NCBI RefSeq assembly: GCF_010093065.1
Contig: NZ_CP048113.1
Location: forward strand, 6,962,001 to 7,026,000
Source: Chitinophaga agri
GTDB taxonomy: Bacteria > Bacteroidota > Bacteroidia > Chitinophagales > Chitinophagaceae
Direction: 5' to 3'
Length of the DNA: 64,000 nucleotides
Positions 1-64,000 of this stretch are shown piece after piece. Numbering within the stretch: the first letter of the stretch is position 1; the number at the start of each line of letters is the position of its first letter. The notes beneath the pieces are model-generated. The model did no database searches and had not been told where the DNA came from. It was given only the letters and a program-made list of their open reading frames with translations. The translations under genes were made by a program, and so were the position numbers.

Positions 1-223
1 TCCAATAATTTTATGCCTCCATGGCTTAATAATATTCGTATCTGCATATTCCTCGTCTGGAGAACTTTTTAATAATGACTTATCGATGTCAATTATCTTT
101 TCATTTATCCATTAAACCGAAATGATTTAAGTCAGATGGAATGACGTTGTTAAACTCACCGGAATTTTTTAACACATTGGTATCACGAGGCGGATCCAAT
201 AAATCATACCCAAAAAAATCCAT
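1..223 (-). pseudogene. Left-edge hypothetical gene, apparently frameshifted and cut by the window end
   Basis: On the minus strand an ATG at 223 opens a 40-codon frame that reads like protein (MDFFGYDLLDPPRDTNVL...) and stops at 101-103. A second protein-like frame (NEKIIDIDKSLLKSSPDEEY...) starts around that stop and runs off the window at position 1. Together they look like one gene with a frameshift near 100-110, or two overlapping genes. I recognise no family. The surrounding DNA is AT-rich like the rest of the 1-6130 island. The remainder lies outside the window, so gene size is unknown. Confidence 0.3.
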
Positions 224-238
224 GATCCGTAATCTTAA

Positions 239-282
239 TTGGCTTGCAGTAAGCATTAGGATTGATGCTTACTGCAAGCCAA
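239..282. terminator. Perfect 18-bp inverted repeat hairpin
   Basis: Arms 239-256 and 265-282 are perfectly complementary around an 8-nt loop. There is no strong T-run on either side, so it is not a standard intrinsic terminator. It lies just upstream of the minus-strand ATG at 223, so it could instead be a leader structure or operator. Confidence 0.35.
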
Positions 283-368
283 GTTAAAAATTCACTAAGT
301 TGAATATTATTGAGGATAAAATCCAATGAGGTGAAGAAAACGTTTCATAGCAGCCATTCAATACGGTA

Positions 369-392
369 TAATTCCAAAGATCTTTGGAATTA
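369..392. repeat. 24-bp perfect palindrome
   Basis: Positions 369-392 read the same on both strands, centred on AGATCT. It lies in non-coding DNA between the left-edge gene and the gene at 671. It could be an operator for a dimeric regulator. The rest of 283-670 shows no supportable gene; it contains only short frames with stops. Confidence 0.4.
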
Positions 393-670
393 CGATTACT
401 TTCTACTACACTTCATTTAACCTCTGAGCAACAGATGCCAATTCCGTAAACTGTGGTAGTCTGGCTGGCTAATTAACATATGTAATCCAAGCGTCCGCAT
501 CTTGTCTGCAATCATAAAATACAAACTACTTGGTATTTTCTATTGATAGTATCCTTTATATTTTGCGTAGAAGGCCCGATAAGTGATGAACATGAAATCA
601 GTGAGTATCTGTTGTAGTATAACAGGACACTTAAATTTTAAATATAATATAATAATCAACTTATTAATTT

Positions 671-1583
671 ATGGAAAAAAATACTTGGATTGATGTTGAA
701 AGGGAATACGAATATCGAAATGAAGAATGGATCGAAGTAAAAAGAAAATCCATTAGAAATCAAGGTTTATCAACTAAGGTGAAAGATATATGGGAGTTAA
801 TATTCAAGTTTTTTGCCGCGATTGCAATATTTACTCCATTTATCATTATTACTGTCCAAAATAGGAGTGAAATTAAGCTGCAAAAAAAAAAATGCGTTGA
901 TGGAATTATCGTCTGATATTATATCTACATTAGAATTGTTCAAAAGAACAGCAACATACGATTCCCTTGTAAATTCGGCTAACAATACTACATTGTCTGT
1001 AATTTATCCGTCTAAAATCGCTGTATATGGTACCAAAGAAATTTACGATGCTTACATTTTAGCTAAGTCAAGCTTAGGAGTTGTACTTTATTTGCGAAAA
1101 TTAATGGTTGAAAGCGAAGATATTTTATCACAGATAAGATATTTGAATAATTTTGCAGATTACGTGAGACATGAGATAGATACCGTTTATTTGATCTCAA
1201 ATTCAAAAATATTAAAAGACTCCACGTATTTGAAGAAGCTAATATATAAACTTGACGAGAATCTTTCTTTTGCATTAGGCACCTGTAACAATATTAGGAG
1301 GCATGCGTCAAATGATTCAAGTAAATTTAGTTATCGTCTGATGTCTCGAATATCGGATGGAGAAAAAATATTTCAGAGAATAGAGATATCAAGTGATAAT
1401 TTGTGGGATAGTATGTTTATTGAATCCCAATTACGTGGGAAGAAACTGATATCAATTAATATGCGGACGACTGAACTTAATAGTTGGATGTCGTCTTTGT
1501 CGAAATTCGAACTTTTATCCGAAGAGGCTTATAAAGTTAAAATTGGTCTTTTGCAGGAAACAATCCTTAAGGAGTTAAAATAG
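671..1583 (+). pseudogene. Membrane-anchored hypothetical protein, frame broken at an A11 run
   Basis: The frame from ATG 671 encodes a charged N-terminus and a transmembrane helix (about residues 42-62) and terminates at 914-916, soon after a run of 11 A at 882-892. The reading frame shifted by +1 continues protein-like from the run to 1583 (...KNALMELSSDIISTLELF...). With one A fewer the two parts join into about 303 residues: short cytoplasmic head, one TM helix, then an alpha-helical rich C-terminal region. I do not recognise the family. The shift could be a true mutation, a sequencing error in the homopolymer, phase variation, or a polymerase slippage site that still yields some full-length product. 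Base composition matches the foreign island. Confidence 0.5.
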
Positions 1584-1795
1584 AGATCATAACCAAGATG
1601 AGACAACATCATTGATAACACGTATTGTCGAGTGACGAAAGCGCGTTTAATCCTATTTTAAATTGAAGAAGTTGTGATTTAATCTGACATTCATTTATCA
1701 ACTGTGCAAATTTGTGAACTTGATTTGTTATCACGGCTTATCGAACCTGTTTTGAATTGAGTATGAATTATTTGTGGAACTGAGTAAGATAGGTA

Positions 1796-1836
1796 AAAAT
1801 GCGAAATCCGCTATCAGAGCGGATTTCGCATTTTTT
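1796..1836. terminator. Strong hairpin terminator (17-bp perfect stem)
   Basis: Stem 1796-1812 / 1818-1834 is perfect, with a 5-nt loop, A-rich before and T6 after, so it can act on both strands. It sits directly beside the tRNA-like remnant at 1837, in the same relative position as the terminator beside the intact tRNA-Leu at 6137. Confidence 0.8.
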
Positions 1837-1865
1837 GTGCCCAGTAGTGGATTATTCTCGAACCA
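1837..1865 (-). other. Degraded copy of tRNA-Leu 3' end (putative attachment-site remnant)
   Basis: Plus-strand GTGCCCAG at 1837-1844, followed by TAGTGGATTATTCTCGAACCA, aligns with the tRNA-Leu(CAG) 3' end at 6136-6157 (GTGCCCAG, AACTGGATTCGAACCA) with a small insertion and a few changes. It has the same orientation as the intact tRNA and the same neighbouring terminator arrangement. This is what remains when an element integrates into a tRNA 3' end and leaves a 3' copy at its far side. The degeneracy implies an old event; chance similarity of a T-arm-like sequence is the alternative. Confidence 0.45.
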
Positions 1866-2273
1866 ATTGGTTCTGATTATTAGTAAGTTATGAGTAGTTG
1901 GGTTACCGTACCCATAGTTGTAATCTCATTCTTGTTGATAATATATTTGAATTTTTATATGGATATTATTCTCCGTTTGCCGTTCGACATCCTCAATAAG
2001 CAGTAAGTCTCTTATTAGATATTTGGGAATAGATCTAGGCATCTATGGGATTAGCAATTATGTATAGAGCATACAACTCACTATTTGTTTTGTTCTTTGC
2101 GGATCAGTATGTCAATCGTTTATAGGCATTTGCTATTTACAATGTTATTTTTTTTGCCTTACTGCAACCTATAGTATCAACTAATGGAGTTTCGATGGCT
2201 CCTATATTAAAATAGTCATTAATGTCAATTTTTAAAGAATGGTGCCAGATACAGAAAGAGGAGAGGGGAAATC
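1866..2273. other. Non-coding AT-rich stretch
   Basis: I see no reading frame with protein-like content, no RNA gene and no strong repeat here. It is probably decayed mobile-element DNA between the putative attachment remnant and the relic frames that follow. Confidence 0.4.
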
Positions 2274-2601
2274 ATGGCAGCCTGCTTAAATCCGTTTTCT
2301 GCAATATCATCAGCTATACGAGCTAAATCGTCATAATGAGATCGAACGGTCTCTATAAACCGAGCCTCTACTTTCTCTCTGCTCCCTGGAAGCTTTGAGA
2401 AACTGTAAAGGGGGCTATCGATATTCTAGATGCAACCGCAGATTTTAATAATACTGAGGAAATGAGAGCGTGGTTGAAAACGATATAGTAGAAAAGCTGA
2501 GTCTCAAAGTGGACTGGCCTACAGTTGGAACCGCACGGATTTGGAGGGCGCTTAAACAAGAAATGTTTACAGAAAAGGTAGCTGTATGGGAAAGGAAATA
2601 A
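2274..2601 (+). pseudogene. Decayed gene relic in three frames
   Basis: An ATG at 2274, preceded by a purine-rich GAGGAGAGGGG, starts a protein-like frame (MAACLNPFSAISSAIRAKSS) hit by TAA TGA at 2334-2339 and continuing readable to 2408. A second frame (2399-2488, ETVKGAIDILDATADFNN...) overlaps it, and a third (2473-2601, VENDIVEKLSLKVDWPTV...) ends at TAA 2599-2601. The three pieces follow one another in order, as a single gene broken by two stops and two frameshifts. I do not recognise the family. It indicates that this part of the island is no longer under selection. Confidence 0.45.
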
Positions 2602-2618
2602 TTAAGGAGGAAAAATTA

Positions 2619-2759
2619 ATGACCAACGATAAAAATTCTATTAAGGAAGGGTAATATCGTATAGAGATAACAAAGGATGAAAGCACATTGCTACTGTCAC
2701 ATAATTTTAAGCAGGTGGTAAAATTAGAGGGAGATTTACTTAACGGTAAAAATGATTAA
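2619..2759 (+). pseudogene. Small relic gene with in-frame TAA
   Basis: A good ribosome binding site (AAGGAGG at 2604-2610) precedes ATG 2619. The frame reads MTNDKNSIKEG, then TAA at 2652-2654, then continues protein-like (YRIEITKDESTLLLSHNF...) to TAA 2757-2759. Without the internal stop it would be 46 residues. It directly follows the relic at 2274-2601 and probably belonged to the same decayed unit. Function unknown. Confidence 0.4.
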
Positions 2760-2906
2760 TTAATATGGGAATTGAGAAAACTGGAAAGCCACTTATTTTC
2801 ACCAGATATGGACCGAAATATTAGGCTGTTTACTTTCGCTTAATTGTGAATGGTTTTATTATTAATTAGTTTATGAGCCTCTAATCCCGAAATAAAGGAA
2901 GTAATC

Positions 2907-2939
2907 TTTGTAAAATTCGAATGCAGGTTTATTTATTTG
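2907..2939 (+). promoter_or_regulatory. Possible Bacteroidota-type promoter for the primase-like gene
   Basis: TTTG at 2907-2910 and TTTATTTG at 2932-2939 are 21 nt apart and resemble the TTTG / TAnnTTTG -33/-7 elements, with one mismatch in the -7 box. The start codons at 2969 or 2981 follow. Confidence 0.35.
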
Positions 2940-2968
2940 TCGATAACCTCACAACATTGTAACAATAC

Positions 2969-4021
2969 ATGGAGAACGTTATGAATTTACAACGTATTTT
3001 AGAACGAAAGGTGTCATTTCAATCTAAAATATGGGGTCCAATAGATAGAGAACTTTCAATTTCTGAAATCCTTACAGATATAAAAAGCGACAAATATCGT
3101 GACCAAGTCGAGAAATTAAGGATTCATTTGGAAGGTGGAGACATAGATGGATATAATATTCATAAAAAAACGTTACCATCTGTTACATTTTGTGCAACAT
3201 TTCAAGATAAAAGGAAAAGGGAATTCTTAAAGGAGTACAATAATATCATTGTAATTGACATAGATAAGTTAAATGAGGAAGAGTTTTTAAGAGCAAAAAA
3301 TGTCTTGTATTCGGATAAGTATGTATTTACATATTGGGAATCACCCTCTCAGAAAGGATTAAAGGGGCTAATCGCACTCTCTTATACTTTCAATATTGAA
3401 AATAGTAAAGTAGATGAAATTCATAGAAGCTCTTTTCAAAAGATTTCAACTTATTTTTTTGATACTTATCAAATACAACTAGATGAAAGTGGCAGTGATA
3501 CCACAAGGTTATGCTTTTTATCTTTTGATCCTAATATTTGTTTAAAGAATTCAATACAGGCATTTGAGATTAATGAAAATGAAATGCTTATTAATAGACG
3601 GAAATTAACAACACAAAAGAGCGAAAGAGCTGTCCTCAAAACTAATAAGGACGTATTATTTAATCCCCTGAATAAAAATAGCCAAACAAACAGAAGAATA
3701 ATTCAATCAATAATACGCTATTTAAGGAATAGAAATTTAAGTATTACTGCTTCATATGAGGAGTGGTATAGAGTTGCTTTTTCCATTGCAGATTCTTTTA
3801 CATATGATATAGGTAGAAAATACTACTTGTCGCTTTGTAAGCTTGATGGTCACAGATTTGACGAAATAGGCAGTGTAAACATGCTTGAATACTGCTATAA
3901 AAACTTGTCCGGCCAAATACATTTTAGCACAATTTTACATTTCGCGGCGCTAAAGGGCTATAAAGATCAATCCAAGAAGAATGGGGTTCCGAAGACGGCT
4001 GCTAGCAATAGCACGTCGTAA
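2969..4021 (+). CDS. BT4734/VirE-N-type primase-like protein with PriCT-2-like domain
   Basis: 350 residues. Residues about 65-190 match the BT4734-like/VirE N-terminal pattern: SVTFCATF at 71-78, a DID motif (D97, D99) in VIDIDKL, KGLKGL at 129-134 and a DTTRLCFLSFDP segment near 177-188. This fold is related to archaeo-eukaryotic primases. Residues about 240-328 look like the PriCT-2 alpha-helical domain (EEWYRVAFSIAD, ending HFSTILHFAALKGY). Family members in mobile elements usually continue into a VirE-type P-loop domain. Here the protein stops right after PriCT-2, and its last 15 residues are encoded by the first arm of the structured RNA candidate at 3977-4169. It may be naturally short, or truncated by insertion of the RT cassette. 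Start could also be ATG 2981. The role in priming element replication is inferred from family. Confidence 0.75.
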   Translation: MENVMNLQRILERKVSFQSKIWGPIDRELSISEILTDIKSDKYRDQVEKLRIHLEGGDIDGYNIHKKTLPSVTFCATFQDKRKREFLKEYNNIIVIDIDKLNEEEFLRAKNVLYSDKYVFTYWESPSQKGLKGLIALSYTFNIENSKVDEIHRSSFQKISTYFFDTYQIQLDESGSDTTRLCFLSFDPNICLKNSIQAFEINENEMLINRRKLTTQKSERAVLKTNKDVLFNPLNKNSQTNRRIIQSIIRYLRNRNLSITASYEEWYRVAFSIADSFTYDIGRKYYLSLCKLDGHRFDEIGSVNMLEYCYKNLSGQIHFSTILHFAALKGYKDQSKKNGVPKTAASNSTS

Positions 4022-4169
4022 GTTTCAGCCTTGTTAACGGTCATTCGCACAGAGAATGGTAAGCTTTACATTCTTGACTATAGGCTTTAAAGAAAGTGTG
4101 ACGACTTTTTGTCAGTATTATGGTATGACGAGTAATCTATTACTCTGTTTCACAGGAACCCCATCTTTT
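3977..4169 (+). ncRNA. Structured RNA candidate upstream of the reverse transcriptase
   Basis: A perfect 10-bp closing stem (3981-3990 with 4155-4164) extends by four more pairs past a one-base bulge (3977-3980 with 4166-4169). Inside are nested hairpins: 3994-4003/4010-4017 (GACG..TGCT loop AGCAAT), 4042-4046/4054-4058, a GTCA/TGAC hairpin near 4112-4130, and GAGTAA/TTACTC near 4130-4145. A TGTGA/TCACA pairing near 4097/4150 encloses the last two. The closing stem ends 3 nt before the preferred RT start at 4173. This layout recalls retron msr-msd with its a1/a2 repeats, and the non-coding RNAs of defence RTs. Identity as a template or co-factor RNA is inference. Confidence 0.55.
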
Positions 4170-4172
4170 CTA

Positions 4173-6020
4173 ATGCAGCAATTTGAAGAATTATTTAAAG
4201 ATTACGACATCATTAGTTATATATGCCGTGTAAGGGCAAAACTTGCTAAGCAGCGTAACAAGAAGCATACACTTCACATTCTTACCAGCAATGAAAATTA
4301 TAACTATCACACCCAGCAAGCGAATCTGCAATCAAAATATGAAAAGGATTTATTGAACCTTTTAAATTCCATATTGCCTCCCAGGAGAAAATGGAAGAAG
4401 CTAGGGGAGAAATCTCGGCTCAAGATGAAAAAGAATGGACCAAGACAGAAGCTGAGTACCGTCGACAAGAATTTGTATTCGCTCATTAAAACAGTGAAAT
4501 ACTATCGTTTGAAGGAGCCTAAAGAGACTTTCATAGTTAAGTTAGATGAATTTGTAAAGGATATACAACAAGCTATCCGCACCGGAAATTATTCGGTTAG
4601 TAAGCCTACGATTTATCCGAAGGCCAAAGATAAAAAGAGACTTCATGAATTGAAAGGTGATGAAAGAAATACTTGTCGTCCATTGTCATTATTTCATCTG
4701 AAAGATAGGCTAATATTGAGTTTTGCAAATAACTACCTTACTCGTTTATTCGATAAATATTTTGATGAATGCTCTTTGGCATTTAGGGCGATACCTCATC
4801 AGGTAGTTAATCATCACACCGCAATTAGGAAGATAATTGAATACAAAAAACAACATACCGACACGCCTCTTTGGGTCGCAGAGTGTGATATGAAAAAATT
4901 TTATGATTCGGTGAATCACAAATTAATATTAGAGCAGTTTGATAAACTATTAGAAATAGCTCAGCGGGAAAAAATGCATTTAAAATTTGACATTTGCAGG
5001 AAAATATTTGTCTCCTATTTGGATTGCTATAGCTTTAATCACGATGTATTTCCTAGAAATGACGATTTGGATTATTGGAAAGAATTCAATATCCCTCAAG
5101 GCGAATATGGTTGGATTGAAAATGAAATAAAGCAGCTTGGATTTTATGACGATGTAATAGAAGAAAGAATCGGTATCCCGCAAGGCGGTGCACTTTCCGG
5201 TCTTATTGCAAATATAGTATTAAATATTGCCGACAATATAATGGTTAATAATTTTAAGGACTTGTTTTACATAAGGTTCTGCGACGATATGATAATTATG
5301 CATCCTGATAGGGATGTATGCGAAAGGGGTATGCAGTTATACAAGCAAACATTAGAAGAAGTAAAGCTGGCACCGCATGAGGTGTCTTCATGTTTGATTG
5401 GAGAACCTAAAAAGGGAAAAAAATATATGGCTGGCAAGTCATTAAAGCCTTTTTGGAAAGGAAAATCGAAAGGGCCATACAAATGGGATAGCGTTGAAAA
5501 TGAAGGTTTCCCCTGGATAGGATTTGTTGGTTACGAAATGCATTACGATGGTGCAATTAGAGTACGTAAAAATTCGTTAGAGAAAGAACTGAAAAAGCAA
5601 AAAGAGATATTTCAGAAAACGATGGGTGCTATTGGAAATGGTCAAAGAGTTAGCCGTGGAACTATTGCAGAATCTGTCATTAGGAGGTTAATTGGGATGT
5701 CCGTAGGCAGAGTAGAACTTTGGAATTATGCAACTATAGTTCACGAAATGTGTTGGAAAAATGGATTTCAGGAATTGACTGCTAACAGTCATTCGATTAA
5801 ACAGATTAAAAGATTAGATAGAGGTCGTAGCAAAGTATATTATGATTTGATTAAGGAATGCGGTAATCCTATTTTACAAAGACAGGGTAAAAGGAATATT
5901 AGTTTTGAAAAAAGGCAGATTATCTTATACAACAAACCATTTAGCTACTATTATCATGTAATCGAAAGAGCCAGTACACATGTCGATACGAAGCCAAAAG
6001 ATGATTCGGACGATAAATAG
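4173..6020 (+). CDS. Reverse transcriptase (RNA-directed DNA polymerase), unassigned class
   Basis: 615 residues from ATG 4173. The same frame is open from 4056, but those 39 codons lie inside the structured RNA and do not look like protein, so I choose 4173. RT motifs are clear: RPLSLFHLKDRL at 169-180, SLAFRA at 201-206, motif A ECDMKKFYDS (D239), motif B GIPQGGALSGLIAN at 334-347 and motif C FCDD (D371, D372). There is an unusually long insertion of about 85 residues between motifs A and B, and a basic C-terminal region of about 215 residues. I see no group II intron domain V sequence after the gene, no HNH endonuclease and no canonical retron YADD/VTG pattern. It could be a defence-type (UG/DRT) RT or part of a retroelement. 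AT-rich like the island; follows the primase-like gene on the same strand. Confidence 0.85.
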   Translation: MQQFEELFKDYDIISYICRVRAKLAKQRNKKHTLHILTSNENYNYHTQQANLQSKYEKDLLNLLNSILPPRRKWKKLGEKSRLKMKKNGPRQKLSTVDKNLYSLIKTVKYYRLKEPKETFIVKLDEFVKDIQQAIRTGNYSVSKPTIYPKAKDKKRLHELKGDERNTCRPLSLFHLKDRLILSFANNYLTRLFDKYFDECSLAFRAIPHQVVNHHTAIRKIIEYKKQHTDTPLWVAECDMKKFYDSVNHKLILEQFDKLLEIAQREKMHLKFDICRKIFVSYLDCYSFNHDVFPRNDDLDYWKEFNIPQGEYGWIENEIKQLGFYDDVIEERIGIPQGGALSGLIANIVLNIADNIMVNNFKDLFYIRFCDDMIIMHPDRDVCERGMQLYKQTLEEVKLAPHEVSSCLIGEPKKGKKYMAGKSLKPFWKGKSKGPYKWDSVENEGFPWIGFVGYEMHYDGAIRVRKNSLEKELKKQKEIFQKTMGAIGNGQRVSRGTIAESVIRRLIGMSVGRVELWNYATIVHEMCWKNGFQELTANSHSIKQIKRLDRGRSKVYYDLIKECGNPILQRQGKRNISFEKRQIILYNKPFSYYYHVIERASTHVDTKPKDDSDDK

Positions 6021-6034
6021 AATAGGGAGGTAGA

Positions 6035-6083
6035 AGGTCCCCAAGTTTTCAACTTGATCCATAGCGAGGCCTAGAGCGGACCT
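6035..6083 (+). ncRNA. Structured 3' region after the RT gene
   Basis: AGGTCC (6035-6040) pairs with GGACCT (6078-6083), enclosing a perfect CAAGTT-TTC-AACTTG hairpin at 6042-6056 and an AGGCCT palindrome. There is no T-run, so it is not a simple terminator. It begins 15 nt after the RT stop and may be a 3' RNA element of the RT transcript or an element end. Confidence 0.35.
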
Positions 6084-6093
6084 AAAAGCCGAT

Positions 6094-6126
6094 AAAAAGC
6101 AAAAGGTCGGAGACTTCTCCGACCTT
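6094..6126 (-). terminator. Intrinsic terminator of tRNA-Leu
   Basis: A perfect 10-bp stem (6103-6112 / 6117-6126) with a 4-nt loop is followed on the minus strand by a T-rich tract. It lies 10 nt beyond the tRNA 3' end. Confidence 0.8.
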
Positions 6127-6136
6127 TCCGCTTTTG

Positions 6137-6220
6137 TGCCCAGAACTGGATTCGAACCAGCACACCCTTGCGAGCGCTGCGACCTGAACACAGTGCGTCT
6201 ACCAATTTCGCCATCTGGGC
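6137..6220 (-). tRNA. tRNA-Leu (anticodon CAG)
   Basis: The minus-strand sequence folds as a class II tRNA of 84 nt. It has acceptor stem GCCCAGA/TCTGGGC with discriminator A, D-arm with ATTGGTAGACGC, anticodon stem CTGTG/CGCAG with loop TTCAGGT (anticodon CAG at 6184-6186), a long variable arm CGCTCGCAAGGGTG and T-loop GGTTCGAATCC. CCA is not encoded. The putative integrated island begins at its 3' side. Confidence 0.97.
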
Positions 6221-6284
6221 ATCTTTGATTTCCGTGTCAGGGAGTGCAAATGTATAATCTTTTTTTAAACCAACAAATTTTTTT

Positions 6285-8909
6285 TCAAATCCCACTTTTC
6301 AACAGCCCCAGCGGGAACATTTTAAACACATCATTGACCAGCAATTGCCCGCCACTATTCACCGTCTCCCCGGTGAAGATATTCTTCCACGTCCCCGGAG
6401 CACCCGCAGGTAACAATACCGCCCCATCTGCAGGAACATCTCCTGGAAGAGGTATTACTACAACAATCCATTCCTGGCGATGCACTCTTGCATAGGCAAT
6501 GATCCTGTCATTATTGGTTTGCAGGGGCAGGTAATCACCATCAAGGAAGATATCCGGGTGGGACCGGCGGAAGGTTAATGCCTTCCAGGTGACGAACATT
6601 TTCTCTAACCCGGTGGAACGATTGGAAGCGAGATAGGCAAAAAAGCCAGGCTCTTTTTCTTTAGCGATGATGGTATCGAGACACTGTTTCCGGAGAGGGT
6701 AGTCTACCGGACGACGGTTATCAGGATCAACATAGCTATAATCCCAGAGCTCACATCCCTGGTAGATGTCAGGAATGCCCGGGGCAGTGATTTTTATCAG
6801 CGCCTGGGAGAGTGAGGCGGAGAATGCATGTTGATTGATGGTGCCAACCAGCTCATGGGTGGCAGACAGGAAACTATCGTCTGTCAGCAGGCGCTGGATG
6901 AGTGCTGTTGCATTGTTTTCATAAGCCTCATCTGGTGCGGCCCATGTAGTATTTACTTTCGCTTCCCGCAGGGCTTTGATGATATACTGTTGTAAACGTT
7001 CGGTGAATGCAGCAGTCACCTGGCCATCCGGAGGAAATCCCGCGATAATGGACTGATAAATGAAATACACGTCATTGGCAGTGAGACTGCTTGAATAGGT
7101 TTCCCTCCATGCCGCAACCTGCTTCTTCCATACCCCCGGTAGGAGAGACAGCATATTCAGGCGTATACGACCATCTTCTCCGCGTTTCGTATCATGAGTG
7201 GCTGTTGTATTCAGTGAGGCCGGTGTATGCTGCTGACGGGCCGCTAAACGCTGATGGAAGGTATTGACAGAAAAGTCGCCTATCGACGGACTATCACCTA
7301 CCTCATTATGAGAAAGCAATGCATTGTACACATAGAAGGTCGTATCCTCTACGCCTTTCGCTGTTACAGGACCGGTAAACTGCATCAGGCGTTGCAGGAA
7401 TAACAGCCTGTTCTGTGCCCGTTCCTGATCCGGGATCTCTTCCCACAGTGCTTCCAGTAGGCCGATAGCCGCTTCCGCCTGCCGGTTCACGGCACGTATC
7501 CGGGTGAAGGTAGTATGGATGATCTCCTGCGCATAGTCGTCAGGCGGGAATTGGGACGGGTAGAGGCGGTATATCGGCAGGCAAACAACAAACAGCCCGA
7601 TAGCTTCTTTTAAAAGCTCCCGGTCCGTGCGCGCATCGGCCAGTTTTAGCGTGTAACAGTAACGTACCAGGTTCTCCCATTCACCCCCCATGTATCGTTC
7701 CAATATCAGCCTTTTCTTCTCATCGACGATATCCTGATAGGCCGGGCTCTCAGGTACCAGTTCCTGATACCAGGCTGCCAGCTGGTTTTCCCCCTCCTTA
7801 TTGGTCAGCAGGTGATTCGTAAAAGAAAGGAACTCATAACCACTGGTGCCCTGTAATGCCCAGTCGGAAGGGATACTTTCCTCACTCTCCAGTATCTTTT
7901 CCGCAATGAGATAACAATTGCTGCCAAACAATATCCTTAGCCGCTGTATATAGGTCGCCGGATCACGTAGTCCGTCTATATGATCAATACGCAATCCCTG
8001 TATCAGTCCCTCACGGTACAAACCATGCAGGAAGGTATGGTATTCATCAAACACAGCGGGCGACTCCATCCGCAGTGTAATAAGTTCATTAACGGTAAAG
8101 AAACGGCGGTAGTTGATCTGCGTGTCAGCTTCCTGCCAGCTGCACAGATAATAATACTGTTGCTGCATCAGCTGTAATAATAATGCCTTGTCTTCACTGA
8201 TCTTCGCCGCTACGCCTTCCAGGACGGGCCGATTCGCAGCTGCATACAGTTCCTTTTTCACCTGGTCCCATTCTTTCAGCGCGATCCCTTTGGTACCTTG
8301 CTGATATAGATCATTAAACAACCTGCTTACCGGCAACGCATCACTGTCAATCAACATCGTTTGCAATACATCGTACGCGGCGATCGATAATGGAAACAGC
8401 TGCTCAAAATAACTGATGGCAAGTCCTTTCTCTGTATACACCAGTTTAATTTCGCCATCAGCAATACATGCTTCCAGTGATTTTCCCAGGAAAGGTGTCA
8501 TCAGCCGGCCAGCCAGTTCAGGGGATGGATGCTGCCAGTCTATATCAAAATATTCGTAGTAGGGAGATAACGGTCCCCGCTCCATGACGTCATATAAGCG
8601 GTGATTGCTCATGTGAAATGCCATATGATTCGGTACGATGTCCTGCAACCAGGTCATGCCTTTTTCCTGCAACAGTTTTCTGATCTCCCGTAACTGCTCC
8701 AGTGTGCCAATAGCAGGATTGATCTGATGCGGTTCTGTTACATCATAACCATGCATACTTCCGGGCGATGCCGTGAAAATGGGCGCAGCATAGATCGTTG
8801 AAATGCCCAATTGATGCAGGTAGTCCAGTATCTCTTTCAGGTCATTAAAAGTAAAGCCCGCATGCAGCTGCAAACGGTAAGTAGCGGACGGTGGATTAAA
8901 CGATTTCAT
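6285..8909 (-). CDS. treY: Malto-oligosyltrehalose synthase
   Basis: 874 residues, GH13 fold. It isomerises the reducing-end alpha-1,4 bond of maltodextrins to alpha,alpha-1,1, forming maltooligosyl-trehalose. Family landmarks visible: PPSATYRLQLHAGFTF at the N-terminus, DIVPNHMAF, GLRIDHIDGLRDP with the nucleophile Asp, LIAEKILESEE with the acid/base Glu, and NTTATHDTKRGED near the third carboxylate. The preferred start is ATG 8909 (MKSFNPPS), because the frame upstream belongs to the preceding gene. The start overlaps the treZ stop by 14 nt, implying translational coupling. Cytoplasmic, no signal peptide. Works with TreZ (next gene) and probably the debranching enzyme at 12837. Confidence 0.95.
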   Translation of the reverse strand: MKSFNPPSATYRLQLHAGFTFNDLKEILDYLHQLGISTIYAAPIFTASPGSMHGYDVTEPHQINPAIGTLEQLREIRKLLQEKGMTWLQDIVPNHMAFHMSNHRLYDVMERGPLSPYYEYFDIDWQHPSPELAGRLMTPFLGKSLEACIADGEIKLVYTEKGLAISYFEQLFPLSIAAYDVLQTMLIDSDALPVSRLFNDLYQQGTKGIALKEWDQVKKELYAAANRPVLEGVAAKISEDKALLLQLMQQQYYYLCSWQEADTQINYRRFFTVNELITLRMESPAVFDEYHTFLHGLYREGLIQGLRIDHIDGLRDPATYIQRLRILFGSNCYLIAEKILESEESIPSDWALQGTSGYEFLSFTNHLLTNKEGENQLAAWYQELVPESPAYQDIVDEKKRLILERYMGGEWENLVRYCYTLKLADARTDRELLKEAIGLFVVCLPIYRLYPSQFPPDDYAQEIIHTTFTRIRAVNRQAEAAIGLLEALWEEIPDQERAQNRLLFLQRLMQFTGPVTAKGVEDTTFYVYNALLSHNEVGDSPSIGDFSVNTFHQRLAARQQHTPASLNTTATHDTKRGEDGRIRLNMLSLLPGVWKKQVAAWRETYSSSLTANDVYFIYQSIIAGFPPDGQVTAAFTERLQQYIIKALREAKVNTTWAAPDEAYENNATALIQRLLTDDSFLSATHELVGTINQHAFSASLSQALIKITAPGIPDIYQGCELWDYSYVDPDNRRPVDYPLRKQCLDTIIAKEKEPGFFAYLASNRSTGLEKMFVTWKALTFRRSHPDIFLDGDYLPLQTNNDRIIAYARVHRQEWIVVVIPLPGDVPADGAVLLPAGAPGTWKNIFTGETVNSGGQLLVNDVFKMFPLGLLKSGI

Positions 8910-10782
8910 ATACGATAGCTGAGAATGGTTGTAAAGAGATAGCAGAAGAGGTAGTAGCTTCGTCTGGTGCCAGTGTGCCCGGACCATGCCAGATGGCTGC
9001 CGAAGAGTCAAACTTCTTCTGTAATGTGCCTGGTCCCGTGTATTGATAGGGTACTACATGATCACTGAAGTTGAATAAGATAAGCAGCCTGTCATCACCA
9101 CCGGAACGCTCAACAAGTAATAGTTGCTCTTCCGCCTGCGGGATCAGCACTTTCACACTGTCTCTGGTGGTATTTCGCATGGCTTGCCTTGTTCTGCGAA
9201 AGGCGATCAGAAAACGATAGAGTTCTATCAATGCAGCACCTGTCTCCGTCTGTGTCTCCCAGCTTAGTGTAGAATTATCAAAAGTCGTTATCTCCTGTGG
9301 CTCGGGTACTTCTCCTTCCCAGGCAAAAGATGCAAACTCTTCTCTGCGTCCATTGGTAACCGCTGCAATCAGGTCTTTATCACTATGGCTGGTGAAAAAC
9401 TGGAAAGGCTTTGTCTCTCCATATTCCTCTCCCATAAATAGTAAAGGTATATGTGGTGATAATAGCACAGTTGCTGCTGCCAGCTTTTGTGCCTCGAAGG
9501 AAACCTGCGTCGTCAGTCTGTCTCCCAGCATCCTGTTGCCGATCTGATCATGGTTCTGTGCAAATACAACAAACTGATGATAGGGGAGATCTCCTGGTGA
9601 TGCACCAAAATGCCTTTTACGCACATCAGAGTAGGCGCCGGTGAAAACGTAAGAGTCCTGAAAGGATTTGGCCAGCGGTGTTAGTCCGCCGAAATCTGCA
9701 TAGTAACCATTCACTTCTCCTGTCAGCAGACTATGCAGCGCGTGATGAAATTCATCTACCCACTGACCATGCATCCCATAGCCTCCTTTTTCCCGCGGCA
9801 TAATATATCTTGGACTATTCAGATCAATCTCAGCTATCAGGAATTTCTTACGGCCCGACGTTGCCTGCAATGCGTCCACCAGCTCAGACAGTTCTGCTGT
9901 AAAATGATTGGCGCCGCAATCCCAGATCGCATGCACAGCATCCATCCTTAATCCGTCGATATGGAATTCGTCCAGCCACATGAGTGCATTTTGGATAAAG
10001 TATGCACGCACAGCATCACACCAGGCATCGTCAAAATTTAATGCCGGGCCCCAGGGTGTTTTATACTTATCCGTAAACCACGGACCATATTGAGAGAAAT
10101 AATTACCTTCTGGTCCCAGGTGATTGTATATCACATCCAGGATCACAGCAATGCCATGTTGATGTGCGGCGTTGACCAGTGCCTTTAATCCATTAACACC
10201 TCCATAGGAGTTTTGTACAGCAAACGGATAAACACCGTCATATCCCCAGTTCCTGTCGCCAGGAAATTGTCCTACCGGCAGGATCTCAATCGCCGTAATA
10301 CCCAGCGAGCGCAGGTGATCCAGCTTGTCAATAACACCCTGGAAATTATGCGTCCCGGAAAAAGTACCGGTATGTAATTCATAGATGATCAGTTCGGACA
10401 TATCAAGCCCCGTCCAGCTATCGTCCGTCCACTCAAAATTGCTGTCTACCACTGCTGATGGACCATGCACTCCTTCCGGCTGGTACCTGGATGCAGGGTC
10501 AGGTAATGTGACCTCCTCGTCTAAGACATATTTGTACTGTGTTCCTGAAGAGAGCCCTTCTACACTTGTGTGCCAGTAACCCTTATCATCTGGCTGCATA
10601 GGGTGGATCTGCGGCTGCGGTGCTATGATTGATAATGAGACCTGCTTTCGGAAGGGTGCCCAGACGCTGAATTTACATGTACTATCGGACTGTATAGCAG
10701 CCCCTGCAAAAGGATAAATATTTGCCAAAGTATTTTTTAACGTGAGAAGTGAAAATAATATGCCAGTGATGTGTGCCGCCAT
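8896..10782 (-). CDS. treZ: Malto-oligosyltrehalose trehalohydrolase
   Basis: 628 residues from ATG 10782. It releases trehalose from maltooligosyl-trehalose made by TreY. An N-terminal beta-sandwich (about 25-115, with FSVWAPF) precedes the GH13 barrel. The catalytic positions are D281 (IDGLRMDAVHAI), E318 (FLIAEIDLNSP) and D412 (FAQNHDQIGNR). The WGYDGVYPFAVQNSYGG segment is typical of TreZ and branching enzymes; lack of extra modules and partnership with TreY favour TreZ. The first about 18 residues are poorly family-like, so a TTG start at 10728 (LANIYPF) is possible. It leads the treZ-treY unit and is divergent from the alpha-glucosidase gene at 10940. Confidence 0.93.
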   Translation of the reverse strand: MAAHITGILFSLLTLKNTLANIYPFAGAAIQSDSTCKFSVWAPFRKQVSLSIIAPQPQIHPMQPDDKGYWHTSVEGLSSGTQYKYVLDEEVTLPDPASRYQPEGVHGPSAVVDSNFEWTDDSWTGLDMSELIIYELHTGTFSGTHNFQGVIDKLDHLRSLGITAIEILPVGQFPGDRNWGYDGVYPFAVQNSYGGVNGLKALVNAAHQHGIAVILDVIYNHLGPEGNYFSQYGPWFTDKYKTPWGPALNFDDAWCDAVRAYFIQNALMWLDEFHIDGLRMDAVHAIWDCGANHFTAELSELVDALQATSGRKKFLIAEIDLNSPRYIMPREKGGYGMHGQWVDEFHHALHSLLTGEVNGYYADFGGLTPLAKSFQDSYVFTGAYSDVRKRHFGASPGDLPYHQFVVFAQNHDQIGNRMLGDRLTTQVSFEAQKLAAATVLLSPHIPLLFMGEEYGETKPFQFFTSHSDKDLIAAVTNGRREEFASFAWEGEVPEPQEITTFDNSTLSWETQTETGAALIELYRFLIAFRRTRQAMRNTTRDSVKVLIPQAEEQLLLVERSGGDDRLLILFNFSDHVVPYQYTGPGTLQKKFDSSAAIWHGPGTLAPDEATTSSAISLQPFSAIVYEIV

Positions 10783-10939
10783 GCCGCTGTCCCGTTAACG
10801 GGTAATGTAGAAATTGTGCGGCACTATTTCTACAGTATGCCCGGGAAAAAGTTCGTTTTACCGGTTGATACCCAGCAGATTGAAGAGTGCAGGGTTTTTG
10901 CTTGGAATAATGACATTAACCCGAAATGTATAGCTATCT
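10783..10939. promoter_or_regulatory. Divergent regulatory region of the trehalose/maltodextrin cluster
   Basis: The 157 bp between the treZ and alpha-glucosidase starts must hold both promoters. It contains a 12-bp palindrome CCCGTTAACGGG (10791-10802) and a hairpin with 8-bp arms (10807-10814 / 10826-10833). Either may be an operator for a shared sugar-responsive regulator. I cannot assign -33/-7 boxes with confidence. Confidence 0.45.
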
Positions 10940-12757
10940 ATGTCAAATCATATAGTCAGGGACAAGAACTGGTGGAAAGAATCGATTATCTATCAGATAT
11001 ATCCATGGAGCTTTAAAGACAGTAACGGAGACGGTATTGGTGACCTGCAGGGAATCATATCCAAACTCGACTATATCAGCAGCCTGGGTATAGACATGGT
11101 ATGGCTGAATCCAATATATACTTCCCCCAACGATGACAATGGATACGATATCAGCGATTTCTATGATATCATGAAGGAGGTGGGTACAATGGCTGATTTT
11201 GACGCATTGCTGAAAGGTCTCCATGACAGAAAGATCCGGTTGATGATGGATATAGTGGTTAACCATACCAGTGATGAGCATCCCTGGTTCCAGGAGGCTA
11301 AGCAGTCCAGAGATAACCCTTATTATAATTATTATCACTGGTGGCCTGCCGAAAAAGGTAAGCCTCCTTACCGGTACAGTCATTTCGACGCTACTGGTAG
11401 CGCATGGACATATAATAAAGCAACAGACTCCTACTACCTGCATTATTTCTCTGAAAAAATGCCGGACCTCAACTGGGAAAATCCGGAAACACGGAAAGCG
11501 ATCTATGCGATCATGAATTTCTGGTTTGACAAAGGTGTTGACGGCTTCAGAATGGATGCTATTTGTTACATCTCCAAAGATACCAGCTGGCCCGATGTGG
11601 AGCAACTCGTAAAAGAGAAATATCATGATGACTGGGCCGGCTACTACGCACATGGTCCGCATCTCCATGAATATTTGCAGGAGATGCATCGCGAGACGCT
11701 GGACAGACCTGATGTCACGACGCTCGCAGAAGCATCAGGTATTACCCGGCAGGAAGCTCCCGATTTTGTAAAGGAAGACCGCAAAGAGCTGCACATGCTT
11801 TATCATTTTGAGGGCGTGCAGCTGGGCTTTGCTAAAGAAGGGTATAAAAGACTCGATCCGAAAGGACTGGATCTTCCTGCGCTGAAACAGTTGTATACCG
11901 GATGGGACGAGATCTTCGCAAAGGATGGCTGGGGTACAATATATCTCGGTAATCATGATCAGCCACGTATGGTTACCCGCTGGGGAAGTGATGAGGAACA
12001 ATACCGGGAGATCTCTTCTAAAATGCTGATCACTTTCCTGCTTACCATGCGCGCGACGCCTATTTTCTATTATGGTGATGAACTGGGAATGACCAATATC
12101 CGCTTCGAAAAGATAGAGGACTACCGGGATATTGAGACCATCAATATGTATAAATATATCGAGAGTAAAGGTGGTGATCTGGCGCATTTCCTGAGAGATG
12201 CCGCTATCACAGGAAGAGATAACGGACGTACGCCGTTCCAATGGGATGAATCGCCTAATGCCGGTTTCACTACCGGCAAGCCCTGGCTCAAGATCAATGA
12301 GAATTACAAATTCATCAATGCCGCTCAGCAGGATAAAGATGAACGATCTGTATTGCAGTATTTCCGGCAACTTGTACTGTTACGCAAACATAAGCCGGTA
12401 TTGATATATGGTCAATACGAACTGCTGGATGCCGATCATCCGCAGGTATACACTTATACCCGCACACTGGATGAAGAGAAACTCCTGATCGTTCTCAACT
12501 TTTCAAAAGAAGAAGTGTTGTATAAATTACCTTTCGTGCTTGATGTTGGTACTGAACCACTGGTAAATAATATGCTGTCCTTCAAGATCGAAAACGATAC
12601 AGTTACGCTTTCTCCTTACCAGGCACTGATCTTTGGACCACTGCCGACTGACCTGCCGCCCTTACAGGACGAGGAACAGGCGTTTGCCGAAACCATTCCG
12701 GCGGACAAAATAAAAGAAGAAAACTCAAGCCTCGAATCCAATGAGCTTGCTGTCTGA
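10940..12757 (+). CDS. GH13 alpha-glucosidase / oligo-1,6-glucosidase
   Basis: 605 residues, cytoplasmic. The start SNHIVRDKNWWKESIIYQIYP and the SNGDGIGDLQGI loop are typical of the GH13 subfamily 31 alpha-glucosidases. Catalytic residues are D206 (GFRMDAI), E264 (TLAEASG) and D340 (LGNHDQPRMVTR). The family hydrolyses terminal alpha-1,4 or alpha-1,6 glucosyl bonds, isomaltose or trehalulose-type sugars; some members act on trehalose. The long acidic tail after about residue 575 is not part of the usual fold. In this cluster it likely degrades short maltodextrins left after debranching. Trehalose synthase TreS was considered but the N-terminal signature differs. Followed 79 nt later by the debranching enzyme gene. 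Confidence 0.9.
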   Translation: MSNHIVRDKNWWKESIIYQIYPWSFKDSNGDGIGDLQGIISKLDYISSLGIDMVWLNPIYTSPNDDNGYDISDFYDIMKEVGTMADFDALLKGLHDRKIRLMMDIVVNHTSDEHPWFQEAKQSRDNPYYNYYHWWPAEKGKPPYRYSHFDATGSAWTYNKATDSYYLHYFSEKMPDLNWENPETRKAIYAIMNFWFDKGVDGFRMDAICYISKDTSWPDVEQLVKEKYHDDWAGYYAHGPHLHEYLQEMHRETLDRPDVTTLAEASGITRQEAPDFVKEDRKELHMLYHFEGVQLGFAKEGYKRLDPKGLDLPALKQLYTGWDEIFAKDGWGTIYLGNHDQPRMVTRWGSDEEQYREISSKMLITFLLTMRATPIFYYGDELGMTNIRFEKIEDYRDIETINMYKYIESKGGDLAHFLRDAAITGRDNGRTPFQWDESPNAGFTTGKPWLKINENYKFINAAQQDKDERSVLQYFRQLVLLRKHKPVLIYGQYELLDADHPQVYTYTRTLDEEKLLIVLNFSKEEVLYKLPFVLDVGTEPLVNNMLSFKIENDTVTLSPYQALIFGPLPTDLPPLQDEEQAFAETIPADKIKEENSSLESNELAV

Positions 12758-12785
12758 AGTAATTATTAAATAAACATACTCCATG

Positions 12786-12815
12786 CTTTCCCTTCCTCAT
12801 TGAGGGAAGGGAAAG
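12786..12815. other. Intergenic hairpin between alpha-glucosidase and debranching enzyme genes
   Basis: CTTTCCCTTCCTC and GAGGGAAGGGAAAG form a stem of 12 or more pairs around ATT. No T-run follows, so it is unlikely to be a full terminator. It may tune expression of the downstream gene or protect mRNA ends. Confidence 0.5.
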
Positions 12816-12836
12816 TGGGAGGCCAATCGTCGTATT

Positions 12837-14972
12837 ATGAATAACCACACTGTAGTATATCCTGGAAGCCCATATCCACTCGGAGCCACATGGGATGGCA
12901 AAGGTGTTAATTTCGCACTGTATGCAGATAATGCGACCGGCGTAGAACTCTGTCTCTTTAACACAACTGCTGATGAAGTAGAAGCGGCTAAGATCAAGAT
13001 CAGGGAACGCTCTCACCAGGTATGGCATTGTTATATCCCCGATTTGAAACCAGGACAATTATATGGCTTCCGCGTACATGGTCCTTATGAACCTCAGAAC
13101 GGACACCGCTTCAACGCAAAAAAATTATTAATAGATCCATACGCCAAAGCAATCGCCGGTACGATCAACTGGAGCGATGCCCTGTTTAGCTATAAAATGG
13201 GAGACCCCGAAGAAGACCTGAGTTTCAGCGATGTGGATAGTGTGCCCTTCATTCCGAAATGTGTCGTGATTGATCAGTCATTCGACTGGGAAGGAGACCG
13301 CGCTCCCAGGATTGCCTACAATGAAAGCATTATCTACGAGACGCATGTCAAAGGGTTCACCAAACTTCATCCTGAAATTCCCGAAGAGATCAGGGGAACG
13401 TATGCTGGTATGGCACACCCGGTGACTATCAACTATCTGAAGGAACTGGGTATCACGGCAGTGGAGCTCATGCCTGTCCACCATTTTGTAGCTGACCGTC
13501 ACCTGGTAGACAGAGGACTAACCAACTACTGGGGCTATAATACCATCGGCTTCTTTGCACCGGATGCCCGCTATGCTGCCAGTGGTGTGCTGGGTGAACA
13601 GGTAAGTGAATTCAAGCATCTGGTGAAAACGCTGCATAAGGCAGGGATCGAGGTGATCCTGGATGTGGTGTATAATCATACTGGTGAAGGCAACCACATG
13701 GGGCCTACTTTATCTTTCCGGGGAATAGACAATGCATCTTATTATCGACTCACGGAAGATAAACGCTATTACATGGATTATACCGGTACCGGTAATACCC
13801 TGAACGCTTATCTGCCCAATGTACTCCGACTGATGATGGACAGTCTGCGCTACTGGATACAGGACATGCATGTAGACGGCTTCCGCTTCGATCTCGCATC
13901 TACACTTGCCCGCGAACTGCATGAAGTCAACACCCTAAGTGCCTTTTTCGATATCATCTATCAGGACCCTGTTATCTCCCAGGTAAAGCTGATCGCGGAG
14001 CCCTGGGACATTGGCGAGGGCGGCTATCAGGTAGGTAAATTTCCTCCCGGATGGGCGGAGTGGAACGGAAAGTACCGCGACTGTATCCGGGACTACTGGC
14101 GGGGAGCGGATAGCATGTTAGGTGAATTTGCCGAACGATTTACCGGTAGCTCTGATCTCTATAAGAATGACTACCGTAGTCCGACGGCTAGTATCAACTT
14201 CGTAACAGCACACGACGGATTTACCTTACATGATCTGGTTTCCTACAACGATAAACATAATGAGGCGAACCTCGATGACAACAGGGACGGAGAAGACCAT
14301 AACCGCTCCTGGAACTGTGGCGCGGAAGGCCCTACTGATGATGAAGTCGTGCTGGCATTGAGACGTCGCCAGCAACGTAATTTCTTTGCAACCTTATTAT
14401 TGTCCCAGGGCGTGCCGATGATAGTAGCAGGGGATGAGCAGGGTCGCACCCAACAGGGAAACAATAACTGTTACTGCCAGGATAATGAAATGTCCTGGGT
14501 ACACTGGGAGCATGTAGATCAGGACCTGATGCAATTCACCCGCCAGCTGATCGCATTGAGGAAGGCACATCCTGCCTTCTGTCGCAGAAGATGGTTCCAG
14601 GGCCAACCCATTAAGGGCATAGGACTGGAGGATATCGCCTGGTTCCTTCCCGACGGTTCCGAGATGTCCGATGAACACTGGAGTCATGACTTTGCCAAAT
14701 CCATGGCGGTATTCTTCAACGGAAAAGGGTTGCACGCCAGTGGCCCGCAAGGTGAGCAGATAGTGGATGACAATTTTTATATCATCTTCAATGCCCATTA
14801 TGAACCACTGGAATTTTGCCTTCCGGCACAGAAGTATGGACATACCTGGACGAAGATCATTGATACCTGTGATATGCAGGTCCAGACTGGAAGTGAAGAA
14901 TATAAGGCGGAACAGAAGATCAATGTGGATGCGCGCTCAGTCGTGGTGCTCAGCCATAAGCTGATGCATTAG
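12837..14972 (+). CDS. glgX: Glycogen debranching enzyme, isoamylase type (GlgX/TreX)
   Basis: 711 residues. An N-terminal CBM48-like sandwich (about 8-140; PYPLGATWDGKGVNFALYA) precedes a GH13 barrel. Landmarks are NYWGYNTIGFFAP (230-242), VVYNHTGEGNHMGPT (277-291), nucleophile D352 (VDGFRFDLAS), acid/base E388 (LIAEPWDIGEGGY) and D460 (VTAHDGFTL). It hydrolyses alpha-1,6 branches of glycogen or limit dextrin. Placed with TreY and TreZ it would supply linear maltodextrins, completing a TreX-Y-Z route to trehalose; this link is inference from context. Its stop codon (TAG 14970-14972) directly abuts the stop codon of the convergent GNAT gene, with no spacer. Confidence 0.95.
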   Translation: MNNHTVVYPGSPYPLGATWDGKGVNFALYADNATGVELCLFNTTADEVEAAKIKIRERSHQVWHCYIPDLKPGQLYGFRVHGPYEPQNGHRFNAKKLLIDPYAKAIAGTINWSDALFSYKMGDPEEDLSFSDVDSVPFIPKCVVIDQSFDWEGDRAPRIAYNESIIYETHVKGFTKLHPEIPEEIRGTYAGMAHPVTINYLKELGITAVELMPVHHFVADRHLVDRGLTNYWGYNTIGFFAPDARYAASGVLGEQVSEFKHLVKTLHKAGIEVILDVVYNHTGEGNHMGPTLSFRGIDNASYYRLTEDKRYYMDYTGTGNTLNAYLPNVLRLMMDSLRYWIQDMHVDGFRFDLASTLARELHEVNTLSAFFDIIYQDPVISQVKLIAEPWDIGEGGYQVGKFPPGWAEWNGKYRDCIRDYWRGADSMLGEFAERFTGSSDLYKNDYRSPTASINFVTAHDGFTLHDLVSYNDKHNEANLDDNRDGEDHNRSWNCGAEGPTDDEVVLALRRRQQRNFFATLLLSQGVPMIVAGDEQGRTQQGNNNCYCQDNEMSWVHWEHVDQDLMQFTRQLIALRKAHPAFCRRRWFQGQPIKGIGLEDIAWFLPDGSEMSDEHWSHDFAKSMAVFFNGKGLHASGPQGEQIVDDNFYIIFNAHYEPLEFCLPAQKYGHTWTKIIDTCDMQVQTGSEEYKAEQKINVDARSVVVLSHKLMH

Positions 14973-15479
14973 TTATTGGTTGATAAAATACATGAATTGT
15001 GCTGGACTGCCGGGTAATTGTATCATCCTCTCATGATGCAGGCCGATCTTGTTCAACAGCGCAATAGCGTGTACATTCTTTTGGGTGGTGATCGCTGCTA
15101 CCCGGGGTAATTTCAATGTAGTAAGGGCATACTCCTTTACTGCATTGGCTGCCTCATACGCATACCCTTTGCCGGTATAGTCAGGCAGAAAGGCAAACCC
15201 GATATCCACATCATCCAGCCCATCCCGCTTAATTAATCCCGTCATGCCAATAGGTGTTTTATCTTCTTTCAGCGCAATCAGGTATAGTCCGAACCCATAC
15301 TGGTCATAACTTGCCTGTGGTCCGTTGATGATGTAGTTACGGGCATCATGCAGCCCTCTGATGTTCCTGTCACCAATATAGGTAAGCCAGGTAGGCGAAT
15401 TGAGCAAACGGTATACAAAAGGTGCGTCGTCAATGGTAAACCGGCGAATGTCCAGTCGGGCTGTTTCACAAATAAGCAT
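14973..15479 (-). CDS. GNAT-family N-acetyltransferase (RimJ/RimL-like)
   Basis: 168 residues from ATG 15479 (MLICETARLDIRRF); the longer frame upstream is unlikely because this is the standard family start. Family features are ETARLDIRRFTIDDAPFVYRLLN at the N-terminus, a central IGMTGLIKRDGLDDVDIGFAFLP and the acetyl-CoA loop region YTGKGYAYEAANAV. Such proteins acetylate amino groups of proteins or small molecules; the substrate cannot be read from sequence. It is divergent from the YdeI-like gene at 15542 and shares a 62-bp promoter region with it. Confidence 0.88.
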   Translation of the reverse strand: MLICETARLDIRRFTIDDAPFVYRLLNSPTWLTYIGDRNIRGLHDARNYIINGPQASYDQYGFGLYLIALKEDKTPIGMTGLIKRDGLDDVDIGFAFLPDYTGKGYAYEAANAVKEYALTTLKLPRVAAITTQKNVHAIALLNKIGLHHERMIQLPGSPAQFMYFINQ

Positions 15480-15541
15480 AGTACTTTTTCTTAAGTTCTT
15501 TAAATTGACAGCTATTAAGTAAGTTAGCAAAAAAAAGCAAG

Positions 15542-16048
15542 ATGGTTAAGTACACCACAACCATATTGAAGTTTGAGAAGCAGGGGAAAAAGACTGGTTG
15601 GACATATATCGTTATACCTGAAGATATCGCACAGGAGCTAAAGCCGGGTAATAAAAAGACTTTCCGCGTAAAGGGAAAGCTCGATAAATATGCCATCGAA
15701 GCGCTGGCGCTGTTGCCGATGGGAGATGGTTCCTTTATCCTGCCATTGAATGCGGACATCCGCAAAGGGATCGCTAAAAGGGTAGGTGCACAGCTGAATG
15801 TACAGCTACAGGAAGATGATAACCCGGATCCCGTGACATCTCCGGAATTTATGGAATGCCTGCAGGATGAGCCGGAAGCCCTGGCGTTCTTCAACACGCT
15901 GACCAAAGGTCATCAAAACTATTTCCTCAAATGGATAGAGAGTGCTAAAACTGCACCTACCAAGGCGAAACGTATCGCTCAGTCCATTACCGGACTGGCC
16001 CGTAAACACGATTATGGCACGATGATCCGATCAAATAAAGGAAAGTAG
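15542..16048 (+). CDS. DUF1905 / YdeI-OmpD-associated family protein
   Basis: 168 residues, soluble. The N-terminal half (about 5-90: KKTGWTYIVIPEDIAQEL, RVKGKLDKYAIEALALLPMGDGSFILPLNADIRK) matches DUF1905. The C-terminal part (about 108-165: PEALAFFNTLTKGHQNYFLKWIESAKT...KAKRIAQSI) matches the YdeI/OmpD-associated domain. Members are linked to stress or bacteriocin tolerance in some annotations, but the biochemical role is unknown. Followed 28 nt later by the S1-domain gene on the same strand, so they may be co-transcribed. Confidence 0.88.
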   Translation: MVKYTTTILKFEKQGKKTGWTYIVIPEDIAQELKPGNKKTFRVKGKLDKYAIEALALLPMGDGSFILPLNADIRKGIAKRVGAQLNVQLQEDDNPDPVTSPEFMECLQDEPEALAFFNTLTKGHQNYFLKWIESAKTAPTKAKRIAQSITGLARKHDYGTMIRSNKGK

Positions 16049-16076
16049 TACCTTCGCGGCAAAATAAAGTGATTAC

Positions 16077-16910
16077 ATGTATAAAGTAGGTGAATACAAC
16101 CTTTTACGGGTAAAGAAGGAAAGCGAATACGGCCTGTTCCTTGATGGCGGAGACCAGGAGATCCTGATGCCCAAACGTTTCGTACCTGCCGGCGCCCAAA
16201 AGGGAGATGAACTCAGCGTATTCATTTACCACGATTCTGAAAACAGGCTGACCGCTACCAACCAGGAGCCTTATGGCATAGTGGGTGATATTGTGAACCT
16301 GAAAGCTACCGGGGTGACAGAACAAGGCGCATTCCTCGACTGGGGACTGATGAAAGACCTGTTTGTTCCTGCGTCTAAACAGATCAGCAAAATGCATCCT
16401 GGCCAGGATTACCTCGTAAAGATCTACCTGGATGAACTGACAAACAGGGTAGCCGCTACAGAGAAAATAGACCCTTATCTGAGCAACGAAAACCTGACTG
16501 TAAAGGAAATGGATGTTGTTGACATGATCATATACCGTCGTTCGGAAATTGGTTTCATTGTTATCATCAACAATCTGCATACCGGTGTATTGCATTACAG
16601 CGAAGTATTCGGTACATTGGATATAGGCGACAAACTCAAAGGATTTGTTAAATCCATTAAAGGGGATAAGATCGACGTTGTCGTTGGTAAACCTGGTTAT
16701 GAACGTGTGGAAAGTGAAGCTGATAAGATCCTGCGACTGCTGAAAGAAAATGATGGGTATCTGCCTTATCACGATAAATCAGATCCCGAAGAGATCTATG
16801 AATTCTTCAGCATGAGTAAAAAGACCTTTAAGATGACAACAGGTGCTTTGTATAAACAGCGAAAGATCGTCTTCACTCAGACCGGTATTAAACTGGTAGA
16901 GGAAGAATAA
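16077..16910 (+). CDS. CvfB-like S1 RNA-binding protein
   Basis: 277 residues. The start MYKVGEYNLLRVKKESEYGLFL, tandem S1-like OB domains (about 1-65, 66-130, 145-205) and a C-terminal winged-helix-like segment (about 215-275; LLKENDGYLPYHDKSDPEEI, ALYKQRKIVF) match the CvfB family. In firmicutes CvfB affects virulence gene expression through RNA binding; the role here is likely post-transcriptional but unproven. Cytoplasmic. A strong terminator overlaps its stop codon. Confidence 0.88.
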   Translation: MYKVGEYNLLRVKKESEYGLFLDGGDQEILMPKRFVPAGAQKGDELSVFIYHDSENRLTATNQEPYGIVGDIVNLKATGVTEQGAFLDWGLMKDLFVPASKQISKMHPGQDYLVKIYLDELTNRVAATEKIDPYLSNENLTVKEMDVVDMIIYRRSEIGFIVIINNLHTGVLHYSEVFGTLDIGDKLKGFVKSIKGDKIDVVVGKPGYERVESEADKILRLLKENDGYLPYHDKSDPEEIYEFFSMSKKTFKMTTGALYKQRKIVFTQTGIKLVEEE

Positions 16911-16954
16911 AACAAAACAGCGGGGATGCAATGGCATCCCCGCTGTTTTGTTTT
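16909..16954. terminator. Bidirectional terminator after the CvfB-like gene
   Basis: A stem of about 21 bp (16909-16929 / 16934-16954) with loop AATG has A-rich and T-rich ends. It separates the CvfB-like gene from the convergent small gene that ends at 16968. Confidence 0.9.
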
Positions 16955-16967
16955 ATAGCAAGTTTTA

Positions 16968-17147
16968 TTATTGATTTGCTTTACTTAGTGGAATAACCCC
17001 ATGTTGTTCGGCATAAATAAGAATATCCTCACTCTCAGATAAGTCAACATAATTAACAAATCCCGAACTTTTCAATTGCACCCACATGTCATGTTGCTTG
17101 GGAAAGACATCTTTTGAAGGTTCCTGTGATATAACGAAGTCTTTCAT
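16968..17147 (-). CDS. Small hypothetical protein
   Basis: 59 residues from ATG 17147 (MKDFVISQEPSKDVFPKQHD...), preceded by an AAGG-like site. A GTG at 17171 would add 8 residues. The sequence is polar with a regular amino-acid mix (HDMWVQLKSSGFVNYVDLSESEDILIYAEQHG), has no signal peptide or TM helix, and lies between two terminators as an isolated unit. I do not recognise a family; real-gene status is likely but unproven. Confidence 0.5.
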   Translation of the reverse strand: MKDFVISQEPSKDVFPKQHDMWVQLKSSGFVNYVDLSESEDILIYAEQHGVIPLSKANQ

Positions 17148-17277
17148 GGGAACCTTTTTTTCTTTGAACACGGGTAACGTATCCGGCGGCGTCTATATGC
17201 TGTTGGTAACAAACGGGAAAAAATATTACACGAAAAAGATTGTCATACAGTAACGACCAGCTCCCTGTAAATATGTA

Positions 17278-17312
17278 AAAAGGCTGCCCACCAATCTGGT
17301 GGACAGCCTTTT
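17278..17312 (-). terminator. Terminator of the efflux operon
   Basis: AAAGGCTG..CCACCA / TGGTGG..CAGCCTTT forms a 14-bp stem with one mismatch and a 3-nt loop. On the minus strand it ends in a T-rich tract, about 20 nt after the membrane fusion gene stop. Confidence 0.85.
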
Positions 17313-17332
17313 GCGGTAGATCTCATCCTTAC

Positions 17333-18451
17333 TTACTTGCCAATTTTTACGTGCTTCAGTTCAGCGCCTTCTCTTATTTCTTCGTTTGCGCTAGCCAGAA
17401 TGGTGTCGCCTTCGTTGAGATTTCCATAGATTTCCACTTTGCCATCTGCATCGCGACCGGTTTGTACCTGCACTCTTTCAGCTTTGCCATTTGTCACCCT
17501 GATCACAAATACATTTAAAGTAGAATTAACCACTGCTGCTTTCGGTACAATGAATGTACTGTCAGCCGCATCCATCGGAATATTCACTTCTGCGATCATG
17601 CCCGGCAGCAGTTTCTTATCATTGTTGATCACATCCATTTCAATACGCTGGGAACGCAGACGCGTGTCCAGTGCACCGGACAGACGATTCACCTTCGCGG
17701 TAAAGCTCTTACCGGTAAATGCCTTTACATTGAACTTCACTTCGCTGTTATTAGACAGGTAACTGGTGTAGGCTTCCGGAACGGAGATCACAAGACGCAG
17801 TTTCTTTTGCTCCTGTAGGGAAAATAAAGGGTATTCAGAGCCTTTTCCGCTTGGGCCGACATAGGCGCCCACGCTTACGTTTTTCGCGCTTATAACGCCT
17901 GCAAATGGCGCTCTGATCTCCAGGTAGTTCCTGTTGTCAGCGATCTCCCGGTAAGCTGCCTTACCGGACTCCCACTGTGCCAGGTCCGATTTCATGCGTG
18001 CCTGTGCAATGTCCAGGTCGTTTTTAGATACGGTGCCTGGTGTCAGACTGGTATTATACAAGCGGTCGTAGTTGGCTTTGCTGGCCAGGTATACCGCTTC
18101 CTGCGATTTGATCCTGGATTCTGCACCAGCCAGCTGTGAGCTGATCTCCGGTGCTTCCATCGTAGCCAGCAGCTGCCCCTGACTTACCTCTGACCCTACG
18201 TCCACATGCAGCTTCTTGATGAAACTATTCACCTTCGCATAGATGTCTACATTCTGGTAAGCGATCAGCTCACCAGGTATTTGCAGGGAAGAGGTCAGCT
18301 TACCCTTCTGCAGTGATATGGCCGCTACAGCTGCTTCTTCCTGTGTGTTTTCTCCTTTCTTTGCTGATTTACCTTCTGTATGACCGCAGCTGCTGAAAAG
18401 TAGTGTGGCAGGTAAACTTATTGTGATAGCGAGTGCTTTAAGACTGTTCAT
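17333..18451 (-). CDS. RND efflux membrane fusion lipoprotein
   Basis: 372 residues from ATG 18451, which lies one base after the RND permease stop codon; an upstream ATG at 18475 inside the permease gene is possible but less likely. A signal peptide with lipobox (LLFSSC, Cys22) predicts lipoprotein anchoring. The HlyD/AcrA-type order is visible: barrel-sandwich halves (IPGELIAYQNVDIYAKVNSFI and the second at NYLEIRAPFAGVISAKNVSVG), a helical hairpin between (about 110-170) and beta-barrel/proximal domains after (LRLVISVPEAYTSYL, LLPGMIAEVNIPM). It bridges the RND pump and the TolC-like channel. Last gene of the minus-strand operon. Confidence 0.92.
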   Translation of the reverse strand: MNSLKALAITISLPATLLFSSCGHTEGKSAKKGENTQEEAAVAAISLQKGKLTSSLQIPGELIAYQNVDIYAKVNSFIKKLHVDVGSEVSQGQLLATMEAPEISSQLAGAESRIKSQEAVYLASKANYDRLYNTSLTPGTVSKNDLDIAQARMKSDLAQWESGKAAYREIADNRNYLEIRAPFAGVISAKNVSVGAYVGPSGKGSEYPLFSLQEQKKLRLVISVPEAYTSYLSNNSEVKFNVKAFTGKSFTAKVNRLSGALDTRLRSQRIEMDVINNDKKLLPGMIAEVNIPMDAADSTFIVPKAAVVNSTLNVFVIRVTNGKAERVQVQTGRDADGKVEIYGNLNEGDTILASANEEIREGAELKHVKIGK

Positions 18452-18452
18452 A

Positions 18453-21400
18453 TTATTCGTGTAAGGATGGTACATAGTTTTTACTTTCTTTATCTTCCGG
18501 ATCAAGTGATACGGACTGGGTCGTTGTCTTACCCTGTGCCCACGCAAATACCAGTGGCAGTATGAAGAGCGTACTGAAGGTAGATGCGATCAGGCCACCG
18601 ATCACCGCACGTCCGAGCGGAGATGTCTGGTCGCCGGACTCTCCAAGGCCACTCGCCATTGGTATCATACCCGCTACCATCGCAAGGCTGGTCATCAGGA
18701 TCGGACGGAGACGCAAACCTACCGCTTCTTTTGCGGAAAGCAGCGCATCACCGTTGCCCAGTCGTAACTGTTCTGCATTCGTGATCAGTAACACCGCATT
18801 CGAAATAGATACCCCCACCGACATGATGATACCCATGTAAGACTGCAGGTTCAGTGTTGATCCGGTGATCACCAGTAAGGTCAGTGATCCGATCAGTACT
18901 GCCGGCACGGATGCCAGTACTACCGCTGATACTTTGAATGACTGGAAGTTCGCCGCCAGCATCAGGAAGATCACGACGATCGCCACCAACAAACCTGACT
19001 GCAGACTGTCCAGCGTGTCGGTCAGTGTAGAGCTGAGACCGATCAGTTCTACGTTCAGACCACGTGGCAGTTCGCCAATGGCGTTGATGGCTGCCTGTAC
19101 ATCCGTAGACGCTGTACCCAGGTCGATGTTGTTGGTGTTCGCAGTTACCGACAGACTTGGAATAGCCCCCAGGTTATCTGCTTCACCATATGTTGTATCC
19201 GGAACGATGGTCGCGACATCGCCTAATACCGGTCTGCTGGAATTCTTCAGCAACGGGATCTCCGCAATGGACTGAATATCCGTCATTTTGTTCTCCGGCA
19301 CCTGTACCTGTACACTGTAACTCAGATTCGATTTCTCATCGATCCAGATATTCTTTTCTGTGTAACGGGAAGAGGAAGTGGAGGCGGTCAGTGAACGGGA
19401 TATATCACTTACATCCACTCCCAGCTGTGCGGCACGTACACGGTCAATGTTCACACGCAGGGACGGATATTTCGTAGACTGTCCCAGCTGAACATCTCTC
19501 AGGTAAGGGATCTCTTTCAGTTTGGCTATCAGTTTTTTCGCATACTGCTCGTTCTGTTGCTTGTTCCTGCCAGTAAACCTCACCTCTATCGGGGTGGGTG
19601 AACCCTGGCTCAGGATCTTATCGGTCAACTCGATCGGCTCAAAAGACGGCTTCACACCTGGCAGTTCCTGCTGCATCGCATCCCTGATCTTGTCTTTCAG
19701 CTCGTCCATATTCACCTTATATTCTTCTTCCAGTGCCACCTGGATCACCGCTTCCTGCGGACCCGGCATGAACAGGTAGATAGGGCTGATGGAGAACTGT
19801 CCCGGGTGCTGACCTACATAAGCTGAAGAGATAGACACATGCTCAGGACCAACGATCTTTTTGATCGCCTCGATCGTTTTGATGGTGATCTCTTCTGTCT
19901 TCTCTGCCCGGGTACCTTCCGGCGCCCGCAAACGCAGCTGGAACTGACTGCCATTGCCACGTGGTAATACGTCACGACCAATGCTGTTGAGCAGGAGCAC
20001 TACCAGACCGATACCTCCGATCAGGTAAATGCTTACGATCACCCTGCGTGCCGGCATCATCCTGTTCATAAAGCGCATGAACCGGTTACGTACTTTTTCG
20101 AACATGGAGACCTTACCGTCATTATTGAAGTCTGCTCTTTCTACCAGCTCTTTTTTATCATGATGTGATACTGCTTCTCCGGCTTTATGTCCATGGTCTT
20201 TCATCAGCCAGTTGGCCATGATAGGTACGAAGGTCTGTGCCAGGAAGTAAGAGATGATCATCGCAAAACCAATGGCCAGTGCCAGTGGCAGGAACAGCGA
20301 GCCTGGAATACCTCCCATAGTGAATGCGGGTGCAAATACCGCGAGGATACAGAAGAGGATCAGCAGTTTAGGGAAAGCGATCTCCTTACACGCATCCCAG
20401 ATGGCGAGTCCCTTCGGCTTACCCATATCCAGGTGCTGGTGTATGTTTTCTATCGTTACCGTACTCTCATCCACAAGGATACCGATCGCCAGTGCCAGAC
20501 CACTCAGGGTCATGATGTTGATGGTTTGCCCCGCCAGCTTCAGGCAAAGCACGGCCGCAATAATGGACGTCGGAATGGTCAGGATCACGATCAGTGCGCC
20601 TCTCGGGTCACCGAGGAATAACAGTACCATCAGACCTGTCAGGATCGCACCAATAGCTCCTTCACTGATCAGACTCTTCACCGCATTGATCACATATACC
20701 GACTGGTCAAATTCATATGTCAGTTTCACATCCTCCGGCAGCAGCGACTGGAATTTCGGTAATGCTGCTTTCAGTTTCTGTACCACTTCCCAGGTGGAAG
20801 CATCACCGGATTTTGCTACGGACAGATATACGGAACGGCGTCCGTTCACCAGTGCATAACCGGCGGTTACATCCGCACCATCTTCTACAGTGGCGACATC
20901 GCGGAGATAGAGGTTCTGTACACCACCTTTGAAAAGTGGGATATTTTCAAAGTCTTTTACCGTTCTGATAGCCGTATTGGCAGGAGTGATATAGTTCACA
21001 TCGCCGATACGCAAGTTACCGGAAGGAGACGTCTGGTTATTGATACGCAGTGCCTCTACCAGCTGGTCAGGCGTCATATTGTGAGAACGCAGCAGCTCAG
21101 GGTCGGCCTTGATCACTACAGTACGTAGGTTACCACCGAAAGGAGGAGCCGATACCAGACCAGGGATCTGTGTAAAGGAGGCACGTACATACGTGTTGGC
21201 CAGGTCAAGCAGTTCGTTATTACCGCGTTTCTCGCTACTCAGTACCAGCTGACCTACAGGCAGGGTAGAGGCGTCGAAACGTATAATGAACGGCGGCTGC
21301 GAGCCCGGTGGGAAGATAGCCTGGATACGGTTACAGAAAGCGCTTAGCTCTGCCTGCGCCTGTGCCATGTTCGTACCGGGATAGAAACTCACCTTGATGA

Positions 21401-21668
21401 GGGTCAGGCCCTGTATATTCTTTGTTTCAATGGCCTTGATACCATTTACATAGAGCAATATGTTGATGTACTGTTTACCAAAGTATGCTTCCATCTGGGT
21501 AGGGGTGTATCCTCCGAAAGGGTGCGCGATGTACATCACCGGCAGGTCCAGTTTCGGGAAGATGTCAACCTTGATCGTTCTTACGGCACCTATACCGAAG
21601 AAGAAGAGGGCAGCCACTATTACCAGTATGGATATTGGTTTGCGTAATGCTGTTCTTATCAGGTTCAT
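18453..21668 (-). CDS. RND-family efflux permease with EF-hand-like insert
   Basis: 1071 residues, 12 TM helices in the two-fold RND pattern (TM1 at about 12-30; TM blocks at about 335-485 and 545-560, 880-1040), with two large periplasmic loops. AIGILVDESTVTIENIH (395-410) carries the motif around the proton-relay Asp; GSLFLPLALAIGFAMIISYF ends the first TM block. Overall it resembles HAE1/CusA-type pumps; substrate cannot be fixed. A cytoplasmic linker between TM6 and TM7 holds the sequence DFNNDGKVSMFE (513-524; nt 20097-20132), a complete 12-residue EF-hand loop pattern (D1, N3, D5, G6, V8, S9, E12), which is unusual. It starts 4 nt after the TolC-like gene stop and is followed by the fusion lipoprotein gene. 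Confidence 0.95.
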   Translation of the reverse strand: MNLIRTALRKPISILVIVAALFFFGIGAVRTIKVDIFPKLDLPVMYIAHPFGGYTPTQMEAYFGKQYINILLYVNGIKAIETKNIQGLTLIKVSFYPGTNMAQAQAELSAFCNRIQAIFPPGSQPPFIIRFDASTLPVGQLVLSSEKRGNNELLDLANTYVRASFTQIPGLVSAPPFGGNLRTVVIKADPELLRSHNMTPDQLVEALRINNQTSPSGNLRIGDVNYITPANTAIRTVKDFENIPLFKGGVQNLYLRDVATVEDGADVTAGYALVNGRRSVYLSVAKSGDASTWEVVQKLKAALPKFQSLLPEDVKLTYEFDQSVYVINAVKSLISEGAIGAILTGLMVLLFLGDPRGALIVILTIPTSIIAAVLCLKLAGQTINIMTLSGLALAIGILVDESTVTIENIHQHLDMGKPKGLAIWDACKEIAFPKLLILFCILAVFAPAFTMGGIPGSLFLPLALAIGFAMIISYFLAQTFVPIMANWLMKDHGHKAGEAVSHHDKKELVERADFNNDGKVSMFEKVRNRFMRFMNRMMPARRVIVSIYLIGGIGLVVLLLNSIGRDVLPRGNGSQFQLRLRAPEGTRAEKTEEITIKTIEAIKKIVGPEHVSISSAYVGQHPGQFSISPIYLFMPGPQEAVIQVALEEEYKVNMDELKDKIRDAMQQELPGVKPSFEPIELTDKILSQGSPTPIEVRFTGRNKQQNEQYAKKLIAKLKEIPYLRDVQLGQSTKYPSLRVNIDRVRAAQLGVDVSDISRSLTASTSSSRYTEKNIWIDEKSNLSYSVQVQVPENKMTDIQSIAEIPLLKNSSRPVLGDVATIVPDTTYGEADNLGAIPSLSVTANTNNIDLGTASTDVQAAINAIGELPRGLNVELIGLSSTLTDTLDSLQSGLLVAIVVIFLMLAANFQSFKVSAVVLASVPAVLIGSLTLLVITGSTLNLQSYMGIIMSVGVSISNAVLLITNAEQLRLGNGDALLSAKEAVGLRLRPILMTSLAMVAGMIPMASGLGESGDQTSPLGRAVIGGLIASTFSTLFILPLVFAWAQGKTTTQSVSLDPEDKESKNYVPSLHE

Positions 21669-21672
21669 TTAA

Positions 21673-23073
21673 TTAGAATTCATTGATGAATAGAGAAAAA
21701 TTGCCACTCGCCGCTGCTTTCAGCAATAGTGCCTGCCATACGTTGGTATAGGCAATATCACGGTCGGTTTCTGCACGGTTCAGTGTATAGAATACCTGTG
21801 TAACATCTACAATGGTATTCAGACCGTTCCTGTAGAGCACTGTCCGCTGGTTATACGCTTCACTCGCTGCGCTTACCTGGATAGGTGCTTCTGCGTAGTT
21901 GTCCAGCGCATACCTGATCCTGCTGTCTGATAATGATAGCTGTGCTGTCAGTTGCTGGCGGGCCAGTTCATATTCATCCTGTAAGCCTTTGGAGATGAAT
22001 TTCTGCGAGGCGGTCTGGTGTTTTACTCTCAGTGGAGAGGTAATGTTCCAGGTAACGCCTACTCCCAGCAGATAGTTGGTACGGTTCGGCTTTACACCAT
22101 CCCAGTAGCCTTTCGAGTAAGCTGTCTGGTCGGTGATGTAGTCAGCATTAAAACCGGAACCTCTTGTCTGTACGGCACTGAATACAGAAAATGCCGGGAA
22201 GTTCAGTGTATGTATATATCTGGCCTGTTCATCACTCAGCCTGATACGGTTTTCGTAGTACTTCAGCAGAGGGTGTCCCTGTACACCCACGTTCACACTA
22301 TCGGAAAGTGCGGATGGTATACGGGTAATAAATACAGTATCAAGTGTAAAGGTGGTAGGTGGAACACCCATGAGTTGCGCCAGCTGATTGGCGTACGTCT
22401 GCTCGGCATCTTTCGCCTTCGTGTAGGAGATCTTTGCATTGGATACCTCTGCATTGGCCAGGGTAGAGTCTACTCCGGGTATCAGGCCATTCAGAGCTCT
22501 TGTCACTACGACAGCGCGGAATGTATCTGCACGCTCCAGGTTATTTGCCCATGACCTGGTCAGACGCTGTGCCGCCAGCAGGTTCAGGTAAGCGCCCGCT
22601 ACTCTTACGGAGTGCTGGAACTGTTCCTGTTCCCAGTCAGCCTGGTCTCTCGCTACAGCTGCCTGTGCCGTTTTGATCCTTTCCCTTGCTCTGCCGAAGG
22701 CAAAGAAATCCCAGTTGATGTTGGCGAGGTAAAGTCCGCCAAAAGCTGCATTCCAGTTCTGTGACGGCAGCGTAGGTCCTGAAGAGGCCACCCCTAATCC
22801 GTTCAGACCATAAGACGGACCAAACTGCCCGTTGACAGTACCATAATCCTGTTGGGCGGACAGGTTCAGGTTAGGTAAATATTCCCGCTTCGCCTGTGTA
22901 GCGGTGGCTTTTGACGCGTTCAGATAGTTGGCTTTCGCCTTGACGGTACCGTAGTTGGCCAGCGCGGTCTGTACTGCGTCTTTTAACGTCAGTACCTGCT
23001 GTGCGTGTAGTGCCTCCATAGACCCGTGCCATAACAGCAGGAAGAGCACTACCGCGATTCTTTTTGTTTGCAT
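21673..23073 (-). CDS. TolC-family outer membrane efflux protein
   Basis: 466 residues with an N-terminal signal peptide (hydrophobic stretch VVLFLLLWHG, cleavage likely after ALHAQ). Two duplicated OEP repeats are visible: LTLKDAVQTALANYGTVKAKANYLNASKATATQAKREYLPNL at the start of repeat one and a matching helical section around LSDEQARYIHTLNFPAFSVF in repeat two. It forms the outer-membrane channel for the RND pump encoded next. About 30 nt downstream of the histidine kinase gene, same strand, so sensor and pump are probably one transcription unit. Confidence 0.92.
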   Translation of the reverse strand: MQTKRIAVVLFLLLWHGSMEALHAQQVLTLKDAVQTALANYGTVKAKANYLNASKATATQAKREYLPNLNLSAQQDYGTVNGQFGPSYGLNGLGVASSGPTLPSQNWNAAFGGLYLANINWDFFAFGRARERIKTAQAAVARDQADWEQEQFQHSVRVAGAYLNLLAAQRLTRSWANNLERADTFRAVVVTRALNGLIPGVDSTLANAEVSNAKISYTKAKDAEQTYANQLAQLMGVPPTTFTLDTVFITRIPSALSDSVNVGVQGHPLLKYYENRIRLSDEQARYIHTLNFPAFSVFSAVQTRGSGFNADYITDQTAYSKGYWDGVKPNRTNYLLGVGVTWNITSPLRVKHQTASQKFISKGLQDEYELARQQLTAQLSLSDSRIRYALDNYAEAPIQVSAASEAYNQRTVLYRNGLNTIVDVTQVFYTLNRAETDRDIAYTNVWQALLLKAAASGNFSLFINEF

Positions 23074-23103
23074 GATAATACTTAAACATTAAGACCATGA
23101 ACC

Positions 23104-24438
23104 TTACAGCTGCTTTTCGGGAAGAAGTGTGCTGTTTTCTTCCTTCTGCTGCCTTACGTTCTCTGTTGATTCCTCGAAAATTATTTGCATGATATGCCAC
23201 CCTTCGGTGTAGTCATACTGAATGTTGAAATGATTGACGTCGCAGATCTGTTTGACAATGGCCAGACCTATACCAATTGAATCACTGTTCCTGCTTCCTT
23301 TTTTGAAACGCCGGAACAGTTGTCCGGTAGGCACTTCCGGCGGCATGCCCGTATTACTGATCACCAGTTGCGACCTGTTGAGCTGTACACTGATCTTACC
23401 TCCCTGCACGTTGTGTCTGATGGCATTGCTCAGCAGATTGCCAAGCAGGATATCCGTCAGCGCGGGATGTAGCTGTACCTCCACGCCTGTAGAGATGTGC
23501 GTATCCAGTGCAATGAATTTCATATCCATCAATTCGGAAAATGTCTGCAGCGCATCTGTTACCAGCTGTGACATAGAGATGGGCTGCCGGGTGGCAAACT
23601 CGTTGTTTTCAAGTCTGGCCAGCAATGTCAGTGAGCTGTTGATCCGGGATAACTTATCAATCTCGTTCTGCATATCTCCGATCAGGGGAACAATGCTGCC
23701 CTCTTCTTTACCCTGGAGATAAGATTCTGTCAGCAGTTCCAGTTTGTTGCGTAACACTGCCAGCGGTGTCTGTAGCTCGTGTGACGCATTTTCTGTAAAC
23801 TCTTTCAGTGAGCGGTAATCATCCAGCGCTTTATCTGTCATCGTACTCAGGAAACAGTTCAACGTATTCAGCTCCGCAGCGTTGGCTTTCGGCAGCTGCA
23901 GCGATTTTTTGTCCTTGAGATTGAAGGCGCGCACTTTCTTCAGCGTCTGATGGAAAGGCGCCAGTATAAGCCTTGATACAAAGCGGGCGGACAATACCGT
24001 CAATGTCAGCAGGATCGCAAAGATCCAGATGAAAGAACTTAAGAGGCCCTGTAATATCTCATTCGCCTTGGTGATGTAGTTATAAGACGAAATACTGTAA
24101 TAGTGGCCGTTAATATTGTAGAAAGAGGTGACCGTCAGCCGGCACTCTCTATGCTGTAACATGGTGTTATAAAAGGTGTATTCACGTACATTGTACTTAT
24201 CCACCGGAATCTCATTCTGCAGCTGTGTGATCTCTACTGGCCTGCCGCGCATGTAGGTATCCGGCGATACACCATTCCGCATCTGCTTCGCCATCTGGTC
24301 ATTATTGACCTTCAGCCGGTTGATCTCCGCCTGATCTATTCCGGACTTCACCTTGTGGTAAGCGATCACAAATCCTACCAGCATCGCTGTCAGCGTGATG
24401 CAGATGTACCAGAGTGTGAATTTGTTGATCAGCTTCAT
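23104..24438 (-). CDS. Sensor histidine kinase
   Basis: 444 residues. TM1 at about 8-27, periplasmic sensor of about 100 residues (28-130), TM2 at about 131-152, HAMP-like linker to about 205. HisKA carries H220 in ENASHELQTPL. The HATPase region contains the N box NLLSNAIRHN, a short G1-like SNTGMPP and G2 SIGIGLAIVKQI. The sensor domain has no family I can name. Its ATG overlaps the response-regulator TGA (ATGA at 24435-24438). It presumably controls the downstream efflux genes. Confidence 0.93.
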   Translation of the reverse strand: MKLINKFTLWYICITLTAMLVGFVIAYHKVKSGIDQAEINRLKVNNDQMAKQMRNGVSPDTYMRGRPVEITQLQNEIPVDKYNVREYTFYNTMLQHRECRLTVTSFYNINGHYYSISSYNYITKANEILQGLLSSFIWIFAILLTLTVLSARFVSRLILAPFHQTLKKVRAFNLKDKKSLQLPKANAAELNTLNCFLSTMTDKALDDYRSLKEFTENASHELQTPLAVLRNKLELLTESYLQGKEEGSIVPLIGDMQNEIDKLSRINSSLTLLARLENNEFATRQPISMSQLVTDALQTFSELMDMKFIALDTHISTGVEVQLHPALTDILLGNLLSNAIRHNVQGGKISVQLNRSQLVISNTGMPPEVPTGQLFRRFKKGSRNSDSIGIGLAIVKQICDVNHFNIQYDYTEGWHIMQIIFEESTENVRQQKEENSTLLPEKQL

Positions 24439-25118
24439 GATGCAGCAGTATTAAATTTGTACCCTAATCCGTACACCGTGTTAATATAGTCAGTGCCAGC
24501 AGCGGCGTGGATCTTCTTCCGGAGATTCTTTACATGCTGGTATACAAAGTCAAAGTTGGCCAGGTTGTCGGTATAATCGCCCCATAGATGCGCAGCGATC
24601 GACTGACGGGATAATACCCTGTTCTTATTGACAAGAAAGTATAACAGCAGATCAAATTCCTTGGGTGTCACATCCAGCATGATCTCGTTCACAGACGCTT
24701 CCAGCGTATCGGTATTCAGCATGATCTCATTGAACGTAACAATATTGCTGCCCTGTAATTTTTTCCTTCTGAATATGGCTCTCAGGCGTGCATGCAGTTC
24801 GGATAGATGAAATGGTTTCGTGAGATAATCGTCCGCCCCTTCTTCCAGTCCGGTTATTTTATCATCCAGCGAGTTTTTTGCTGAGATGATCAGTACACAA
24901 CTATCCATTTTCTCCTGGTGCATGAACTGAAGCAGCTCCAGGCCGTTGCCATCAGGCAATGTAATATCCAGCAGGACACAGTCATATTGAAACGTCGTCA
25001 GCTTATCATACGCCTCTTTACTGGTATGGCTCACTTCACACAGGTAACCCTCTTTTTCAAGAAAGCTACTGATGCTGCCGGCCAGTTCCATATTATCTTC
25101 AACGAGCAGAACTTTCAT
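24435..25118 (-). CDS. OmpR-family response regulator
   Basis: 227 residues from ATG 25118 (MKVLLVEDN); the longer frame upstream has no receiver-like content. The receiver domain has the acidic pair E7-D8, phospho-acceptor D51 (LLDITLP), the ISA switch segment and TKPF lysine. The C-terminal winged helix (about 130-225) has VTPKEFDLLLYFLVNKNRVLSRQSI and YINTVYGLGYKF. First gene of the sensor-pump operon, translationally coupled to the kinase. Confidence 0.95.
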   Translation of the reverse strand: MKVLLVEDNMELAGSISSFLEKEGYLCEVSHTSKEAYDKLTTFQYDCVLLDITLPDGNGLELLQFMHQEKMDSCVLIISAKNSLDDKITGLEEGADDYLTKPFHLSELHARLRAIFRRKKLQGSNIVTFNEIMLNTDTLEASVNEIMLDVTPKEFDLLLYFLVNKNRVLSRQSIAAHLWGDYTDNLANFDFVYQHVKNLRKKIHAAAGTDYINTVYGLGYKFNTAAS

Positions 25119-25182
25119 ATAAGCTGCATAATTCGTTTTAAAATTTGAAGTAATCTTGAAGCAATACCTTTCTACACTTATA

Positions 25183-25217
25183 AAAAAAGAACCACTGGTC
25201 ATACGTGGTTCTTTTTT
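25183..25217 (-). terminator. Hairpin with A/T flanks upstream of the response regulator
   Basis: Perfect 13-bp stem (25183-25195 / 25205-25217) with a 9-nt loop and A/T tracts on both sides. It begins immediately after the stop codon of the possible small gene at 25218-25427 (minus). Confidence 0.75.
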
Positions 25218-25427
25218 CTACTGTCTTGTTGTCCGTTGAGTACCTGAAAATTCCATTGTAAAATTGGCAAGAATCCGGTTCTTTTTATTGTTCCATTCAA
25301 ATGAATAGTTGTAAAATTCAAAGTTTTTTAAGAACGGTGGCGGAATGGGGGTACAGCTGTCTGTAGTAGGTATTATGTAATTGGTAGTCAATAGTATGTG
25401 GTGTTTTTGGTTTGTTTTCTCACACAT
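25218..25427 (-). CDS. Possible small hypothetical protein
   Basis: 69 residues, low-complexity start then a protein-like end (FLKNFEFYNYSFEWNNKKNR...). Its stop codon sits exactly against a strong terminator on the same strand, which is the main support. No family, no clear ribosome binding site, AT-rich. It may be a gene fragment or chance frame. Confidence 0.25.
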   Translation of the reverse strand: MCEKTNQKHHILLTTNYIIPTTDSCTPIPPPFLKNFEFYNYSFEWNNKKNRILANFTMEFSGTQRTTRQ

Positions 25428-25480
25428 TCATGTGAGCACTATTTAATTCACTGGTTGTAGTTGTCAAAGAAGTGTAACAT

Positions 25481-25515
25481 AAAAAAGGGGCTGCCCGCAC
25501 ATGGCGGACAACCCC
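25481..25515 (-). terminator. Terminator after the 652-residue T9SS protein gene
   Basis: GGGGCTGCCCGC (25487-25498) pairs with GCGGACAACCCC (25504-25515) with two G-U type pairs; six T follow on the minus strand. Confidence 0.85.
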
Positions 25516-25541
25516 GGGAATAAAACGGGTCTGTTGCAGGT

Positions 25542-27500
25542 TTATCGTAACAAATTGATGGCTCCTTTTTTAACTACTTGTGTTTTGTCATTCATAGTGA
25601 TCCTGATGGTATAGGTATACACACCCGAAGGCTGCAGCTTACCGTTATAGGTACCATTCCAGCCAGTCAGCTGATTCGTCTGATAGATCAGTTCTCCCCA
25701 TTGATTGAATATTTTCATATCAATAGCTGAGATGCTGGTACCCTCCGGTTTGAAATAGTCATTCTTGCCATCTGCATTTGGCGTGAAGGCATTTGGAATG
25801 AAGATCTCACCCGGTTTAGGTTTAGCACTGGCCAGCCCCGGCAGACTGTTCTGACAAGCCTGAGGGCCGAGTGCGATGACCTTTATATTGATAGATGTTT
25901 GTGTGGTAATGCCGGTTACAACGTGTGTTGTGCCCATATTGCCGCTGCTCGGTGCTGCATAGGGACTGCCATCCACAGATACAATATATCCTGTTGCGCC
26001 TGGTACAGGGTCCCAGTTGAAGGTCACACCTGTACTCGTGATGGTACCGGCTTTTACAACAGGCGTAACCGCCCTGTCATAAGTGGTAACCGTCACCGGT
26101 GTTCTGTCGCTGGCGCAGGGGCCGTTGACTGCTTCTACATACCAGGTGGTCGTTGTACCTACCGGTGGCGTAACAAACGTATCTCCATTGCCTTCTACGC
26201 TACCGCCCGATGGGAAGGTATACCAGTTGTAGGTGAATGGTGTTGTCGCATTGGTGATCTTCAGGGTAATGGTGCTGTCCGGACAGATCGTCTGTGCAGT
26301 GATCAGTGGCGCCGCTGGTTTGGTAGTAACAGTGATCCTGATACTATCTATAACCTGACATCCATTCTCGTCAATACCCACCAGTTTAAAAGTAGTAGTG
26401 GTGTCAGGGGTAACGGTAAAGCTGGAATCTGTTCTGCTGCCTGGTTCCCAGGTATATGACTGCATACGGCCACCGGTAGGGATCGCCCAGAGTTTAGTGG
26501 CTGTACCGGTACAAAGATCACCTGGTTTAGCCAGTGCCTTCAGTAATATCATGGACTCTTCACTTACATCTGCTGTGAAATCCGACGGACATCCATTTGC
26601 GTCCGTAACGGTCACTGTATACGAGCCTGCAGGCAGGTCCGTAGCGGTTTCCGTCGCCTGTACCGGCGTGGTGTTCCACACATAGCTGAGGGGGAATGCA
26701 CCGCCTGTAGCCGCAACAGATACACTGCCATCGCTATTGCCACAGGTAGCCTTTACCACGTCAGTAGTGGCTACAATAGGCTCAAACGCCTGACCGGATA
26801 CTGCCAGGAAGACCGCCCTGGAAGAATTGGTAAAGTCGCCGCTCTGCACATAATTGATGGTCACAGAGGCAATGTCTTTTGCCTGCAGGTCACAGGGAGG
26901 AGCTATATCAATACAATAGATACGTGGATCGTTGGAGCTGAGGCCTTCTACACTGTAGGGCCCCGCCGGCTGCCTTTTGATACGGCCGTAGCTGTCGAAC
27001 ACGGGGTTGATCCCGCCGAACCAGTCCAGGATGCTGGAAGTGTCCGGAACGGAACTCGTGCCATCGGTATAGTTGAAGGTAATAGAAACCGTACTTGTCT
27101 GCTCCGTAGAGTAGCACAGGAAACTGATCTTGCTGTAGGCGCCGGGCGTAACAAACGTCAGGGTATCAATGCCGGTGGTATTAGCGACATTCCCGTTCTT
27201 TGAAAGATAGAGTACGTTGTTGCCTGTATAATCGGCCATCTGGTAGGTACGTAACCCCGTTGTAAAAAGACCATCATTGGGAATACCCGCCTGCAGACCA
27301 TTAAGCGCTGCGAAGTCAAAGGTATAGAGGATCTTTTGCTGGATGTCAAGTCCTGTAGTGGTGACAGCCTGGGCATCCAGGCCGGCTTCCGCCACGCCAT
27401 CATTGTTGAAACCCGTTACGGCTATAGGCGTATAGGTTTGTGCGTATAACCTGCAGGCACAGATGACCAGCATGGAGGCAACAATAAGAACACGTTTCAT
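25542..27500 (-). CDS. T9SS-exported protein with SprB-like repeat and CHU_C domain
   Basis: 652 residues. Signal peptide (MKRVLIVASMLVICACRLYAQ), then an N-terminal beta-rich domain of about 220 residues shared with the next gene's product, a SprB-type repeat (about 245-310: ATCGNSDGSVSVAATGG...LPAGSYTVTVTDANGC), Ig-like and Fn3-like segments (about 320-550), and a C-terminal gliding-motility-associated CHU_C domain (about 563-652: IFIPNAFTPNADGKNDYF...NQWGELIYQ...GVYTYTIRI) ending in LLR. CHU_C directs export by the type IX secretion system and surface attachment (type B). It is a probable surface adhesin or matrix protein; ligand unknown. 33 nt downstream of its paralogue. Confidence 0.9.
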   Translation of the reverse strand: MKRVLIVASMLVICACRLYAQTYTPIAVTGFNNDGVAEAGLDAQAVTTTGLDIQQKILYTFDFAALNGLQAGIPNDGLFTTGLRTYQMADYTGNNVLYLSKNGNVANTTGIDTLTFVTPGAYSKISFLCYSTEQTSTVSITFNYTDGTSSVPDTSSILDWFGGINPVFDSYGRIKRQPAGPYSVEGLSSNDPRIYCIDIAPPCDLQAKDIASVTINYVQSGDFTNSSRAVFLAVSGQAFEPIVATTDVVKATCGNSDGSVSVAATGGAFPLSYVWNTTPVQATETATDLPAGSYTVTVTDANGCPSDFTADVSEESMILLKALAKPGDLCTGTATKLWAIPTGGRMQSYTWEPGSRTDSSFTVTPDTTTTFKLVGIDENGCQVIDSIRITVTTKPAAPLITAQTICPDSTITLKITNATTPFTYNWYTFPSGGSVEGNGDTFVTPPVGTTTTWYVEAVNGPCASDRTPVTVTTYDRAVTPVVKAGTITSTGVTFNWDPVPGATGYIVSVDGSPYAAPSSGNMGTTHVVTGITTQTSINIKVIALGPQACQNSLPGLASAKPKPGEIFIPNAFTPNADGKNDYFKPEGTSISAIDMKIFNQWGELIYQTNQLTGWNGTYNGKLQPSGVYTYTIRITMNDKTQVVKKGAINLLR

Positions 27501-27533
27501 TCAATTGTATTTTTGGTTGATACTAAATTTTAT

Positions 27534-29981
27534 TTACCGTAGCAGCGCGACCCATCCTGTGTAGGGCTTTTCGCCTGCTGTTGTTTTGATGACATAATAG
27601 TAGGTGCCTTCCGGAAGTAGCTGTCCCTTCCTGGTACCATCCCATGCGATGTAACCAATGCCGGTGAAGACGAGCTGTCCCCAGCGGTTGTAGATCTCTG
27701 TTGTCGCCTGTGGTCTTGCCTTCAGACCATCTATACTCCATCTGTCGTTGACGCCGTCTCCGTTAGGGCTAAATACATTCGGAATATCCAGTACAAGGTC
27801 CGGCGTTACAATGTACCAGGCGTGGCTGATACTGTCGGTACAGCCTATTTCATTCGCTGCGTAGAGGGTGACCCGATAGCTGCCGGGCAGCTGGTATTTG
27901 TGTTGCGCGTCTTCTGTATTGGCTGTGTTGCCATCTCCAAAATCCCAGGTGTAGTTTGTTGCAGATTGTGAGCGGTTATTGAACGTAAACGAACCGTTCT
28001 TAAACTCAACAGGTACATTCTCGCCCGGTGCGGCACTGAAGTCTGCTACCGGCGGTTCCTGTATATTGATGTAAGCTGTTTTTGTAATGGTGCTGGAACA
28101 CATACCTTCCGCAGTGGCTGTTAACGATACCGTATATGTACCTGGTGCAGTGAAATGCGCCACGGGGTCTTCTTCACTGATCACCGGACCATATCCCAAA
28201 GACCATTGATAGGCATCTGCACCCTGCGTCTGATTGGCAAAGCTGATCGCCGCAGGTGCACAGGCATTGGTGATATCTGCCGTGAATGCCGGTATTGGTA
28301 ACGGTATAGCCGTGATGGCTGCCGGGGTTGCGGTATCGGCGCATACACCATCCTGTATGGATAATGTGACGATAGCACTCCGCTGATAACGGACAGTATA
28401 TGGCCCGTACCCGCTGCCACGCTGTACTGTGCCGCCCCCGAAGTCCCAGGTAGGAACAGCCGCAGGACCGTTGTTACCGGTAAAAGTGATGATAGTAGAC
28501 CCTCCTGCACACACTGGTGTGTTGCTGACTGTGAATGTGGCCAGCGGCGGTTGTGATACCGTGATATCGTGCGTAATGACAGCTGATGTACAGCCGTCTT
28601 CCGTTACCTGCAACTGTACCGGATAGTGTCCTGTAGCATTGAACTGTATGGCGTATGGTCCTGCACCGGTACCATTTTGTATAGTGGCGCCAGCAAAGTT
28701 GTGCCAGTTGTAAACGGCATTGGCGGCTGCTGTACCAGAGAAGGTGATCACATTCCCTGTTCCCAGGCAGACACTCGCCGGTTGAATGGTGAAGTCAGCG
28801 ACAGGTGCAGGTTTAACCGCAACTTCGACTGTATCGGTGATGGTACATCCGAAGGCATCCTGTGCGGAGACAACATAGTAAGTGGTGTCGGCAGGTGTAA
28901 CGGTTGTCGTGCTGCCGGTATAGGTGCCTGGAGTCCATGAATAGTCGCTGACGGCCGCTCCGCTGGCAGTAACAGACAGGGTAGCGGTCTCACCTGCGCA
29001 AATGGCTGCCGGGGTAGCGGTAGCCGTCAGCGTGGCCATTGACAACGTTGCTACAGTATCTCTTACTGTGGTGACGCAGTTATTCGCATCTGTAATGGTC
29101 AGTATATAATTCCCACCTGGTAATCCGGTAGCGTTGGGCGTTGTTTGTACAGGTGTCGTATTCCAGGAGTAGGAGAGAGGGGGCGTACCGCCGGAAGTAG
29201 CGACAGTAATACTGCCACTGGCGCCACCACAGGTAGCGTCAGTAGCTGTCGTGCTGACGGTGAGCGGAGAGAATACTACACCGGACAGCCCTACGATCAG
29301 TGCCCTGGAACTGATGTTAGGCCCCTGTATATAAACAAAGGAAACGGAACTCACCAGTTTCGACTGATCCGCACAGGGGATGTTAAAATCAAAAGCATAC
29401 ATGCGCGGATTGCCCGGTAATCCATCAACGGTAGGCGACGTAGTGGTGCGTGTCAGGCGGCCCATCCCGTTAAAAATAAAGGGGGTACCATAGAACCAGT
29501 CCGTGATCTGGAGCGTACCGGCATTGGCCGACGTACCATCCGTGTAATGCAGCGTAGCGATCACTGTACTGTTATCTTCCGTACCGAATGCCAGTATACT
29601 CAGTTGACTGTACATAGCTGGCGTAGCGAGTGTCAGCGTGCCTGCCGCCAGTGTGTTCGGTACATTGCCATTGGCAGAAAGATATAAGCCGTTCGCAGCA
29701 GTATAGGGGCTCATCTGGTAGGCACGGTTGCCACTGATGAAAAGACCGGAATTGATAATACCGCCGTCAAGACCATTGGCCGCAGCGAAATTCTGGGTAT
29801 ATAAGATATGATTGCTGGCATCTATCACCGTAGAGGTCACAGCTACCGCATTGGTACCCGCTTCCGCCACAATATCTGCGTTGTAACCTGTAACGGGTAT
29901 CGGTGTAAAAGTTTGTGCATACACTAACTGCGTGCCGGTATAAATGAACAATAATAGGGTAATTGTAAAGATGCGCTTCAT
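27534..29981 (-). CDS. T9SS-exported PKD-repeat protein with CHU_C domain
   Basis: 815 residues. Signal peptide to VYAQ (about 23), an N-terminal domain paralogous to that of the neighbouring protein (QTFTPIPVTGYNADIVAEAG versus QTYTPIAVTGFNNDGVAEAG), a SprB-like repeat (about 245-310), several Ig/PKD-like domains (about 320-725; the last with NYTWDFGDGNTANTEDAQHKY) and a C-terminal CHU_C domain (about 728-815: IPNVFSPNGDGVNDRW, YNRWGQLVF, WDGTRKGQLLPEGTYYYVI). Exported by the T9SS and displayed on the surface. The pair arose by tandem duplication followed by expansion of PKD domains here. Confidence 0.9.
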   Translation of the reverse strand: MKRIFTITLLLFIYTGTQLVYAQTFTPIPVTGYNADIVAEAGTNAVAVTSTVIDASNHILYTQNFAAANGLDGGIINSGLFISGNRAYQMSPYTAANGLYLSANGNVPNTLAAGTLTLATPAMYSQLSILAFGTEDNSTVIATLHYTDGTSANAGTLQITDWFYGTPFIFNGMGRLTRTTTSPTVDGLPGNPRMYAFDFNIPCADQSKLVSSVSFVYIQGPNISSRALIVGLSGVVFSPLTVSTTATDATCGGASGSITVATSGGTPPLSYSWNTTPVQTTPNATGLPGGNYILTITDANNCVTTVRDTVATLSMATLTATATPAAICAGETATLSVTASGAAVSDYSWTPGTYTGSTTTVTPADTTYYVVSAQDAFGCTITDTVEVAVKPAPVADFTIQPASVCLGTGNVITFSGTAAANAVYNWHNFAGATIQNGTGAGPYAIQFNATGHYPVQLQVTEDGCTSAVITHDITVSQPPLATFTVSNTPVCAGGSTIITFTGNNGPAAVPTWDFGGGTVQRGSGYGPYTVRYQRSAIVTLSIQDGVCADTATPAAITAIPLPIPAFTADITNACAPAAISFANQTQGADAYQWSLGYGPVISEEDPVAHFTAPGTYTVSLTATAEGMCSSTITKTAYINIQEPPVADFSAAPGENVPVEFKNGSFTFNNRSQSATNYTWDFGDGNTANTEDAQHKYQLPGSYRVTLYAANEIGCTDSISHAWYIVTPDLVLDIPNVFSPNGDGVNDRWSIDGLKARPQATTEIYNRWGQLVFTGIGYIAWDGTRKGQLLPEGTYYYVIKTTAGEKPYTGWVALLR

Positions 29982-30242
29982 GAACGGTCGTTAGATTTCG
30001 GTCAATAAATTGGCAGGGTATCGGCATACGGCCATGCACAATAACGGAAGCCTCTGAAGGAAGCATCCGACAGCAACAGTTAACTTATCACCAGTAAATA
30101 CTTGGGGAAGAAAAAAAAGGGGGGTAGAGAGAATATATATTTTTTATTTCAATAATTAAAACAGGTAAGGGATAGACTGTTTTTACAGCTATCGGGGTCT
30201 GAAGATGGTAGGTTTTAAGTAGAATGATTCCAAAAAACCGGA
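29982..30242. other. Intergenic region upstream of the T9SS pair
   Basis: No supportable gene. It contains a long purine-rich/AT-rich tract (about 30103-30160) and should hold the promoter of the T9SS gene pair; no box fits well enough to call. Confidence 0.4.
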
Positions 30243-30542
30243 TCAGATGACAGTTATTTCAAATCTTCTGGCATTAATAGCAGCCCCTTCTTTCTCCCAT
30301 ACCCGGCGTTGCTCAAAGATAATGGTCGTCGTTCCGGGCGCCTTTCCCTGAATAACAAAAGCTTCTTCATTGCTGATGCCCACTTCCTGGCGGATCTTGT
30401 CCCCGGTATAATCGTATGGCCTGATTTCAGCACATTCCGTATTGCTGATCTGGAAGAACCATTGAAAGCCAGCGGAGCCCAGACCCGGAAGGATGACAGG
30501 CAGAGATGTTCCGGTTTTAATTTCTTTAGCCTCGCTTTCCAT
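30243..30542 (-). CDS. Chagasin-like (I42) cysteine peptidase inhibitor
   Basis: 99 residues without signal peptide. It shows the I42 pattern: G-F-Q-W loop (SAGFQWFFQI), central GISNEEAFVIQGKAPGTTTIIFEQRRVWE, where the RxW loop corresponds to the chagasin RPW motif, and a terminal beta strand RRFEITVI. Chagasin-fold proteins bind papain-type peptidases with three loops; the NPTTG-type loop is not evident, so inhibitor activity is likely but not certain. Lack of a signal peptide suggests a cytoplasmic location or a scaffold role. Isolated single gene. Confidence 0.7.
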   Translation of the reverse strand: MESEAKEIKTGTSLPVILPGLGSAGFQWFFQISNTECAEIRPYDYTGDKIRQEVGISNEEAFVIQGKAPGTTTIIFEQRRVWEKEGAAINARRFEITVI

Positions 30543-30694
30543 TTGATTATATTTTGATAAAAATGCGAATATTAGTACTCCTATCTGCCGGCAATCTTCG
30601 GGCCAGAGATAGTTAGGAGACCTTCATACCAGGGTCGTTATTTCATTTAACATGGAACGATAATTGCTACCTTACGCCGTCTAAAAACGCCAAC

Positions 30695-31222
30695 ATGAAA
30701 ATGAAACACATGATGTACCTGTTTATCCTGGGAGCTTTCCTTGGTTTCACAGCTTGTACAACTGCTACCCCGGAAAATTATTTTGATCGTGCAGTGTTGA
30801 ACACGAATATGTTCAATGACTTCGCCAGTGAACGTTTTACGAAAGAACTGATCGCCCAGAATGTAAAGCATGAAGGTATACCTGTTACACCCAGGGCCGC
30901 AGAAACGATTGTCGACAACAAAGCGAAATACATTGAGAAAGCATTGAAAGATATAAAGGCGCTGAAGCAGACCGATGAGACAAAAGAGATGCTGCAGACG
31001 TCTATTGCCTTGCATGAAATGGTATTGCCCGTTTATCAGAATGAATATATGGCGCTGGCTAAATTATGTGACAGTGGTGCTCCAAACGATGATGTCTCAG
31101 CGCTGGCGCTTGAAATAGAAAATAAGTATGCCGCGAAGTTTGAAGAACTGTTTATCAAACTGACTAATCTTGGAAAGGCATATGCCAAAGCAAATAACAT
31201 CAATGTGACCTGGGGTAACTAA
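30695..31222 (+). CDS. Hypothetical lipoprotein
   Basis: 175 residues. Signal peptide with lipobox (LGFTAC, Cys21) and then a highly helical, charged mature part (about 40-170: FASERFTKELIAQNVKHEG, KYIEKALKDIKALKQTDETKEMLQTSIALHEMVLPVYQNEYMALAKL). It looks like a four-helix-type periplasmic lipoprotein; no named family recognised. Single gene followed by its own terminator. Confidence 0.75.
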   Translation: MKMKHMMYLFILGAFLGFTACTTATPENYFDRAVLNTNMFNDFASERFTKELIAQNVKHEGIPVTPRAAETIVDNKAKYIEKALKDIKALKQTDETKEMLQTSIALHEMVLPVYQNEYMALAKLCDSGAPNDDVSALALEIENKYAAKFEELFIKLTNLGKAYAKANNINVTWGN

Positions 31223-31240
31223 GTCCGTTAGTATCACTGC

Positions 31241-31280
31241 AAAGCTGCCGGTAGAACGAAAGTCCTGCCGGCAGCTTTTT
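31241..31280 (+). terminator. Terminator of the lipoprotein gene
   Basis: Perfect 11-bp stem AAAGCTGCCGG / CCGGCAGCTTT (31241-31251 / 31268-31278) followed by a run of T. Confidence 0.9.
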
Positions 31281-31355
31281 TTATTATCGTCCTCTAACGT
31301 ATATACTTGCTGATATGAATTTTTTGTTATACTTTCCCCGGTCATTTAGAATGCT

Positions 31356-32339
31356 ATGGACCACAAATTGTTTGAACAACTTCAAAAAGAAGGCATTATC
31401 TCTGCCGAATCCGCAGAAAAGGTACGGGTCATATCAGCCAACAGGCTGTTTTCTGTACACTGGGAACTCAAAACGATCCTATACCTGGGGGTGCTGTTAC
31501 TAAGCGGCGGATTAGGTATACTTGTTTACAAGAATATAGATACGATCGGCCATCAGGCTATTCTGGCGGCGATCGCGCTCGGGTGCATGGGCTGTTTTTA
31601 TTATGCCTACCGGCATAAACTACCCTTCTCCAGAGAAAAAGTACCCGCGCCCAATACCCTGTTTGACTACATCCTGCTATTGGGTTGCCTGCTGCTGATC
31701 ACCTTTATCACGTATCTGCAGGTACAGTATACCGTCTTCGGCACCCGATATGGAATGGCTACTTTTATTCCGATGATCGTGTTGTTTTGTACGGCCTATT
31801 ACTTTGATCACCTGGGGGTGTTAAGTATGGCTATCACCAACCTAGCCGCCTGGATGGGCGTATCTGTTACACCTTTGCACTTATTAAGCCAGAATGATTT
31901 CAGCAGCTTCCCGCTGATCTACAGTGGTATGTTATTAGGCGTACTCTTAATAGCCGCGGCATGGCTAAGTGATCACAAACATTTCAAGGCGCATTTTGCT
32001 TTTACCTACAGCAACTTTGGTGTACATGTCTTTATGATTGCCACACTGGCAGCGATGATCGCTACGCTTAGATATGGATATGCACTGTGGTTCCTTTTGC
32101 TGGCGGGAGCAGGGGCGTTCTTCATGCAGCAGGCGATGAAAAAACAGTCTTTTTACTTCGTGTTTATTGTTACGCTCTATGTTTATATCGGTCTGAGCTT
32201 GCTGATTGTCCGCTGGATGTCCGAAGTCGTAGACGATACTATCGGCGCATTGTTTGCCGGATTCCTGTACTTCGTTACGTCCGGTATTTCCTTTATTGTT
32301 TTACTGGTAAAGATGAACAAAAAACTGAAGAAAGCATGA
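31356..32339 (+). CDS. DUF2157-like polytopic membrane protein
   Basis: 327 residues. A short soluble head (MDHKLFEQLQKEGIISAESAEKV) followed by about nine or ten hydrophobic helices from residue 38 onward. The head plus first helices (ELKTILYLGVLLLSGGLGILVY) match DUF2157 proteins. Function unknown for the family. Its TGA overlaps the ATG of the next gene (ATGA at 32336-32339), so the two are translationally coupled and probably form a membrane complex. Confidence 0.8.
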   Translation: MDHKLFEQLQKEGIISAESAEKVRVISANRLFSVHWELKTILYLGVLLLSGGLGILVYKNIDTIGHQAILAAIALGCMGCFYYAYRHKLPFSREKVPAPNTLFDYILLLGCLLLITFITYLQVQYTVFGTRYGMATFIPMIVLFCTAYYFDHLGVLSMAITNLAAWMGVSVTPLHLLSQNDFSSFPLIYSGMLLGVLLIAAAWLSDHKHFKAHFAFTYSNFGVHVFMIATLAAMIATLRYGYALWFLLLAGAGAFFMQQAMKKQSFYFVFIVTLYVYIGLSLLIVRWMSEVVDDTIGALFAGFLYFVTSGISFIVLLVKMNKKLKKA

Positions 32340-33508
32340 TCTCCTATAACACTACTGCATTAGATAACAGGCATATACAGGATGAGGCGGAAAGCGCCAG
32401 AGACAAGGCCTGCATCACGCCGGAAGAACTGGCTGCTATTAAAGAAGCCTATCCGTCAGATCTTTATTCGCCGAATATGTACATCCGTTTCGGCATCTTT
32501 ATACTCACGCTTATTATTGTCTTGTTCTCGTTCGGTATCCTTTGCCTGACCCAGATAGACAATGGTTCTGAAACCGGCTTTGGTGTGATCTGCCTGTTCT
32601 GTGGCATCGTCACCTATGTGATAGGTGAAGTGATGGTGAAGGAGAAACGTCATTATAAGTCAGGTGCTGATGCCGCCCTGATATGGTCTTCCGGAGGATT
32701 TATACTGTCTGGGTTCATGATCATCACAGAAGTTGAGGCACATCCATTAGTGTATTGTTTACTCACGCTCTTGCTCGCCAGCTGGTTTGTATTACGCTTC
32801 GCGGACGTGAGCATGACCATTGTGATGCATGGCGCACTATTAGCATCGATATTCTCATTACTGATCGATACAGGTACTGCCGGTAAGGTCATTATTCCTT
32901 TTGCTGTGATGATCGTTTCTCTGGCAGTGTATCTGCTGGCACTGAAGTTATCACGTACGCATGCCTGCCGGCATTATACAAACTGCCTGGACATGTGGCA
33001 ATGCCTCGCGCTGCTGACACTGTACGCCGGTGGTAACTATTTTATCGTTAGAGAACTGAGTATAGAGATGTTCAATCTCGACTTACAGCCCGGACAGGAT
33101 ATCGCAGGTGGCTGGATCTTCTGGGTACTAACCATCGCCCTTCCATTGGTGTATATCGGCCTGGGTATCCGGAAGAAGAACAGGATCCTGATCGGTATCG
33201 GATTAATCCTCATAGCTGCAATGGTATACACTATCCGTTACTATCACAGTATTGCACCGCTGGAAGTAGCGATGACGCTGGGTGGTATCGGTATGATCGC
33301 CGTGGCTTATGGATTGATCCGTTATCTCAAAGTGGCCCGTCATGGGTTTACTGCCGATTCTTCTGATGAGCGTCATACAATGGAAGCTGTACAGATAGAA
33401 TCACTGATCATCGCACAGACAATGAGTCAGGCGGCAACGCCTCCTGCTGACCAGTATAATTTTGGCGGTGGTACCGGTGGTGGTGGTGGTGCATCCGGAG
33501 AATACTAG
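32336..33508 (+). CDS. Polytopic membrane protein with glycine-rich tail, partner of the DUF2157-like protein
   Basis: 390 residues from ATG 32336; the longer open frame upstream is only a shadow of the preceding gene. A soluble head (about 1-50; CITPEELAAIKEAYPSDLY) is followed by about nine TM helices and a cytosolic tail with a terminal stretch NFGGGTGGGGGASGEY. The general layout resembles its upstream neighbour, and the pair looks like paralogues or partner subunits. I cannot name a function. Confidence 0.75.
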   Translation: MISYNTTALDNRHIQDEAESARDKACITPEELAAIKEAYPSDLYSPNMYIRFGIFILTLIIVLFSFGILCLTQIDNGSETGFGVICLFCGIVTYVIGEVMVKEKRHYKSGADAALIWSSGGFILSGFMIITEVEAHPLVYCLLTLLLASWFVLRFADVSMTIVMHGALLASIFSLLIDTGTAGKVIIPFAVMIVSLAVYLLALKLSRTHACRHYTNCLDMWQCLALLTLYAGGNYFIVRELSIEMFNLDLQPGQDIAGGWIFWVLTIALPLVYIGLGIRKKNRILIGIGLILIAAMVYTIRYYHSIAPLEVAMTLGGIGMIAVAYGLIRYLKVARHGFTADSSDERHTMEAVQIESLIIAQTMSQAATPPADQYNFGGGTGGGGGASGEY

Positions 33509-33526
33509 TAACAGCTGAATAATATA

Positions 33527-33561
33527 AAAGGCGACCGTTTCCCTTTCGGAACGGTCGCTTT
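33527..33561 (+). terminator. Terminator after the membrane protein pair
   Basis: GCGACCGTT (33531-33539) pairs with AACGGTCGC (33550-33558), extended by AAA/TTT with one bulged G. Confidence 0.8.
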
Positions 33562-33888
33562 GCATTTGTGGGCTTTGTGGTGTACTATCAGACGGTGAAA
33601 CGGAAATAGGTTTTTTTGGGGGTTAAGCGATGAATACAAAGGTATACAGGCAAAAAGTAAGATCGTGGGTAGAAAGTACCTGAAAATGATGCGTAGTTAT
33701 ACCTGATCCCGGGGAAGGGAGGAATAGTGCATAGGAAGTCAGCAAAGAGGACTGGCGGATCAGTTGTGGGCAATGGTCAGGCGGGTTGTCATTGTTAAGG
33801 TATCCGGGAAGCTAACGGGATGAGTCTGTGATGAGGATGATACAGGCTACATGTTGTGCTGATATCCATACAAACAGGGTATTTATAG

Positions 33889-33965
33889 GTTACCAAAAGG
33901 GCACTTCAAGGGCACCTCAATATCCCCGGGATATTGAAGTGCCCTTGAAGTGCCCTTTTGGTAAC
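33889..33965. repeat. 77-bp near-perfect palindrome
   Basis: The 38-bp arms 33889-33926 and 33928-33965 are complementary with one mismatch and almost no loop. Each arm itself contains GGGCAC twice, separated by TTCAA. This would form a cruciform or a long RNA hairpin. It does not follow a gene directly, so it is not an ordinary terminator; a REP/MITE-like element or protein-binding site is possible. Confidence 0.85.
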
Positions 33966-34020
33966 AGGTAGGTAAGCCGATCAGGAGGGGATTCCGTGCC
34001 CGGCAGATAGGTAATAGGTA

Positions 34021-34054
34021 AAAAGGGCTACCCGCACAAGCAGATAGCCCTTTT
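34021..34054. terminator. Hairpin terminator, probably of the desaturase operon
   Basis: Perfect 10-bp stem AAAAGGGCTA / TAGCCCTTTT with a 14-nt loop; A/T tails on both sides. It is about 200 nt past the desaturase stop on the minus strand. Confidence 0.7.
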
Positions 34055-34150
34055 ATAGTAATATGGAATGGAAAATGAATGTTTTGCGATGCAGGCGTAG
34101 CGTTGTTTGTCCTGTATACCCCTATCGGCCGCTTTTGATGGTTTGGAGCA

Positions 34151-34183
34151 ACAAGCGACGAACAAGCGACGAACTAGCGACGG
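34151..34183. repeat. Three copies of an 11-bp tandem repeat
   Basis: ACAAGCGACGA twice, then ACTAGCGACGG. Non-coding and short; possibly a slippage product. Confidence 0.6.
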
Positions 34184-34254
34184 CGAAGCGCCCACCGGAA
34201 AGATGCCATTACTCCCTGGCGGACAGGTTTCCTGTTATCCGTTAGCGCTGGTCA

Positions 34255-35283
34255 TTATGCCGCAGGAACCTGGCTGCGGTTAGCCGGTTGTAATGCGTAA
34301 CGCAGGTTTTTTCCTTCCTGGACGGTGATCATTTTGTTGATCTCCGGGTTCCAGATCTTCAGTCTCAGGCAGGCAATGATCGCCTTTGGAGACAGGGACG
34401 TGGTTTTTGCTTTCTGTAACTCAGGAATGCCGGCCATTGCTTCCGGAAGACGGTAGAATGGGATACGGGCATTCAGGTGGTGGATATGATGGTAGCCGAT
34501 ATTGCCAGTCACCCAGTTCCAGAAGGGACTCATCAGCATGTAGCTGGAAGAAGCCATAGCCGCATTGTCATGGCACCAGCCTTCCTTATCCCTGAAAGTA
34601 ACACCGGGGAAATTGTGCTGTGCATAGAACAGGTAAGCGCCGATCGCACAGGCGATGAAGAACGGCACAATCATTATCAGTAACAGACTTAACCAGCCCA
34701 TGTAGATATACAGGAGGGCGCCTGCTGTAAAATGCAGTACGAGCGCGAGCAGTGAGTCCATATGACGGGAGGGGCTGCTCATAAAGGATTTTACACTCAT
34801 CCCCACCATGAACATGCTGATATAACCGAACAGAATGGTTACCGGATGACGTGCTGCAAGGTAAGCTCTTCGCTCAGCAGGAGTAGACTCCATGAATTTC
34901 TGCTGTGTCATGATCGGGAACGATCCTATACTGGCAGTAAACAGTTTGGAGTTGTGCGCATGATGGTAGTCATGTGAACGCTTCCAGATGCTGGCAGGTG
35001 CGAGTATAAAGATGCCGAATGCGCTGAACAGCAGATTAGCGGCTTTGGACTGATAGAGGATCGTGTGGTGCTGGAAATCGTGATAGATCACGAACATGCG
35101 GACTATGACGAGGCCGGCCATGATGCTGCACGGAATACGTAACAGCAGAAAAGGCAAAAAAGCGATACCTGCAAAGAGACCCATCAGGATCGCAGCGGTA
35201 GAGAGGGTGTAATACCAGCTTTTCCACTTCGTTTCTTTTGCATAGGCCTTCGTTGCCAGGATTAATTGTTTTCCAGTTAGCAT
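34255..35283 (-). CDS. Membrane fatty acid desaturase
   Basis: 342 residues with the three di-iron histidine boxes of the FA desaturase family: HDFQHH (about 69-74), HDYHHAHN (about 105-112) and HHIHH (about 260-264). The hydrophobic blocks are about 28-62, 86-102, 150-165 and 180-215. It introduces a double bond into acyl chains in the inner membrane. The start at ATG 35283 (MLTGKQLILATKAYAKETKWKSW) is acceptable. It lies 64 nt downstream of the lipid A acyltransferase gene on the same strand, so the two probably act together in membrane lipid tailoring. Confidence 0.93.
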   Translation of the reverse strand: MLTGKQLILATKAYAKETKWKSWYYTLSTAAILMGLFAGIAFLPFLLLRIPCSIMAGLVIVRMFVIYHDFQHHTILYQSKAANLLFSAFGIFILAPASIWKRSHDYHHAHNSKLFTASIGSFPIMTQQKFMESTPAERRAYLAARHPVTILFGYISMFMVGMSVKSFMSSPSRHMDSLLALVLHFTAGALLYIYMGWLSLLLIMIVPFFIACAIGAYLFYAQHNFPGVTFRDKEGWCHDNAAMASSSYMLMSPFWNWVTGNIGYHHIHHLNARIPFYRLPEAMAGIPELQKAKTTSLSPKAIIACLRLKIWNPEINKMITVQEGKNLRYALQPANRSQVPAA

Positions 35284-35347
35284 TGGTTGTGTTGTAATGT
35301 ATAGTTCTTATTATTCTTTCGTTGTAGGTCTGACTTCGTGCCATCAT

Positions 35348-36253
35348 TTATATGGCTGACGCCGTAACGGCTGCTTCTTTAACGGGTACCGGACGTTTGT
35401 GTTTCCAGCGTCTGTGGCTCCACAGCCAGTATTCCGGATGAGCGCAGATATCCTGCTCCAGCGCCTTTGTATGTGCTGCTGTGATCTCTCCATCCTTCGT
35501 GGCAGACGGCTGGTCAAAGAGGGTACGGGCAGATATCTCGTAGTAGCCGCGTTTCACACGCTGTACCCGAACATATACTACCGGATAGTTCATTTTACGG
35601 GCGATCTTCTCAGTTCCCTGGAATACGGGAGTATCCTGGTTGAGGAAGTCGGTCCAGTAGGCGCTGGTAGGAGCGGGCGTCTGATCAGCAATAAATGCAG
35701 TGGCGTCCAGTTCACTTTTGTGCGCTACCATATCGCGGAAGGTATCTTTCATTGCAATCAGACCGGTACCAAAGCGGGTACGCATGCGGTACATCAGTCC
35801 GTTGAAGTATTTATTGGTAAGCGGGTGATACACCACATACAGGTGATGTTTACCCTGCAGACTGAACGTATTGCCTGCCCATTCCCAGTTACCATAGTGT
35901 CCCATTACGATCATGATGCTGCTGTTTTCAGCTGCATAACGGTCAAATAAAGCCTGCGCTTCCGGCGTCAGTTTACAGCGTTTGATAGCTGTTTCCCGGG
36001 AAATAGTCAGTGTTTTGAACGTTTCCAGTAACAGATCGCAGAAATAGCGGTAAAAGCGGCGGCGGATCTGCTCGATCTCCTGAGGAGACTTATCCGGGAA
36101 GGCGTTTTGCAGGTTCTGCAACACTACCTTCTTGCGGTATCCGATTACGTAGTACAATAGTACAAACATAATATCACAGAGTCCATAAAATACCGGGAAC
36201 GGCAATAGGGAGATCAGATAGATAAACGGAAGTAGGATATAATACGTCAGCAT
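35348..36253 (-). CDS. Lipid A biosynthesis lauroyl/myristoyl-type acyltransferase
   Basis: 301 residues. N-terminal membrane anchor (about 1-38) and the LpxL/HtrB acyltransferase core: GHYGNWEWAG (about 118-127) with the catalytic H-x4-E-like motif, then FIADQTPAP and the C-terminal CAHPEYWLWSHRRWKHKRP signature. It transfers a secondary acyl chain to lipid A (or an amino-lipid in this phylum) at the inner membrane's cytoplasmic face. First gene of a unit with the desaturase. Confidence 0.93.
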   Translation of the reverse strand: MLTYYILLPFIYLISLLPFPVFYGLCDIMFVLLYYVIGYRKKVVLQNLQNAFPDKSPQEIEQIRRRFYRYFCDLLLETFKTLTISRETAIKRCKLTPEAQALFDRYAAENSSIMIVMGHYGNWEWAGNTFSLQGKHHLYVVYHPLTNKYFNGLMYRMRTRFGTGLIAMKDTFRDMVAHKSELDATAFIADQTPAPTSAYWTDFLNQDTPVFQGTEKIARKMNYPVVYVRVQRVKRGYYEISARTLFDQPSATKDGEITAAHTKALEQDICAHPEYWLWSHRRWKHKRPVPVKEAAVTASAI

Positions 36254-36576
36254 TGGCTCAAAAATACGATTAAATATACAATATAAGAGAATGTAATTTA
36301 GTGTGATATGTTAAAGTTTTTAATTCCTAAATATCTGTTAAATTATTACTTAGCAGCTCGCTGATGCTTAAAATACAGCGAATGACCACACTGATTGTTC
36401 TGATTATCAGGCACCTTCGGTAGTTGTCGGATTTTACCTGTTATTGATAGTGAATTAACGGTGAGTTTACCTGATACCCCTATGGTAGCGGTGCTTACTA
36501 TTTTACCCCGGAAAGGAGGCTTGCACTTGCTGACATTTCTGTGTATTATTATCATTCAGCCAAAAGTGAACAAATT
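36254..36576. other. Divergent intergenic region
   Basis: Carries the promoters of the acyltransferase (minus) and fucosidase (plus) genes. A 69-codon minus frame here (36346-36555) lacks protein-like composition and a ribosome binding site, so I treat it as non-coding. Confidence 0.4.
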
Positions 36577-37920
36577 ATGTTGAGAAGAATCTTTCTGGCA
36601 GCCTCCTGCCTTGTCGTGTGTGTGTATGCAAGCGCACAGAAAACAGCGAATGACCCTGCGAAGGAAAAGTGGTTCATGGACCTTGGTTTAGGCATGTTCA
36701 TCCACTGGAGTGTAGACGTACAGGTGGGGGCAGTGATCAGCCATTCTATGGCGGGCGCTTCTGATCAATACCTCGAACGTTTTACCACAGAACTGCCCAA
36801 AACGTTCAATCCGCGTAAGTTCAATCCGGATGACTGGGCTGTGCTGGCTAAACTGGCTGGTATGAAGTATGTGGTCTTTACAGCGAAGCACCATGCAGGG
36901 TTCTGTATGTGGGATACCAAAACTACACCGTTCAATATCATGAATACGCCTTTTAAGAAGGATGCGACCCGGGCCATTTTTGATGCCTTCCGGAAGCAGG
37001 GTATTGCGATCGGGGTGTACTTTTCTCCGGAAGACTTTTACTATCTCTATAAGCATAAAGTGCCGATAGGCAGAATGCAGTTGCCACAACATTTCCCGGA
37101 AAAGAACCCGGGGCTGATGGCTTATGATAAATCCCAGCTGAAAGAATTACTGACCAATTACGGTAAGATCGATTTTATATTTTTTGATGGTCCTGCGGAA
37201 GGACTGAAGGAATATGCCTGGGAGCTGCAGCCGGATATTGTCGTGACTCGCGGACAAATGAACACGCCTGAGCAGGAATTGCCCGATAGCGTTATGCCGG
37301 GGCCATGGGAAGCCTGTTTTACCATGGGAACAGACTGGCAGTATAAACCGACCAACGATCCTCAGAAATCCGGTACGGAGATGATCAATATGCTGATAGA
37401 AACCCGTGCGAAAGGAGGCAACCTCTTACTCAACGTGGGCCCCAAACCCGATGGAGAGATCCAGATAGAGCAGGAAGCACTGCTGCGTGAACTGGCACTC
37501 TGGAACCTTGCCAATGAAGAGTCGGTGCATGGCGTGAGGCCCTGGCATATAGCGCGTGAAGGCAATGTATGGTTCACGCGTGGGAAAGATTCCAGTACCG
37601 TGTACGCCTTTGTGCCGGGTGGGAAGGAATGGAAATACGGTGAACGTAAGGAGCTGGTGCTGCGTACACTGGAAGGCACCCCACAAACAAAAGTCTCAAT
37701 ACTGGGTTACGCCAGCGAGCTGGTGGAGTATAAAGAGGGGTTTGATGCAGGCATCTATTCACAGTCTACACCAGTAGGATTACTCATCAGCGCTGTCAAC
37801 GGACAACGTTTCTATACGGATAGGAAATGGCCGAATCCCGTGGTGATCAGGATTGAAAATGTGAAGTACCGTCCGCTGATCAATAGCTATAAGCAAAGTA
37901 CCCTGGATGGTGCAAAGTAG
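36577..37920 (+). CDS. Alpha-L-fucosidase, GH29
   Basis: 447 residues from ATG 36577; this start gives a proper signal peptide (MLRRIFLAASCLVVCVYASAQ), so the earlier in-frame ATG at 36541 is rejected. GH29 features: WFMDLGLGMFIHWSVDVQ (32-49), KYVVFTAKHHAGFCMWDTK (97-115), probable nucleophile D204 in DFIFFDGPAEG and the KGGNLLLNVGPKPDG segment. It removes alpha-fucose from glycans in the periplasm or outside the cell. C-terminal beta-sandwich from about 345. Stand-alone gene. Confidence 0.93.
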   Translation: MLRRIFLAASCLVVCVYASAQKTANDPAKEKWFMDLGLGMFIHWSVDVQVGAVISHSMAGASDQYLERFTTELPKTFNPRKFNPDDWAVLAKLAGMKYVVFTAKHHAGFCMWDTKTTPFNIMNTPFKKDATRAIFDAFRKQGIAIGVYFSPEDFYYLYKHKVPIGRMQLPQHFPEKNPGLMAYDKSQLKELLTNYGKIDFIFFDGPAEGLKEYAWELQPDIVVTRGQMNTPEQELPDSVMPGPWEACFTMGTDWQYKPTNDPQKSGTEMINMLIETRAKGGNLLLNVGPKPDGEIQIEQEALLRELALWNLANEESVHGVRPWHIAREGNVWFTRGKDSSTVYAFVPGGKEWKYGERKELVLRTLEGTPQTKVSILGYASELVEYKEGFDAGIYSQSTPVGLLISAVNGQRFYTDRKWPNPVVIRIENVKYRPLINSYKQSTLDGAK

Positions 37921-38063
37921 GCGTTATTACACCTGGAAGCAGGTACGAAATGCCTTGGGGATAATTATTCCGCGATAACAGTAAACTACCCGCGTTATAC
38001 ATTCTCTTAACAGTAAGATAATTTTAATTTTCTTCTTTAAAGTATCAACTTGCCGCATATAAT

Positions 38064-38966
38064 ATGATGCAGATGAAACGTACTTTTCTTATACCATTAG
38101 CCGCTGTGCTATTTACAGCAAATGTCCATGCACAACAAAAGACAGAAGTGCAGGCCCACCGGGGTGGCCGGGGATTAATGCCTGAAAACACGATTCCTGC
38201 TATGTTGCATGCGATTGATCTGGGTGTACGGACACTGGAACTCGATTGCGTGATCTCTTCCGATAAAAAGGTAGTAGTGTCGCATGATGTGTTCATGTCT
38301 GCTGAGTTTATCAGGAAACCCGATGGTACAGATATCAGGAAAGAAGAAGAAAAACAATATGCGCTATATACCATGACGTATGACAGTATCAGGAAATTTG
38401 ACGCAGGGTCAAAGCCACACGCGAAATTTCCTGAACAGGTAAAGATGAAGACATACAAACCGTTGCTGTCCGAGCTGATAGATAGTGTGGAGGCCTATGT
38501 GAAAAAACATCATCTCAAACCGGTGAACTATAATATCGAGACGAAGTGCTCGCCGGAAGGAGATGATAAATTTCATCCCAGGCCGGAGGTGTTTGCAGGC
38601 ATGGTGATGGAGGTAATTAAGAAAAAGAAGATCGCCGACAGGGTAACGATTCAGTCGTTTGATGTACGTACGCTGCAGGTCATTCATAAGACAGATCCCG
38701 GACAGGTGCTGGCGTACCTGGTCATGAACAGGGATAACCTGGGTACTAATTTGCAGCAGCTGGGATTTACGCCAGCTATTTACAGTCCTTATTATCTGAT
38801 GGTAACACCGGAACTGGTGAAGGAAGCACATGGAAAGAAAATAAAAGTTTTACCATGGACGGTGAATGAACCCGCGGATATGCAGAAAATGATGTCGATG
38901 GATGTGGATGGTATTATTACCGACTATCCTGACCGGCTGATAAAAATAACAGGGCGCTATCAATAA
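38064..38966 (+). CDS. Periplasmic glycerophosphodiester phosphodiesterase
   Basis: 300 residues (start 38064, or ATG 38073 MKRTF). Signal peptide ending NVHAQ. GDPD motif HRGGRGLMPENT (about 32-43) with first catalytic His, ELDCVIS with metal-binding Glu/Asp, SHD with the second His and NIETK, a metal ligand region; C-terminal PWTVNEPADMQKM...GIITDYPDR is typical. It hydrolyses glycerophosphodiesters to glycerol-3-phosphate and alcohol. A terminator follows. Confidence 0.93.
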   Translation: MMQMKRTFLIPLAAVLFTANVHAQQKTEVQAHRGGRGLMPENTIPAMLHAIDLGVRTLELDCVISSDKKVVVSHDVFMSAEFIRKPDGTDIRKEEEKQYALYTMTYDSIRKFDAGSKPHAKFPEQVKMKTYKPLLSELIDSVEAYVKKHHLKPVNYNIETKCSPEGDDKFHPRPEVFAGMVMEVIKKKKIADRVTIQSFDVRTLQVIHKTDPGQVLAYLVMNRDNLGTNLQQLGFTPAIYSPYYLMVTPELVKEAHGKKIKVLPWTVNEPADMQKMMSMDVDGIITDYPDRLIKITGRYQ

Positions 38967-38975
38967 TTAAACGAT

Positions 38976-39000
38976 AAAGGGGCGGTAAAGCCCCTTTTTT
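38976..39000 (+). terminator. Terminator of the GDPD gene
   Basis: AAAGGGGC / GCCCCTTT stem with a 6-nt loop followed by T-rich sequence. Confidence 0.9.
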
Positions 39001-39229
39001 TATTAGTGGTACGTGGCGCAGTCCAGCGCGTATTGGGTTCCCGTCGACATTGCTCCGTGGCCGGGCATTACCGGACTTAAATATCTGATTTTCATTAACA
39101 ACGTTGTTTTTTAAACGGAAACGGGCTATAAAAGATAGAAAAATCGGGATAAGTTCTGCATAACTAAAGGATAGCTGGTATAAACATATATATTGTTAGT
39201 TTTATATATTTGTGCCAAATATTTCCTTG

Positions 39230-39724
39230 ATGGCATTCCGCGGGTTTCTTCCTTACATCGGTGTTGTAGTGGGGTTTGGCATAATTTACTGGTTAACAAT
39301 GATGATCCCGAACAACGTACTTTATCTGGGTTTCAAGAGTAGTCTGCTGGAGGCGGACCGGAAAGTCATATACCAGGAGCGGATCTTTACCTACGGGCTC
39401 AGTATCACCCTGCTGATGATCAATACTGCGGAGCTCTTGTCTTCCAGGGAGGACCGCTACTGGCTGCGGATCGCCAAATCACTCATGACGATAGTCTTCA
39501 CATATACAGCAGGTGCGTTTATATTTTTGCTGATGGATACGCAGGAATATAATATGTACCTCTATGCGCGGGACATCCCGGCAGGCAGCTTCAGTTGCAT
39601 CACCATCCTGATGACAGCTGTTTTACTGCTGGTGCTGCAGCTGCTGAGTTCCCGCCTGCGTGCCATGGCCGATGCTGCTTGTTTAGCGTCCTACTTCCCT
39701 TCCTGGCTTCGATTTGACAGATAA
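39230..39724 (+). CDS. Small polytopic membrane protein
   Basis: 164 residues from ATG 39230 (MAFRGFLPYIG...); a GTG at 39212 would add 6 residues. Four hydrophobic helices (about 6-30, 50-66, 82-104, 120-140) separated by charged loops (EADRKVIYQERI, SSREDRYWLRIAK). No family recognised. It precedes the helicase gene by 63 nt; a TATATTTG box at about 39205-39212 could be its promoter -7 element, which would argue for the ATG start. Confidence 0.6.
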   Translation: MAFRGFLPYIGVVVGFGIIYWLTMMIPNNVLYLGFKSSLLEADRKVIYQERIFTYGLSITLLMINTAELLSSREDRYWLRIAKSLMTIVFTYTAGAFIFLLMDTQEYNMYLYARDIPAGSFSCITILMTAVLLLVLQLLSSRLRAMADAACLASYFPSWLRFDR

Positions 39725-39787
39725 TGCCCTCCTGGTAATGAATGTGCGGGATTAGCAGTACCTTTGCCGTTCATTTTTATCAGTATT

Positions 39788-41134
39788 ATGACTTTTGACG
39801 ATTTAAATCTGAGCAGACCTTTATTGAATGCATTGGGTGATCTGGGATATACAACACCTACGGTCATACAGCAAAAGGTATTCTCAGTAGTGATGTCCGG
39901 GCAGGACGTATGCGGCATTGCCCAGACTGGTACGGGAAAGACTTTCGCCTATCTGTTGCCTTGTCTGCGACAGTTTAAATTTACCAAAGAACGTTTTCCG
40001 CAGTTGCTCATCATCGTGCCTACCCGTGAGCTGGTAGTGCAGGTGGTAGATGCTATCAAACAACTGACTCCGTACATGAGTGTGGAGGTAGCTGGTTTCT
40101 ATGGTGGTGTGAATATGAATCCGCAGATGGAGATCGCTGCCGGCAAACTGGATGTGGTGGTAGCCACCCCGGGCCGCCTGGTGGATATTGTACTCAGCGG
40201 TACACTGAAACTCAAGGCGATCAAGCGGATCGTAATCGATGAGATGGATGAAATGCTGAACCTGGGTTTTCGTCCGCAGGTAGAGCGTATCCTTGACCTG
40301 TTACCCGTAAGAAGACAGAACCTCCTTTTCTCAGCAACGATCACCGAGGAAGTGGAGAAACTGATGGAAACACACTTTAACCTCCCGGTTACGGTGGAAG
40401 CCGCACCGGCAGGTACACCACTGAAGAACATCAGCCAGACTGTGTACGAACTGCCAAACTTCCATACGAAGGTCAATCTGCTGGAATTGTTGCTGGCTAA
40501 AGACAGTACTATGAATAAGGTGCTGGTCTTTGTAGCAACGAAAGAAATGGCGAACGACCTGTATGAACAACTGGAAGCAAAGTTTCCGGAGCAGGCAAAC
40601 GTTATCCACTCTAATAAAGCCCAGAATCACCGTTTCAACACAGTTAATAAATTCAAGGACGGTACTTACCGGTTCATTATTGCTACTGATATCATCGCCA
40701 GAGGTCTTGATATCTCAGATGTATCTCATGTGATCAGCTTTGATACGCCTGAGTCTCCGGAAAGCTACATGCACCGTATCGGTAGGACCGGTCGTGCCGA
40801 TAAGCAGGGGCATTCTATCCTCTTTACCAAACTGCCATGGGAGCAGGAAAACAGGGAGAGGATAGAAGAACTGATGAATTATCAGATCCCGGTGATGCCG
40901 TTACCGGAAGAGCTGGAGATCTCTGATGTACTGACAGAAGATGAGAAGCCACAGGTGAAGATGAAGAACTTCCTTATTAAACTGCCAACCAGGGAAGAAG
41001 CCGGTCCTGCCTTCCACGAGAAACTGGCCAAGAATAAGAAGGTGAACGTGAGGGTGTCCCACGCCGACAAAATGAAAAAGAAATATGGTAAGCCCAAGAC
41101 AAGAGGGGCGAAGCCGAAGAGAAAGAGAAAGTAA
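39788..41134 (+). CDS. DEAD-box family RNA helicase with DEMD motif II
   Basis: 448 residues from ATG 39788 (MTFDDLNLSRPLL). Q-motif region, motif I AQTGTGKT (45-52), Ia PTRELVVQ, Ib TPGR (127-130), motif II DEMD (151-154, nt 40238-40249) in place of DEAD, motif III SAT, motif V IATDIIARGLDI, motif VI HRIGRTGRAD. Basic C-terminal tail (KKYGKPKTRGAKPKRKRK) fits RNA binding. It unwinds RNA duplexes in ribosome assembly or mRNA decay. The Ala-to-Met change in motif II is uncommon; all catalytic residues are kept. Confidence 0.95.
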   Translation: MTFDDLNLSRPLLNALGDLGYTTPTVIQQKVFSVVMSGQDVCGIAQTGTGKTFAYLLPCLRQFKFTKERFPQLLIIVPTRELVVQVVDAIKQLTPYMSVEVAGFYGGVNMNPQMEIAAGKLDVVVATPGRLVDIVLSGTLKLKAIKRIVIDEMDEMLNLGFRPQVERILDLLPVRRQNLLFSATITEEVEKLMETHFNLPVTVEAAPAGTPLKNISQTVYELPNFHTKVNLLELLLAKDSTMNKVLVFVATKEMANDLYEQLEAKFPEQANVIHSNKAQNHRFNTVNKFKDGTYRFIIATDIIARGLDISDVSHVISFDTPESPESYMHRIGRTGRADKQGHSILFTKLPWEQENRERIEELMNYQIPVMPLPEELEISDVLTEDEKPQVKMKNFLIKLPTREEAGPAFHEKLAKNKKVNVRVSHADKMKKKYGKPKTRGAKPKRKRK

Positions 41135-41183
41135 GTATCAGGGATTATAACAGGCTGACTATTTCCGTAAAAAGGATCTGTCT

Positions 41184-41233
41184 ATAAATAACAAGCGTTG
41201 TTTCATTTAAATGGAACAACGCTTGTTATTTAT
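41184..41233. terminator. Bidirectional terminator palindrome
   Basis: 50-bp palindrome with 25-bp arms (one G-T pair), between convergent helicase and GH2 genes. The arms share AACAAGCGTTGTT. Confidence 0.85.
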
Positions 41234-41270
41234 GGAATGACATGTCGTATCTCTGATTCCCAATTCCTGA

Positions 41271-43532
41271 TTAATTCGGCCATGTATGTTGATCCTGCTG
41301 CATTTTATTCATGATCGACTGATAACCAGCCTGTTCTTCCACTGGTGCCAGCATGACAGCTTTATCTATCCATTTTAATGCCTCCTCTTTATTGCCCAGT
41401 TTATATAACAGGTTGGCATACACACTCATGGTAAAGGAATTCCTTTCCATATCTACCGCTTTTTCCATCCATTTCAGGGCCTGGTTTAACAGGGCAACAT
41501 CACTGGTGCCCTCAAATACTTTTCTGGCCATACCGGCTATTTTAGCGGGAGAGAAACTGCTGCCTCCATGAGAGAGGTAGTCAGTTAAGGTGTCCGCCAG
41601 TATTTTATAGTTACGGGTCTTTTTCACTTCCGCATCCATTTCCAGCAACGCCAGGAATTGCCTGCGGTGCGGGTCGGGTATGGAGCTGGTATCCGCATTT
41701 TTCAGTACCAGGCTGGGTAACAGTACCTTACTCCATTCCTGGGGGGTGAACGGGGCATGGATCTGGCGTAATATTTCCATGGGCACTTTGATGACTTCCC
41801 GGTCATAGGTGATCAGGCCATTTTCTTCTATTTCCACATCAAAAGGTTCTGTATAGATGGATCCCGACTGGCCATCCCTTTCGTATTGGTGCAGCTTTTT
41901 CACCATGGAAGCGTATTTATCGGTCATCTCGGAAGGGGTGATCTTGACATAGCCCCAGCCGGCAGCAGCATTCCACTGGTGCCCCCTGACAGGTACGCCT
42001 ACGCCGCCCCATTCGCCCAGTACACGCGCTTTGCCCGGTACAGCAGGTGCAATGCCCGGACCAGGGTAGTCATGTATGTCAGCGAGATCACTGCCCGGCC
42101 ATTTGTTGACAACCGTCGGCGCCCCCTCTTTATCATAGTTTTCACCGGTATGCCCGTTGATCAGCCGGGTTGGGTCTTTTTTATGGAACCAATCTGTCAG
42201 CCGGGGCTGATCATAACTATACCATCCCTCATTGAATAACACCCAGCAAATAATAGAGGGGTGATTATATAATTGTTTCACATTGGCCTCATTCTCTTTC
42301 TCGAAGGCAGTTTTTGCATCAGGTTCCAGACTGGCACAGGTGACCATATCCTGCCATACCAGCATACCCATTTTATCGGCATAGTAATACCATCTGTCAG
42401 GTTCTATTTTGATGTGTTTCCGGATGGTGTTAAATCCCATGCTTTTGATGGCCGCAATATCAAATCGTAATGCTTCATCGGTAGGGGCGGTGTAGAGGCC
42501 ATCCGGCCAGAACCCCTGATCCAGTACGCCGAGATTATAGGTGTATTTGTTATTGAGAAAAATGCGTTCCTGACCGGCATTGTCCTTTTTGATCTGGATC
42601 TTCCGCATCCCGAAGTAGGAGGTGACCTCGTCTTTTACATGGTTGTTCTTGACCAGTTTGATGGACAGATCGTATAGATAGGGATTCTCCGGCGTCCAGA
42701 GGCGTGCATCAGGCAGTGGCAGTTTCAGGGTGCGGTTGGCAGGGCCTTTTATGGCGCCGCTCATCTTTCCCGCTGCACTGGCTTCAGCTTCTATGGTAAA
42801 TTTAGTATCGCCGGAAGTGTGTACGGTGAGCGAGAGATAACCGCCATCTGTATCTGGTGTGATGACCAGGTCAGTGATGTAGGTAGCCGGGACTGTTTCC
42901 AGCCATACCGTTTGCCATATACCGGTAGTGGCCGTGTAGCGGATGCCCTTAGGTGCGAGTACCTGTTTGCCATGTGGATTTGGGCCCTGGTCTGTTGGGT
43001 CATATACATCGACCAGTAGTTCGTTATCGCCTTCCTGCAGCAGTGCGGTAATATCAAAAGAGAAGTGCTGATAACCGCCGGTATGCTGACCAGCCTCTTT
43101 TCCATTGACATATACCTTTGTTTGCCAGTCGACCGCTCCAAAGTGAAGCAGGACGTGTTCTCCCTCTTTGATATCGGGTCTGGCAAAGCTGCGTTTGTAC
43201 CAGAGCCTCTGGGAGGGTAATACTGGTTTTTTGACGCCGGACAGGGCCGATTCTACCGCAAACGGCACCAGGATGTTACCGTCGAAAGTGGTTGGCGTAG
43301 TGGCTTCTTTGGCGGTGATGGCGTATTGCCAGAGGCCATTGAGATTGACCCATTGCTGACGGGCCATCTGTGGACGTGGATATTCGGGTAATACGTTTTC
43401 AGGGGTGACGTTTTTTGCCCAGCGGGTCTGTATGGCCACAGGCTGCATCTGCCAGGAAGACTGGCTGTAGCTGTCGGCAGCAAAGGCTGTACACAGTGCT
43501 GACAGCAGGAGGGTTTTTGCAGAAGGTTTCAT
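41271..43532 (-). CDS. GH2 family glycoside hydrolase with TPR-like C-terminus
   Basis: 753 residues from ATG 43532 (MKPSAKTLLLSAL...), which begins the signal peptide ending DSYSQ. GH2 order: sugar-binding jelly roll (about 40-215; WVNLNGLWQY, LWYKRSF, LHFGAVDWQTKVYVNG), Ig-like domain (about 218-305), TIM barrel with acid/base E435 (WVLFNEGW) and probable nucleophile in VLGEWGG. The tail (about 690-745: LNQALKWMEKAVDMERNSF, YKLGNKEEALKWIDKAV) looks like one or two TPR units, which is uncommon in GH2. It likely acts on a beta-galactoside, beta-mannoside or glucuronide in the periplasm; substrate not readable. Confidence 0.9.
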   Translation of the reverse strand: MKPSAKTLLLSALCTAFAADSYSQSSWQMQPVAIQTRWAKNVTPENVLPEYPRPQMARQQWVNLNGLWQYAITAKEATTPTTFDGNILVPFAVESALSGVKKPVLPSQRLWYKRSFARPDIKEGEHVLLHFGAVDWQTKVYVNGKEAGQHTGGYQHFSFDITALLQEGDNELLVDVYDPTDQGPNPHGKQVLAPKGIRYTATTGIWQTVWLETVPATYITDLVITPDTDGGYLSLTVHTSGDTKFTIEAEASAAGKMSGAIKGPANRTLKLPLPDARLWTPENPYLYDLSIKLVKNNHVKDEVTSYFGMRKIQIKKDNAGQERIFLNNKYTYNLGVLDQGFWPDGLYTAPTDEALRFDIAAIKSMGFNTIRKHIKIEPDRWYYYADKMGMLVWQDMVTCASLEPDAKTAFEKENEANVKQLYNHPSIICWVLFNEGWYSYDQPRLTDWFHKKDPTRLINGHTGENYDKEGAPTVVNKWPGSDLADIHDYPGPGIAPAVPGKARVLGEWGGVGVPVRGHQWNAAAGWGYVKITPSEMTDKYASMVKKLHQYERDGQSGSIYTEPFDVEIEENGLITYDREVIKVPMEILRQIHAPFTPQEWSKVLLPSLVLKNADTSSIPDPHRRQFLALLEMDAEVKKTRNYKILADTLTDYLSHGGSSFSPAKIAGMARKVFEGTSDVALLNQALKWMEKAVDMERNSFTMSVYANLLYKLGNKEEALKWIDKAVMLAPVEEQAGYQSIMNKMQQDQHTWPN

Positions 43533-43664
43533 TATAAAGTGCAGGTGGTTTAAGTCCGGCAATATAACTGTCCGTCCGGCAATGTCGCAGCAGCGGAGTT
43601 ATTATACATCCGGTATGATCAATATTCCGTCGTTGCACTATAGGCGGAATAGTAACATGCGAGT

Positions 43665-44999
43665 TTAAAACTCACTGATATGTTCTCCGATATCGGTGAT
43701 GGCCAGGTTATCAGGCAGGGCGGCTTCCAGTATACTGCTGGCAGCTGCACTGCGATAACCGCCCGCACAATGAACGGCGATTGGTTTGTCCAGTGGTATT
43801 TCCCGGAGGCGGAACCGTAATGCTGGTAACGGGATGTTGATGGCATGGCTGAAGATCTGCTTTTTTTCTACTTCTGGCGTATTACGTACATCGATGATAG
43901 TATAGTCCTGGAGGTGTTCGCGGAAATACTTGACGTCAAACGGGGTTTGCTTTTCGCTGCCGGCATGCATGACAAGCCCTGCTTTGATGAAAGGTTCATA
44001 CCCTATAGCGGCTGTCCGGATCATCGCTTCCTGTAGGGTTTCAGGTGTAGCTGCCTGCAGGTAAAACATGTCACCGGGAGGAATGATGGCGCCCAGCCAG
44101 GTTTCAAATTTTCCATCCAGCATGATGTTAAACGAGCCGGGGAGATGACCGGCTTTAAAGAGGGCGGCATCTCTGGTGTCAATAGTGATTTCATCAGGAA
44201 TAAAAGATGCGTCGGGGTAGATGATATTGATCGCAGCCAGGGTCTTTTCTAAGGCAGGTGCACCCAGGAGATTGAGTGCTACATCATATGGAAAATACTG
44301 GGGTATGAATGGCTGGTCGCTGAGCAGTGTTTCAATGAAGTCTTCTTCACTCATGGGCTGGAGGGACCAGTTGGATTGTTTTTCTTCCCCGATGGTGGAC
44401 TGACTGGCATCGCGGAGGTCTTTACCGCATAGTGTACCGGCGCCATGAGCAGGATATACGATCACATTATCAACCAGGGGCAGCAGTTTATTCCGCAGGG
44501 AGTGGTACATCTTTACCGCCAGGTCTTTTTTTAGTGCCTGTTGGTTGCCATTGCCCTCCCGTAGGTCCGGACGGCCACAATCACCAATAAAAAGCGTGTC
44601 GCCGGTGAAGACTGCGAGGTCATTGCCCTTGTAGTTGAGTACGACAGAGATGCTGTCCGGAGAATGTCCGGGCGTATTGATCGCACGGAGCGTCATATCA
44701 GTGAGATCAATAGATTGTCCTTCGTCAAAGGGCAGGTGTTGATAGGCAGCAGCTGCATGTGCGGAGCAATAGATATCCGCACCGGTCGTTAGCCTTAATT
44801 CCAGGTGACTGCTGACAAAATCAGCATGCGGATGTGTTTCTATGATCGCCGTGATCTTCGCATAATTCGCCGCCGCAAAGTCGAGATAAGGCTGCGGGTT
44901 ACGGGCTGGGTCAATCAGTATGACAACAGCTGCTTCAGCATGCAGTATGGCATAGGAATAATGAGAGAGCGGTTTATCTTCAAACTGTTTCACTTTCAT
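43665..44999 (-). CDS. MBL-fold hydrolase with two rhodanese domains
   Basis: 444 residues from ATG 44999 (MKVKQFEDKPLSHYSYAI). Metallo-beta-lactamase domain about 1-240: ETHPHADFVSSHLEL, NTPGHSPDSISV, GDTLFIGDCGRPDL and PAHGAG. Two rhodanese-like domains follow: one degenerate (about 255-335, ITIDTRDAALFKAGHLPGS, no Cys) and one with the active-site loop HCAGGYRS (about 410-417). Related to ETHE1-type persulfide dioxygenases and their rhodanese fusions, acting on glutathione or other low-molecular persulfides in the cytoplasm. Convergent context gives no further hints. An upstream 83-codon extension of the frame is not family-like. Confidence 0.9.
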   Translation of the reverse strand: MKVKQFEDKPLSHYSYAILHAEAAVVILIDPARNPQPYLDFAAANYAKITAIIETHPHADFVSSHLELRLTTGADIYCSAHAAAAYQHLPFDEGQSIDLTDMTLRAINTPGHSPDSISVVLNYKGNDLAVFTGDTLFIGDCGRPDLREGNGNQQALKKDLAVKMYHSLRNKLLPLVDNVIVYPAHGAGTLCGKDLRDASQSTIGEEKQSNWSLQPMSEEDFIETLLSDQPFIPQYFPYDVALNLLGAPALEKTLAAINIIYPDASFIPDEITIDTRDAALFKAGHLPGSFNIMLDGKFETWLGAIIPPGDMFYLQAATPETLQEAMIRTAAIGYEPFIKAGLVMHAGSEKQTPFDVKYFREHLQDYTIIDVRNTPEVEKKQIFSHAINIPLPALRFRLREIPLDKPIAVHCAGGYRSAAASSILEAALPDNLAITDIGEHISEF

Positions 45000-45141
45000 G
45001 TAACTGGTTTTAAGTATCAACGAAGATGGTGGCCGTAGCAGGAACTCCCGGGGTCTTAGTACAAATATTGATCCGGGATGGAGGGCTTTCCAGTAATTGT
45101 ACGATAAATAAGCATATTTTAGAAGCCACAACGACAACTCA

Positions 45142-45672
45142 ATGAACACCATTATCACCACCATCTTTTTCCTCGCCGTTATTGCACGGTTCTGCAGTCT
45201 GGCTATTTCAGGTACCAATGAGCGTAAACTAAAGAAAATGGGCGCCATAGAGTATGGTAAAAAGAATTCTATGTTCCTTGTACTGGCACATACCCTGTAC
45301 TACGTCGGCGCGGTGACAGAAGGGGCGCTTAGAGGCGCCTTTTTCTATGACACAGTCAGCTACACCGGTATGGCTATTTTTGTCATATCTATTATCATGC
45401 TGTACTATGTGATCTATTCGATCCGGCATGTATGGACGGTGAAACTGATCATTGCTCCGGTAGCACACCACAGGATCAACAAGTCGCCATTATTCCGCCT
45501 GGTCAAACATCCTAATTATTATCTGAACATAATCCCTGAGCTGATAGGGTATGCCCTTTTCTTTCATGCCTGGGTAACATTGATCGCTGGACTGCTGCTT
45601 TACCTGATCCCCCTGGTGAACAGGATAAAGGAAGAGGAGAAGATCATGAAATCATCGTTTACGGATTACTAA
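45142..45672 (+). CDS. Isoprenylcysteine carboxyl methyltransferase (ICMT)-like membrane protein
   Basis: 176 residues, about five TM helices. The C-terminal RLVKHPNYYLNIIPELIGYALFF and the RIKEEEKIM end follow the ICMT/PEMT pattern, in which HPNY binds S-adenosylmethionine. Bacterial members methylate unknown small or lipid substrates. Divergent from the MBL-rhodanese gene, with its own terminator downstream. Confidence 0.8.
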   Translation: MNTIITTIFFLAVIARFCSLAISGTNERKLKKMGAIEYGKKNSMFLVLAHTLYYVGAVTEGALRGAFFYDTVSYTGMAIFVISIIMLYYVIYSIRHVWTVKLIIAPVAHHRINKSPLFRLVKHPNYYLNIIPELIGYALFFHAWVTLIAGLLLYLIPLVNRIKEEEKIMKSSFTDY

Positions 45673-45679
45673 ATTGAAC

Positions 45680-45709
45680 AGGCTTTAAGTAACACTTAAA
45701 GCCTTTTTT
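45680..45709 (+). terminator. Terminator of the ICMT-like gene
   Basis: Perfect 11-bp stem AGGCTTTAAGT / ACTTAAAGCCT (45680-45690 / 45694-45704) with a T-run. Confidence 0.9.
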
Positions 45710-45762
45710 ATAGTCATTTTTTCTCAGATGATATTTGTCATAGTCGCCTGTCGGGTATTTAG

Positions 45763-45770
45763 TAGCTTTG
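45763..45770 (+). promoter_or_regulatory. Candidate -7 promoter box of cydAB
   Basis: TAGCTTTG exactly fits the TAnnTTTG box of Bacteroidota housekeeping promoters. A TTTG at 45734-45737 could be the -33 element, but the 25-nt spacer is longer than usual. The cydA ATG is 20 nt downstream. Confidence 0.4.
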
Positions 45771-45789
45771 AGGCGTAAATCGGGTTTGC

Positions 45790-47109
45790 ATGAATGATTT
45801 TATGGCTGCCAGGTCGCAAATGGCGCTGTCTTTGGGCTTTCATATCGTATTTTCCTGTATTGGTATGGTGATGCCCTTTTTTATGGCGGTTGCGCACTTT
45901 TACTGGCTAAAAACAAATGATGTTGTATACAGGAATATTACCAAAGCCTGGAGTAAAGGAGTCGCCATCTTCTTTGCAACAGGAGCGGTATCAGGAACCG
46001 TGTTATCTTTTGAATTGGGATTGTTATGGCCGGAGTTTATGAAACACGCGGGGCCGATCTTCGGAATGCCTTTTTCCCTGGAAGGAACCGCCTTTTTCAT
46101 CGAGGCGATCGCGTTGGGTTTCTTTTTGTATGGATGGGGCAGGTTCAACCGGTGGTTTCATTGGTTTACCGGTGTGGTAGTAGGTGTCAGCGGGTTAGTA
46201 TCTGGTATACTGGTTGTGGCAGCGAATGCATGGATGAATAGTCCGGCGGGATTTGATTATGTGAATGGTCAGTATTTGAATATAGATCCGATCAGGGCGA
46301 TGTTTAACGATGCGTGGTTCTCACAGGCATTGCATATGTGTATAGCGGCATTTTCGGCAACTGGCTTTGCCGTGGCAGGTATCCATGCACTGATGATCCT
46401 GAAGAAAAAGAACATCCGTTTTCATACGCAGTCGTTCCGGATCGCGGCTGTATTTGCCTGTGTGGCCGCCTTACTGCAACCGCTGAGTGGAGATATTTCT
46501 GCGAAGGACGTAGCGAAGCGGCAACCGGCAAAACTGGCAGCGATGGAGGCACATTATCATACGGAAGCGGCAGCGCCACTGATATTAGGGGGTATTCCCG
46601 ATAGCGAAGCGAAGGAAGTAAAGTTTGCGATCAAGTTGCCCGGTATGCTGAGTTTTATGGTGCATAGTAATTTTCAGACACCGGTTGACGGACTGGATAA
46701 AATACCAGAAGAGGATCAGCCCCCCGTGGCTGTTACACACTATGCCTTTCAGGTGATGGTGGGACTAGGGATGGTAATGCTGCTGATAGCTGTATGCTAT
46801 TTTATAGCCATTTGGAGAAAGCGGCAGTGGATGCAGCGGACCTGGTTCCTGCGGGCATTCGTACTGGCTACGCCGATGGGCTTTATTGCGGTGGAGGCGG
46901 GATGGACAGTGACAGAGGTAGGACGTCAGCCATGGATCATTAATGGTATCATGCGTACGGCCGACGCCGTGACACCGATGCCGGGTATTGCCTATTCTTT
47001 TTACATCTTTACAGCCGTGTACATATCGCTTTCCGTGATCGTTACTTTTCTGTTGTACAGGCAGATCAGGATGGTTGATAAGTTATATGATGTTTCACCG
47101 GCAGTTTAA
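45790..47109 (+). CDS. cydA: Cytochrome bd oxidase subunit I
   Basis: 439 residues, nine TM helices. Family landmarks: ARSQMALSLGFHIVFSCIG with the heme-ligand His18, GLLWPEFM, SLEGTAFFIEAIALGFFLYGW, LHMCIAAFSATGFAVAG with another heme His and GRQPWI near residue 380. Length is short relative to E. coli CydA because the periplasmic Q loop is reduced, as in CIO-type bd oxidases. It oxidises quinol and reduces oxygen with high affinity. Operon with cydB, 12 nt apart. Confidence 0.95.
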   Translation: MNDFMAARSQMALSLGFHIVFSCIGMVMPFFMAVAHFYWLKTNDVVYRNITKAWSKGVAIFFATGAVSGTVLSFELGLLWPEFMKHAGPIFGMPFSLEGTAFFIEAIALGFFLYGWGRFNRWFHWFTGVVVGVSGLVSGILVVAANAWMNSPAGFDYVNGQYLNIDPIRAMFNDAWFSQALHMCIAAFSATGFAVAGIHALMILKKKNIRFHTQSFRIAAVFACVAALLQPLSGDISAKDVAKRQPAKLAAMEAHYHTEAAAPLILGGIPDSEAKEVKFAIKLPGMLSFMVHSNFQTPVDGLDKIPEEDQPPVAVTHYAFQVMVGLGMVMLLIAVCYFIAIWRKRQWMQRTWFLRAFVLATPMGFIAVEAGWTVTEVGRQPWIINGIMRTADAVTPMPGIAYSFYIFTAVYISLSVIVTFLLYRQIRMVDKLYDVSPAV

Positions 47110-47121
47110 AATTTCAGTAGC

Positions 47122-48141
47122 ATGATTTATGTAGTGATCGCATATTTATGGGCAGCTATTCTGCTGTATATTTTATTGGGAGGCGCTGACTTTGGAGCGG
47201 GTATCATTGAGCTGTTCACTTCTGCAAAAAATAAACAATATACACGTACAACGATGTATCAGGCTATCGGGCCGGTATGGGAGGCCAATCACATGTGGCT
47301 GATCATTGCTATTGTGGTGCTGTTTGTAGGATTTCCGCAGATCTATACAACAGTATCCACCCATCTTCACATACCGCTGGTGATCATGTTGTTTGGTATC
47401 ATTGCGCGGGGTACAGCATTTACCTTCCGTAACTATGACGCGGTGGTGGATAATATGCAGAAGGTCTATAACAAGATCTTTGTGTATTCAAGTTTTGTGA
47501 CACCTTTCTTTCTGGGGGTGATCGCTGCCAGTGCTGTATCAGGCAAAATAGACCCCGGAGCGTCCGATTTTCTGTCAGCTTATGTATTTAGCTGGCTAAA
47601 CTGGTTTTCAGTAACTGTCGGCTTCTTTACCGTGGCTATCTGCGGGTATCTGGCAGCTATATTCATTATCGGGGAGACCAGGGATGATGCCAGCAGAAAA
47701 CGGTTTATACGGAAGGCAAAGCAGATGAATGGAGCAGCAGTCGTATTTGGTGGGCTGGTATTCCTGTCAGCAAAGGCAGAAGCCATTCCTTTGGATAGGT
47801 GGTTGTTTGATAACGTCGTAGGTATTGTATCACTGGTAGCAGCCGTGTTGTCACTGATATTGTTATGGTATCTGTTATTACAGAAGGGAAAGGTGCTGAT
47901 CATCCGTGTACTGGCTGGGTTTCAGGTAACGATGATCCTGCTGGCGATTACATTGCGGCATTATCCGAATATTGTGATCCTGAAGGGAGGACAGTACCTG
48001 TCACTGATGGAGCATGCGGGTCAGGAGAAGACGATCTATTCACTGGCGATGGCATTGCTGCTTGGAAGTATTTTTATCTTGCCGGCACTTTTTTATCTGA
48101 TCTATAGTTTTCAGAAGAATAAAGGAGAGTGGGAGCATTAG
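47122..48141 (+). CDS. cydB: Cytochrome bd oxidase subunit II
   Basis: 339 residues, about eight or nine TM helices. Characteristic start IAYLWAAILLYILLGGADFGAGI and GPVWEANHMWLI; then GIIARGTAFTFRNYD. Structural partner of CydA that does not bind heme. No cydX-like small frame recognised after it. Confidence 0.95.
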   Translation: MIYVVIAYLWAAILLYILLGGADFGAGIIELFTSAKNKQYTRTTMYQAIGPVWEANHMWLIIAIVVLFVGFPQIYTTVSTHLHIPLVIMLFGIIARGTAFTFRNYDAVVDNMQKVYNKIFVYSSFVTPFFLGVIAASAVSGKIDPGASDFLSAYVFSWLNWFSVTVGFFTVAICGYLAAIFIIGETRDDASRKRFIRKAKQMNGAAVVFGGLVFLSAKAEAIPLDRWLFDNVVGIVSLVAAVLSLILLWYLLLQKGKVLIIRVLAGFQVTMILLAITLRHYPNIVILKGGQYLSLMEHAGQEKTIYSLAMALLLGSIFILPALFYLIYSFQKNKGEWEH

Positions 48142-48316
48142 GTAATCAGGATTAGAATTGAATGCAGCAGAGGATGGTGTGAATGAGATGGTAATAGTGA
48201 AGTAGTGATTGAATATATAAAAACGTGGCGCATCATTACTTGATGCGCCCCGTTGATTTATTGAAGAAAATAAGTATCCTGATTCCCCATTTCCCATTCT
48301 GATTCCTACACTTCCT

Positions 48317-48739
48317 CTACTGGTTTTCGATCTCAAATTTTACCGTACCAATGAAACTAAATGGCAACTGTCGCCAGGGACTATTGGCCAGCGTGAATAC
48401 ATGTTCGTTGATGGCCCCGTATCTGTCCTGTTTACCATACAGGAAGATGATGGTGTTATGATCATATAGCGTATCATGACTGATCATTGTTGAGAGATCG
48501 TTTTTAAAGTATTCACTAAAGGAAAAGCCATTAATAATCTCTTCTGGTCTCATTCCATTTGTGAATGAGGTATGTTCCAGGAAGTCGCTGTCAAAGTGTT
48601 GCAGACCAACGGCATGGCCGAAGCCTGACTGGCTGTTGCCATCTTCATCGTACCTGACTTCAAGGTAATTTCGCAGTTCTTTCTCATGGTTAAAATTTGC
48701 CAGCCAAACCGCAACAACATACTGTGCTTTCGTCATCAT
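48317..48739 (-). CDS. Imm22-like immunity family protein
   Basis: 140 residues (start 48739 or ATG 48736), soluble, acidic. YVVAVWLANFNHEKELRNYLEVRYDEDGNSQSGF...DSDFLEHTSF follows the pattern of immunity protein 22: VWLGNF-type strand, E-L-x-Y helix, YDEDG, then FDxDFLE. Imm22 proteins protect against polymorphic nuclease-type toxins in contact systems. No toxin gene is adjacent, so this is an orphan immunity gene or a homologue with another role. Isolated between cydB and a long non-coding stretch. Confidence 0.6.
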   Translation of the reverse strand: MMTKAQYVVAVWLANFNHEKELRNYLEVRYDEDGNSQSGFGHAVGLQHFDSDFLEHTSFTNGMRPEEIINGFSFSEYFKNDLSTMISHDTLYDHNTIIFLYGKQDRYGAINEHVFTLANSPWRQLPFSFIGTVKFEIENQ

Positions 48740-49531
48740 ATAAAGTTGTTTTGCTGAATAAATGAGGCATGTAAAATCCTTGGTCTTTTATATGCCTGAT
48801 ATATATGGTAGTGCTTGCAAAAACGGTTCCAGATGTGTTAGCTATTGATTATGATGCATTTGTGTTGTGTTTGGTCACGTTGTGTTATATCCTGAAAGGG
48901 GTAGTTAATAGCATTACCGTGGTAGTAAAAGCAATAAAATCATATACGAAACGAGGCAGATAACACCGCATAAGGATATAAATGTAATGTAGTGAAACCT
49001 ATGGCAGGGACCGGATACATAGAATGTTATTATGTATTATTTATTTTGGTATATATACTTTTCCGTTAGTAACATTACGCATAAGATACCCTTATTTCTG
49101 TCCCAAAATTGCTTTTTTTACATATGTTCTTTTCCGTTATGAAACGACTCGTCCGTTTTCTGCCGGGTCCGGTTAATTTTAAAAATAATTAACACATTAT
49201 AACTTTTTATGTATATTTAATTTGTATATTAGATACTGATATTCTGCTGTTTGGAGCGAAAAAAAACTTTTATTCCAAGCATAATATTTTACCTTAGCTC
49301 CCGTTTTGGAGAGGGTACTTTTAAACGATTTTTGAAAAACTTTTAAAAAAAAGGGGGTATTGTTATCAGTCGAAGCATATTGCAGAGAAAAAAAGCCAAT
49401 ATTTAGAGTAAAACATTTTAGCCAACAACATTAAAGGGGAATTTAATATTTAAAAACCATATCGCTTGAGCCGCTTGCAGGGGAAAATGCAAGGATGGCG
49501 GCTTGCATGACCATAACATTATAGAAGAACC
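48740..49531. other. Long AT-rich non-coding region with leader hairpin
   Basis: About 790 bp with no protein-like frame. It contains a CTCC/GGAG hairpin near 49300 and the leader stem-loop at 49469-49503. It probably holds the promoter and a long 5' UTR of the beta-helix lipoprotein gene. Confidence 0.45.
49469..49503 (+). promoter_or_regulatory. Two-tier stem-loop in the leader of the beta-helix lipoprotein gene
   Basis: AGCCG/CGGCT (49469-49473 / 49499-49503) encloses CTTGCA/TGCAAG (49474-49479 / 49488-49493) with loop GGGGAAAA. It lies 28 nt before the start codon and may influence translation. Confidence 0.45.
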
Positions 49532-50926
49532 ATGAAATTCAGACATGACTACCGCAGGCACATGATTATTGCCGCAACAGCACTTGCAACATTTATCGTA
49601 GGATGTAAAAAAGAAGCAGACGAAAGTATCGATAAGACCATCGAGAACTCAGAGACTAGTGTCACCACGACAGGCAGGACATTTACATTAGGCCCGGACG
49701 CAAACGGGATATTGACCATAGACAACAAGAACGGCACTTATAAAGCTGGGGACATTATTAACCTGAAAGGAACTTTTAAATCTGTTGTGATCTCTAATAT
49801 GAGTGGTACTGCTGCTGCTCCTATTAAAATTCAGAACGCCTCTGGTACTATTGTGAATGTGGGTAATCCATCCTGGAGTGGCGGCGGCTATCCGGCTGCG
49901 CTTCAGTTCTCAAATTGCCATTACATCAAGCTGGGTAGCCCGAATGGTAAAGCGTATTTCCTCGTTAACGGTTCTACTTCCGCTGCGAGAGAAGCATATT
50001 TCAACATTCACCTGGGTAACCATACAGACAATTTCGAAGTGTACAACCTGACCATCAACAACGGTGGTACTGGTATCGTAGCTAAAACCGAGCCTACAAG
50101 TGCAGACTTATCTTCTCAGTGGCCTAACTCTCAGATGTACAATCTGTCTATTCACGGTATTACCATCAATAACACCAGAAATGAGGCAATGTATATCGGT
50201 CATACCGCTACTTACTGGGACCTGACTTCAGGTATTCCTTATTATGGTAACACTTCCGGTATGACTGCTGGTCACAAGTATGTACAGCCAATCAAATGGT
50301 ACAATGTAAAGATCTACAGCAACGTCGTATCTAACAGTGGTCTGGACGGTATTCAGACTTCTGCGATCGATAAACTGGAAGTTTATTCTAACACTGTGAC
50401 CAACTGGGCAACGCAGAAGAACTCAGCACACAACGGTGGTATCCTGATCGGTGGCCGTACTACAAACACCAATACACACGACAATATCGTTCGTAACGGT
50501 TGGGGTGAACTGTATCAGTTTTACGGTTCAGGTACTGTACACATCGTTAAAAACAACCTGTTTGCTGATAACCAAGGTGATGGTGTGAGCATGAGAGGGG
50601 CAGGTGGTGCAGCTGTAACGTTTACTAACAATACTGTTGCAAACGTAAAAGGTAACACACTGCGTATCAATGGTTACAGCGGTCAGACTGGCAGGAACGT
50701 GATCAACAGCAACGTGTTCATTGCTCCTTTGAATGGTACAGGTACTATCTATCCTAAGTACTATATCTACCTGGAAAATGGTGCCGTAGCTACCGAAGGA
50801 ACGGGTTCACTGGCGAATTATAAATTCCCGACTGTATCTTCTGCCGGTACAACTTCATCTAACTTTTATCAGATCACTAATACGACACTGACTGGCGGAC
50901 TGAAAGTCGGCTATATCAAGCTGTAA
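49532..50926 (+). CDS. Right-handed beta-helix surface lipoprotein
   Basis: 464 residues. Lipobox ATFIVGC (Cys25) after a hydrophobic stretch; an alternative start is ATG 49562. The mature part has regularly spaced N-rich turns (NLTINNGGTGIV, NLSIHGITINNTRNEAMYIG, NVKIYSNVVSNSGLDGIQTS, KLEVYSNTVTNW, DNIVRNGWGE, VKNNLFADNQGDGVSM, TFTNNTVANVKGNTLRI), as in pectate-lyase-like parallel beta-helices. It could be a polysaccharide lyase or a binding protein; catalytic residues cannot be assigned. Long upstream non-coding region suggests independent regulation. Confidence 0.82.
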   Translation: MKFRHDYRRHMIIAATALATFIVGCKKEADESIDKTIENSETSVTTTGRTFTLGPDANGILTIDNKNGTYKAGDIINLKGTFKSVVISNMSGTAAAPIKIQNASGTIVNVGNPSWSGGGYPAALQFSNCHYIKLGSPNGKAYFLVNGSTSAAREAYFNIHLGNHTDNFEVYNLTINNGGTGIVAKTEPTSADLSSQWPNSQMYNLSIHGITINNTRNEAMYIGHTATYWDLTSGIPYYGNTSGMTAGHKYVQPIKWYNVKIYSNVVSNSGLDGIQTSAIDKLEVYSNTVTNWATQKNSAHNGGILIGGRTTNTNTHDNIVRNGWGELYQFYGSGTVHIVKNNLFADNQGDGVSMRGAGGAAVTFTNNTVANVKGNTLRINGYSGQTGRNVINSNVFIAPLNGTGTIYPKYYIYLENGAVATEGTGSLANYKFPTVSSAGTTSSNFYQITNTTLTGGLKVGYIKL

Positions 50927-50946
50927 TTAGTAATAGAAATTAATAT

Positions 50947-51014
50947 GCAGGAATTACGAATCGGATGAATATATTGTTGCTGTGGCAGTATATCTCCTGA
51001 TTCGTAATTCCTGC
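50947..51014. terminator. Long bidirectional hairpin between convergent genes
   Basis: Perfect 16-bp arms (50947-50962 / 50999-51014) with an inner ATATA/TATAT pairing. It separates the beta-helix gene from the convergent nuclease gene. Confidence 0.85.
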
Positions 51015-51022
51015 TCTTATTT

Positions 51023-52480
51023 TTACTCGTTATCTATTCTGGCTTCTATTACCTGCTGTACGCTGGTTGGTAAGCTGGATAACAGATCATAGCCGGTAGC
51101 GGCTTCAATGGCATCTACACTGGTACGGTACTTTTTCCAGTCAGGGCTGATGCTGTTGATATTCGGTGTGTTGACTGCGATCACACGGGTCGCACTCGTG
51201 ATACGTTTGATATCATCATTACCATCAGGGATCACTACGATCACTTTCCATACATGCGATGGCACTGTTACACGGCCATTATCCAGTGTTTTAGTCACGC
51301 CACCATTGCTTCCTGTACCGCCTATACCATAGCTTCCCATTATTATATACACTTCATTGCCCGCATTCACCAATGAACGGATGTATACTTCCATATTGTT
51401 CCAGGTTTTCTGGTTATTGGAAGGCGCCTGAGGGATCATGTTTGTCATCAGGAAGGTAGCGGCATTTGCTGCTGTAGAAGAGGTCCTGTCGCCCGACGGA
51501 CAATTATGTCCTCTGTCAAATCCACTGCTCGCATAACTTGCTGCATTTACCTGGTACCAGCCCGCAGGCAGTGCGGCGTTAGGTCTGAATTCATCTCTCC
51601 GTGGTGTGCTGCCAATATCAGCCTTGTTCAGATGCCAGGAAACCCAGTTAGGGGTGCCTTTAGCATTGTTATAGGAGATGCTGTAATAGGTCTCATTCAT
51701 CAGGTAATTGGTTGGGGAACTGGTGCTGGCTACTGCTCCACTTGGATTGCCCATCAGCAGGTGACTATTATCTCCGGTACTACCTTTTGTACCACCAGTA
51801 TTTCCTTTGCCGGGCGCATGGTGGCCAGTAGTTGTTTCATCTGTTTTATTACCGCCTGGTTTATCGCCATTCGTATTACCTGGTTCGGTAGTGCCGCCGG
51901 TAACGCCAGATGTATTGATAATGATGTTGTCAATATTAAGACGGTTAGTGCCTCCGCCGATTTTGCGGATAGACAGACGTACTGTACCACTTACATTCAG
52001 CGTGAATACAGCGGTCTGCAGCGTGTTGGAAGAGCTGGTGACCATACCACCTGCCTGTTTGTAGGTCTTACCATTATTGACCGAATACCACAACTGCCAG
52101 GTGCTGCTACCATCTGAGCCGTATGTACCATGGGAAATACTCACCGTGCCTGCTCCATTGGCATTGAAGTTCATTGTCAGGGATCCGATATTGCGGATAC
52201 GGGCTGCGGCTGAACCGGTCTTTGCGTCAGCGGGTAAATTACCTATCAGGGCGTCGTCAAATGTCCAGCTACCGCTGCTCAGGGTCACGTCTGCTGCTGC
52301 GTAAGACGTCTTACCGCCGGTTTCAAAGTTCTCTGACAGACTGGTTGCTCCCGCAGGTGTAGATGTGGCTACATTTTCAGATGCCGGATCGGTGACTGAA
52401 GAAGCAGTTGCTTTGGTACGGCAGGCAATAAAAGCTGATGCGGTTACTAAAACAAGTAGTGTTGTGGCGAGGGGTTTCAT
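51023..52480 (-). CDS. Secreted DNA/RNA non-specific endonuclease (lipoprotein)
   Basis: 485 residues from ATG 52480 (MKPLATTLLVLVTASAF), which gives a lipobox SAFIAC (Cys20). Residues about 45-190 form a beta-sandwich carbohydrate/adhesion-like module (GSWTFDDALIGNLPAD...), 195-240 is a Gly/Thr/Pro linker, and about 250-480 is the NUC1/NucA nuclease domain with DRGHNCPSGDRT (general base H325) and NMIPQAPSNNQKTWNNME containing the metal-binding Asn. It cleaves extracellular DNA and RNA for nutrition or matrix turnover. The frame upstream of 52480 is not signal-like. Confidence 0.92.
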   Translation of the reverse strand: MKPLATTLLVLVTASAFIACRTKATASSVTDPASENVATSTPAGATSLSENFETGGKTSYAAADVTLSSGSWTFDDALIGNLPADAKTGSAAARIRNIGSLTMNFNANGAGTVSISHGTYGSDGSSTWQLWYSVNNGKTYKQAGGMVTSSSNTLQTAVFTLNVSGTVRLSIRKIGGGTNRLNIDNIIINTSGVTGGTTEPGNTNGDKPGGNKTDETTTGHHAPGKGNTGGTKGSTGDNSHLLMGNPSGAVASTSSPTNYLMNETYYSISYNNAKGTPNWVSWHLNKADIGSTPRRDEFRPNAALPAGWYQVNAASYASSGFDRGHNCPSGDRTSSTAANAATFLMTNMIPQAPSNNQKTWNNMEVYIRSLVNAGNEVYIIMGSYGIGGTGSNGGVTKTLDNGRVTVPSHVWKVIVVIPDGNDDIKRITSATRVIAVNTPNINSISPDWKKYRTSVDAIEAATGYDLLSSLPTSVQQVIEARIDNE

Positions 52481-52852
52481 AAAACTGGCTCTGGTCGGCT
52501 TAGAGCCTGGCAATAGGTCTAAAATCATGTGATACGTGCGTATTAGTTTTTAACAAAATAATATTAGTGCTGTTGGCGCTAAAACAGTTTATCTGGATGA
52601 CTCCGCAAAGAAAATATTGTTGCAACTAAAATTTTTTCTGCTGCGGTTGAAGCCGGCTGCAAACTTATATAATCTTCCTATATATGTAATGAAAATAGAA
52701 GAACATGAAATGGTTATTCTTTTCAGTTAGTCTCCTTTATGACTGCTGTTAGTCTTATAGACATAGTGATTTAATGAAGTCAGTAGCACGCAAATGTATG
52801 TATGAAATGGTCGCAAAAATACCTGGCAATGTTAAGAACAACAAACTACTGT
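52481..52852. other. Intergenic region upstream of the nuclease gene
   Basis: AT-rich, no protein-like frame and no clear repeat. It must include the nuclease promoter (minus strand). Confidence 0.4.
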
Positions 52853-52889
52853 AAAAAATGAGCGGCCGCCCGTTGAAACGGGCAGCCGC
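52853..52889 (-). terminator. Terminator of the barrel/A2M transcription unit
   Basis: GCGGCCGCCCGTT / AACGGGCAGCCGC stem (52862-52874 / 52877-52889) with one mismatch; six T follow on the minus strand. It is 28 nt after the A2M stop. Confidence 0.9.
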
Positions 52890-52916
52890 ATTGCCATCAA
52901 TTGCATACAACAGTAA

Positions 52917-55900
52917 TTATTCTATAGTAATTGCTGTACCAGATATCCAGTGTTTGAATTCCGGCGTATAATATAAGTACACAGTACTTGCTTTTCCTTT
53001 GTAATTGCCGCCTATTTCTGCTTTCAGGTCAAAGTTGACCGTCTTTGTTTCTCCCGGTGCAAATCCCATCCAGTACAACACCAGGTAGTTGTCGAATATT
53101 TCATAGTATGCGATCTTCTCCTGTTCCAGGATCTCTTTCAACTGCCATGGCTGTACGGTAAGCCCTGCCGGAATACCCACTTTCGCAATGCTCATCGGCT
53201 GAAGGATATCTTTGGTGTTCGTAACTTTTACCTGCATCCGGACTGTTTCACCCACCCTGGTACTCGAGTCCGAAAGACTGGTGGATATTTTTAATTCTGC
53301 CTGAGGATCGGTAGGGGGAAGGGATGTATAGTAGGCCAGTTCCAGCTGATAAGGCGCATTGATGTTTTCGTCTTTATATCTGATAGAAAAGACGTTGTTA
53401 CCATCCCTGATGTTATCAACTGCTGATTGTGGCTGACTACCTAGGAAGACGGTTTTGTTATTTACTTTGATCTCCATCTGGGAGGCAGCTATTTTATCTC
53501 CTATTATTTTCTGATATTCGACTATTGCCTGTAATGCGAGTACTGTAGCCTGTGTAGAGCCATAGCCGTAATACTTTTTCTCCTTCATGATGCCTGTTAT
53601 CAGGTCGGCAATGGCCCCCATATCAGGCGTTTGCTCCTTCATCAGGGCCAGGGCATATAGAGCAATGGTCTCTACACGCAGAGAAGTGTTTCTTGAGTTT
53701 GTTACACTTGTTGCTGATTGCAGTTTCGCCTGTTTAGCTGCTGATAATAACTGGTTAAAGTCATTCAGCTGACCCATATGATGAGCAGCGAGTGCCATCA
53801 TGGATGACAGGTAAGCATCCTTGCTTTCCATGGCCTGTTTGACAGCGGTGTTATATTCTTTCTGTATCTCTGTCTTCACACCCGCTGCTGTCAAAGCATA
53901 AACAATGTAGCAACCGGCAATGTGATCCGGAACAGATGCAAAAGCGTCCAGGCCCTGTTTATGGATCTGAAAGTTACCTTTGCCATCGCGACGGCTGAGC
54001 AGGAACTTCTTCGTACGCGCCAGCATCTGTTTGTCTACATGGAGGAATTCGCTCATAGCTGTAAATTCCAGTAAGCCATAGGCTGTCAATGCTTCATGCG
54101 GTGGCGTACGACCAAACCATTCGAAGCCGTTTTGTGCTGTCTCAAAGCCTATCAGCCGCTTGTAGCCCGCTTTAAGATAGTCCATGGCCTTATTCTCTAC
54201 TGTCAGATTACGGTTCCCGGAATTACGCAGGAACCTGAGAATATAGATGTTGGGATAGGTGGTGGATGATGTTTGTTCAAAACAACCATATGGCTCTCTA
54301 AGCATGGATTCGATATCGCTTAGTAACCGGTCTTCTATTTTATTAAAGACCTTTAGCTCGGTCGCCAGGGTGCCTTCCATCATATGATCAACTGTAAACT
54401 TTGTCTCGGAGGATTTGTTGCCTGATAGTGTCGTGATAACAGGAAATCCATTGCTGACTATTTTTACCGGAAGGGAAATAAATTCTCTGCGTTTATCTGC
54501 TGTAACGATGAATTCGAAATTGCCCTTTACAGCAGATTTAGCTTTTACTGTGATCAGGACCTGTACTGAACTGTCGGCCGGAACACTTACTGAATCAGGA
54601 TGAGGCTCCTGCGTAACATTATAAGGTAGCAGTGCCAGGACTTTCGCAGTGACCGCCTTTTCAGTATTATTCCTGATGACAAGCGGAATGCGTACCACAT
54701 CTCCCGTTGTCATATAAGGTGGTATTTTAGCATCTACCATTAATGGAGACTTCACCGAATAGGTCTTTTCACTTCTGCCCAGTTTGCCGTTATACCCAAT
54801 ACCCTCAGCTATTGCACGAAATGTTGTGTTAGCATCAGAGTTGTAAAACTCCACAGTGGCATCTCCTTTATTATCAGTCTGTACCACCGGATTCCAGTAA
54901 ATAGTTTCTCTGAAATCATCCCTCACCTGGGTCTCAGGAGAAAGATATTTTGGTGCATAGAAACCTTTTGTAACGGTATACCTGTCCTGTTTAAGCTGAA
55001 TCGCTTTTGATGTATAATAGTAAGTCGGCTCTAAATTAATAATGGTAGATGGATAGTTCTCTTTCCTGGAAGTGATCAGTATGACGCCGTTTGCGCCCTG
55101 GCTACCGTAGAGTGCCGTTGCTGAGGCATCTTTTAGAATGGTAATAGAAACAATGTCCGCAGGATTGATCGCATCAGATAACTTGTCAACAGGAATACCG
55201 TCCAGTAGTATCAGCGGCTGATTGCTGTTTGAAATGGATTGTGATCCTCTGATATGAAACTCGTCGCTGTTGTAGAGCTGATTAGTCTTAATTTCGAGGC
55301 CGGCTACTCTTCCATACAACATGTTGCTTACGTTCGTAACAATTTCCTGACTGTTCACGGTCGTAACTGCACCCGCCAGTTGTTGTTTTCTTTGCGTACC
55401 ATACCCGATCACTACTACTTCTTCCAGCTTTCTATCTGCATCTTTGGCCCACTCCATAACATCCTGTTTGGGTATATCCAGTGCGAAGAATCCGTTCAAT
55501 CCTTTGTCAATGTTCTTATTTACGTCAGCCATTAGCGGCGCTGGCAGACGATCATCAGCAAACGGATCTTTTAGTTTTTTTGCTGGTGTGGGAATGTATT
55601 CAGCTCCCTGCATCACTCCCCTGATATAGACATGTTCTTTTTTATTTACTGAGCGGGCCATAATATAATAGTTGGCCGCTGGTGTTATATCGGTAAAGAA
55701 GAACTTGCCGTCTTCTCCTGTTTCCTGTTTAATGATCTTGCTGGCTGCTGTATTGTTTTTGTCGAAGCTACGGATGAGATATACAGTTGACTTAACCGGC
55801 TTGTCATTGATGTCGGCTATCACACCGCTGAGTATATTACTTAGATCAGCTCCGAATTTGGGCTGTCCGGTTCTTTCCACATGATCGATATAGTCAAAAT

Positions 55901-57455
55901 ACCGATAGCCATGTGTTAGCATCACCAGGTCGAGTGATGATGCCGCTGCTTTTTTGTCTTGCCTGAAATAGAACTGTGGTTCTTCTATCTTTCCATGCAG
56001 CTCTGAGCTCATGAGTAGCCAGGAGAGAATATGGTCCTGCTTATCATCTGCCAGTGACCATAATTTGTCATCTATCACAGTGAGTGAGAAATTTGATGCA
56101 ACAGGCTGTCCCGTTTCGTCAACTGTTTTCAGGTGTAGTGTTACTTTTTCTCTGGGCTGGTATCTCTCTTTATCAGTAGTGATCTTTACATTCAGTATCC
56201 TGTCGGCATGCAGGAATACGATCCTTTCCGCCAGTGGAATACGTGTTGCTGTAGTAATGGTAAATCTGGCGATGCCGGTGGGGAATGTAGCCGGATCTAT
56301 TTCTACCACCTGTGTACCTTTTTGCAAAGAGAGTTCCTTGTAATAATGCACATCGTTTTTACTTTGGGCTACCAGTCTGATGTCAATATCCCGGGTGGTC
56401 GTAATACTCACCTGCAGCAGCTTTTCCTTGCGTCTGATATGCATCACCAGTCCCTGTCTGGAAACGGCTGGCAGATCAAAATGCTGCACTACACCGGCTG
56501 GTTTAAGCAATACTGCCCTGTAACTTCTTCCTTCCTGCGGGGTAAACGCTACCTGTCCCATGCCATCATGTGTACTTTCAAAAGAGGTGATAGTATTATT
56601 CAGCTCATCCTTTATCAGACCCTTTACATCCGCTGGTTTCCCAAATTCATTGATCGCCTTGAATGCAACGTTAGCAGGAATGCCCGCGATAAATGTTCCA
56701 CCTTCCGGCATGAATTGCAGGTCAATTTTATTCACTATGATTGGAATGCTTCTGGATATGGCTTCCGTATATCCATCAACATTAACGGTGACATTCAATA
56801 AACCGTCGCTGGAATTTAAGTCAGCCGGCAATTTGAAACGGATAGCTGCCTTGCCACGGCTATCTGTTCTAACGGCATCCGTTATAATGGTTTGCCCCTG
56901 TATCGAAACAGTGTATTTCGCGCTGTATCCCGGAATCGGGCGATCCCCCAGGTCGCGGATAGCATAGGCAGCAGTCACTTCATCACCGGGGCCATAACCT
57001 TTTTCAGGAAACTCGAGTTTCATGAGTACCCTCGGAGCAAGTACGCTTTGTACAGTGATCTCTTTTGTGAACCACGTATTCTCTTTTTCATTCTGCATCC
57101 AGTTAGAATAAGCCCTGATCTTATACATACCGCCGGGCACTTCTTCGCCGAACTGAAAACTGCCTTCAGCGTATCCATCTTCTATATGATAGTTCTGTTT
57201 CTCAACGATACTTCCTGACGGACCAATGATCTCTACATACACTACGTTACTCAGTACAGAGATGAAGTTGTTTTTTGCGTTCACCAGGTATATCTTAAAG
57301 AAAAGTTCTTCACCTGGTTTAAAGAATACGTGATTCGTCTGTATATATATCTTCTCTTTGTTTTGAGCGTAGTCTGCAAGTTGCCCTTTACTGCTGCCAC
57401 AAAGGAGTAGCAGTATCAGCATGAGTAGCTGAAATCCTTTTATATTATTCTTCAT
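52917..57455 (-). CDS. Alpha-2-macroglobulin with an inserted SusC-type TonB plug module
   Basis: 1512 residues from ATG 57455, 4 nt after the barrel stop; the in-frame ATG 57479 lies inside the barrel gene. Signal peptide to about residue 24. MG1/MG2-type domains (about 36-240; IYIQTNHVFFKPGEELFFKI) and further MG domains to about 530. A carboxypeptidase-like beta domain (about 541-607; LSGVIADINDKPVKSTVYLI, GEDGKFFFTDI). A SusC-type plug (about 677-798): LEEVVVIGYGTQRK, GRVAGLEI, FHIRGSQSIS, PLILLDGIPVD, ILKDASATALYGSQGANGVI. Then the A2M domain (about 848-920) and a thioester motif GCFEQ (C1058, Q1061) in a TED-like helical region (about 1040-1330), with a terminal MG domain. The plug sits in the bait-region interval between the MG and A2M domains. 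Probably outer-membrane associated; no lipobox seen. Confidence 0.9.
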   Translation of the reverse strand: MKNNIKGFQLLMLILLLLCGSSKGQLADYAQNKEKIYIQTNHVFFKPGEELFFKIYLVNAKNNFISVLSNVVYVEIIGPSGSIVEKQNYHIEDGYAEGSFQFGEEVPGGMYKIRAYSNWMQNEKENTWFTKEITVQSVLAPRVLMKLEFPEKGYGPGDEVTAAYAIRDLGDRPIPGYSAKYTVSIQGQTIITDAVRTDSRGKAAIRFKLPADLNSSDGLLNVTVNVDGYTEAISRSIPIIVNKIDLQFMPEGGTFIAGIPANVAFKAINEFGKPADVKGLIKDELNNTITSFESTHDGMGQVAFTPQEGRSYRAVLLKPAGVVQHFDLPAVSRQGLVMHIRRKEKLLQVSITTTRDIDIRLVAQSKNDVHYYKELSLQKGTQVVEIDPATFPTGIARFTITTATRIPLAERIVFLHADRILNVKITTDKERYQPREKVTLHLKTVDETGQPVASNFSLTVIDDKLWSLADDKQDHILSWLLMSSELHGKIEEPQFYFRQDKKAAASSLDLVMLTHGYRYFDYIDHVERTGQPKFGADLSNILSGVIADINDKPVKSTVYLIRSFDKNNTAASKIIKQETGEDGKFFFTDITPAANYYIMARSVNKKEHVYIRGVMQGAEYIPTPAKKLKDPFADDRLPAPLMADVNKNIDKGLNGFFALDIPKQDVMEWAKDADRKLEEVVVIGYGTQRKQQLAGAVTTVNSQEIVTNVSNMLYGRVAGLEIKTNQLYNSDEFHIRGSQSISNSNQPLILLDGIPVDKLSDAINPADIVSITILKDASATALYGSQGANGVILITSRKENYPSTIINLEPTYYYTSKAIQLKQDRYTVTKGFYAPKYLSPETQVRDDFRETIYWNPVVQTDNKGDATVEFYNSDANTTFRAIAEGIGYNGKLGRSEKTYSVKSPLMVDAKIPPYMTTGDVVRIPLVIRNNTEKAVTAKVLALLPYNVTQEPHPDSVSVPADSSVQVLITVKAKSAVKGNFEFIVTADKRREFISLPVKIVSNGFPVITTLSGNKSSETKFTVDHMMEGTLATELKVFNKIEDRLLSDIESMLREPYGCFEQTSSTTYPNIYILRFLRNSGNRNLTVENKAMDYLKAGYKRLIGFETAQNGFEWFGRTPPHEALTAYGLLEFTAMSEFLHVDKQMLARTKKFLLSRRDGKGNFQIHKQGLDAFASVPDHIAGCYIVYALTAAGVKTEIQKEYNTAVKQAMESKDAYLSSMMALAAHHMGQLNDFNQLLSAAKQAKLQSATSVTNSRNTSLRVETIALYALALMKEQTPDMGAIADLITGIMKEKKYYGYGSTQATVLALQAIVEYQKIIGDKIAASQMEIKVNNKTVFLGSQPQSAVDNIRDGNNVFSIRYKDENINAPYQLELAYYTSLPPTDPQAELKISTSLSDSSTRVGETVRMQVKVTNTKDILQPMSIAKVGIPAGLTVQPWQLKEILEQEKIAYYEIFDNYLVLYWMGFAPGETKTVNFDLKAEIGGNYKGKASTVYLYYTPEFKHWISGTAITIE

Positions 57456-57459
57456 CGTC

Positions 57460-60084
57460 TTAGAATTGATAGGTAACATTAAATCCGAAGGTCTTTACAG
57501 CAGGAAGGTTGAAGTAGTCCAGTCCCGTGGTATTGGGTTGATCGTATAGTAATTGTCCCGGATCTGCGCCTTTGTACGGAGACCATAAAAGGATGTTCTG
57601 TACATAGGTCGCCAGATAGAAGAGTTGATGGCTTTTTTTGAGATTTATTCTATAGGTGATGTTGAATGTATTCAATCTGATGTAATCGGTGCGCCGGATA
57701 TATTCTTCTGCAATACCGGTCAGGCCATTCCTGGTCCAGCGGTTAGACGTTACAGGCTTTGCCGGATCATAGAATACAACAGGTATATCATTCACATGTC
57801 CATCCTGTTTTACACCCTGGAATACATAACCTGTTGTATTCCTTTCTGCGCCTGTCGTTGCCGAACGGCCATAGTAATCCAGCGCCGCCTGTGTTCCATT
57901 CCATGCCTGACCACCTTTTTTCCACTCCAGGTTGGTTTGTACAGAGAATTTTTTCCAGAAGATGGTATTGCTGGCTTTTATGACAAAATCAGGAATGGTA
58001 TTACCTATTACTTTTGGTGACTGATCTGCCAATGGAAACCCATCGTCTCCGATAACAATATTGCCGGCTGCATCTCTTTTGTATGCATTTCCCACTATCA
58101 CGCCCAGGGGTTGCCCTTCTACCAATGTCTTGTATACACTGCTGAAGCCCGCAATAGGCGTATAATTATATCCATCACGCACTTTGGTGACATCTGTACG
58201 GTATTTGAAGAACGACAGGGTGGTGTTTGTATTTATATTTCTGCTGATGGACTTATTATAAAGATGTATAGACAGTTCCAGCCCCTTCGTTGTCATATCA
58301 GCCATGTTCTTCAGCTGTAACTGACCATTTTCATATATAGGGAGCACATCGTTGCTGATATTTTTAGTATAAAAATTACCATCCAGATAGATGTTTTGGT
58401 AGGAAAGGCTGAGTTTACCGTTCCATTCCTTCGCCTGTATGGGAGACAGCTGGCTGTATCCGTTGACTTCCGTTACCGGTCTGTAGTTGAATAGCTGGCC
58501 GGGTGTATACTGTAGCAGATTGGTATAGGTAAGCGATTTATTGATTTGCAGTTCACTATTGACAACGTGATAGGAAGATGACAGATCCAGTACGAGATCA
58601 CCTGGAAGATCATCAAATCGGAAGCCAAGGTCCAGTGCAGGCAGGAGGAAACTATTCCTGCTGCAGGTATTGGAGATATAGGCTTTATTACCCGTGTTCA
58701 GTTTGATGGTGATGCCCCTTGCTGTGTAGGTGCTGGCCATATTCAGGAACAGGTCTTGTGAGGTACGCTGATAGTTGTAGGTTTTGTTTTCCGGCAGATA
58801 AGCAATGCGTGTATTGGCATTGCCATAAATATGATGCAGCTGGGCTTTTGTTTTAAAATGATTGTTGTTGTATTCTATCTCCCTGACTACATTGGACTGG
58901 ATCATATACAGCCGGTCACGTTTATTTCTGTCAGTATACATGCCTGCATTCCATCCGGAGGTACCGGGCCTGAATTGTTCGATATTATTTTCCTGTTTAT
59001 CATTCAGTGACTGTATCATACCTGCCTGCCATTTCCTTGTCTGCAGGGATAAGGTGAGTGCGGCATTATGTTCGTGTTCTTTATATCCGTTATCGTTATC
59101 TCTGAGCAGGAACCAGGGATTATCGGCCTCTGCGCTATAACTCCGTTGTCCTTCGCCTAAGGTTACCTGTTGCTGATTGTCGAATGTGGCTGGCGTAAGC
59201 AGGGCGTTCTGATACGCTCTGTTCAGTATGCCGTTTCGGTTGCCGGTAGTTCGGATCTCCTGGCTGAACATGTAGGTTCCCTTTACGGTCAGCCATTTGA
59301 TATTTGTGCTGATATCGCTGCTCAGACTGTTAGAGGAGCCTTTGTTTTCCCGGATGATGAACTGTTTGTCTTCGCGTGCCAGCTTCAGATTAAATGTCCA
59401 GGTACGGTGACCATATCGGTGCAGTGCTGACTGGATTTTCATTTGATGTGAATGAGACAGCGCCGGACGGAAGATATCTTCTGTGTATATATTCGCTGCT
59501 TTGCCATTTCCCTGGCCGGATGGGACCAGTTTTCCGTATTGATCATAGGGATAGGGATTACCGTCAAATTCAAGTGAGCTCACTGCCGGGCCGTAGCTGA
59601 ATAATTCTCCTGTTTCGGGTCCTCTCCATTGCAGTGAACCATTATCTGACCTGCCCTGTGCATAGGTTTCCTGCAAGCGGGGCATTCTGTTATGGGTCTG
59701 TAACTCAATGGTGCCACTATAGGAGCCTGATAGGGTTATATAACGGCTTAAAGACGGTGATATCTGTATTTCATCACCAGTGGTCTTCAGTCTCCTTATA
59801 GCTACGTTAGGCGAGAATTGTCCTTTGAGTGTGTAGGTTGTATTTCTCGCATTCGCGACAGAATCCACAGGATCAATGCCACCCCTCAGTTTTCTGATCT
59901 GTTGCTGATAGTCCTTCGATACGACATGATCTACCCGGGTCTTTACCTGGGCAGTCAGTAGGGTTGGGAAAAAGAGAAGGAGTATAGTGTATTTCAAGGT
60001 ATCAGATTTTAGGTTACATAAATATAGATTTATTCTCCTGGTTGATATGCTGACTGTATGATGCACCAATTTTTCTGATTCCAT
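57460..60084 (-). CDS. SusC-like TonB-dependent beta-barrel protein lacking the plug domain
   Basis: 874 residues from ATG 60084; a TTG start at 59997 fits better, since it gives a compact signal peptide (LKYTILLLFFPTLLTAQ) and 845 residues. The mature start (about 46-110) shows no carboxypeptidase-like domain, no plug and no ALYGSRAANGVI motif. From about 110 the sequence follows SusC barrels: SGSYSGTIELQTHNRMPRLQ, ETYAQGRSDNG, NIYTEDIFRP, and the late NAYKRDAAGNIVIGDDGFP, WRRNG-like NRWTRNG and RRTDYIRLNTFNITYRI. It ends FGFNVTYQF, a typical OMP terminus. The missing plug is found in the next gene's product, 4 nt downstream. No SusD-like gene lies nearby. Confidence 0.88.
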   Translation of the reverse strand: MESEKLVHHTVSISTRRINLYLCNLKSDTLKYTILLLFFPTLLTAQVKTRVDHVVSKDYQQQIRKLRGGIDPVDSVANARNTTYTLKGQFSPNVAIRRLKTTGDEIQISPSLSRYITLSGSYSGTIELQTHNRMPRLQETYAQGRSDNGSLQWRGPETGELFSYGPAVSSLEFDGNPYPYDQYGKLVPSGQGNGKAANIYTEDIFRPALSHSHQMKIQSALHRYGHRTWTFNLKLAREDKQFIIRENKGSSNSLSSDISTNIKWLTVKGTYMFSQEIRTTGNRNGILNRAYQNALLTPATFDNQQQVTLGEGQRSYSAEADNPWFLLRDNDNGYKEHEHNAALTLSLQTRKWQAGMIQSLNDKQENNIEQFRPGTSGWNAGMYTDRNKRDRLYMIQSNVVREIEYNNNHFKTKAQLHHIYGNANTRIAYLPENKTYNYQRTSQDLFLNMASTYTARGITIKLNTGNKAYISNTCSRNSFLLPALDLGFRFDDLPGDLVLDLSSSYHVVNSELQINKSLTYTNLLQYTPGQLFNYRPVTEVNGYSQLSPIQAKEWNGKLSLSYQNIYLDGNFYTKNISNDVLPIYENGQLQLKNMADMTTKGLELSIHLYNKSISRNINTNTTLSFFKYRTDVTKVRDGYNYTPIAGFSSVYKTLVEGQPLGVIVGNAYKRDAAGNIVIGDDGFPLADQSPKVIGNTIPDFVIKASNTIFWKKFSVQTNLEWKKGGQAWNGTQAALDYYGRSATTGAERNTTGYVFQGVKQDGHVNDIPVVFYDPAKPVTSNRWTRNGLTGIAEEYIRRTDYIRLNTFNITYRINLKKSHQLFYLATYVQNILLWSPYKGADPGQLLYDQPNTTGLDYFNLPAVKTFGFNVTYQF

Positions 60085-60101
60085 AAAATAGATCAGAAAA
60101 A
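60070..60101. promoter_or_regulatory. Inverted repeat over the barrel gene start region
   Basis: TTTTTCTGAT (60070-60079) and ATCAGAAAAA (60092-60101) form 10-bp arms around 12 nt that contain the ATG at 60084. It could be an operator. If transcribed it would sequester that ATG, which also favours the downstream TTG start. Confidence 0.4.
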
Positions 60102-60129
60102 TTATAAGATGTTGATTCTGATATGGTTG

Positions 60130-60166
60130 ATAAAAAACTAACCCGGCACAGATGCTTTCTGGCCGG
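60130..60166 (-). terminator. Terminator of the cytochrome c lipoprotein gene
   Basis: ACCCGGC / GCCGGGT stem (60139-60145 / 60160-60166) with a 14-nt loop; T-run follows on the minus strand. It places the barrel/A2M pair in a separate transcription unit. Confidence 0.8.
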
Positions 60167-60196
60167 GTCTTCTTGTTGTATAGGGATAGATGGAAT

Positions 60197-61756
60197 TTAT
60201 TTTCTAACAGCAGCGGAGTCAGTTGCCGTCGTGCAATTACAAAGTGCTACCTGGTCTCTCACCCGGTCAGCCTCTATGGCGATTCGTTTTTGTTCGGCAG
60301 TTAGCTGCAGCTTGTTAATTTTTAATGTAAGATCTGGTAGTCTCAATCTTTTAATTTCTTCATAGATCGTTTTTTCATCTGAAGGCTGGATCGCTATATC
60401 AATTATCTGCTTCTCTTCAATAATAAAACGTTTCGAACCAAAATATAGCTGCGCTTTACCGGTATTTTCTGCAAAAGAGACCACAAAGGCTTCTGCTCCC
60501 AATGGAAGTGATATTTCGCCGTCGTTTTTGTAGAATCCGTAGGTCTTCCCGTCTTTTTGCAGTCCACCCTGGAGCACAACCTTTTCAGCCGGGATCAGCA
60601 GGAATACGGCGACGTTCTGGTCTTTCATCTCATTGACAGTTACGGAAAGGTGGCAGGGGCTGAAGCCTGGCAGGTCCTTCGTCAGGACATCTATATTATA
60701 CCATCCCGGCGCATTGATAGTGAAATTATAATATACACCAGTTTTCCGTTCGGGTATTACCTGATCTGGTGCTGGCTGAAGGGGGGTGAAGATAATTTCG
60801 TCTCCACTTACAACAGATGGGAGAGAAATCCCGGTCTGGCTGAAGGAATTCACAACCGTAAATTCCTGACCTTCTCTTGCGCCAGTCAGATCAGCTGCCA
60901 GTTGTACGACCGTTTTATAATAAGCACAGCTGTCCGGGTCAAATGCATGTTGATTACTGTCTTTATATTCCGGATGTTTTTGCGATTCATCGTCAATGTA
61001 TGCAAACAATGCGTCCATATCATCTTTGGTAAAAGAAATGAAATTTGGCATTACCTGTTTGTTAAATGCATAGAAAAGATTCGCCGCATAACAATGTCCG
61101 CTTGCAATCATTTGTGAGCTGTTCGATATAAATGCATAAACGGTGGTAGTATCATATTTCCATCTTTCCATTACATTCGCCAGTGCAGGTCCGGTAACCT
61201 GTCTGGTCACGTTGTGACAGGACATACAGTTCTGTTCAAATAATGCCTTGCCATAGATCTTCTTCTTTGCATTTTCCTTTTCCTGTTCCTGGACTGGCAG
61301 TGGTTTGGGGTCTTTCCAGTCAATACCTGACGCTTTTACTTCACCCTTGTAGAGCTGCATGCCGTCTACTATTTTGCGTGCCGGTATCTTTACTTTTACC
61401 GGCTGATTGAAGCTGAGTTTACTGTTATCGGCTGTATTGATGTAGATCATCCCACCACTACTGAGCGGCTCTCCATTACTTTGCGTGCGTAATCCTGCAG
61501 CCAGTATTTGTTCGGGAGTAAGTGCCTCCTTTACTTCCAGTTTAGCGATCTTACTGCCGTCAATATGTAACGCGTTTGCGGGAATCGTTAAGATAGTTCC
61601 ATCATTGAGTGTTACAGTCGTATCTCTCTCTGTATTGATCTCCAATAGCTGAGAAGGGAGTTGAGATGCGTTCAGAAATGTGGGTACAACAGGTAGGGTG
61701 TTACAGCCTGCTAACAGGAATAGCAGACCGCAACAGGTACGGGACATCTTGTTCAT
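60197..61756 (-). CDS. Cytochrome c domain lipoprotein
   Basis: 519 residues; lipobox LLAGC (Cys18). Residues about 35-130 form a beta domain with TIPANAL, of the kind found in many Bacteroidota secreted proteins. About 165-265 is a mono-heme cytochrome c with CMSCH (C177, C180, H181) and a probable distal Met in KQVMPNFISF. The C-terminal half (about 290-460) is beta-rich and Ig-like, and the end is a charged helix. It is located in the periplasm or at the outer membrane. Its redox partner is not evident, and the association with the downstream barrel/A2M genes (same strand, but with a terminator between) is only positional. Confidence 0.85.
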   Translation of the reverse strand: MNKMSRTCCGLLFLLAGCNTLPVVPTFLNASQLPSQLLEINTERDTTVTLNDGTILTIPANALHIDGSKIAKLEVKEALTPEQILAAGLRTQSNGEPLSSGGMIYINTADNSKLSFNQPVKVKIPARKIVDGMQLYKGEVKASGIDWKDPKPLPVQEQEKENAKKKIYGKALFEQNCMSCHNVTRQVTGPALANVMERWKYDTTTVYAFISNSSQMIASGHCYAANLFYAFNKQVMPNFISFTKDDMDALFAYIDDESQKHPEYKDSNQHAFDPDSCAYYKTVVQLAADLTGAREGQEFTVVNSFSQTGISLPSVVSGDEIIFTPLQPAPDQVIPERKTGVYYNFTINAPGWYNIDVLTKDLPGFSPCHLSVTVNEMKDQNVAVFLLIPAEKVVLQGGLQKDGKTYGFYKNDGEISLPLGAEAFVVSFAENTGKAQLYFGSKRFIIEEKQIIDIAIQPSDEKTIYEEIKRLRLPDLTLKINKLQLTAEQKRIAIEADRVRDQVALCNCTTATDSAAVRK

Positions 61757-61842
61757 AATAGCAGTTTACGGGAATGTAAATTATGGCAGGCCTACCATAG
61801 AGAATATGACAGAAATCATGTTCCGTCAAAAGAGCGAAATGA

Positions 61843-62727
61843 TTACAAGGTAGTCAGTTTTTTGCGGAGTACTTTACGGAGCCCTTTGTGGTAGAAATAA
61901 AATCCAAGTGCCAGTAACAGGAGGTAAGGCCAGCAGGCGATCAGCAATATAAACAATGCGCCGATGCTTTCCAGTCCTGTGCGTAATGCCATCCGGATCT
62001 GTGTGCCGAATCCGGTGCGGGTGATCCTTTCAGGATTAACGATGACCTGCTGGTCAGCCATTTGCGGCTGGAATACCTGTACTGTGAATGTGGCGTAATG
62101 TACATCATCCAGGATAGCCATGTTCGCAATTTTTCTGTCAGTTTCTGTCACGTGTTTCTCATCCCTGTAAGCGTCTGCTTCGACTGTGTTGGTAAAAGGA
62201 GTCGGCTTTACCGCTGGTGATTTCGGGCCATCATTCTTCATGGAGTTTGATAGATAACTAAGTGTCTTGTCTTCGTCTTTTAACGTCCTGAACTCAATGA
62301 ACGTAGCCATTGACGTTAATGTGTGTACAACTGAGTCGAGATGTGCAGCTGGTACCCGTAATGTCATTGTTGCTACTGGTGTATACAGCTGTATACGCCT
62401 TAATGAATCGGTAGCATACGGCACATCTTTAACAGTAACCTCGTAGTTCTGCATGTTACTCTCTGCTATTATACCATCTACACCTGCTACTACGTGTTCC
62501 AGCGCGGATACCGTGTTGAAAACGTTGCTGACGCGGCATCTTACATCTGCAGTACGTACTCTTTTACGTGATGGGGAGTTTAGAGAAGTGATGTCATTGG
62601 AAAACGTTGTGGAATCTGCAACAGCTATGGTTGTTGTATCTGCAGCTTCGCTGTAAGAGCTGGTGCCGGCCGAGCATGAGATGGCCAGGAGCGCCATAGG
62701 CGCCATGTAACATAGGGAAAAACGCAT
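61843..62727 (-). CDS. DUF4349-type lipoprotein
   Basis: 294 residues. Lipobox LLAISC (Cys18). The central region (about 58-225: VRCRVSNVFNTVSALEHVVAGVDGIIAES, TMTLRVPAAHLDSVVHTL) matches DUF4349, and a TM helix near residue 258-280 (ALFILLIACWPYLLLLALGFYFY) is followed by a basic tail RKVLRKKL. The family is of unknown function, found near the envelope. Monocistronic by spacing. Confidence 0.85.
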   Translation of the reverse strand: MRFSLCYMAPMALLAISCSAGTSSYSEAADTTTIAVADSTTFSNDITSLNSPSRKRVRTADVRCRVSNVFNTVSALEHVVAGVDGIIAESNMQNYEVTVKDVPYATDSLRRIQLYTPVATMTLRVPAAHLDSVVHTLTSMATFIEFRTLKDEDKTLSYLSNSMKNDGPKSPAVKPTPFTNTVEADAYRDEKHVTETDRKIANMAILDDVHYATFTVQVFQPQMADQQVIVNPERITRTGFGTQIRMALRTGLESIGALFILLIACWPYLLLLALGFYFYHKGLRKVLRKKLTTL

Positions 62728-62837
62728 AAAGTTGTTATTTACTTTTTATACCATGAACCCGCAAAAGGTAACCCTTTAAAGAAATGTTAAAGAACTGGAA
62801 CTTTTTTTGTGAGGAATAAAAGAGTTAAATTAATAGT

Positions 62838-63119
62838 ATGGTAAGAGTATATTTTAATCCAGATTATACGTTGGGCTTTCCGCTCACCGGCGACGAGGTG
62901 AAAATTGAAAATCTGCAGCATATAGCAGATGTAGATGTTGCAGATGTGCGGGAAGCGTATGAGATATGCCAGAATACGGATCAGCCATGGACAGCCAGGG
63001 AGGAGGTTACTCCGAATACTGCTGTGGCGGAAGGTACCCGGTCTGTTGCTCCGGGGGACGTATTGGAACTGGATGGAGAGTGGTTCCTGGTAGGACCTGC
63101 GGATTTTCAACGTATATGA
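62838..63119 (+). CDS. Small hypothetical protein
   Basis: 93 residues. Soluble and acidic, with regular strands and helices (VRVYFNPDYTLGFPLTGDEVKIENL, ADVREAYEICQNTDQPW, APGDVLELDGEWFLVGPADF). No family recognised, but composition and codon usage resemble neighbours. Its TGA directly abuts the TAA of the convergent gene at 63120. Confidence 0.65.
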   Translation: MVRVYFNPDYTLGFPLTGDEVKIENLQHIADVDVADVREAYEICQNTDQPWTAREEVTPNTAVAEGTRSVAPGDVLELDGEWFLVGPADFQRI

Positions 63120-63347
63120 TTACATGGTAGCCAGCTCTATTAACTCACCGATCTCCTTTGCTCTTGGAGTCGCCTGCTCGCCTTCATACCAGTTCTCATT
63201 ACCTTCACTGTCCGTCTTTACAGAGATATTCAGATGCCCTTCGTCTCCGGCAATATAAACCAAAAAAGAACGCTCCGTTCCCGTGTCTTCCACATCAACC
63301 TGTGTGTTCTCTCCGTTATAGTTGATATAAATAGTTTTACGTTGCAT
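63120..63347 (-). CDS. Small hypothetical protein
   Basis: 75 residues. Beta-rich (KTIYINYNGENTQVDVEDTG, FLVYIAGDEGHLNISVKTDSEG) with a terminal helix. No family recognised; acidic and soluble. Convergent with the 62838 gene without spacer. Confidence 0.6.
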   Translation of the reverse strand: MQRKTIYINYNGENTQVDVEDTGTERSFLVYIAGDEGHLNISVKTDSEGNENWYEGEQATPRAKEIGELIELATM

Positions 63348-63414
63348 ACATGTGGATTTTAACTTAACTTCCTGAAATATTGTGCCAGACCATTAAGCAA
63401 TCTTAGCTTTTATT

Positions 63415-64000
63415 ATGAAGAAATTACTGCGTAACCTCATTATGCGACTATCCCGGCGTTTCTCTTCCAAGCCTGATCAGAAACTGGTATTTGAATCCCT
63501 TACGCAACTCTATAAACAGATAGAAAGTGGTAAAACGGATAAGGGACTTGTGCTGACTTACGATTACGAAAAAGCCTCCATCATTATTTTCTCCGATCAG
63601 CATAAAGGCGGCAGAGATGGATCGGATGATTTTATGCTGGCAGAGACTTCCTATCTGACTGCATTGCGTTATTACTATGATAAAGGGTTTACCCTGATCA
63701 ATCTCGGCGACTGTGAGGAACTGTGGGAAAGTAAGCCATCCGTTGTCATAGAGAAGAACCGGTCCGCACTGCTGGAGGAGGCATTGTTCCTTCAGCAGCA
63801 ACGTTACTATCGCATATTCGGGAATCATGACCTGGAATGGGCCTACCAGATACCAAGAGACCAGTTTCTGAAACCGTTATTTGGTAAGGAGCTGAAGGTA
63901 TATGAGGGGCTTGCCCTGAAGATGAAATATAAGGATGCCGATGAAACCATATTCCTGGCACATGGACACCAGGGGGATAAGCGTGCCGACGGTAATGCTT
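63415..64000 (+). CDS. Metallophosphoesterase, truncated by window end
   Basis: At least 195 residues from ATG 63415, open to the window end. Calcineurin-like metal-binding blocks are in order: FSDQHKGG (block I), LGDCEELW (block II), GNHDLEW (block III) and AHGHQGD (a later His block). An N-terminal basic segment (KKLLRNLIMRLSRRFSS) could associate with membranes. It hydrolyses phosphomonoesters or diesters with two metals; specificity is unknown. The 3' part is outside the window. Confidence 0.9.
   Translation, partial: MKKLLRNLIMRLSRRFSSKPDQKLVFESLTQLYKQIESGKTDKGLVLTYDYEKASIIIFSDQHKGGRDGSDDFMLAETSYLTALRYYYDKGFTLINLGDCEELWESKPSVVIEKNRSALLEEALFLQQQRYYRIFGNHDLEWAYQIPRDQFLKPLFGKELKVYEGLALKMKYKDADETIFLAHGHQGDKRADGNA

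What the first reader, a model, noticed from the sequence alone, without database searches (positions are those of the whole stretch)
52917..60084. Split TonB-dependent receptor: plugless SusC barrel plus alpha-2-macroglobulin carrying the plug
The barrel protein (57460-60084) has SusC-type strands but no plug or carboxypeptidase-like domain. The following gene, 4 nt away, encodes an A2M that has precisely those missing modules (about residues 541-798). I infer that the plug is delivered in trans to the barrel, coupling TonB energy to an A2M protease trap or to import of its captured prey. MG2-plus-plug proteins exist in Bacteroidota annotations, but I know of no described function for such a pair with a barrel.
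Basis: partly seen in the sequence, partly recalled or inferred. Interest (0 to 1): 0.85.

Follow-up and report, generated by a model that had tools for sequence, protein, structure and literature searches.

The report
Split receptor: plug rides on macroglobulin
In Chitinophaga-type and Flavobacterium-type bacteria, an outer-membrane channel has lost its internal plug, and the gene right behind it encodes a thioester protease-trap protein (an alpha-2-macroglobulin) that carries the missing plug, which suggests a TonB-powered gate joined to a covalent trap.

Summary
The barrel (845 aa from a likely TTG at 59997) is a SusC-family barrel with no plug. The A2M, whose ATG lies 4 nt downstream, carries an NTE-like domain, TonB box and plug between MG6 and MG7, where other A2Ms have the bait region and C3 has C3a, plus an intact GCFEQ thioester. 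The two proteins match complementary parts of one SusC chain: 5fq6_B 9-173 (A2M) and 160-984 (barrel). The pairing is strict: in samples of 244 (the window's family), 345 (phylum) and 199 (a Flavobacteriaceae-type family) genomes, 11, 4 and 10 hold the plug-bearing A2M, and the same genomes hold the plugless barrel, adjacent in all but one that is cut by contig ends (22 distinct genomes). A TED-A2M without a plug (G370) has no barrel. TED-less relatives have degenerate plugs and no such barrel. The 23 paired barrels tested form one clade. I infer a two-protein TonB-dependent receptor whose plug inserts in trans, holding a periplasmic A2M trap under the pore. Against this: plug and barrel distances do not co-vary beyond the rest of the A2M, the isolated plug is modelled poorly, and no complex was predicted. 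Prey and direction of transport are unknown.

The parts
57460..59997 (-). Plugless SusC-type barrel gene (845 aa from TTG; longer ORF from ATG 60084)
59743..59946 (-). Barrel N-terminal segment (residues 18-85), partly disordered, in place of NTE and plug
   Evidence: pLDDT under 50 at 18-26 and 38-50; conserved V/Y positions
57463..59742 (-). TonB-dependent-receptor beta-barrel domain (residues 86-845)
52917..57455 (-). Alpha-2-macroglobulin with thioester domain and plug (1512 aa)
57384..57455 (-). A2M signal peptide ending before Q25; no lipobox seen by eye
   Evidence: Q25 invariant in 11 of 11
55605..55835 (-). Carboxypeptidase-regulatory-like (NTE-like) domain, residues 541-617
   Evidence: PF13620 in 5 of 11 aligned homologues, not in this one; beta strands in AF2 model
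55410..55427 (-). TonB box LEEVVV, residues 677-682
   Evidence: BT1763 TonB box VDEVVV (PMC7782687, passage)
55083..55388 (-). Plug domain, residues 690-791
   Evidence: PF07715 E 3.6e-14; TIGR04057; 5fq6_B 9-173
54639..54905 (-). MG7 / A2M domain, residues 851-939
   Evidence: PF00207
53514..54323 (-). Thioester (TED) domain, residues 1045-1314
   Evidence: PF07678 E 1.1e-26
54273..54287 (-). GCFEQ thioester motif, residues 1057-1061
   Evidence: 11 of 11; 45 of 45
57456..57459 (-). 4-nt gap between barrel stop and A2M start
   Evidence: an in-frame ATG lies 3-5 nt after the stop in 14 of 14 loci examined, exactly 4 in 11

Best explanation
The two genes make one machine: a SusC-type TonB-dependent receptor divided over two polypeptides. 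Shown: the barrel is plugless; the A2M carries NTE-like domain, TonB box and plug, in the order found in SusC, in the segment where other A2Ms have the bait region; the genes are strictly linked. Inferred: both proteins are exported by signal peptidase I; the barrel inserts in the outer membrane; the A2M stays in the periplasm and its plug enters the barrel from below, since both ends of a plug face the periplasm in known receptors (recalled). The A2M thus hangs under the pore. TonB pulls the TonB box and draws the plug out, opening the pore. Because the plug sits in the bait position, pulling it, or cutting the variable 41-63-residue linker beside it, would release the A2M and let its thioester bond what is at the pore, most likely a protease or a protein using the pore. 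The last two steps are conjecture.
For: Tiling of one SusC chain (5fq6_B) by the two profiles: A2M on 9-173, barrel on 160-984. Same genomes, adjacent genes: 11 of 244, 4 of 345, 10 of 199, the samples overlapping. Plug found by Pfam in the A2M of all 22 distinct genomes (for G262 from the precomputed domains of the identical protein P0241). No plug in the 20 of 22 barrels scanned. An A2M ATG 3-5 nt after the barrel stop in 14 of 14 loci. Natural control: a TED-A2M with two carboxypeptidase-like domains instead of a plug has no barrel beside it (G370). Barrel-paired forms (45) keep TonB-box V681 42/45, G686 39/45 and R736 44/45; TED-less forms (27) keep 7/27, 0/27 and 21/27. One barrel clade, 100/100. 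Bait position: the match to human A2M resumes at VRDDFRETIYW against VRKYFPETWIW; bait-region retraction triggers A2M (PMC9352918, abstract). In-trans plug works in engineered FpvA (PMC10994204, passage). Entire-plug displacement is seen for SusC in vitro (PMC7782687, passages).
Against: Plug distances do not follow barrel distances: r 0.38, the lowest of eight A2M segments, and partial correlation 0.045 over 45 pairs, with only the post-plug linker (0.031) and TED (-0.36) lower. At equal barrel identity the A2M plugs diverge more than plugs of one-piece SusC (0.46 against 0.63 in the 0.45-0.55 bin), which could mean relaxed constraint. AF2 gives the isolated plug low confidence (block means 43-63). 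No complex was predicted, and no experiment or expression data exist here. The plug tree cannot show that plug and barrel came from one SusC.
Confidence: 0.6

Rival explanations
1. Anchor only: the barrel is a static outer-membrane socket and the plug a fixed peg that holds the A2M under the membrane, as lipid anchors hold other bacterial A2Ms; TonB plays no part.
For: In the 11 aligned A2Ms no lipobox is seen by eye, so the protein would otherwise be free in the periplasm. Plug sequence is loosely constrained.
Against: The TonB box is a conserved island (0.75) beside an unconserved linker (0.30) and is largely lost in relatives without the barrel.
Confidence: 0.2
2. Importer with a macroglobulin adaptor: a nutrient or peptide receptor whose A2M part receives the substrate in the periplasm without trapping proteases.
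For: SusC relatives import glycans and peptides; the A2M gene stands where susD usually follows susC (recalled gene order).
Against: GCFEQ is kept in 45 of 45, pointing to covalent chemistry; no SusD and no polysaccharide enzyme among the four flanking window genes scanned.
Confidence: 0.13
3. The plug domain in the A2M does not enter this barrel; the adjacency reflects another joint task and the barrel is closed by other means.
For: No co-variation of plug and barrel distances. Plug-bearing TED-less MG2 proteins exist without such a barrel.
Against: Plug-barrel complementarity, the G370 control, and the degenerate plugs of the barrel-less forms. The barrel's own N-terminus is about 68 residues and partly disordered, too small for a plug.
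Confidence: 0.07

Closest known systems
SusC/RagA TonB-dependent transporters (BT2264, BT1763, RagA)
   Same: Barrel fold and sequence; NTE-TonB box-plug order, the latter on the partner protein
   Different: Plug and TonB box are on another polypeptide; no SusD gene among the window neighbours scanned; no TIGR04056 match in the barrel
Type I bacterial alpha-2-macroglobulins (ECAM/YfhM, SaA2M)
   Same: MG domains, TED with CxEQ, MG7, C-terminal MG
   Different: Plug cassette at the bait position; no lipobox seen, no PBP1c neighbour; the same genome has an ordinary A2M beside a PBP1c-like gene (L101). ECAM's inner-membrane anchor and Pbp1C link: PMC4498604, passages
Complement C3
   Same: A whole domain (C3a/ANA) takes the place of the bait region (PMC9352918, abstract and introduction)
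   Different: The inserted domain here is a receptor plug with TonB box
Engineered split FpvA (soluble plug plus plugless barrel)
   Same: Plug supplied in trans partly restores transport (PMC10994204, passage)
   Different: Artificial; plug is a free domain
MagD type II A2M operon of Pseudomonas aeruginosa
   Same: A2M working with partners encoded in its operon (PMC5764988, passages)
   Different: Inner-membrane complex, no thioester; no TonB mentioned in that paper's text
TED-less MG2-plug proteins of Bacteroidota
   Same: MG domains with an NTE/plug-like insert before MG7
   Different: 755-929 aa, no TED, degenerate plug and TonB box; in the phylum sample no genome with these as its only hit had the plugless barrel at E 1e-60

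Membership tests
SusC/RagA TonB-dependent receptor (barrel protein) | SusC-type beta-barrel | tested here: met
SusC/RagA TonB-dependent receptor (barrel protein) | Plug domain in the same chain | tested here: not met
   no Plug match in 11 of 11 barrels of A2, 3 of 3 and 7 of 7 further paired barrels; 3 of 3 full-length relatives have it
SusC/RagA TonB-dependent receptor (barrel protein) | TIGR04056 above cut-off | tested here: not met
   no NCBIfam match to the barrel; 166.9 bits for the A2M against cut-off 368.25
SusC/RagA TonB-dependent receptor (barrel protein) | Adjacent SusD lipoprotein gene | tested here: not met
   window neighbours scanned are A2M, cytochrome-c-like, DUF4349, endonuclease and a possible beta-helix protein; flanks of the other loci were not scanned for SusD
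TonB-dependent receptor (pair taken together) | TonB box followed by plug, plus barrel | tested here: met
   TonB box and plug in the A2M, barrel in the neighbour; assembly itself not tested
TonB-dependent receptor (pair taken together) | TonB-dependent transport | not testable with these tools
   needs experiment
Type I bacterial A2M | TED with CxEQ thioester motif | tested here: met
   PF07678 1.1e-26; GCFEQ 45 of 45
Type I bacterial A2M | Bait-region domain (PF07703) | tested here: inconclusive
   18.2 bits, below cut-off 22.7, C-terminal part only; 3 of 11 homologues match at E 0.001
Type I bacterial A2M | Lipoprotein anchor and PBP1c neighbour | tested here: not met
   no lipobox by eye in 11 aligned proteins; no PBP1c among the window neighbours scanned
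Type I bacterial A2M | Protease-induced covalent trapping | not testable with these tools
   needs experiment

The most novel reading that the evidence does not exclude
A TonB-powered, outer-membrane-docked thioester trap. The plug has replaced the bait (or C3a-like) segment, so that withdrawing the plug from the barrel, by TonB force or after a protease cut, both opens the pore and fires the thioester: a complement-like protein gated by a nutrient-receptor machine, and the first natural TonB-dependent receptor known to me with its plug in trans.
Probability: 0.3. Interest if true: 0.95.

Novelty: new variant of a known kind. Interest (0 to 1): 0.82.

Why it matters
TonB-dependent receptors are studied as single chains, and in-trans plugs are known to me only as engineered constructs. 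A natural split receptor would let plug insertion, extraction and TonB force be studied separately. It would give bacterial macroglobulins an outer-membrane seat and possibly an energy source, and would show a C3-like domain insertion recruiting a receptor part. The family is large: 1754 proteins at E 1e-60 or better among 7997 scored candidates, TED-less relatives possibly included. Some carry automatic names in databases; I found no described function.

Tried and rejected
Mirror-tree test for plug-barrel co-evolution (45 pairs): negative for the plug. The control is rough because MG1-MG6 reached a partial value of 0.80, probably from deep Flavobacteria/Chitinophaga divergence. Plug phylogeny to show that plug and barrel descend from one receptor: unresolved. 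One A2M plug (P0291) is 62% identical to the plug of an ordinary SusC (L097), so plugs may be exchanged. One-piece fusions of the two proteins: none by length among the 120 listed of 1754 hits. Considered and rejected: a frameshifted or broken single SusC gene (the split is conserved in 22 genomes, and the plug sits inside an A2M); an assembly artefact (same reason).

Rows left out or not checked: 27 of 27 TED-less ORFs picked from the loci passed the profile filter; 7 further short rows had no locus and were not examined. In one search one SusC (L135) lacked the plug-end motif used for cutting and was left out; L135 and one A2M (L111, whose plug Pfam does find) were left out. In one search, 70 of 77 rows of A3 were used. 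The barrels of G148 and G653 (cut by contig ends) were not scanned with Pfam; the A2M of G653 is cut after the plug, so its TED was not seen. One search used 82 of the 120 listed barrel hits and 119 of the 120 listed A2M hits: 31 barrels share an exact contig length with an A2M, 21 of these on contigs over 20000 bases; that such a pair lies on one contig is my inference, and these 31 pairs make up most of the 45 used.

Papers: searched an open-access library. No listed paper, judged by title and abstract start, describes an A2M-plug protein or a natural split TonB receptor. Lists were capped (20 of 704; 15 of 1514; 15 of 4367). One search (macroglobulin, plug domain, TonB) gave one paper, on ZnuD. 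Subscription papers and preprints are not in that library.

Full report
WHAT IS THERE. On the minus strand, 57460-60084 is an 874-aa ORF. A signal peptide starts at an internal TTG (59997), which gives 845 aa. Four nucleotides after its stop, at 57455, a 1512-aa A2M begins. Pfam finds MG2, Plug, MG7/A2M, TED and A2M_recep above cut-off in the A2M, bMG10 and the bait-region domain below cut-off, and NCBIfam the SusC signature TIGR04057 on the plug's end. In the barrel Pfam finds no plug and no NTE; the only hit is a sub-threshold MGP3_C.

WHERE. I take the window's family for Chitinophagaceae: a named relative of the pair is in Chitinophaga ginsengisoli, and contig G006:C47 (same genus) has the length, 531034, listed for a Chitinophaga tropicalis A2M. 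G262 I take for Flavobacterium, since its A2M is 100% identical to one named Flavobacterium limi.

STRICT LINKAGE. With thresholds 1e-60 (barrel) and 1e-100 (A2M), 11 of 244 genomes of the family have the barrel and the same 11 have the A2M. Ten are adjacent on one contig; in the eleventh (G148) both genes end at contig borders. In 345 genomes of the phylum at 1e-60, the A2M profile hits 27. Only 5 of these have TED-length hits: four with plug, which are the same four that have a plugless barrel, adjacent; and G370, with two carboxypeptidase-like domains, no plug and no barrel. Two more barrel hits are long SusC ORFs: G328, with a plug, and G394, not checked. In 199 genomes of G262's family, 10 have the A2M (1e-150). 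Of 28 with a barrel-profile hit (1e-60), the same 10 have a short barrel ORF (491, cut, to 1007 aa) next to the A2M; the other hits lie in ORFs of 1015-1121 aa. Seven short barrels checked have an NTE but no plug, while 3 of 3 long ones checked have both; of three more paired barrels, two have the NTE and none a plug. Pfam finds the plug in the A2M of all 22 distinct genomes and TED in 21, the 22nd being cut. C. ginsengisoli L021 is a 23rd locus. The gap is 3-5 nt in 14 of 14 loci examined, 4 nt in 11. Other flanking genes mostly differ. The 23 paired barrels in the tree are one clade, 100/100.

RELATIVES WITHOUT BARREL. TED-less MG2-plug proteins (27 examined) have lost much of the plug's signature: G686 0/27 against 39/45 in barrel-paired forms, V681 7/27 against 42/45, P747 16/27 against 45/45; R736 falls less, 21/27 against 44/45 (Fisher p values ignore kinship). 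Nine loci viewed with wide flanks and three in this genome show, by ORF list, no plugless barrel beside them; the two receptor-like ORFs checked there (L090, L094) have plugs of their own. This contrast is the best evidence that the plug still works as a plug in the pair.

RESULTS AGAINST. Plug and barrel distances correlate poorly (r 0.38, partial 0.045), while MG1-MG6 reaches 0.95 (partial 0.80). A2M plugs are less alike than one-piece SusC plugs at equal barrel identity (0.42 against 0.56 and 0.46 against 0.63 in two bins). Plug trees are unresolved. So the plug may be under weaker, or changing, constraint.

MECHANISM. In the 11 aligned pairs both proteins appear to have SPI signal peptides followed by Q (the Bacteroidetes Q-rule, PMC5837995, abstract start); some Flavobacterium-type A2Ms, such as L088, have a hydrophobic N-terminus without that Q (first residues). 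Plug ends face the periplasm in known receptors (recalled), so I place the A2M below the pore. An in-trans plug restores function in engineered FpvA (PMC10994204, passage), and whole-plug displacement from SusC is seen in vitro (PMC7782687, passages), so assembly and extraction are plausible. A2M is triggered when its cut bait region retracts from a channel (PMC9352918, abstract); here the segment at that position is a plug with a TonB box. Beside it lies an unconserved 41-63-residue linker (conservation 0.30) and, after the plug, a 45-47-residue tether of nearly fixed length. I conclude an assembled, TonB-coupled, outer-membrane-seated trap as most likely (0.6); firing by plug withdrawal is conjecture.

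KNOWN OR NEW. Where databases name these proteins, the names include 'TonB-dependent receptor plug domain-containing protein', MG2 domain-containing and alpha-2-macroglobulin family. Ten searches of an open-access library, three with capped lists, listed no description of the pair (see Tried and rejected). The same genome holds an ordinary A2M beside a PBP1c-like gene (L101).

Noticed in passing
L101 (G000:C1:4193000-4206000), 1359-9451: Ordinary type I A2M (1865 aa, CxEQ) directly followed by a PBP1c-like gene in the same genome
   Followed up: partly
L102 (G000:C1:5412000-5426000), 2684-8872: A third large A2M-like protein (2062 aa, CxEQ motif present somewhere in the chain), no plug match
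   Followed up: no
L078 5066-7552, L079 6203-8662, L080 5568-7835: TED-less MG2 proteins with degenerate plug-like insert; function and partner unknown, relatives in several families of the phylum sample
   Followed up: partly
P0291 against L097:11744-14767: A2M plug 62% identical to the plug of an ordinary SusC, suggesting exchange of plugs
   Followed up: partly
window 60197-61756: Cytochrome-c-domain protein upstream of the barrel, same strand; a similar-looking neighbour is seen only in the close relative L021 among the loci viewed
   Followed up: no
window 25542-29981: Two neighbouring proteins with type IX secretion CHU_C domains (one with SprB and PKD repeats)
   Followed up: no
barrel residues 18-85 (59743-59946): Short N-terminal segment with some conserved positions, replacing NTE and plug in the window-type barrels; possible docking peptide for the A2M
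   Followed up: no
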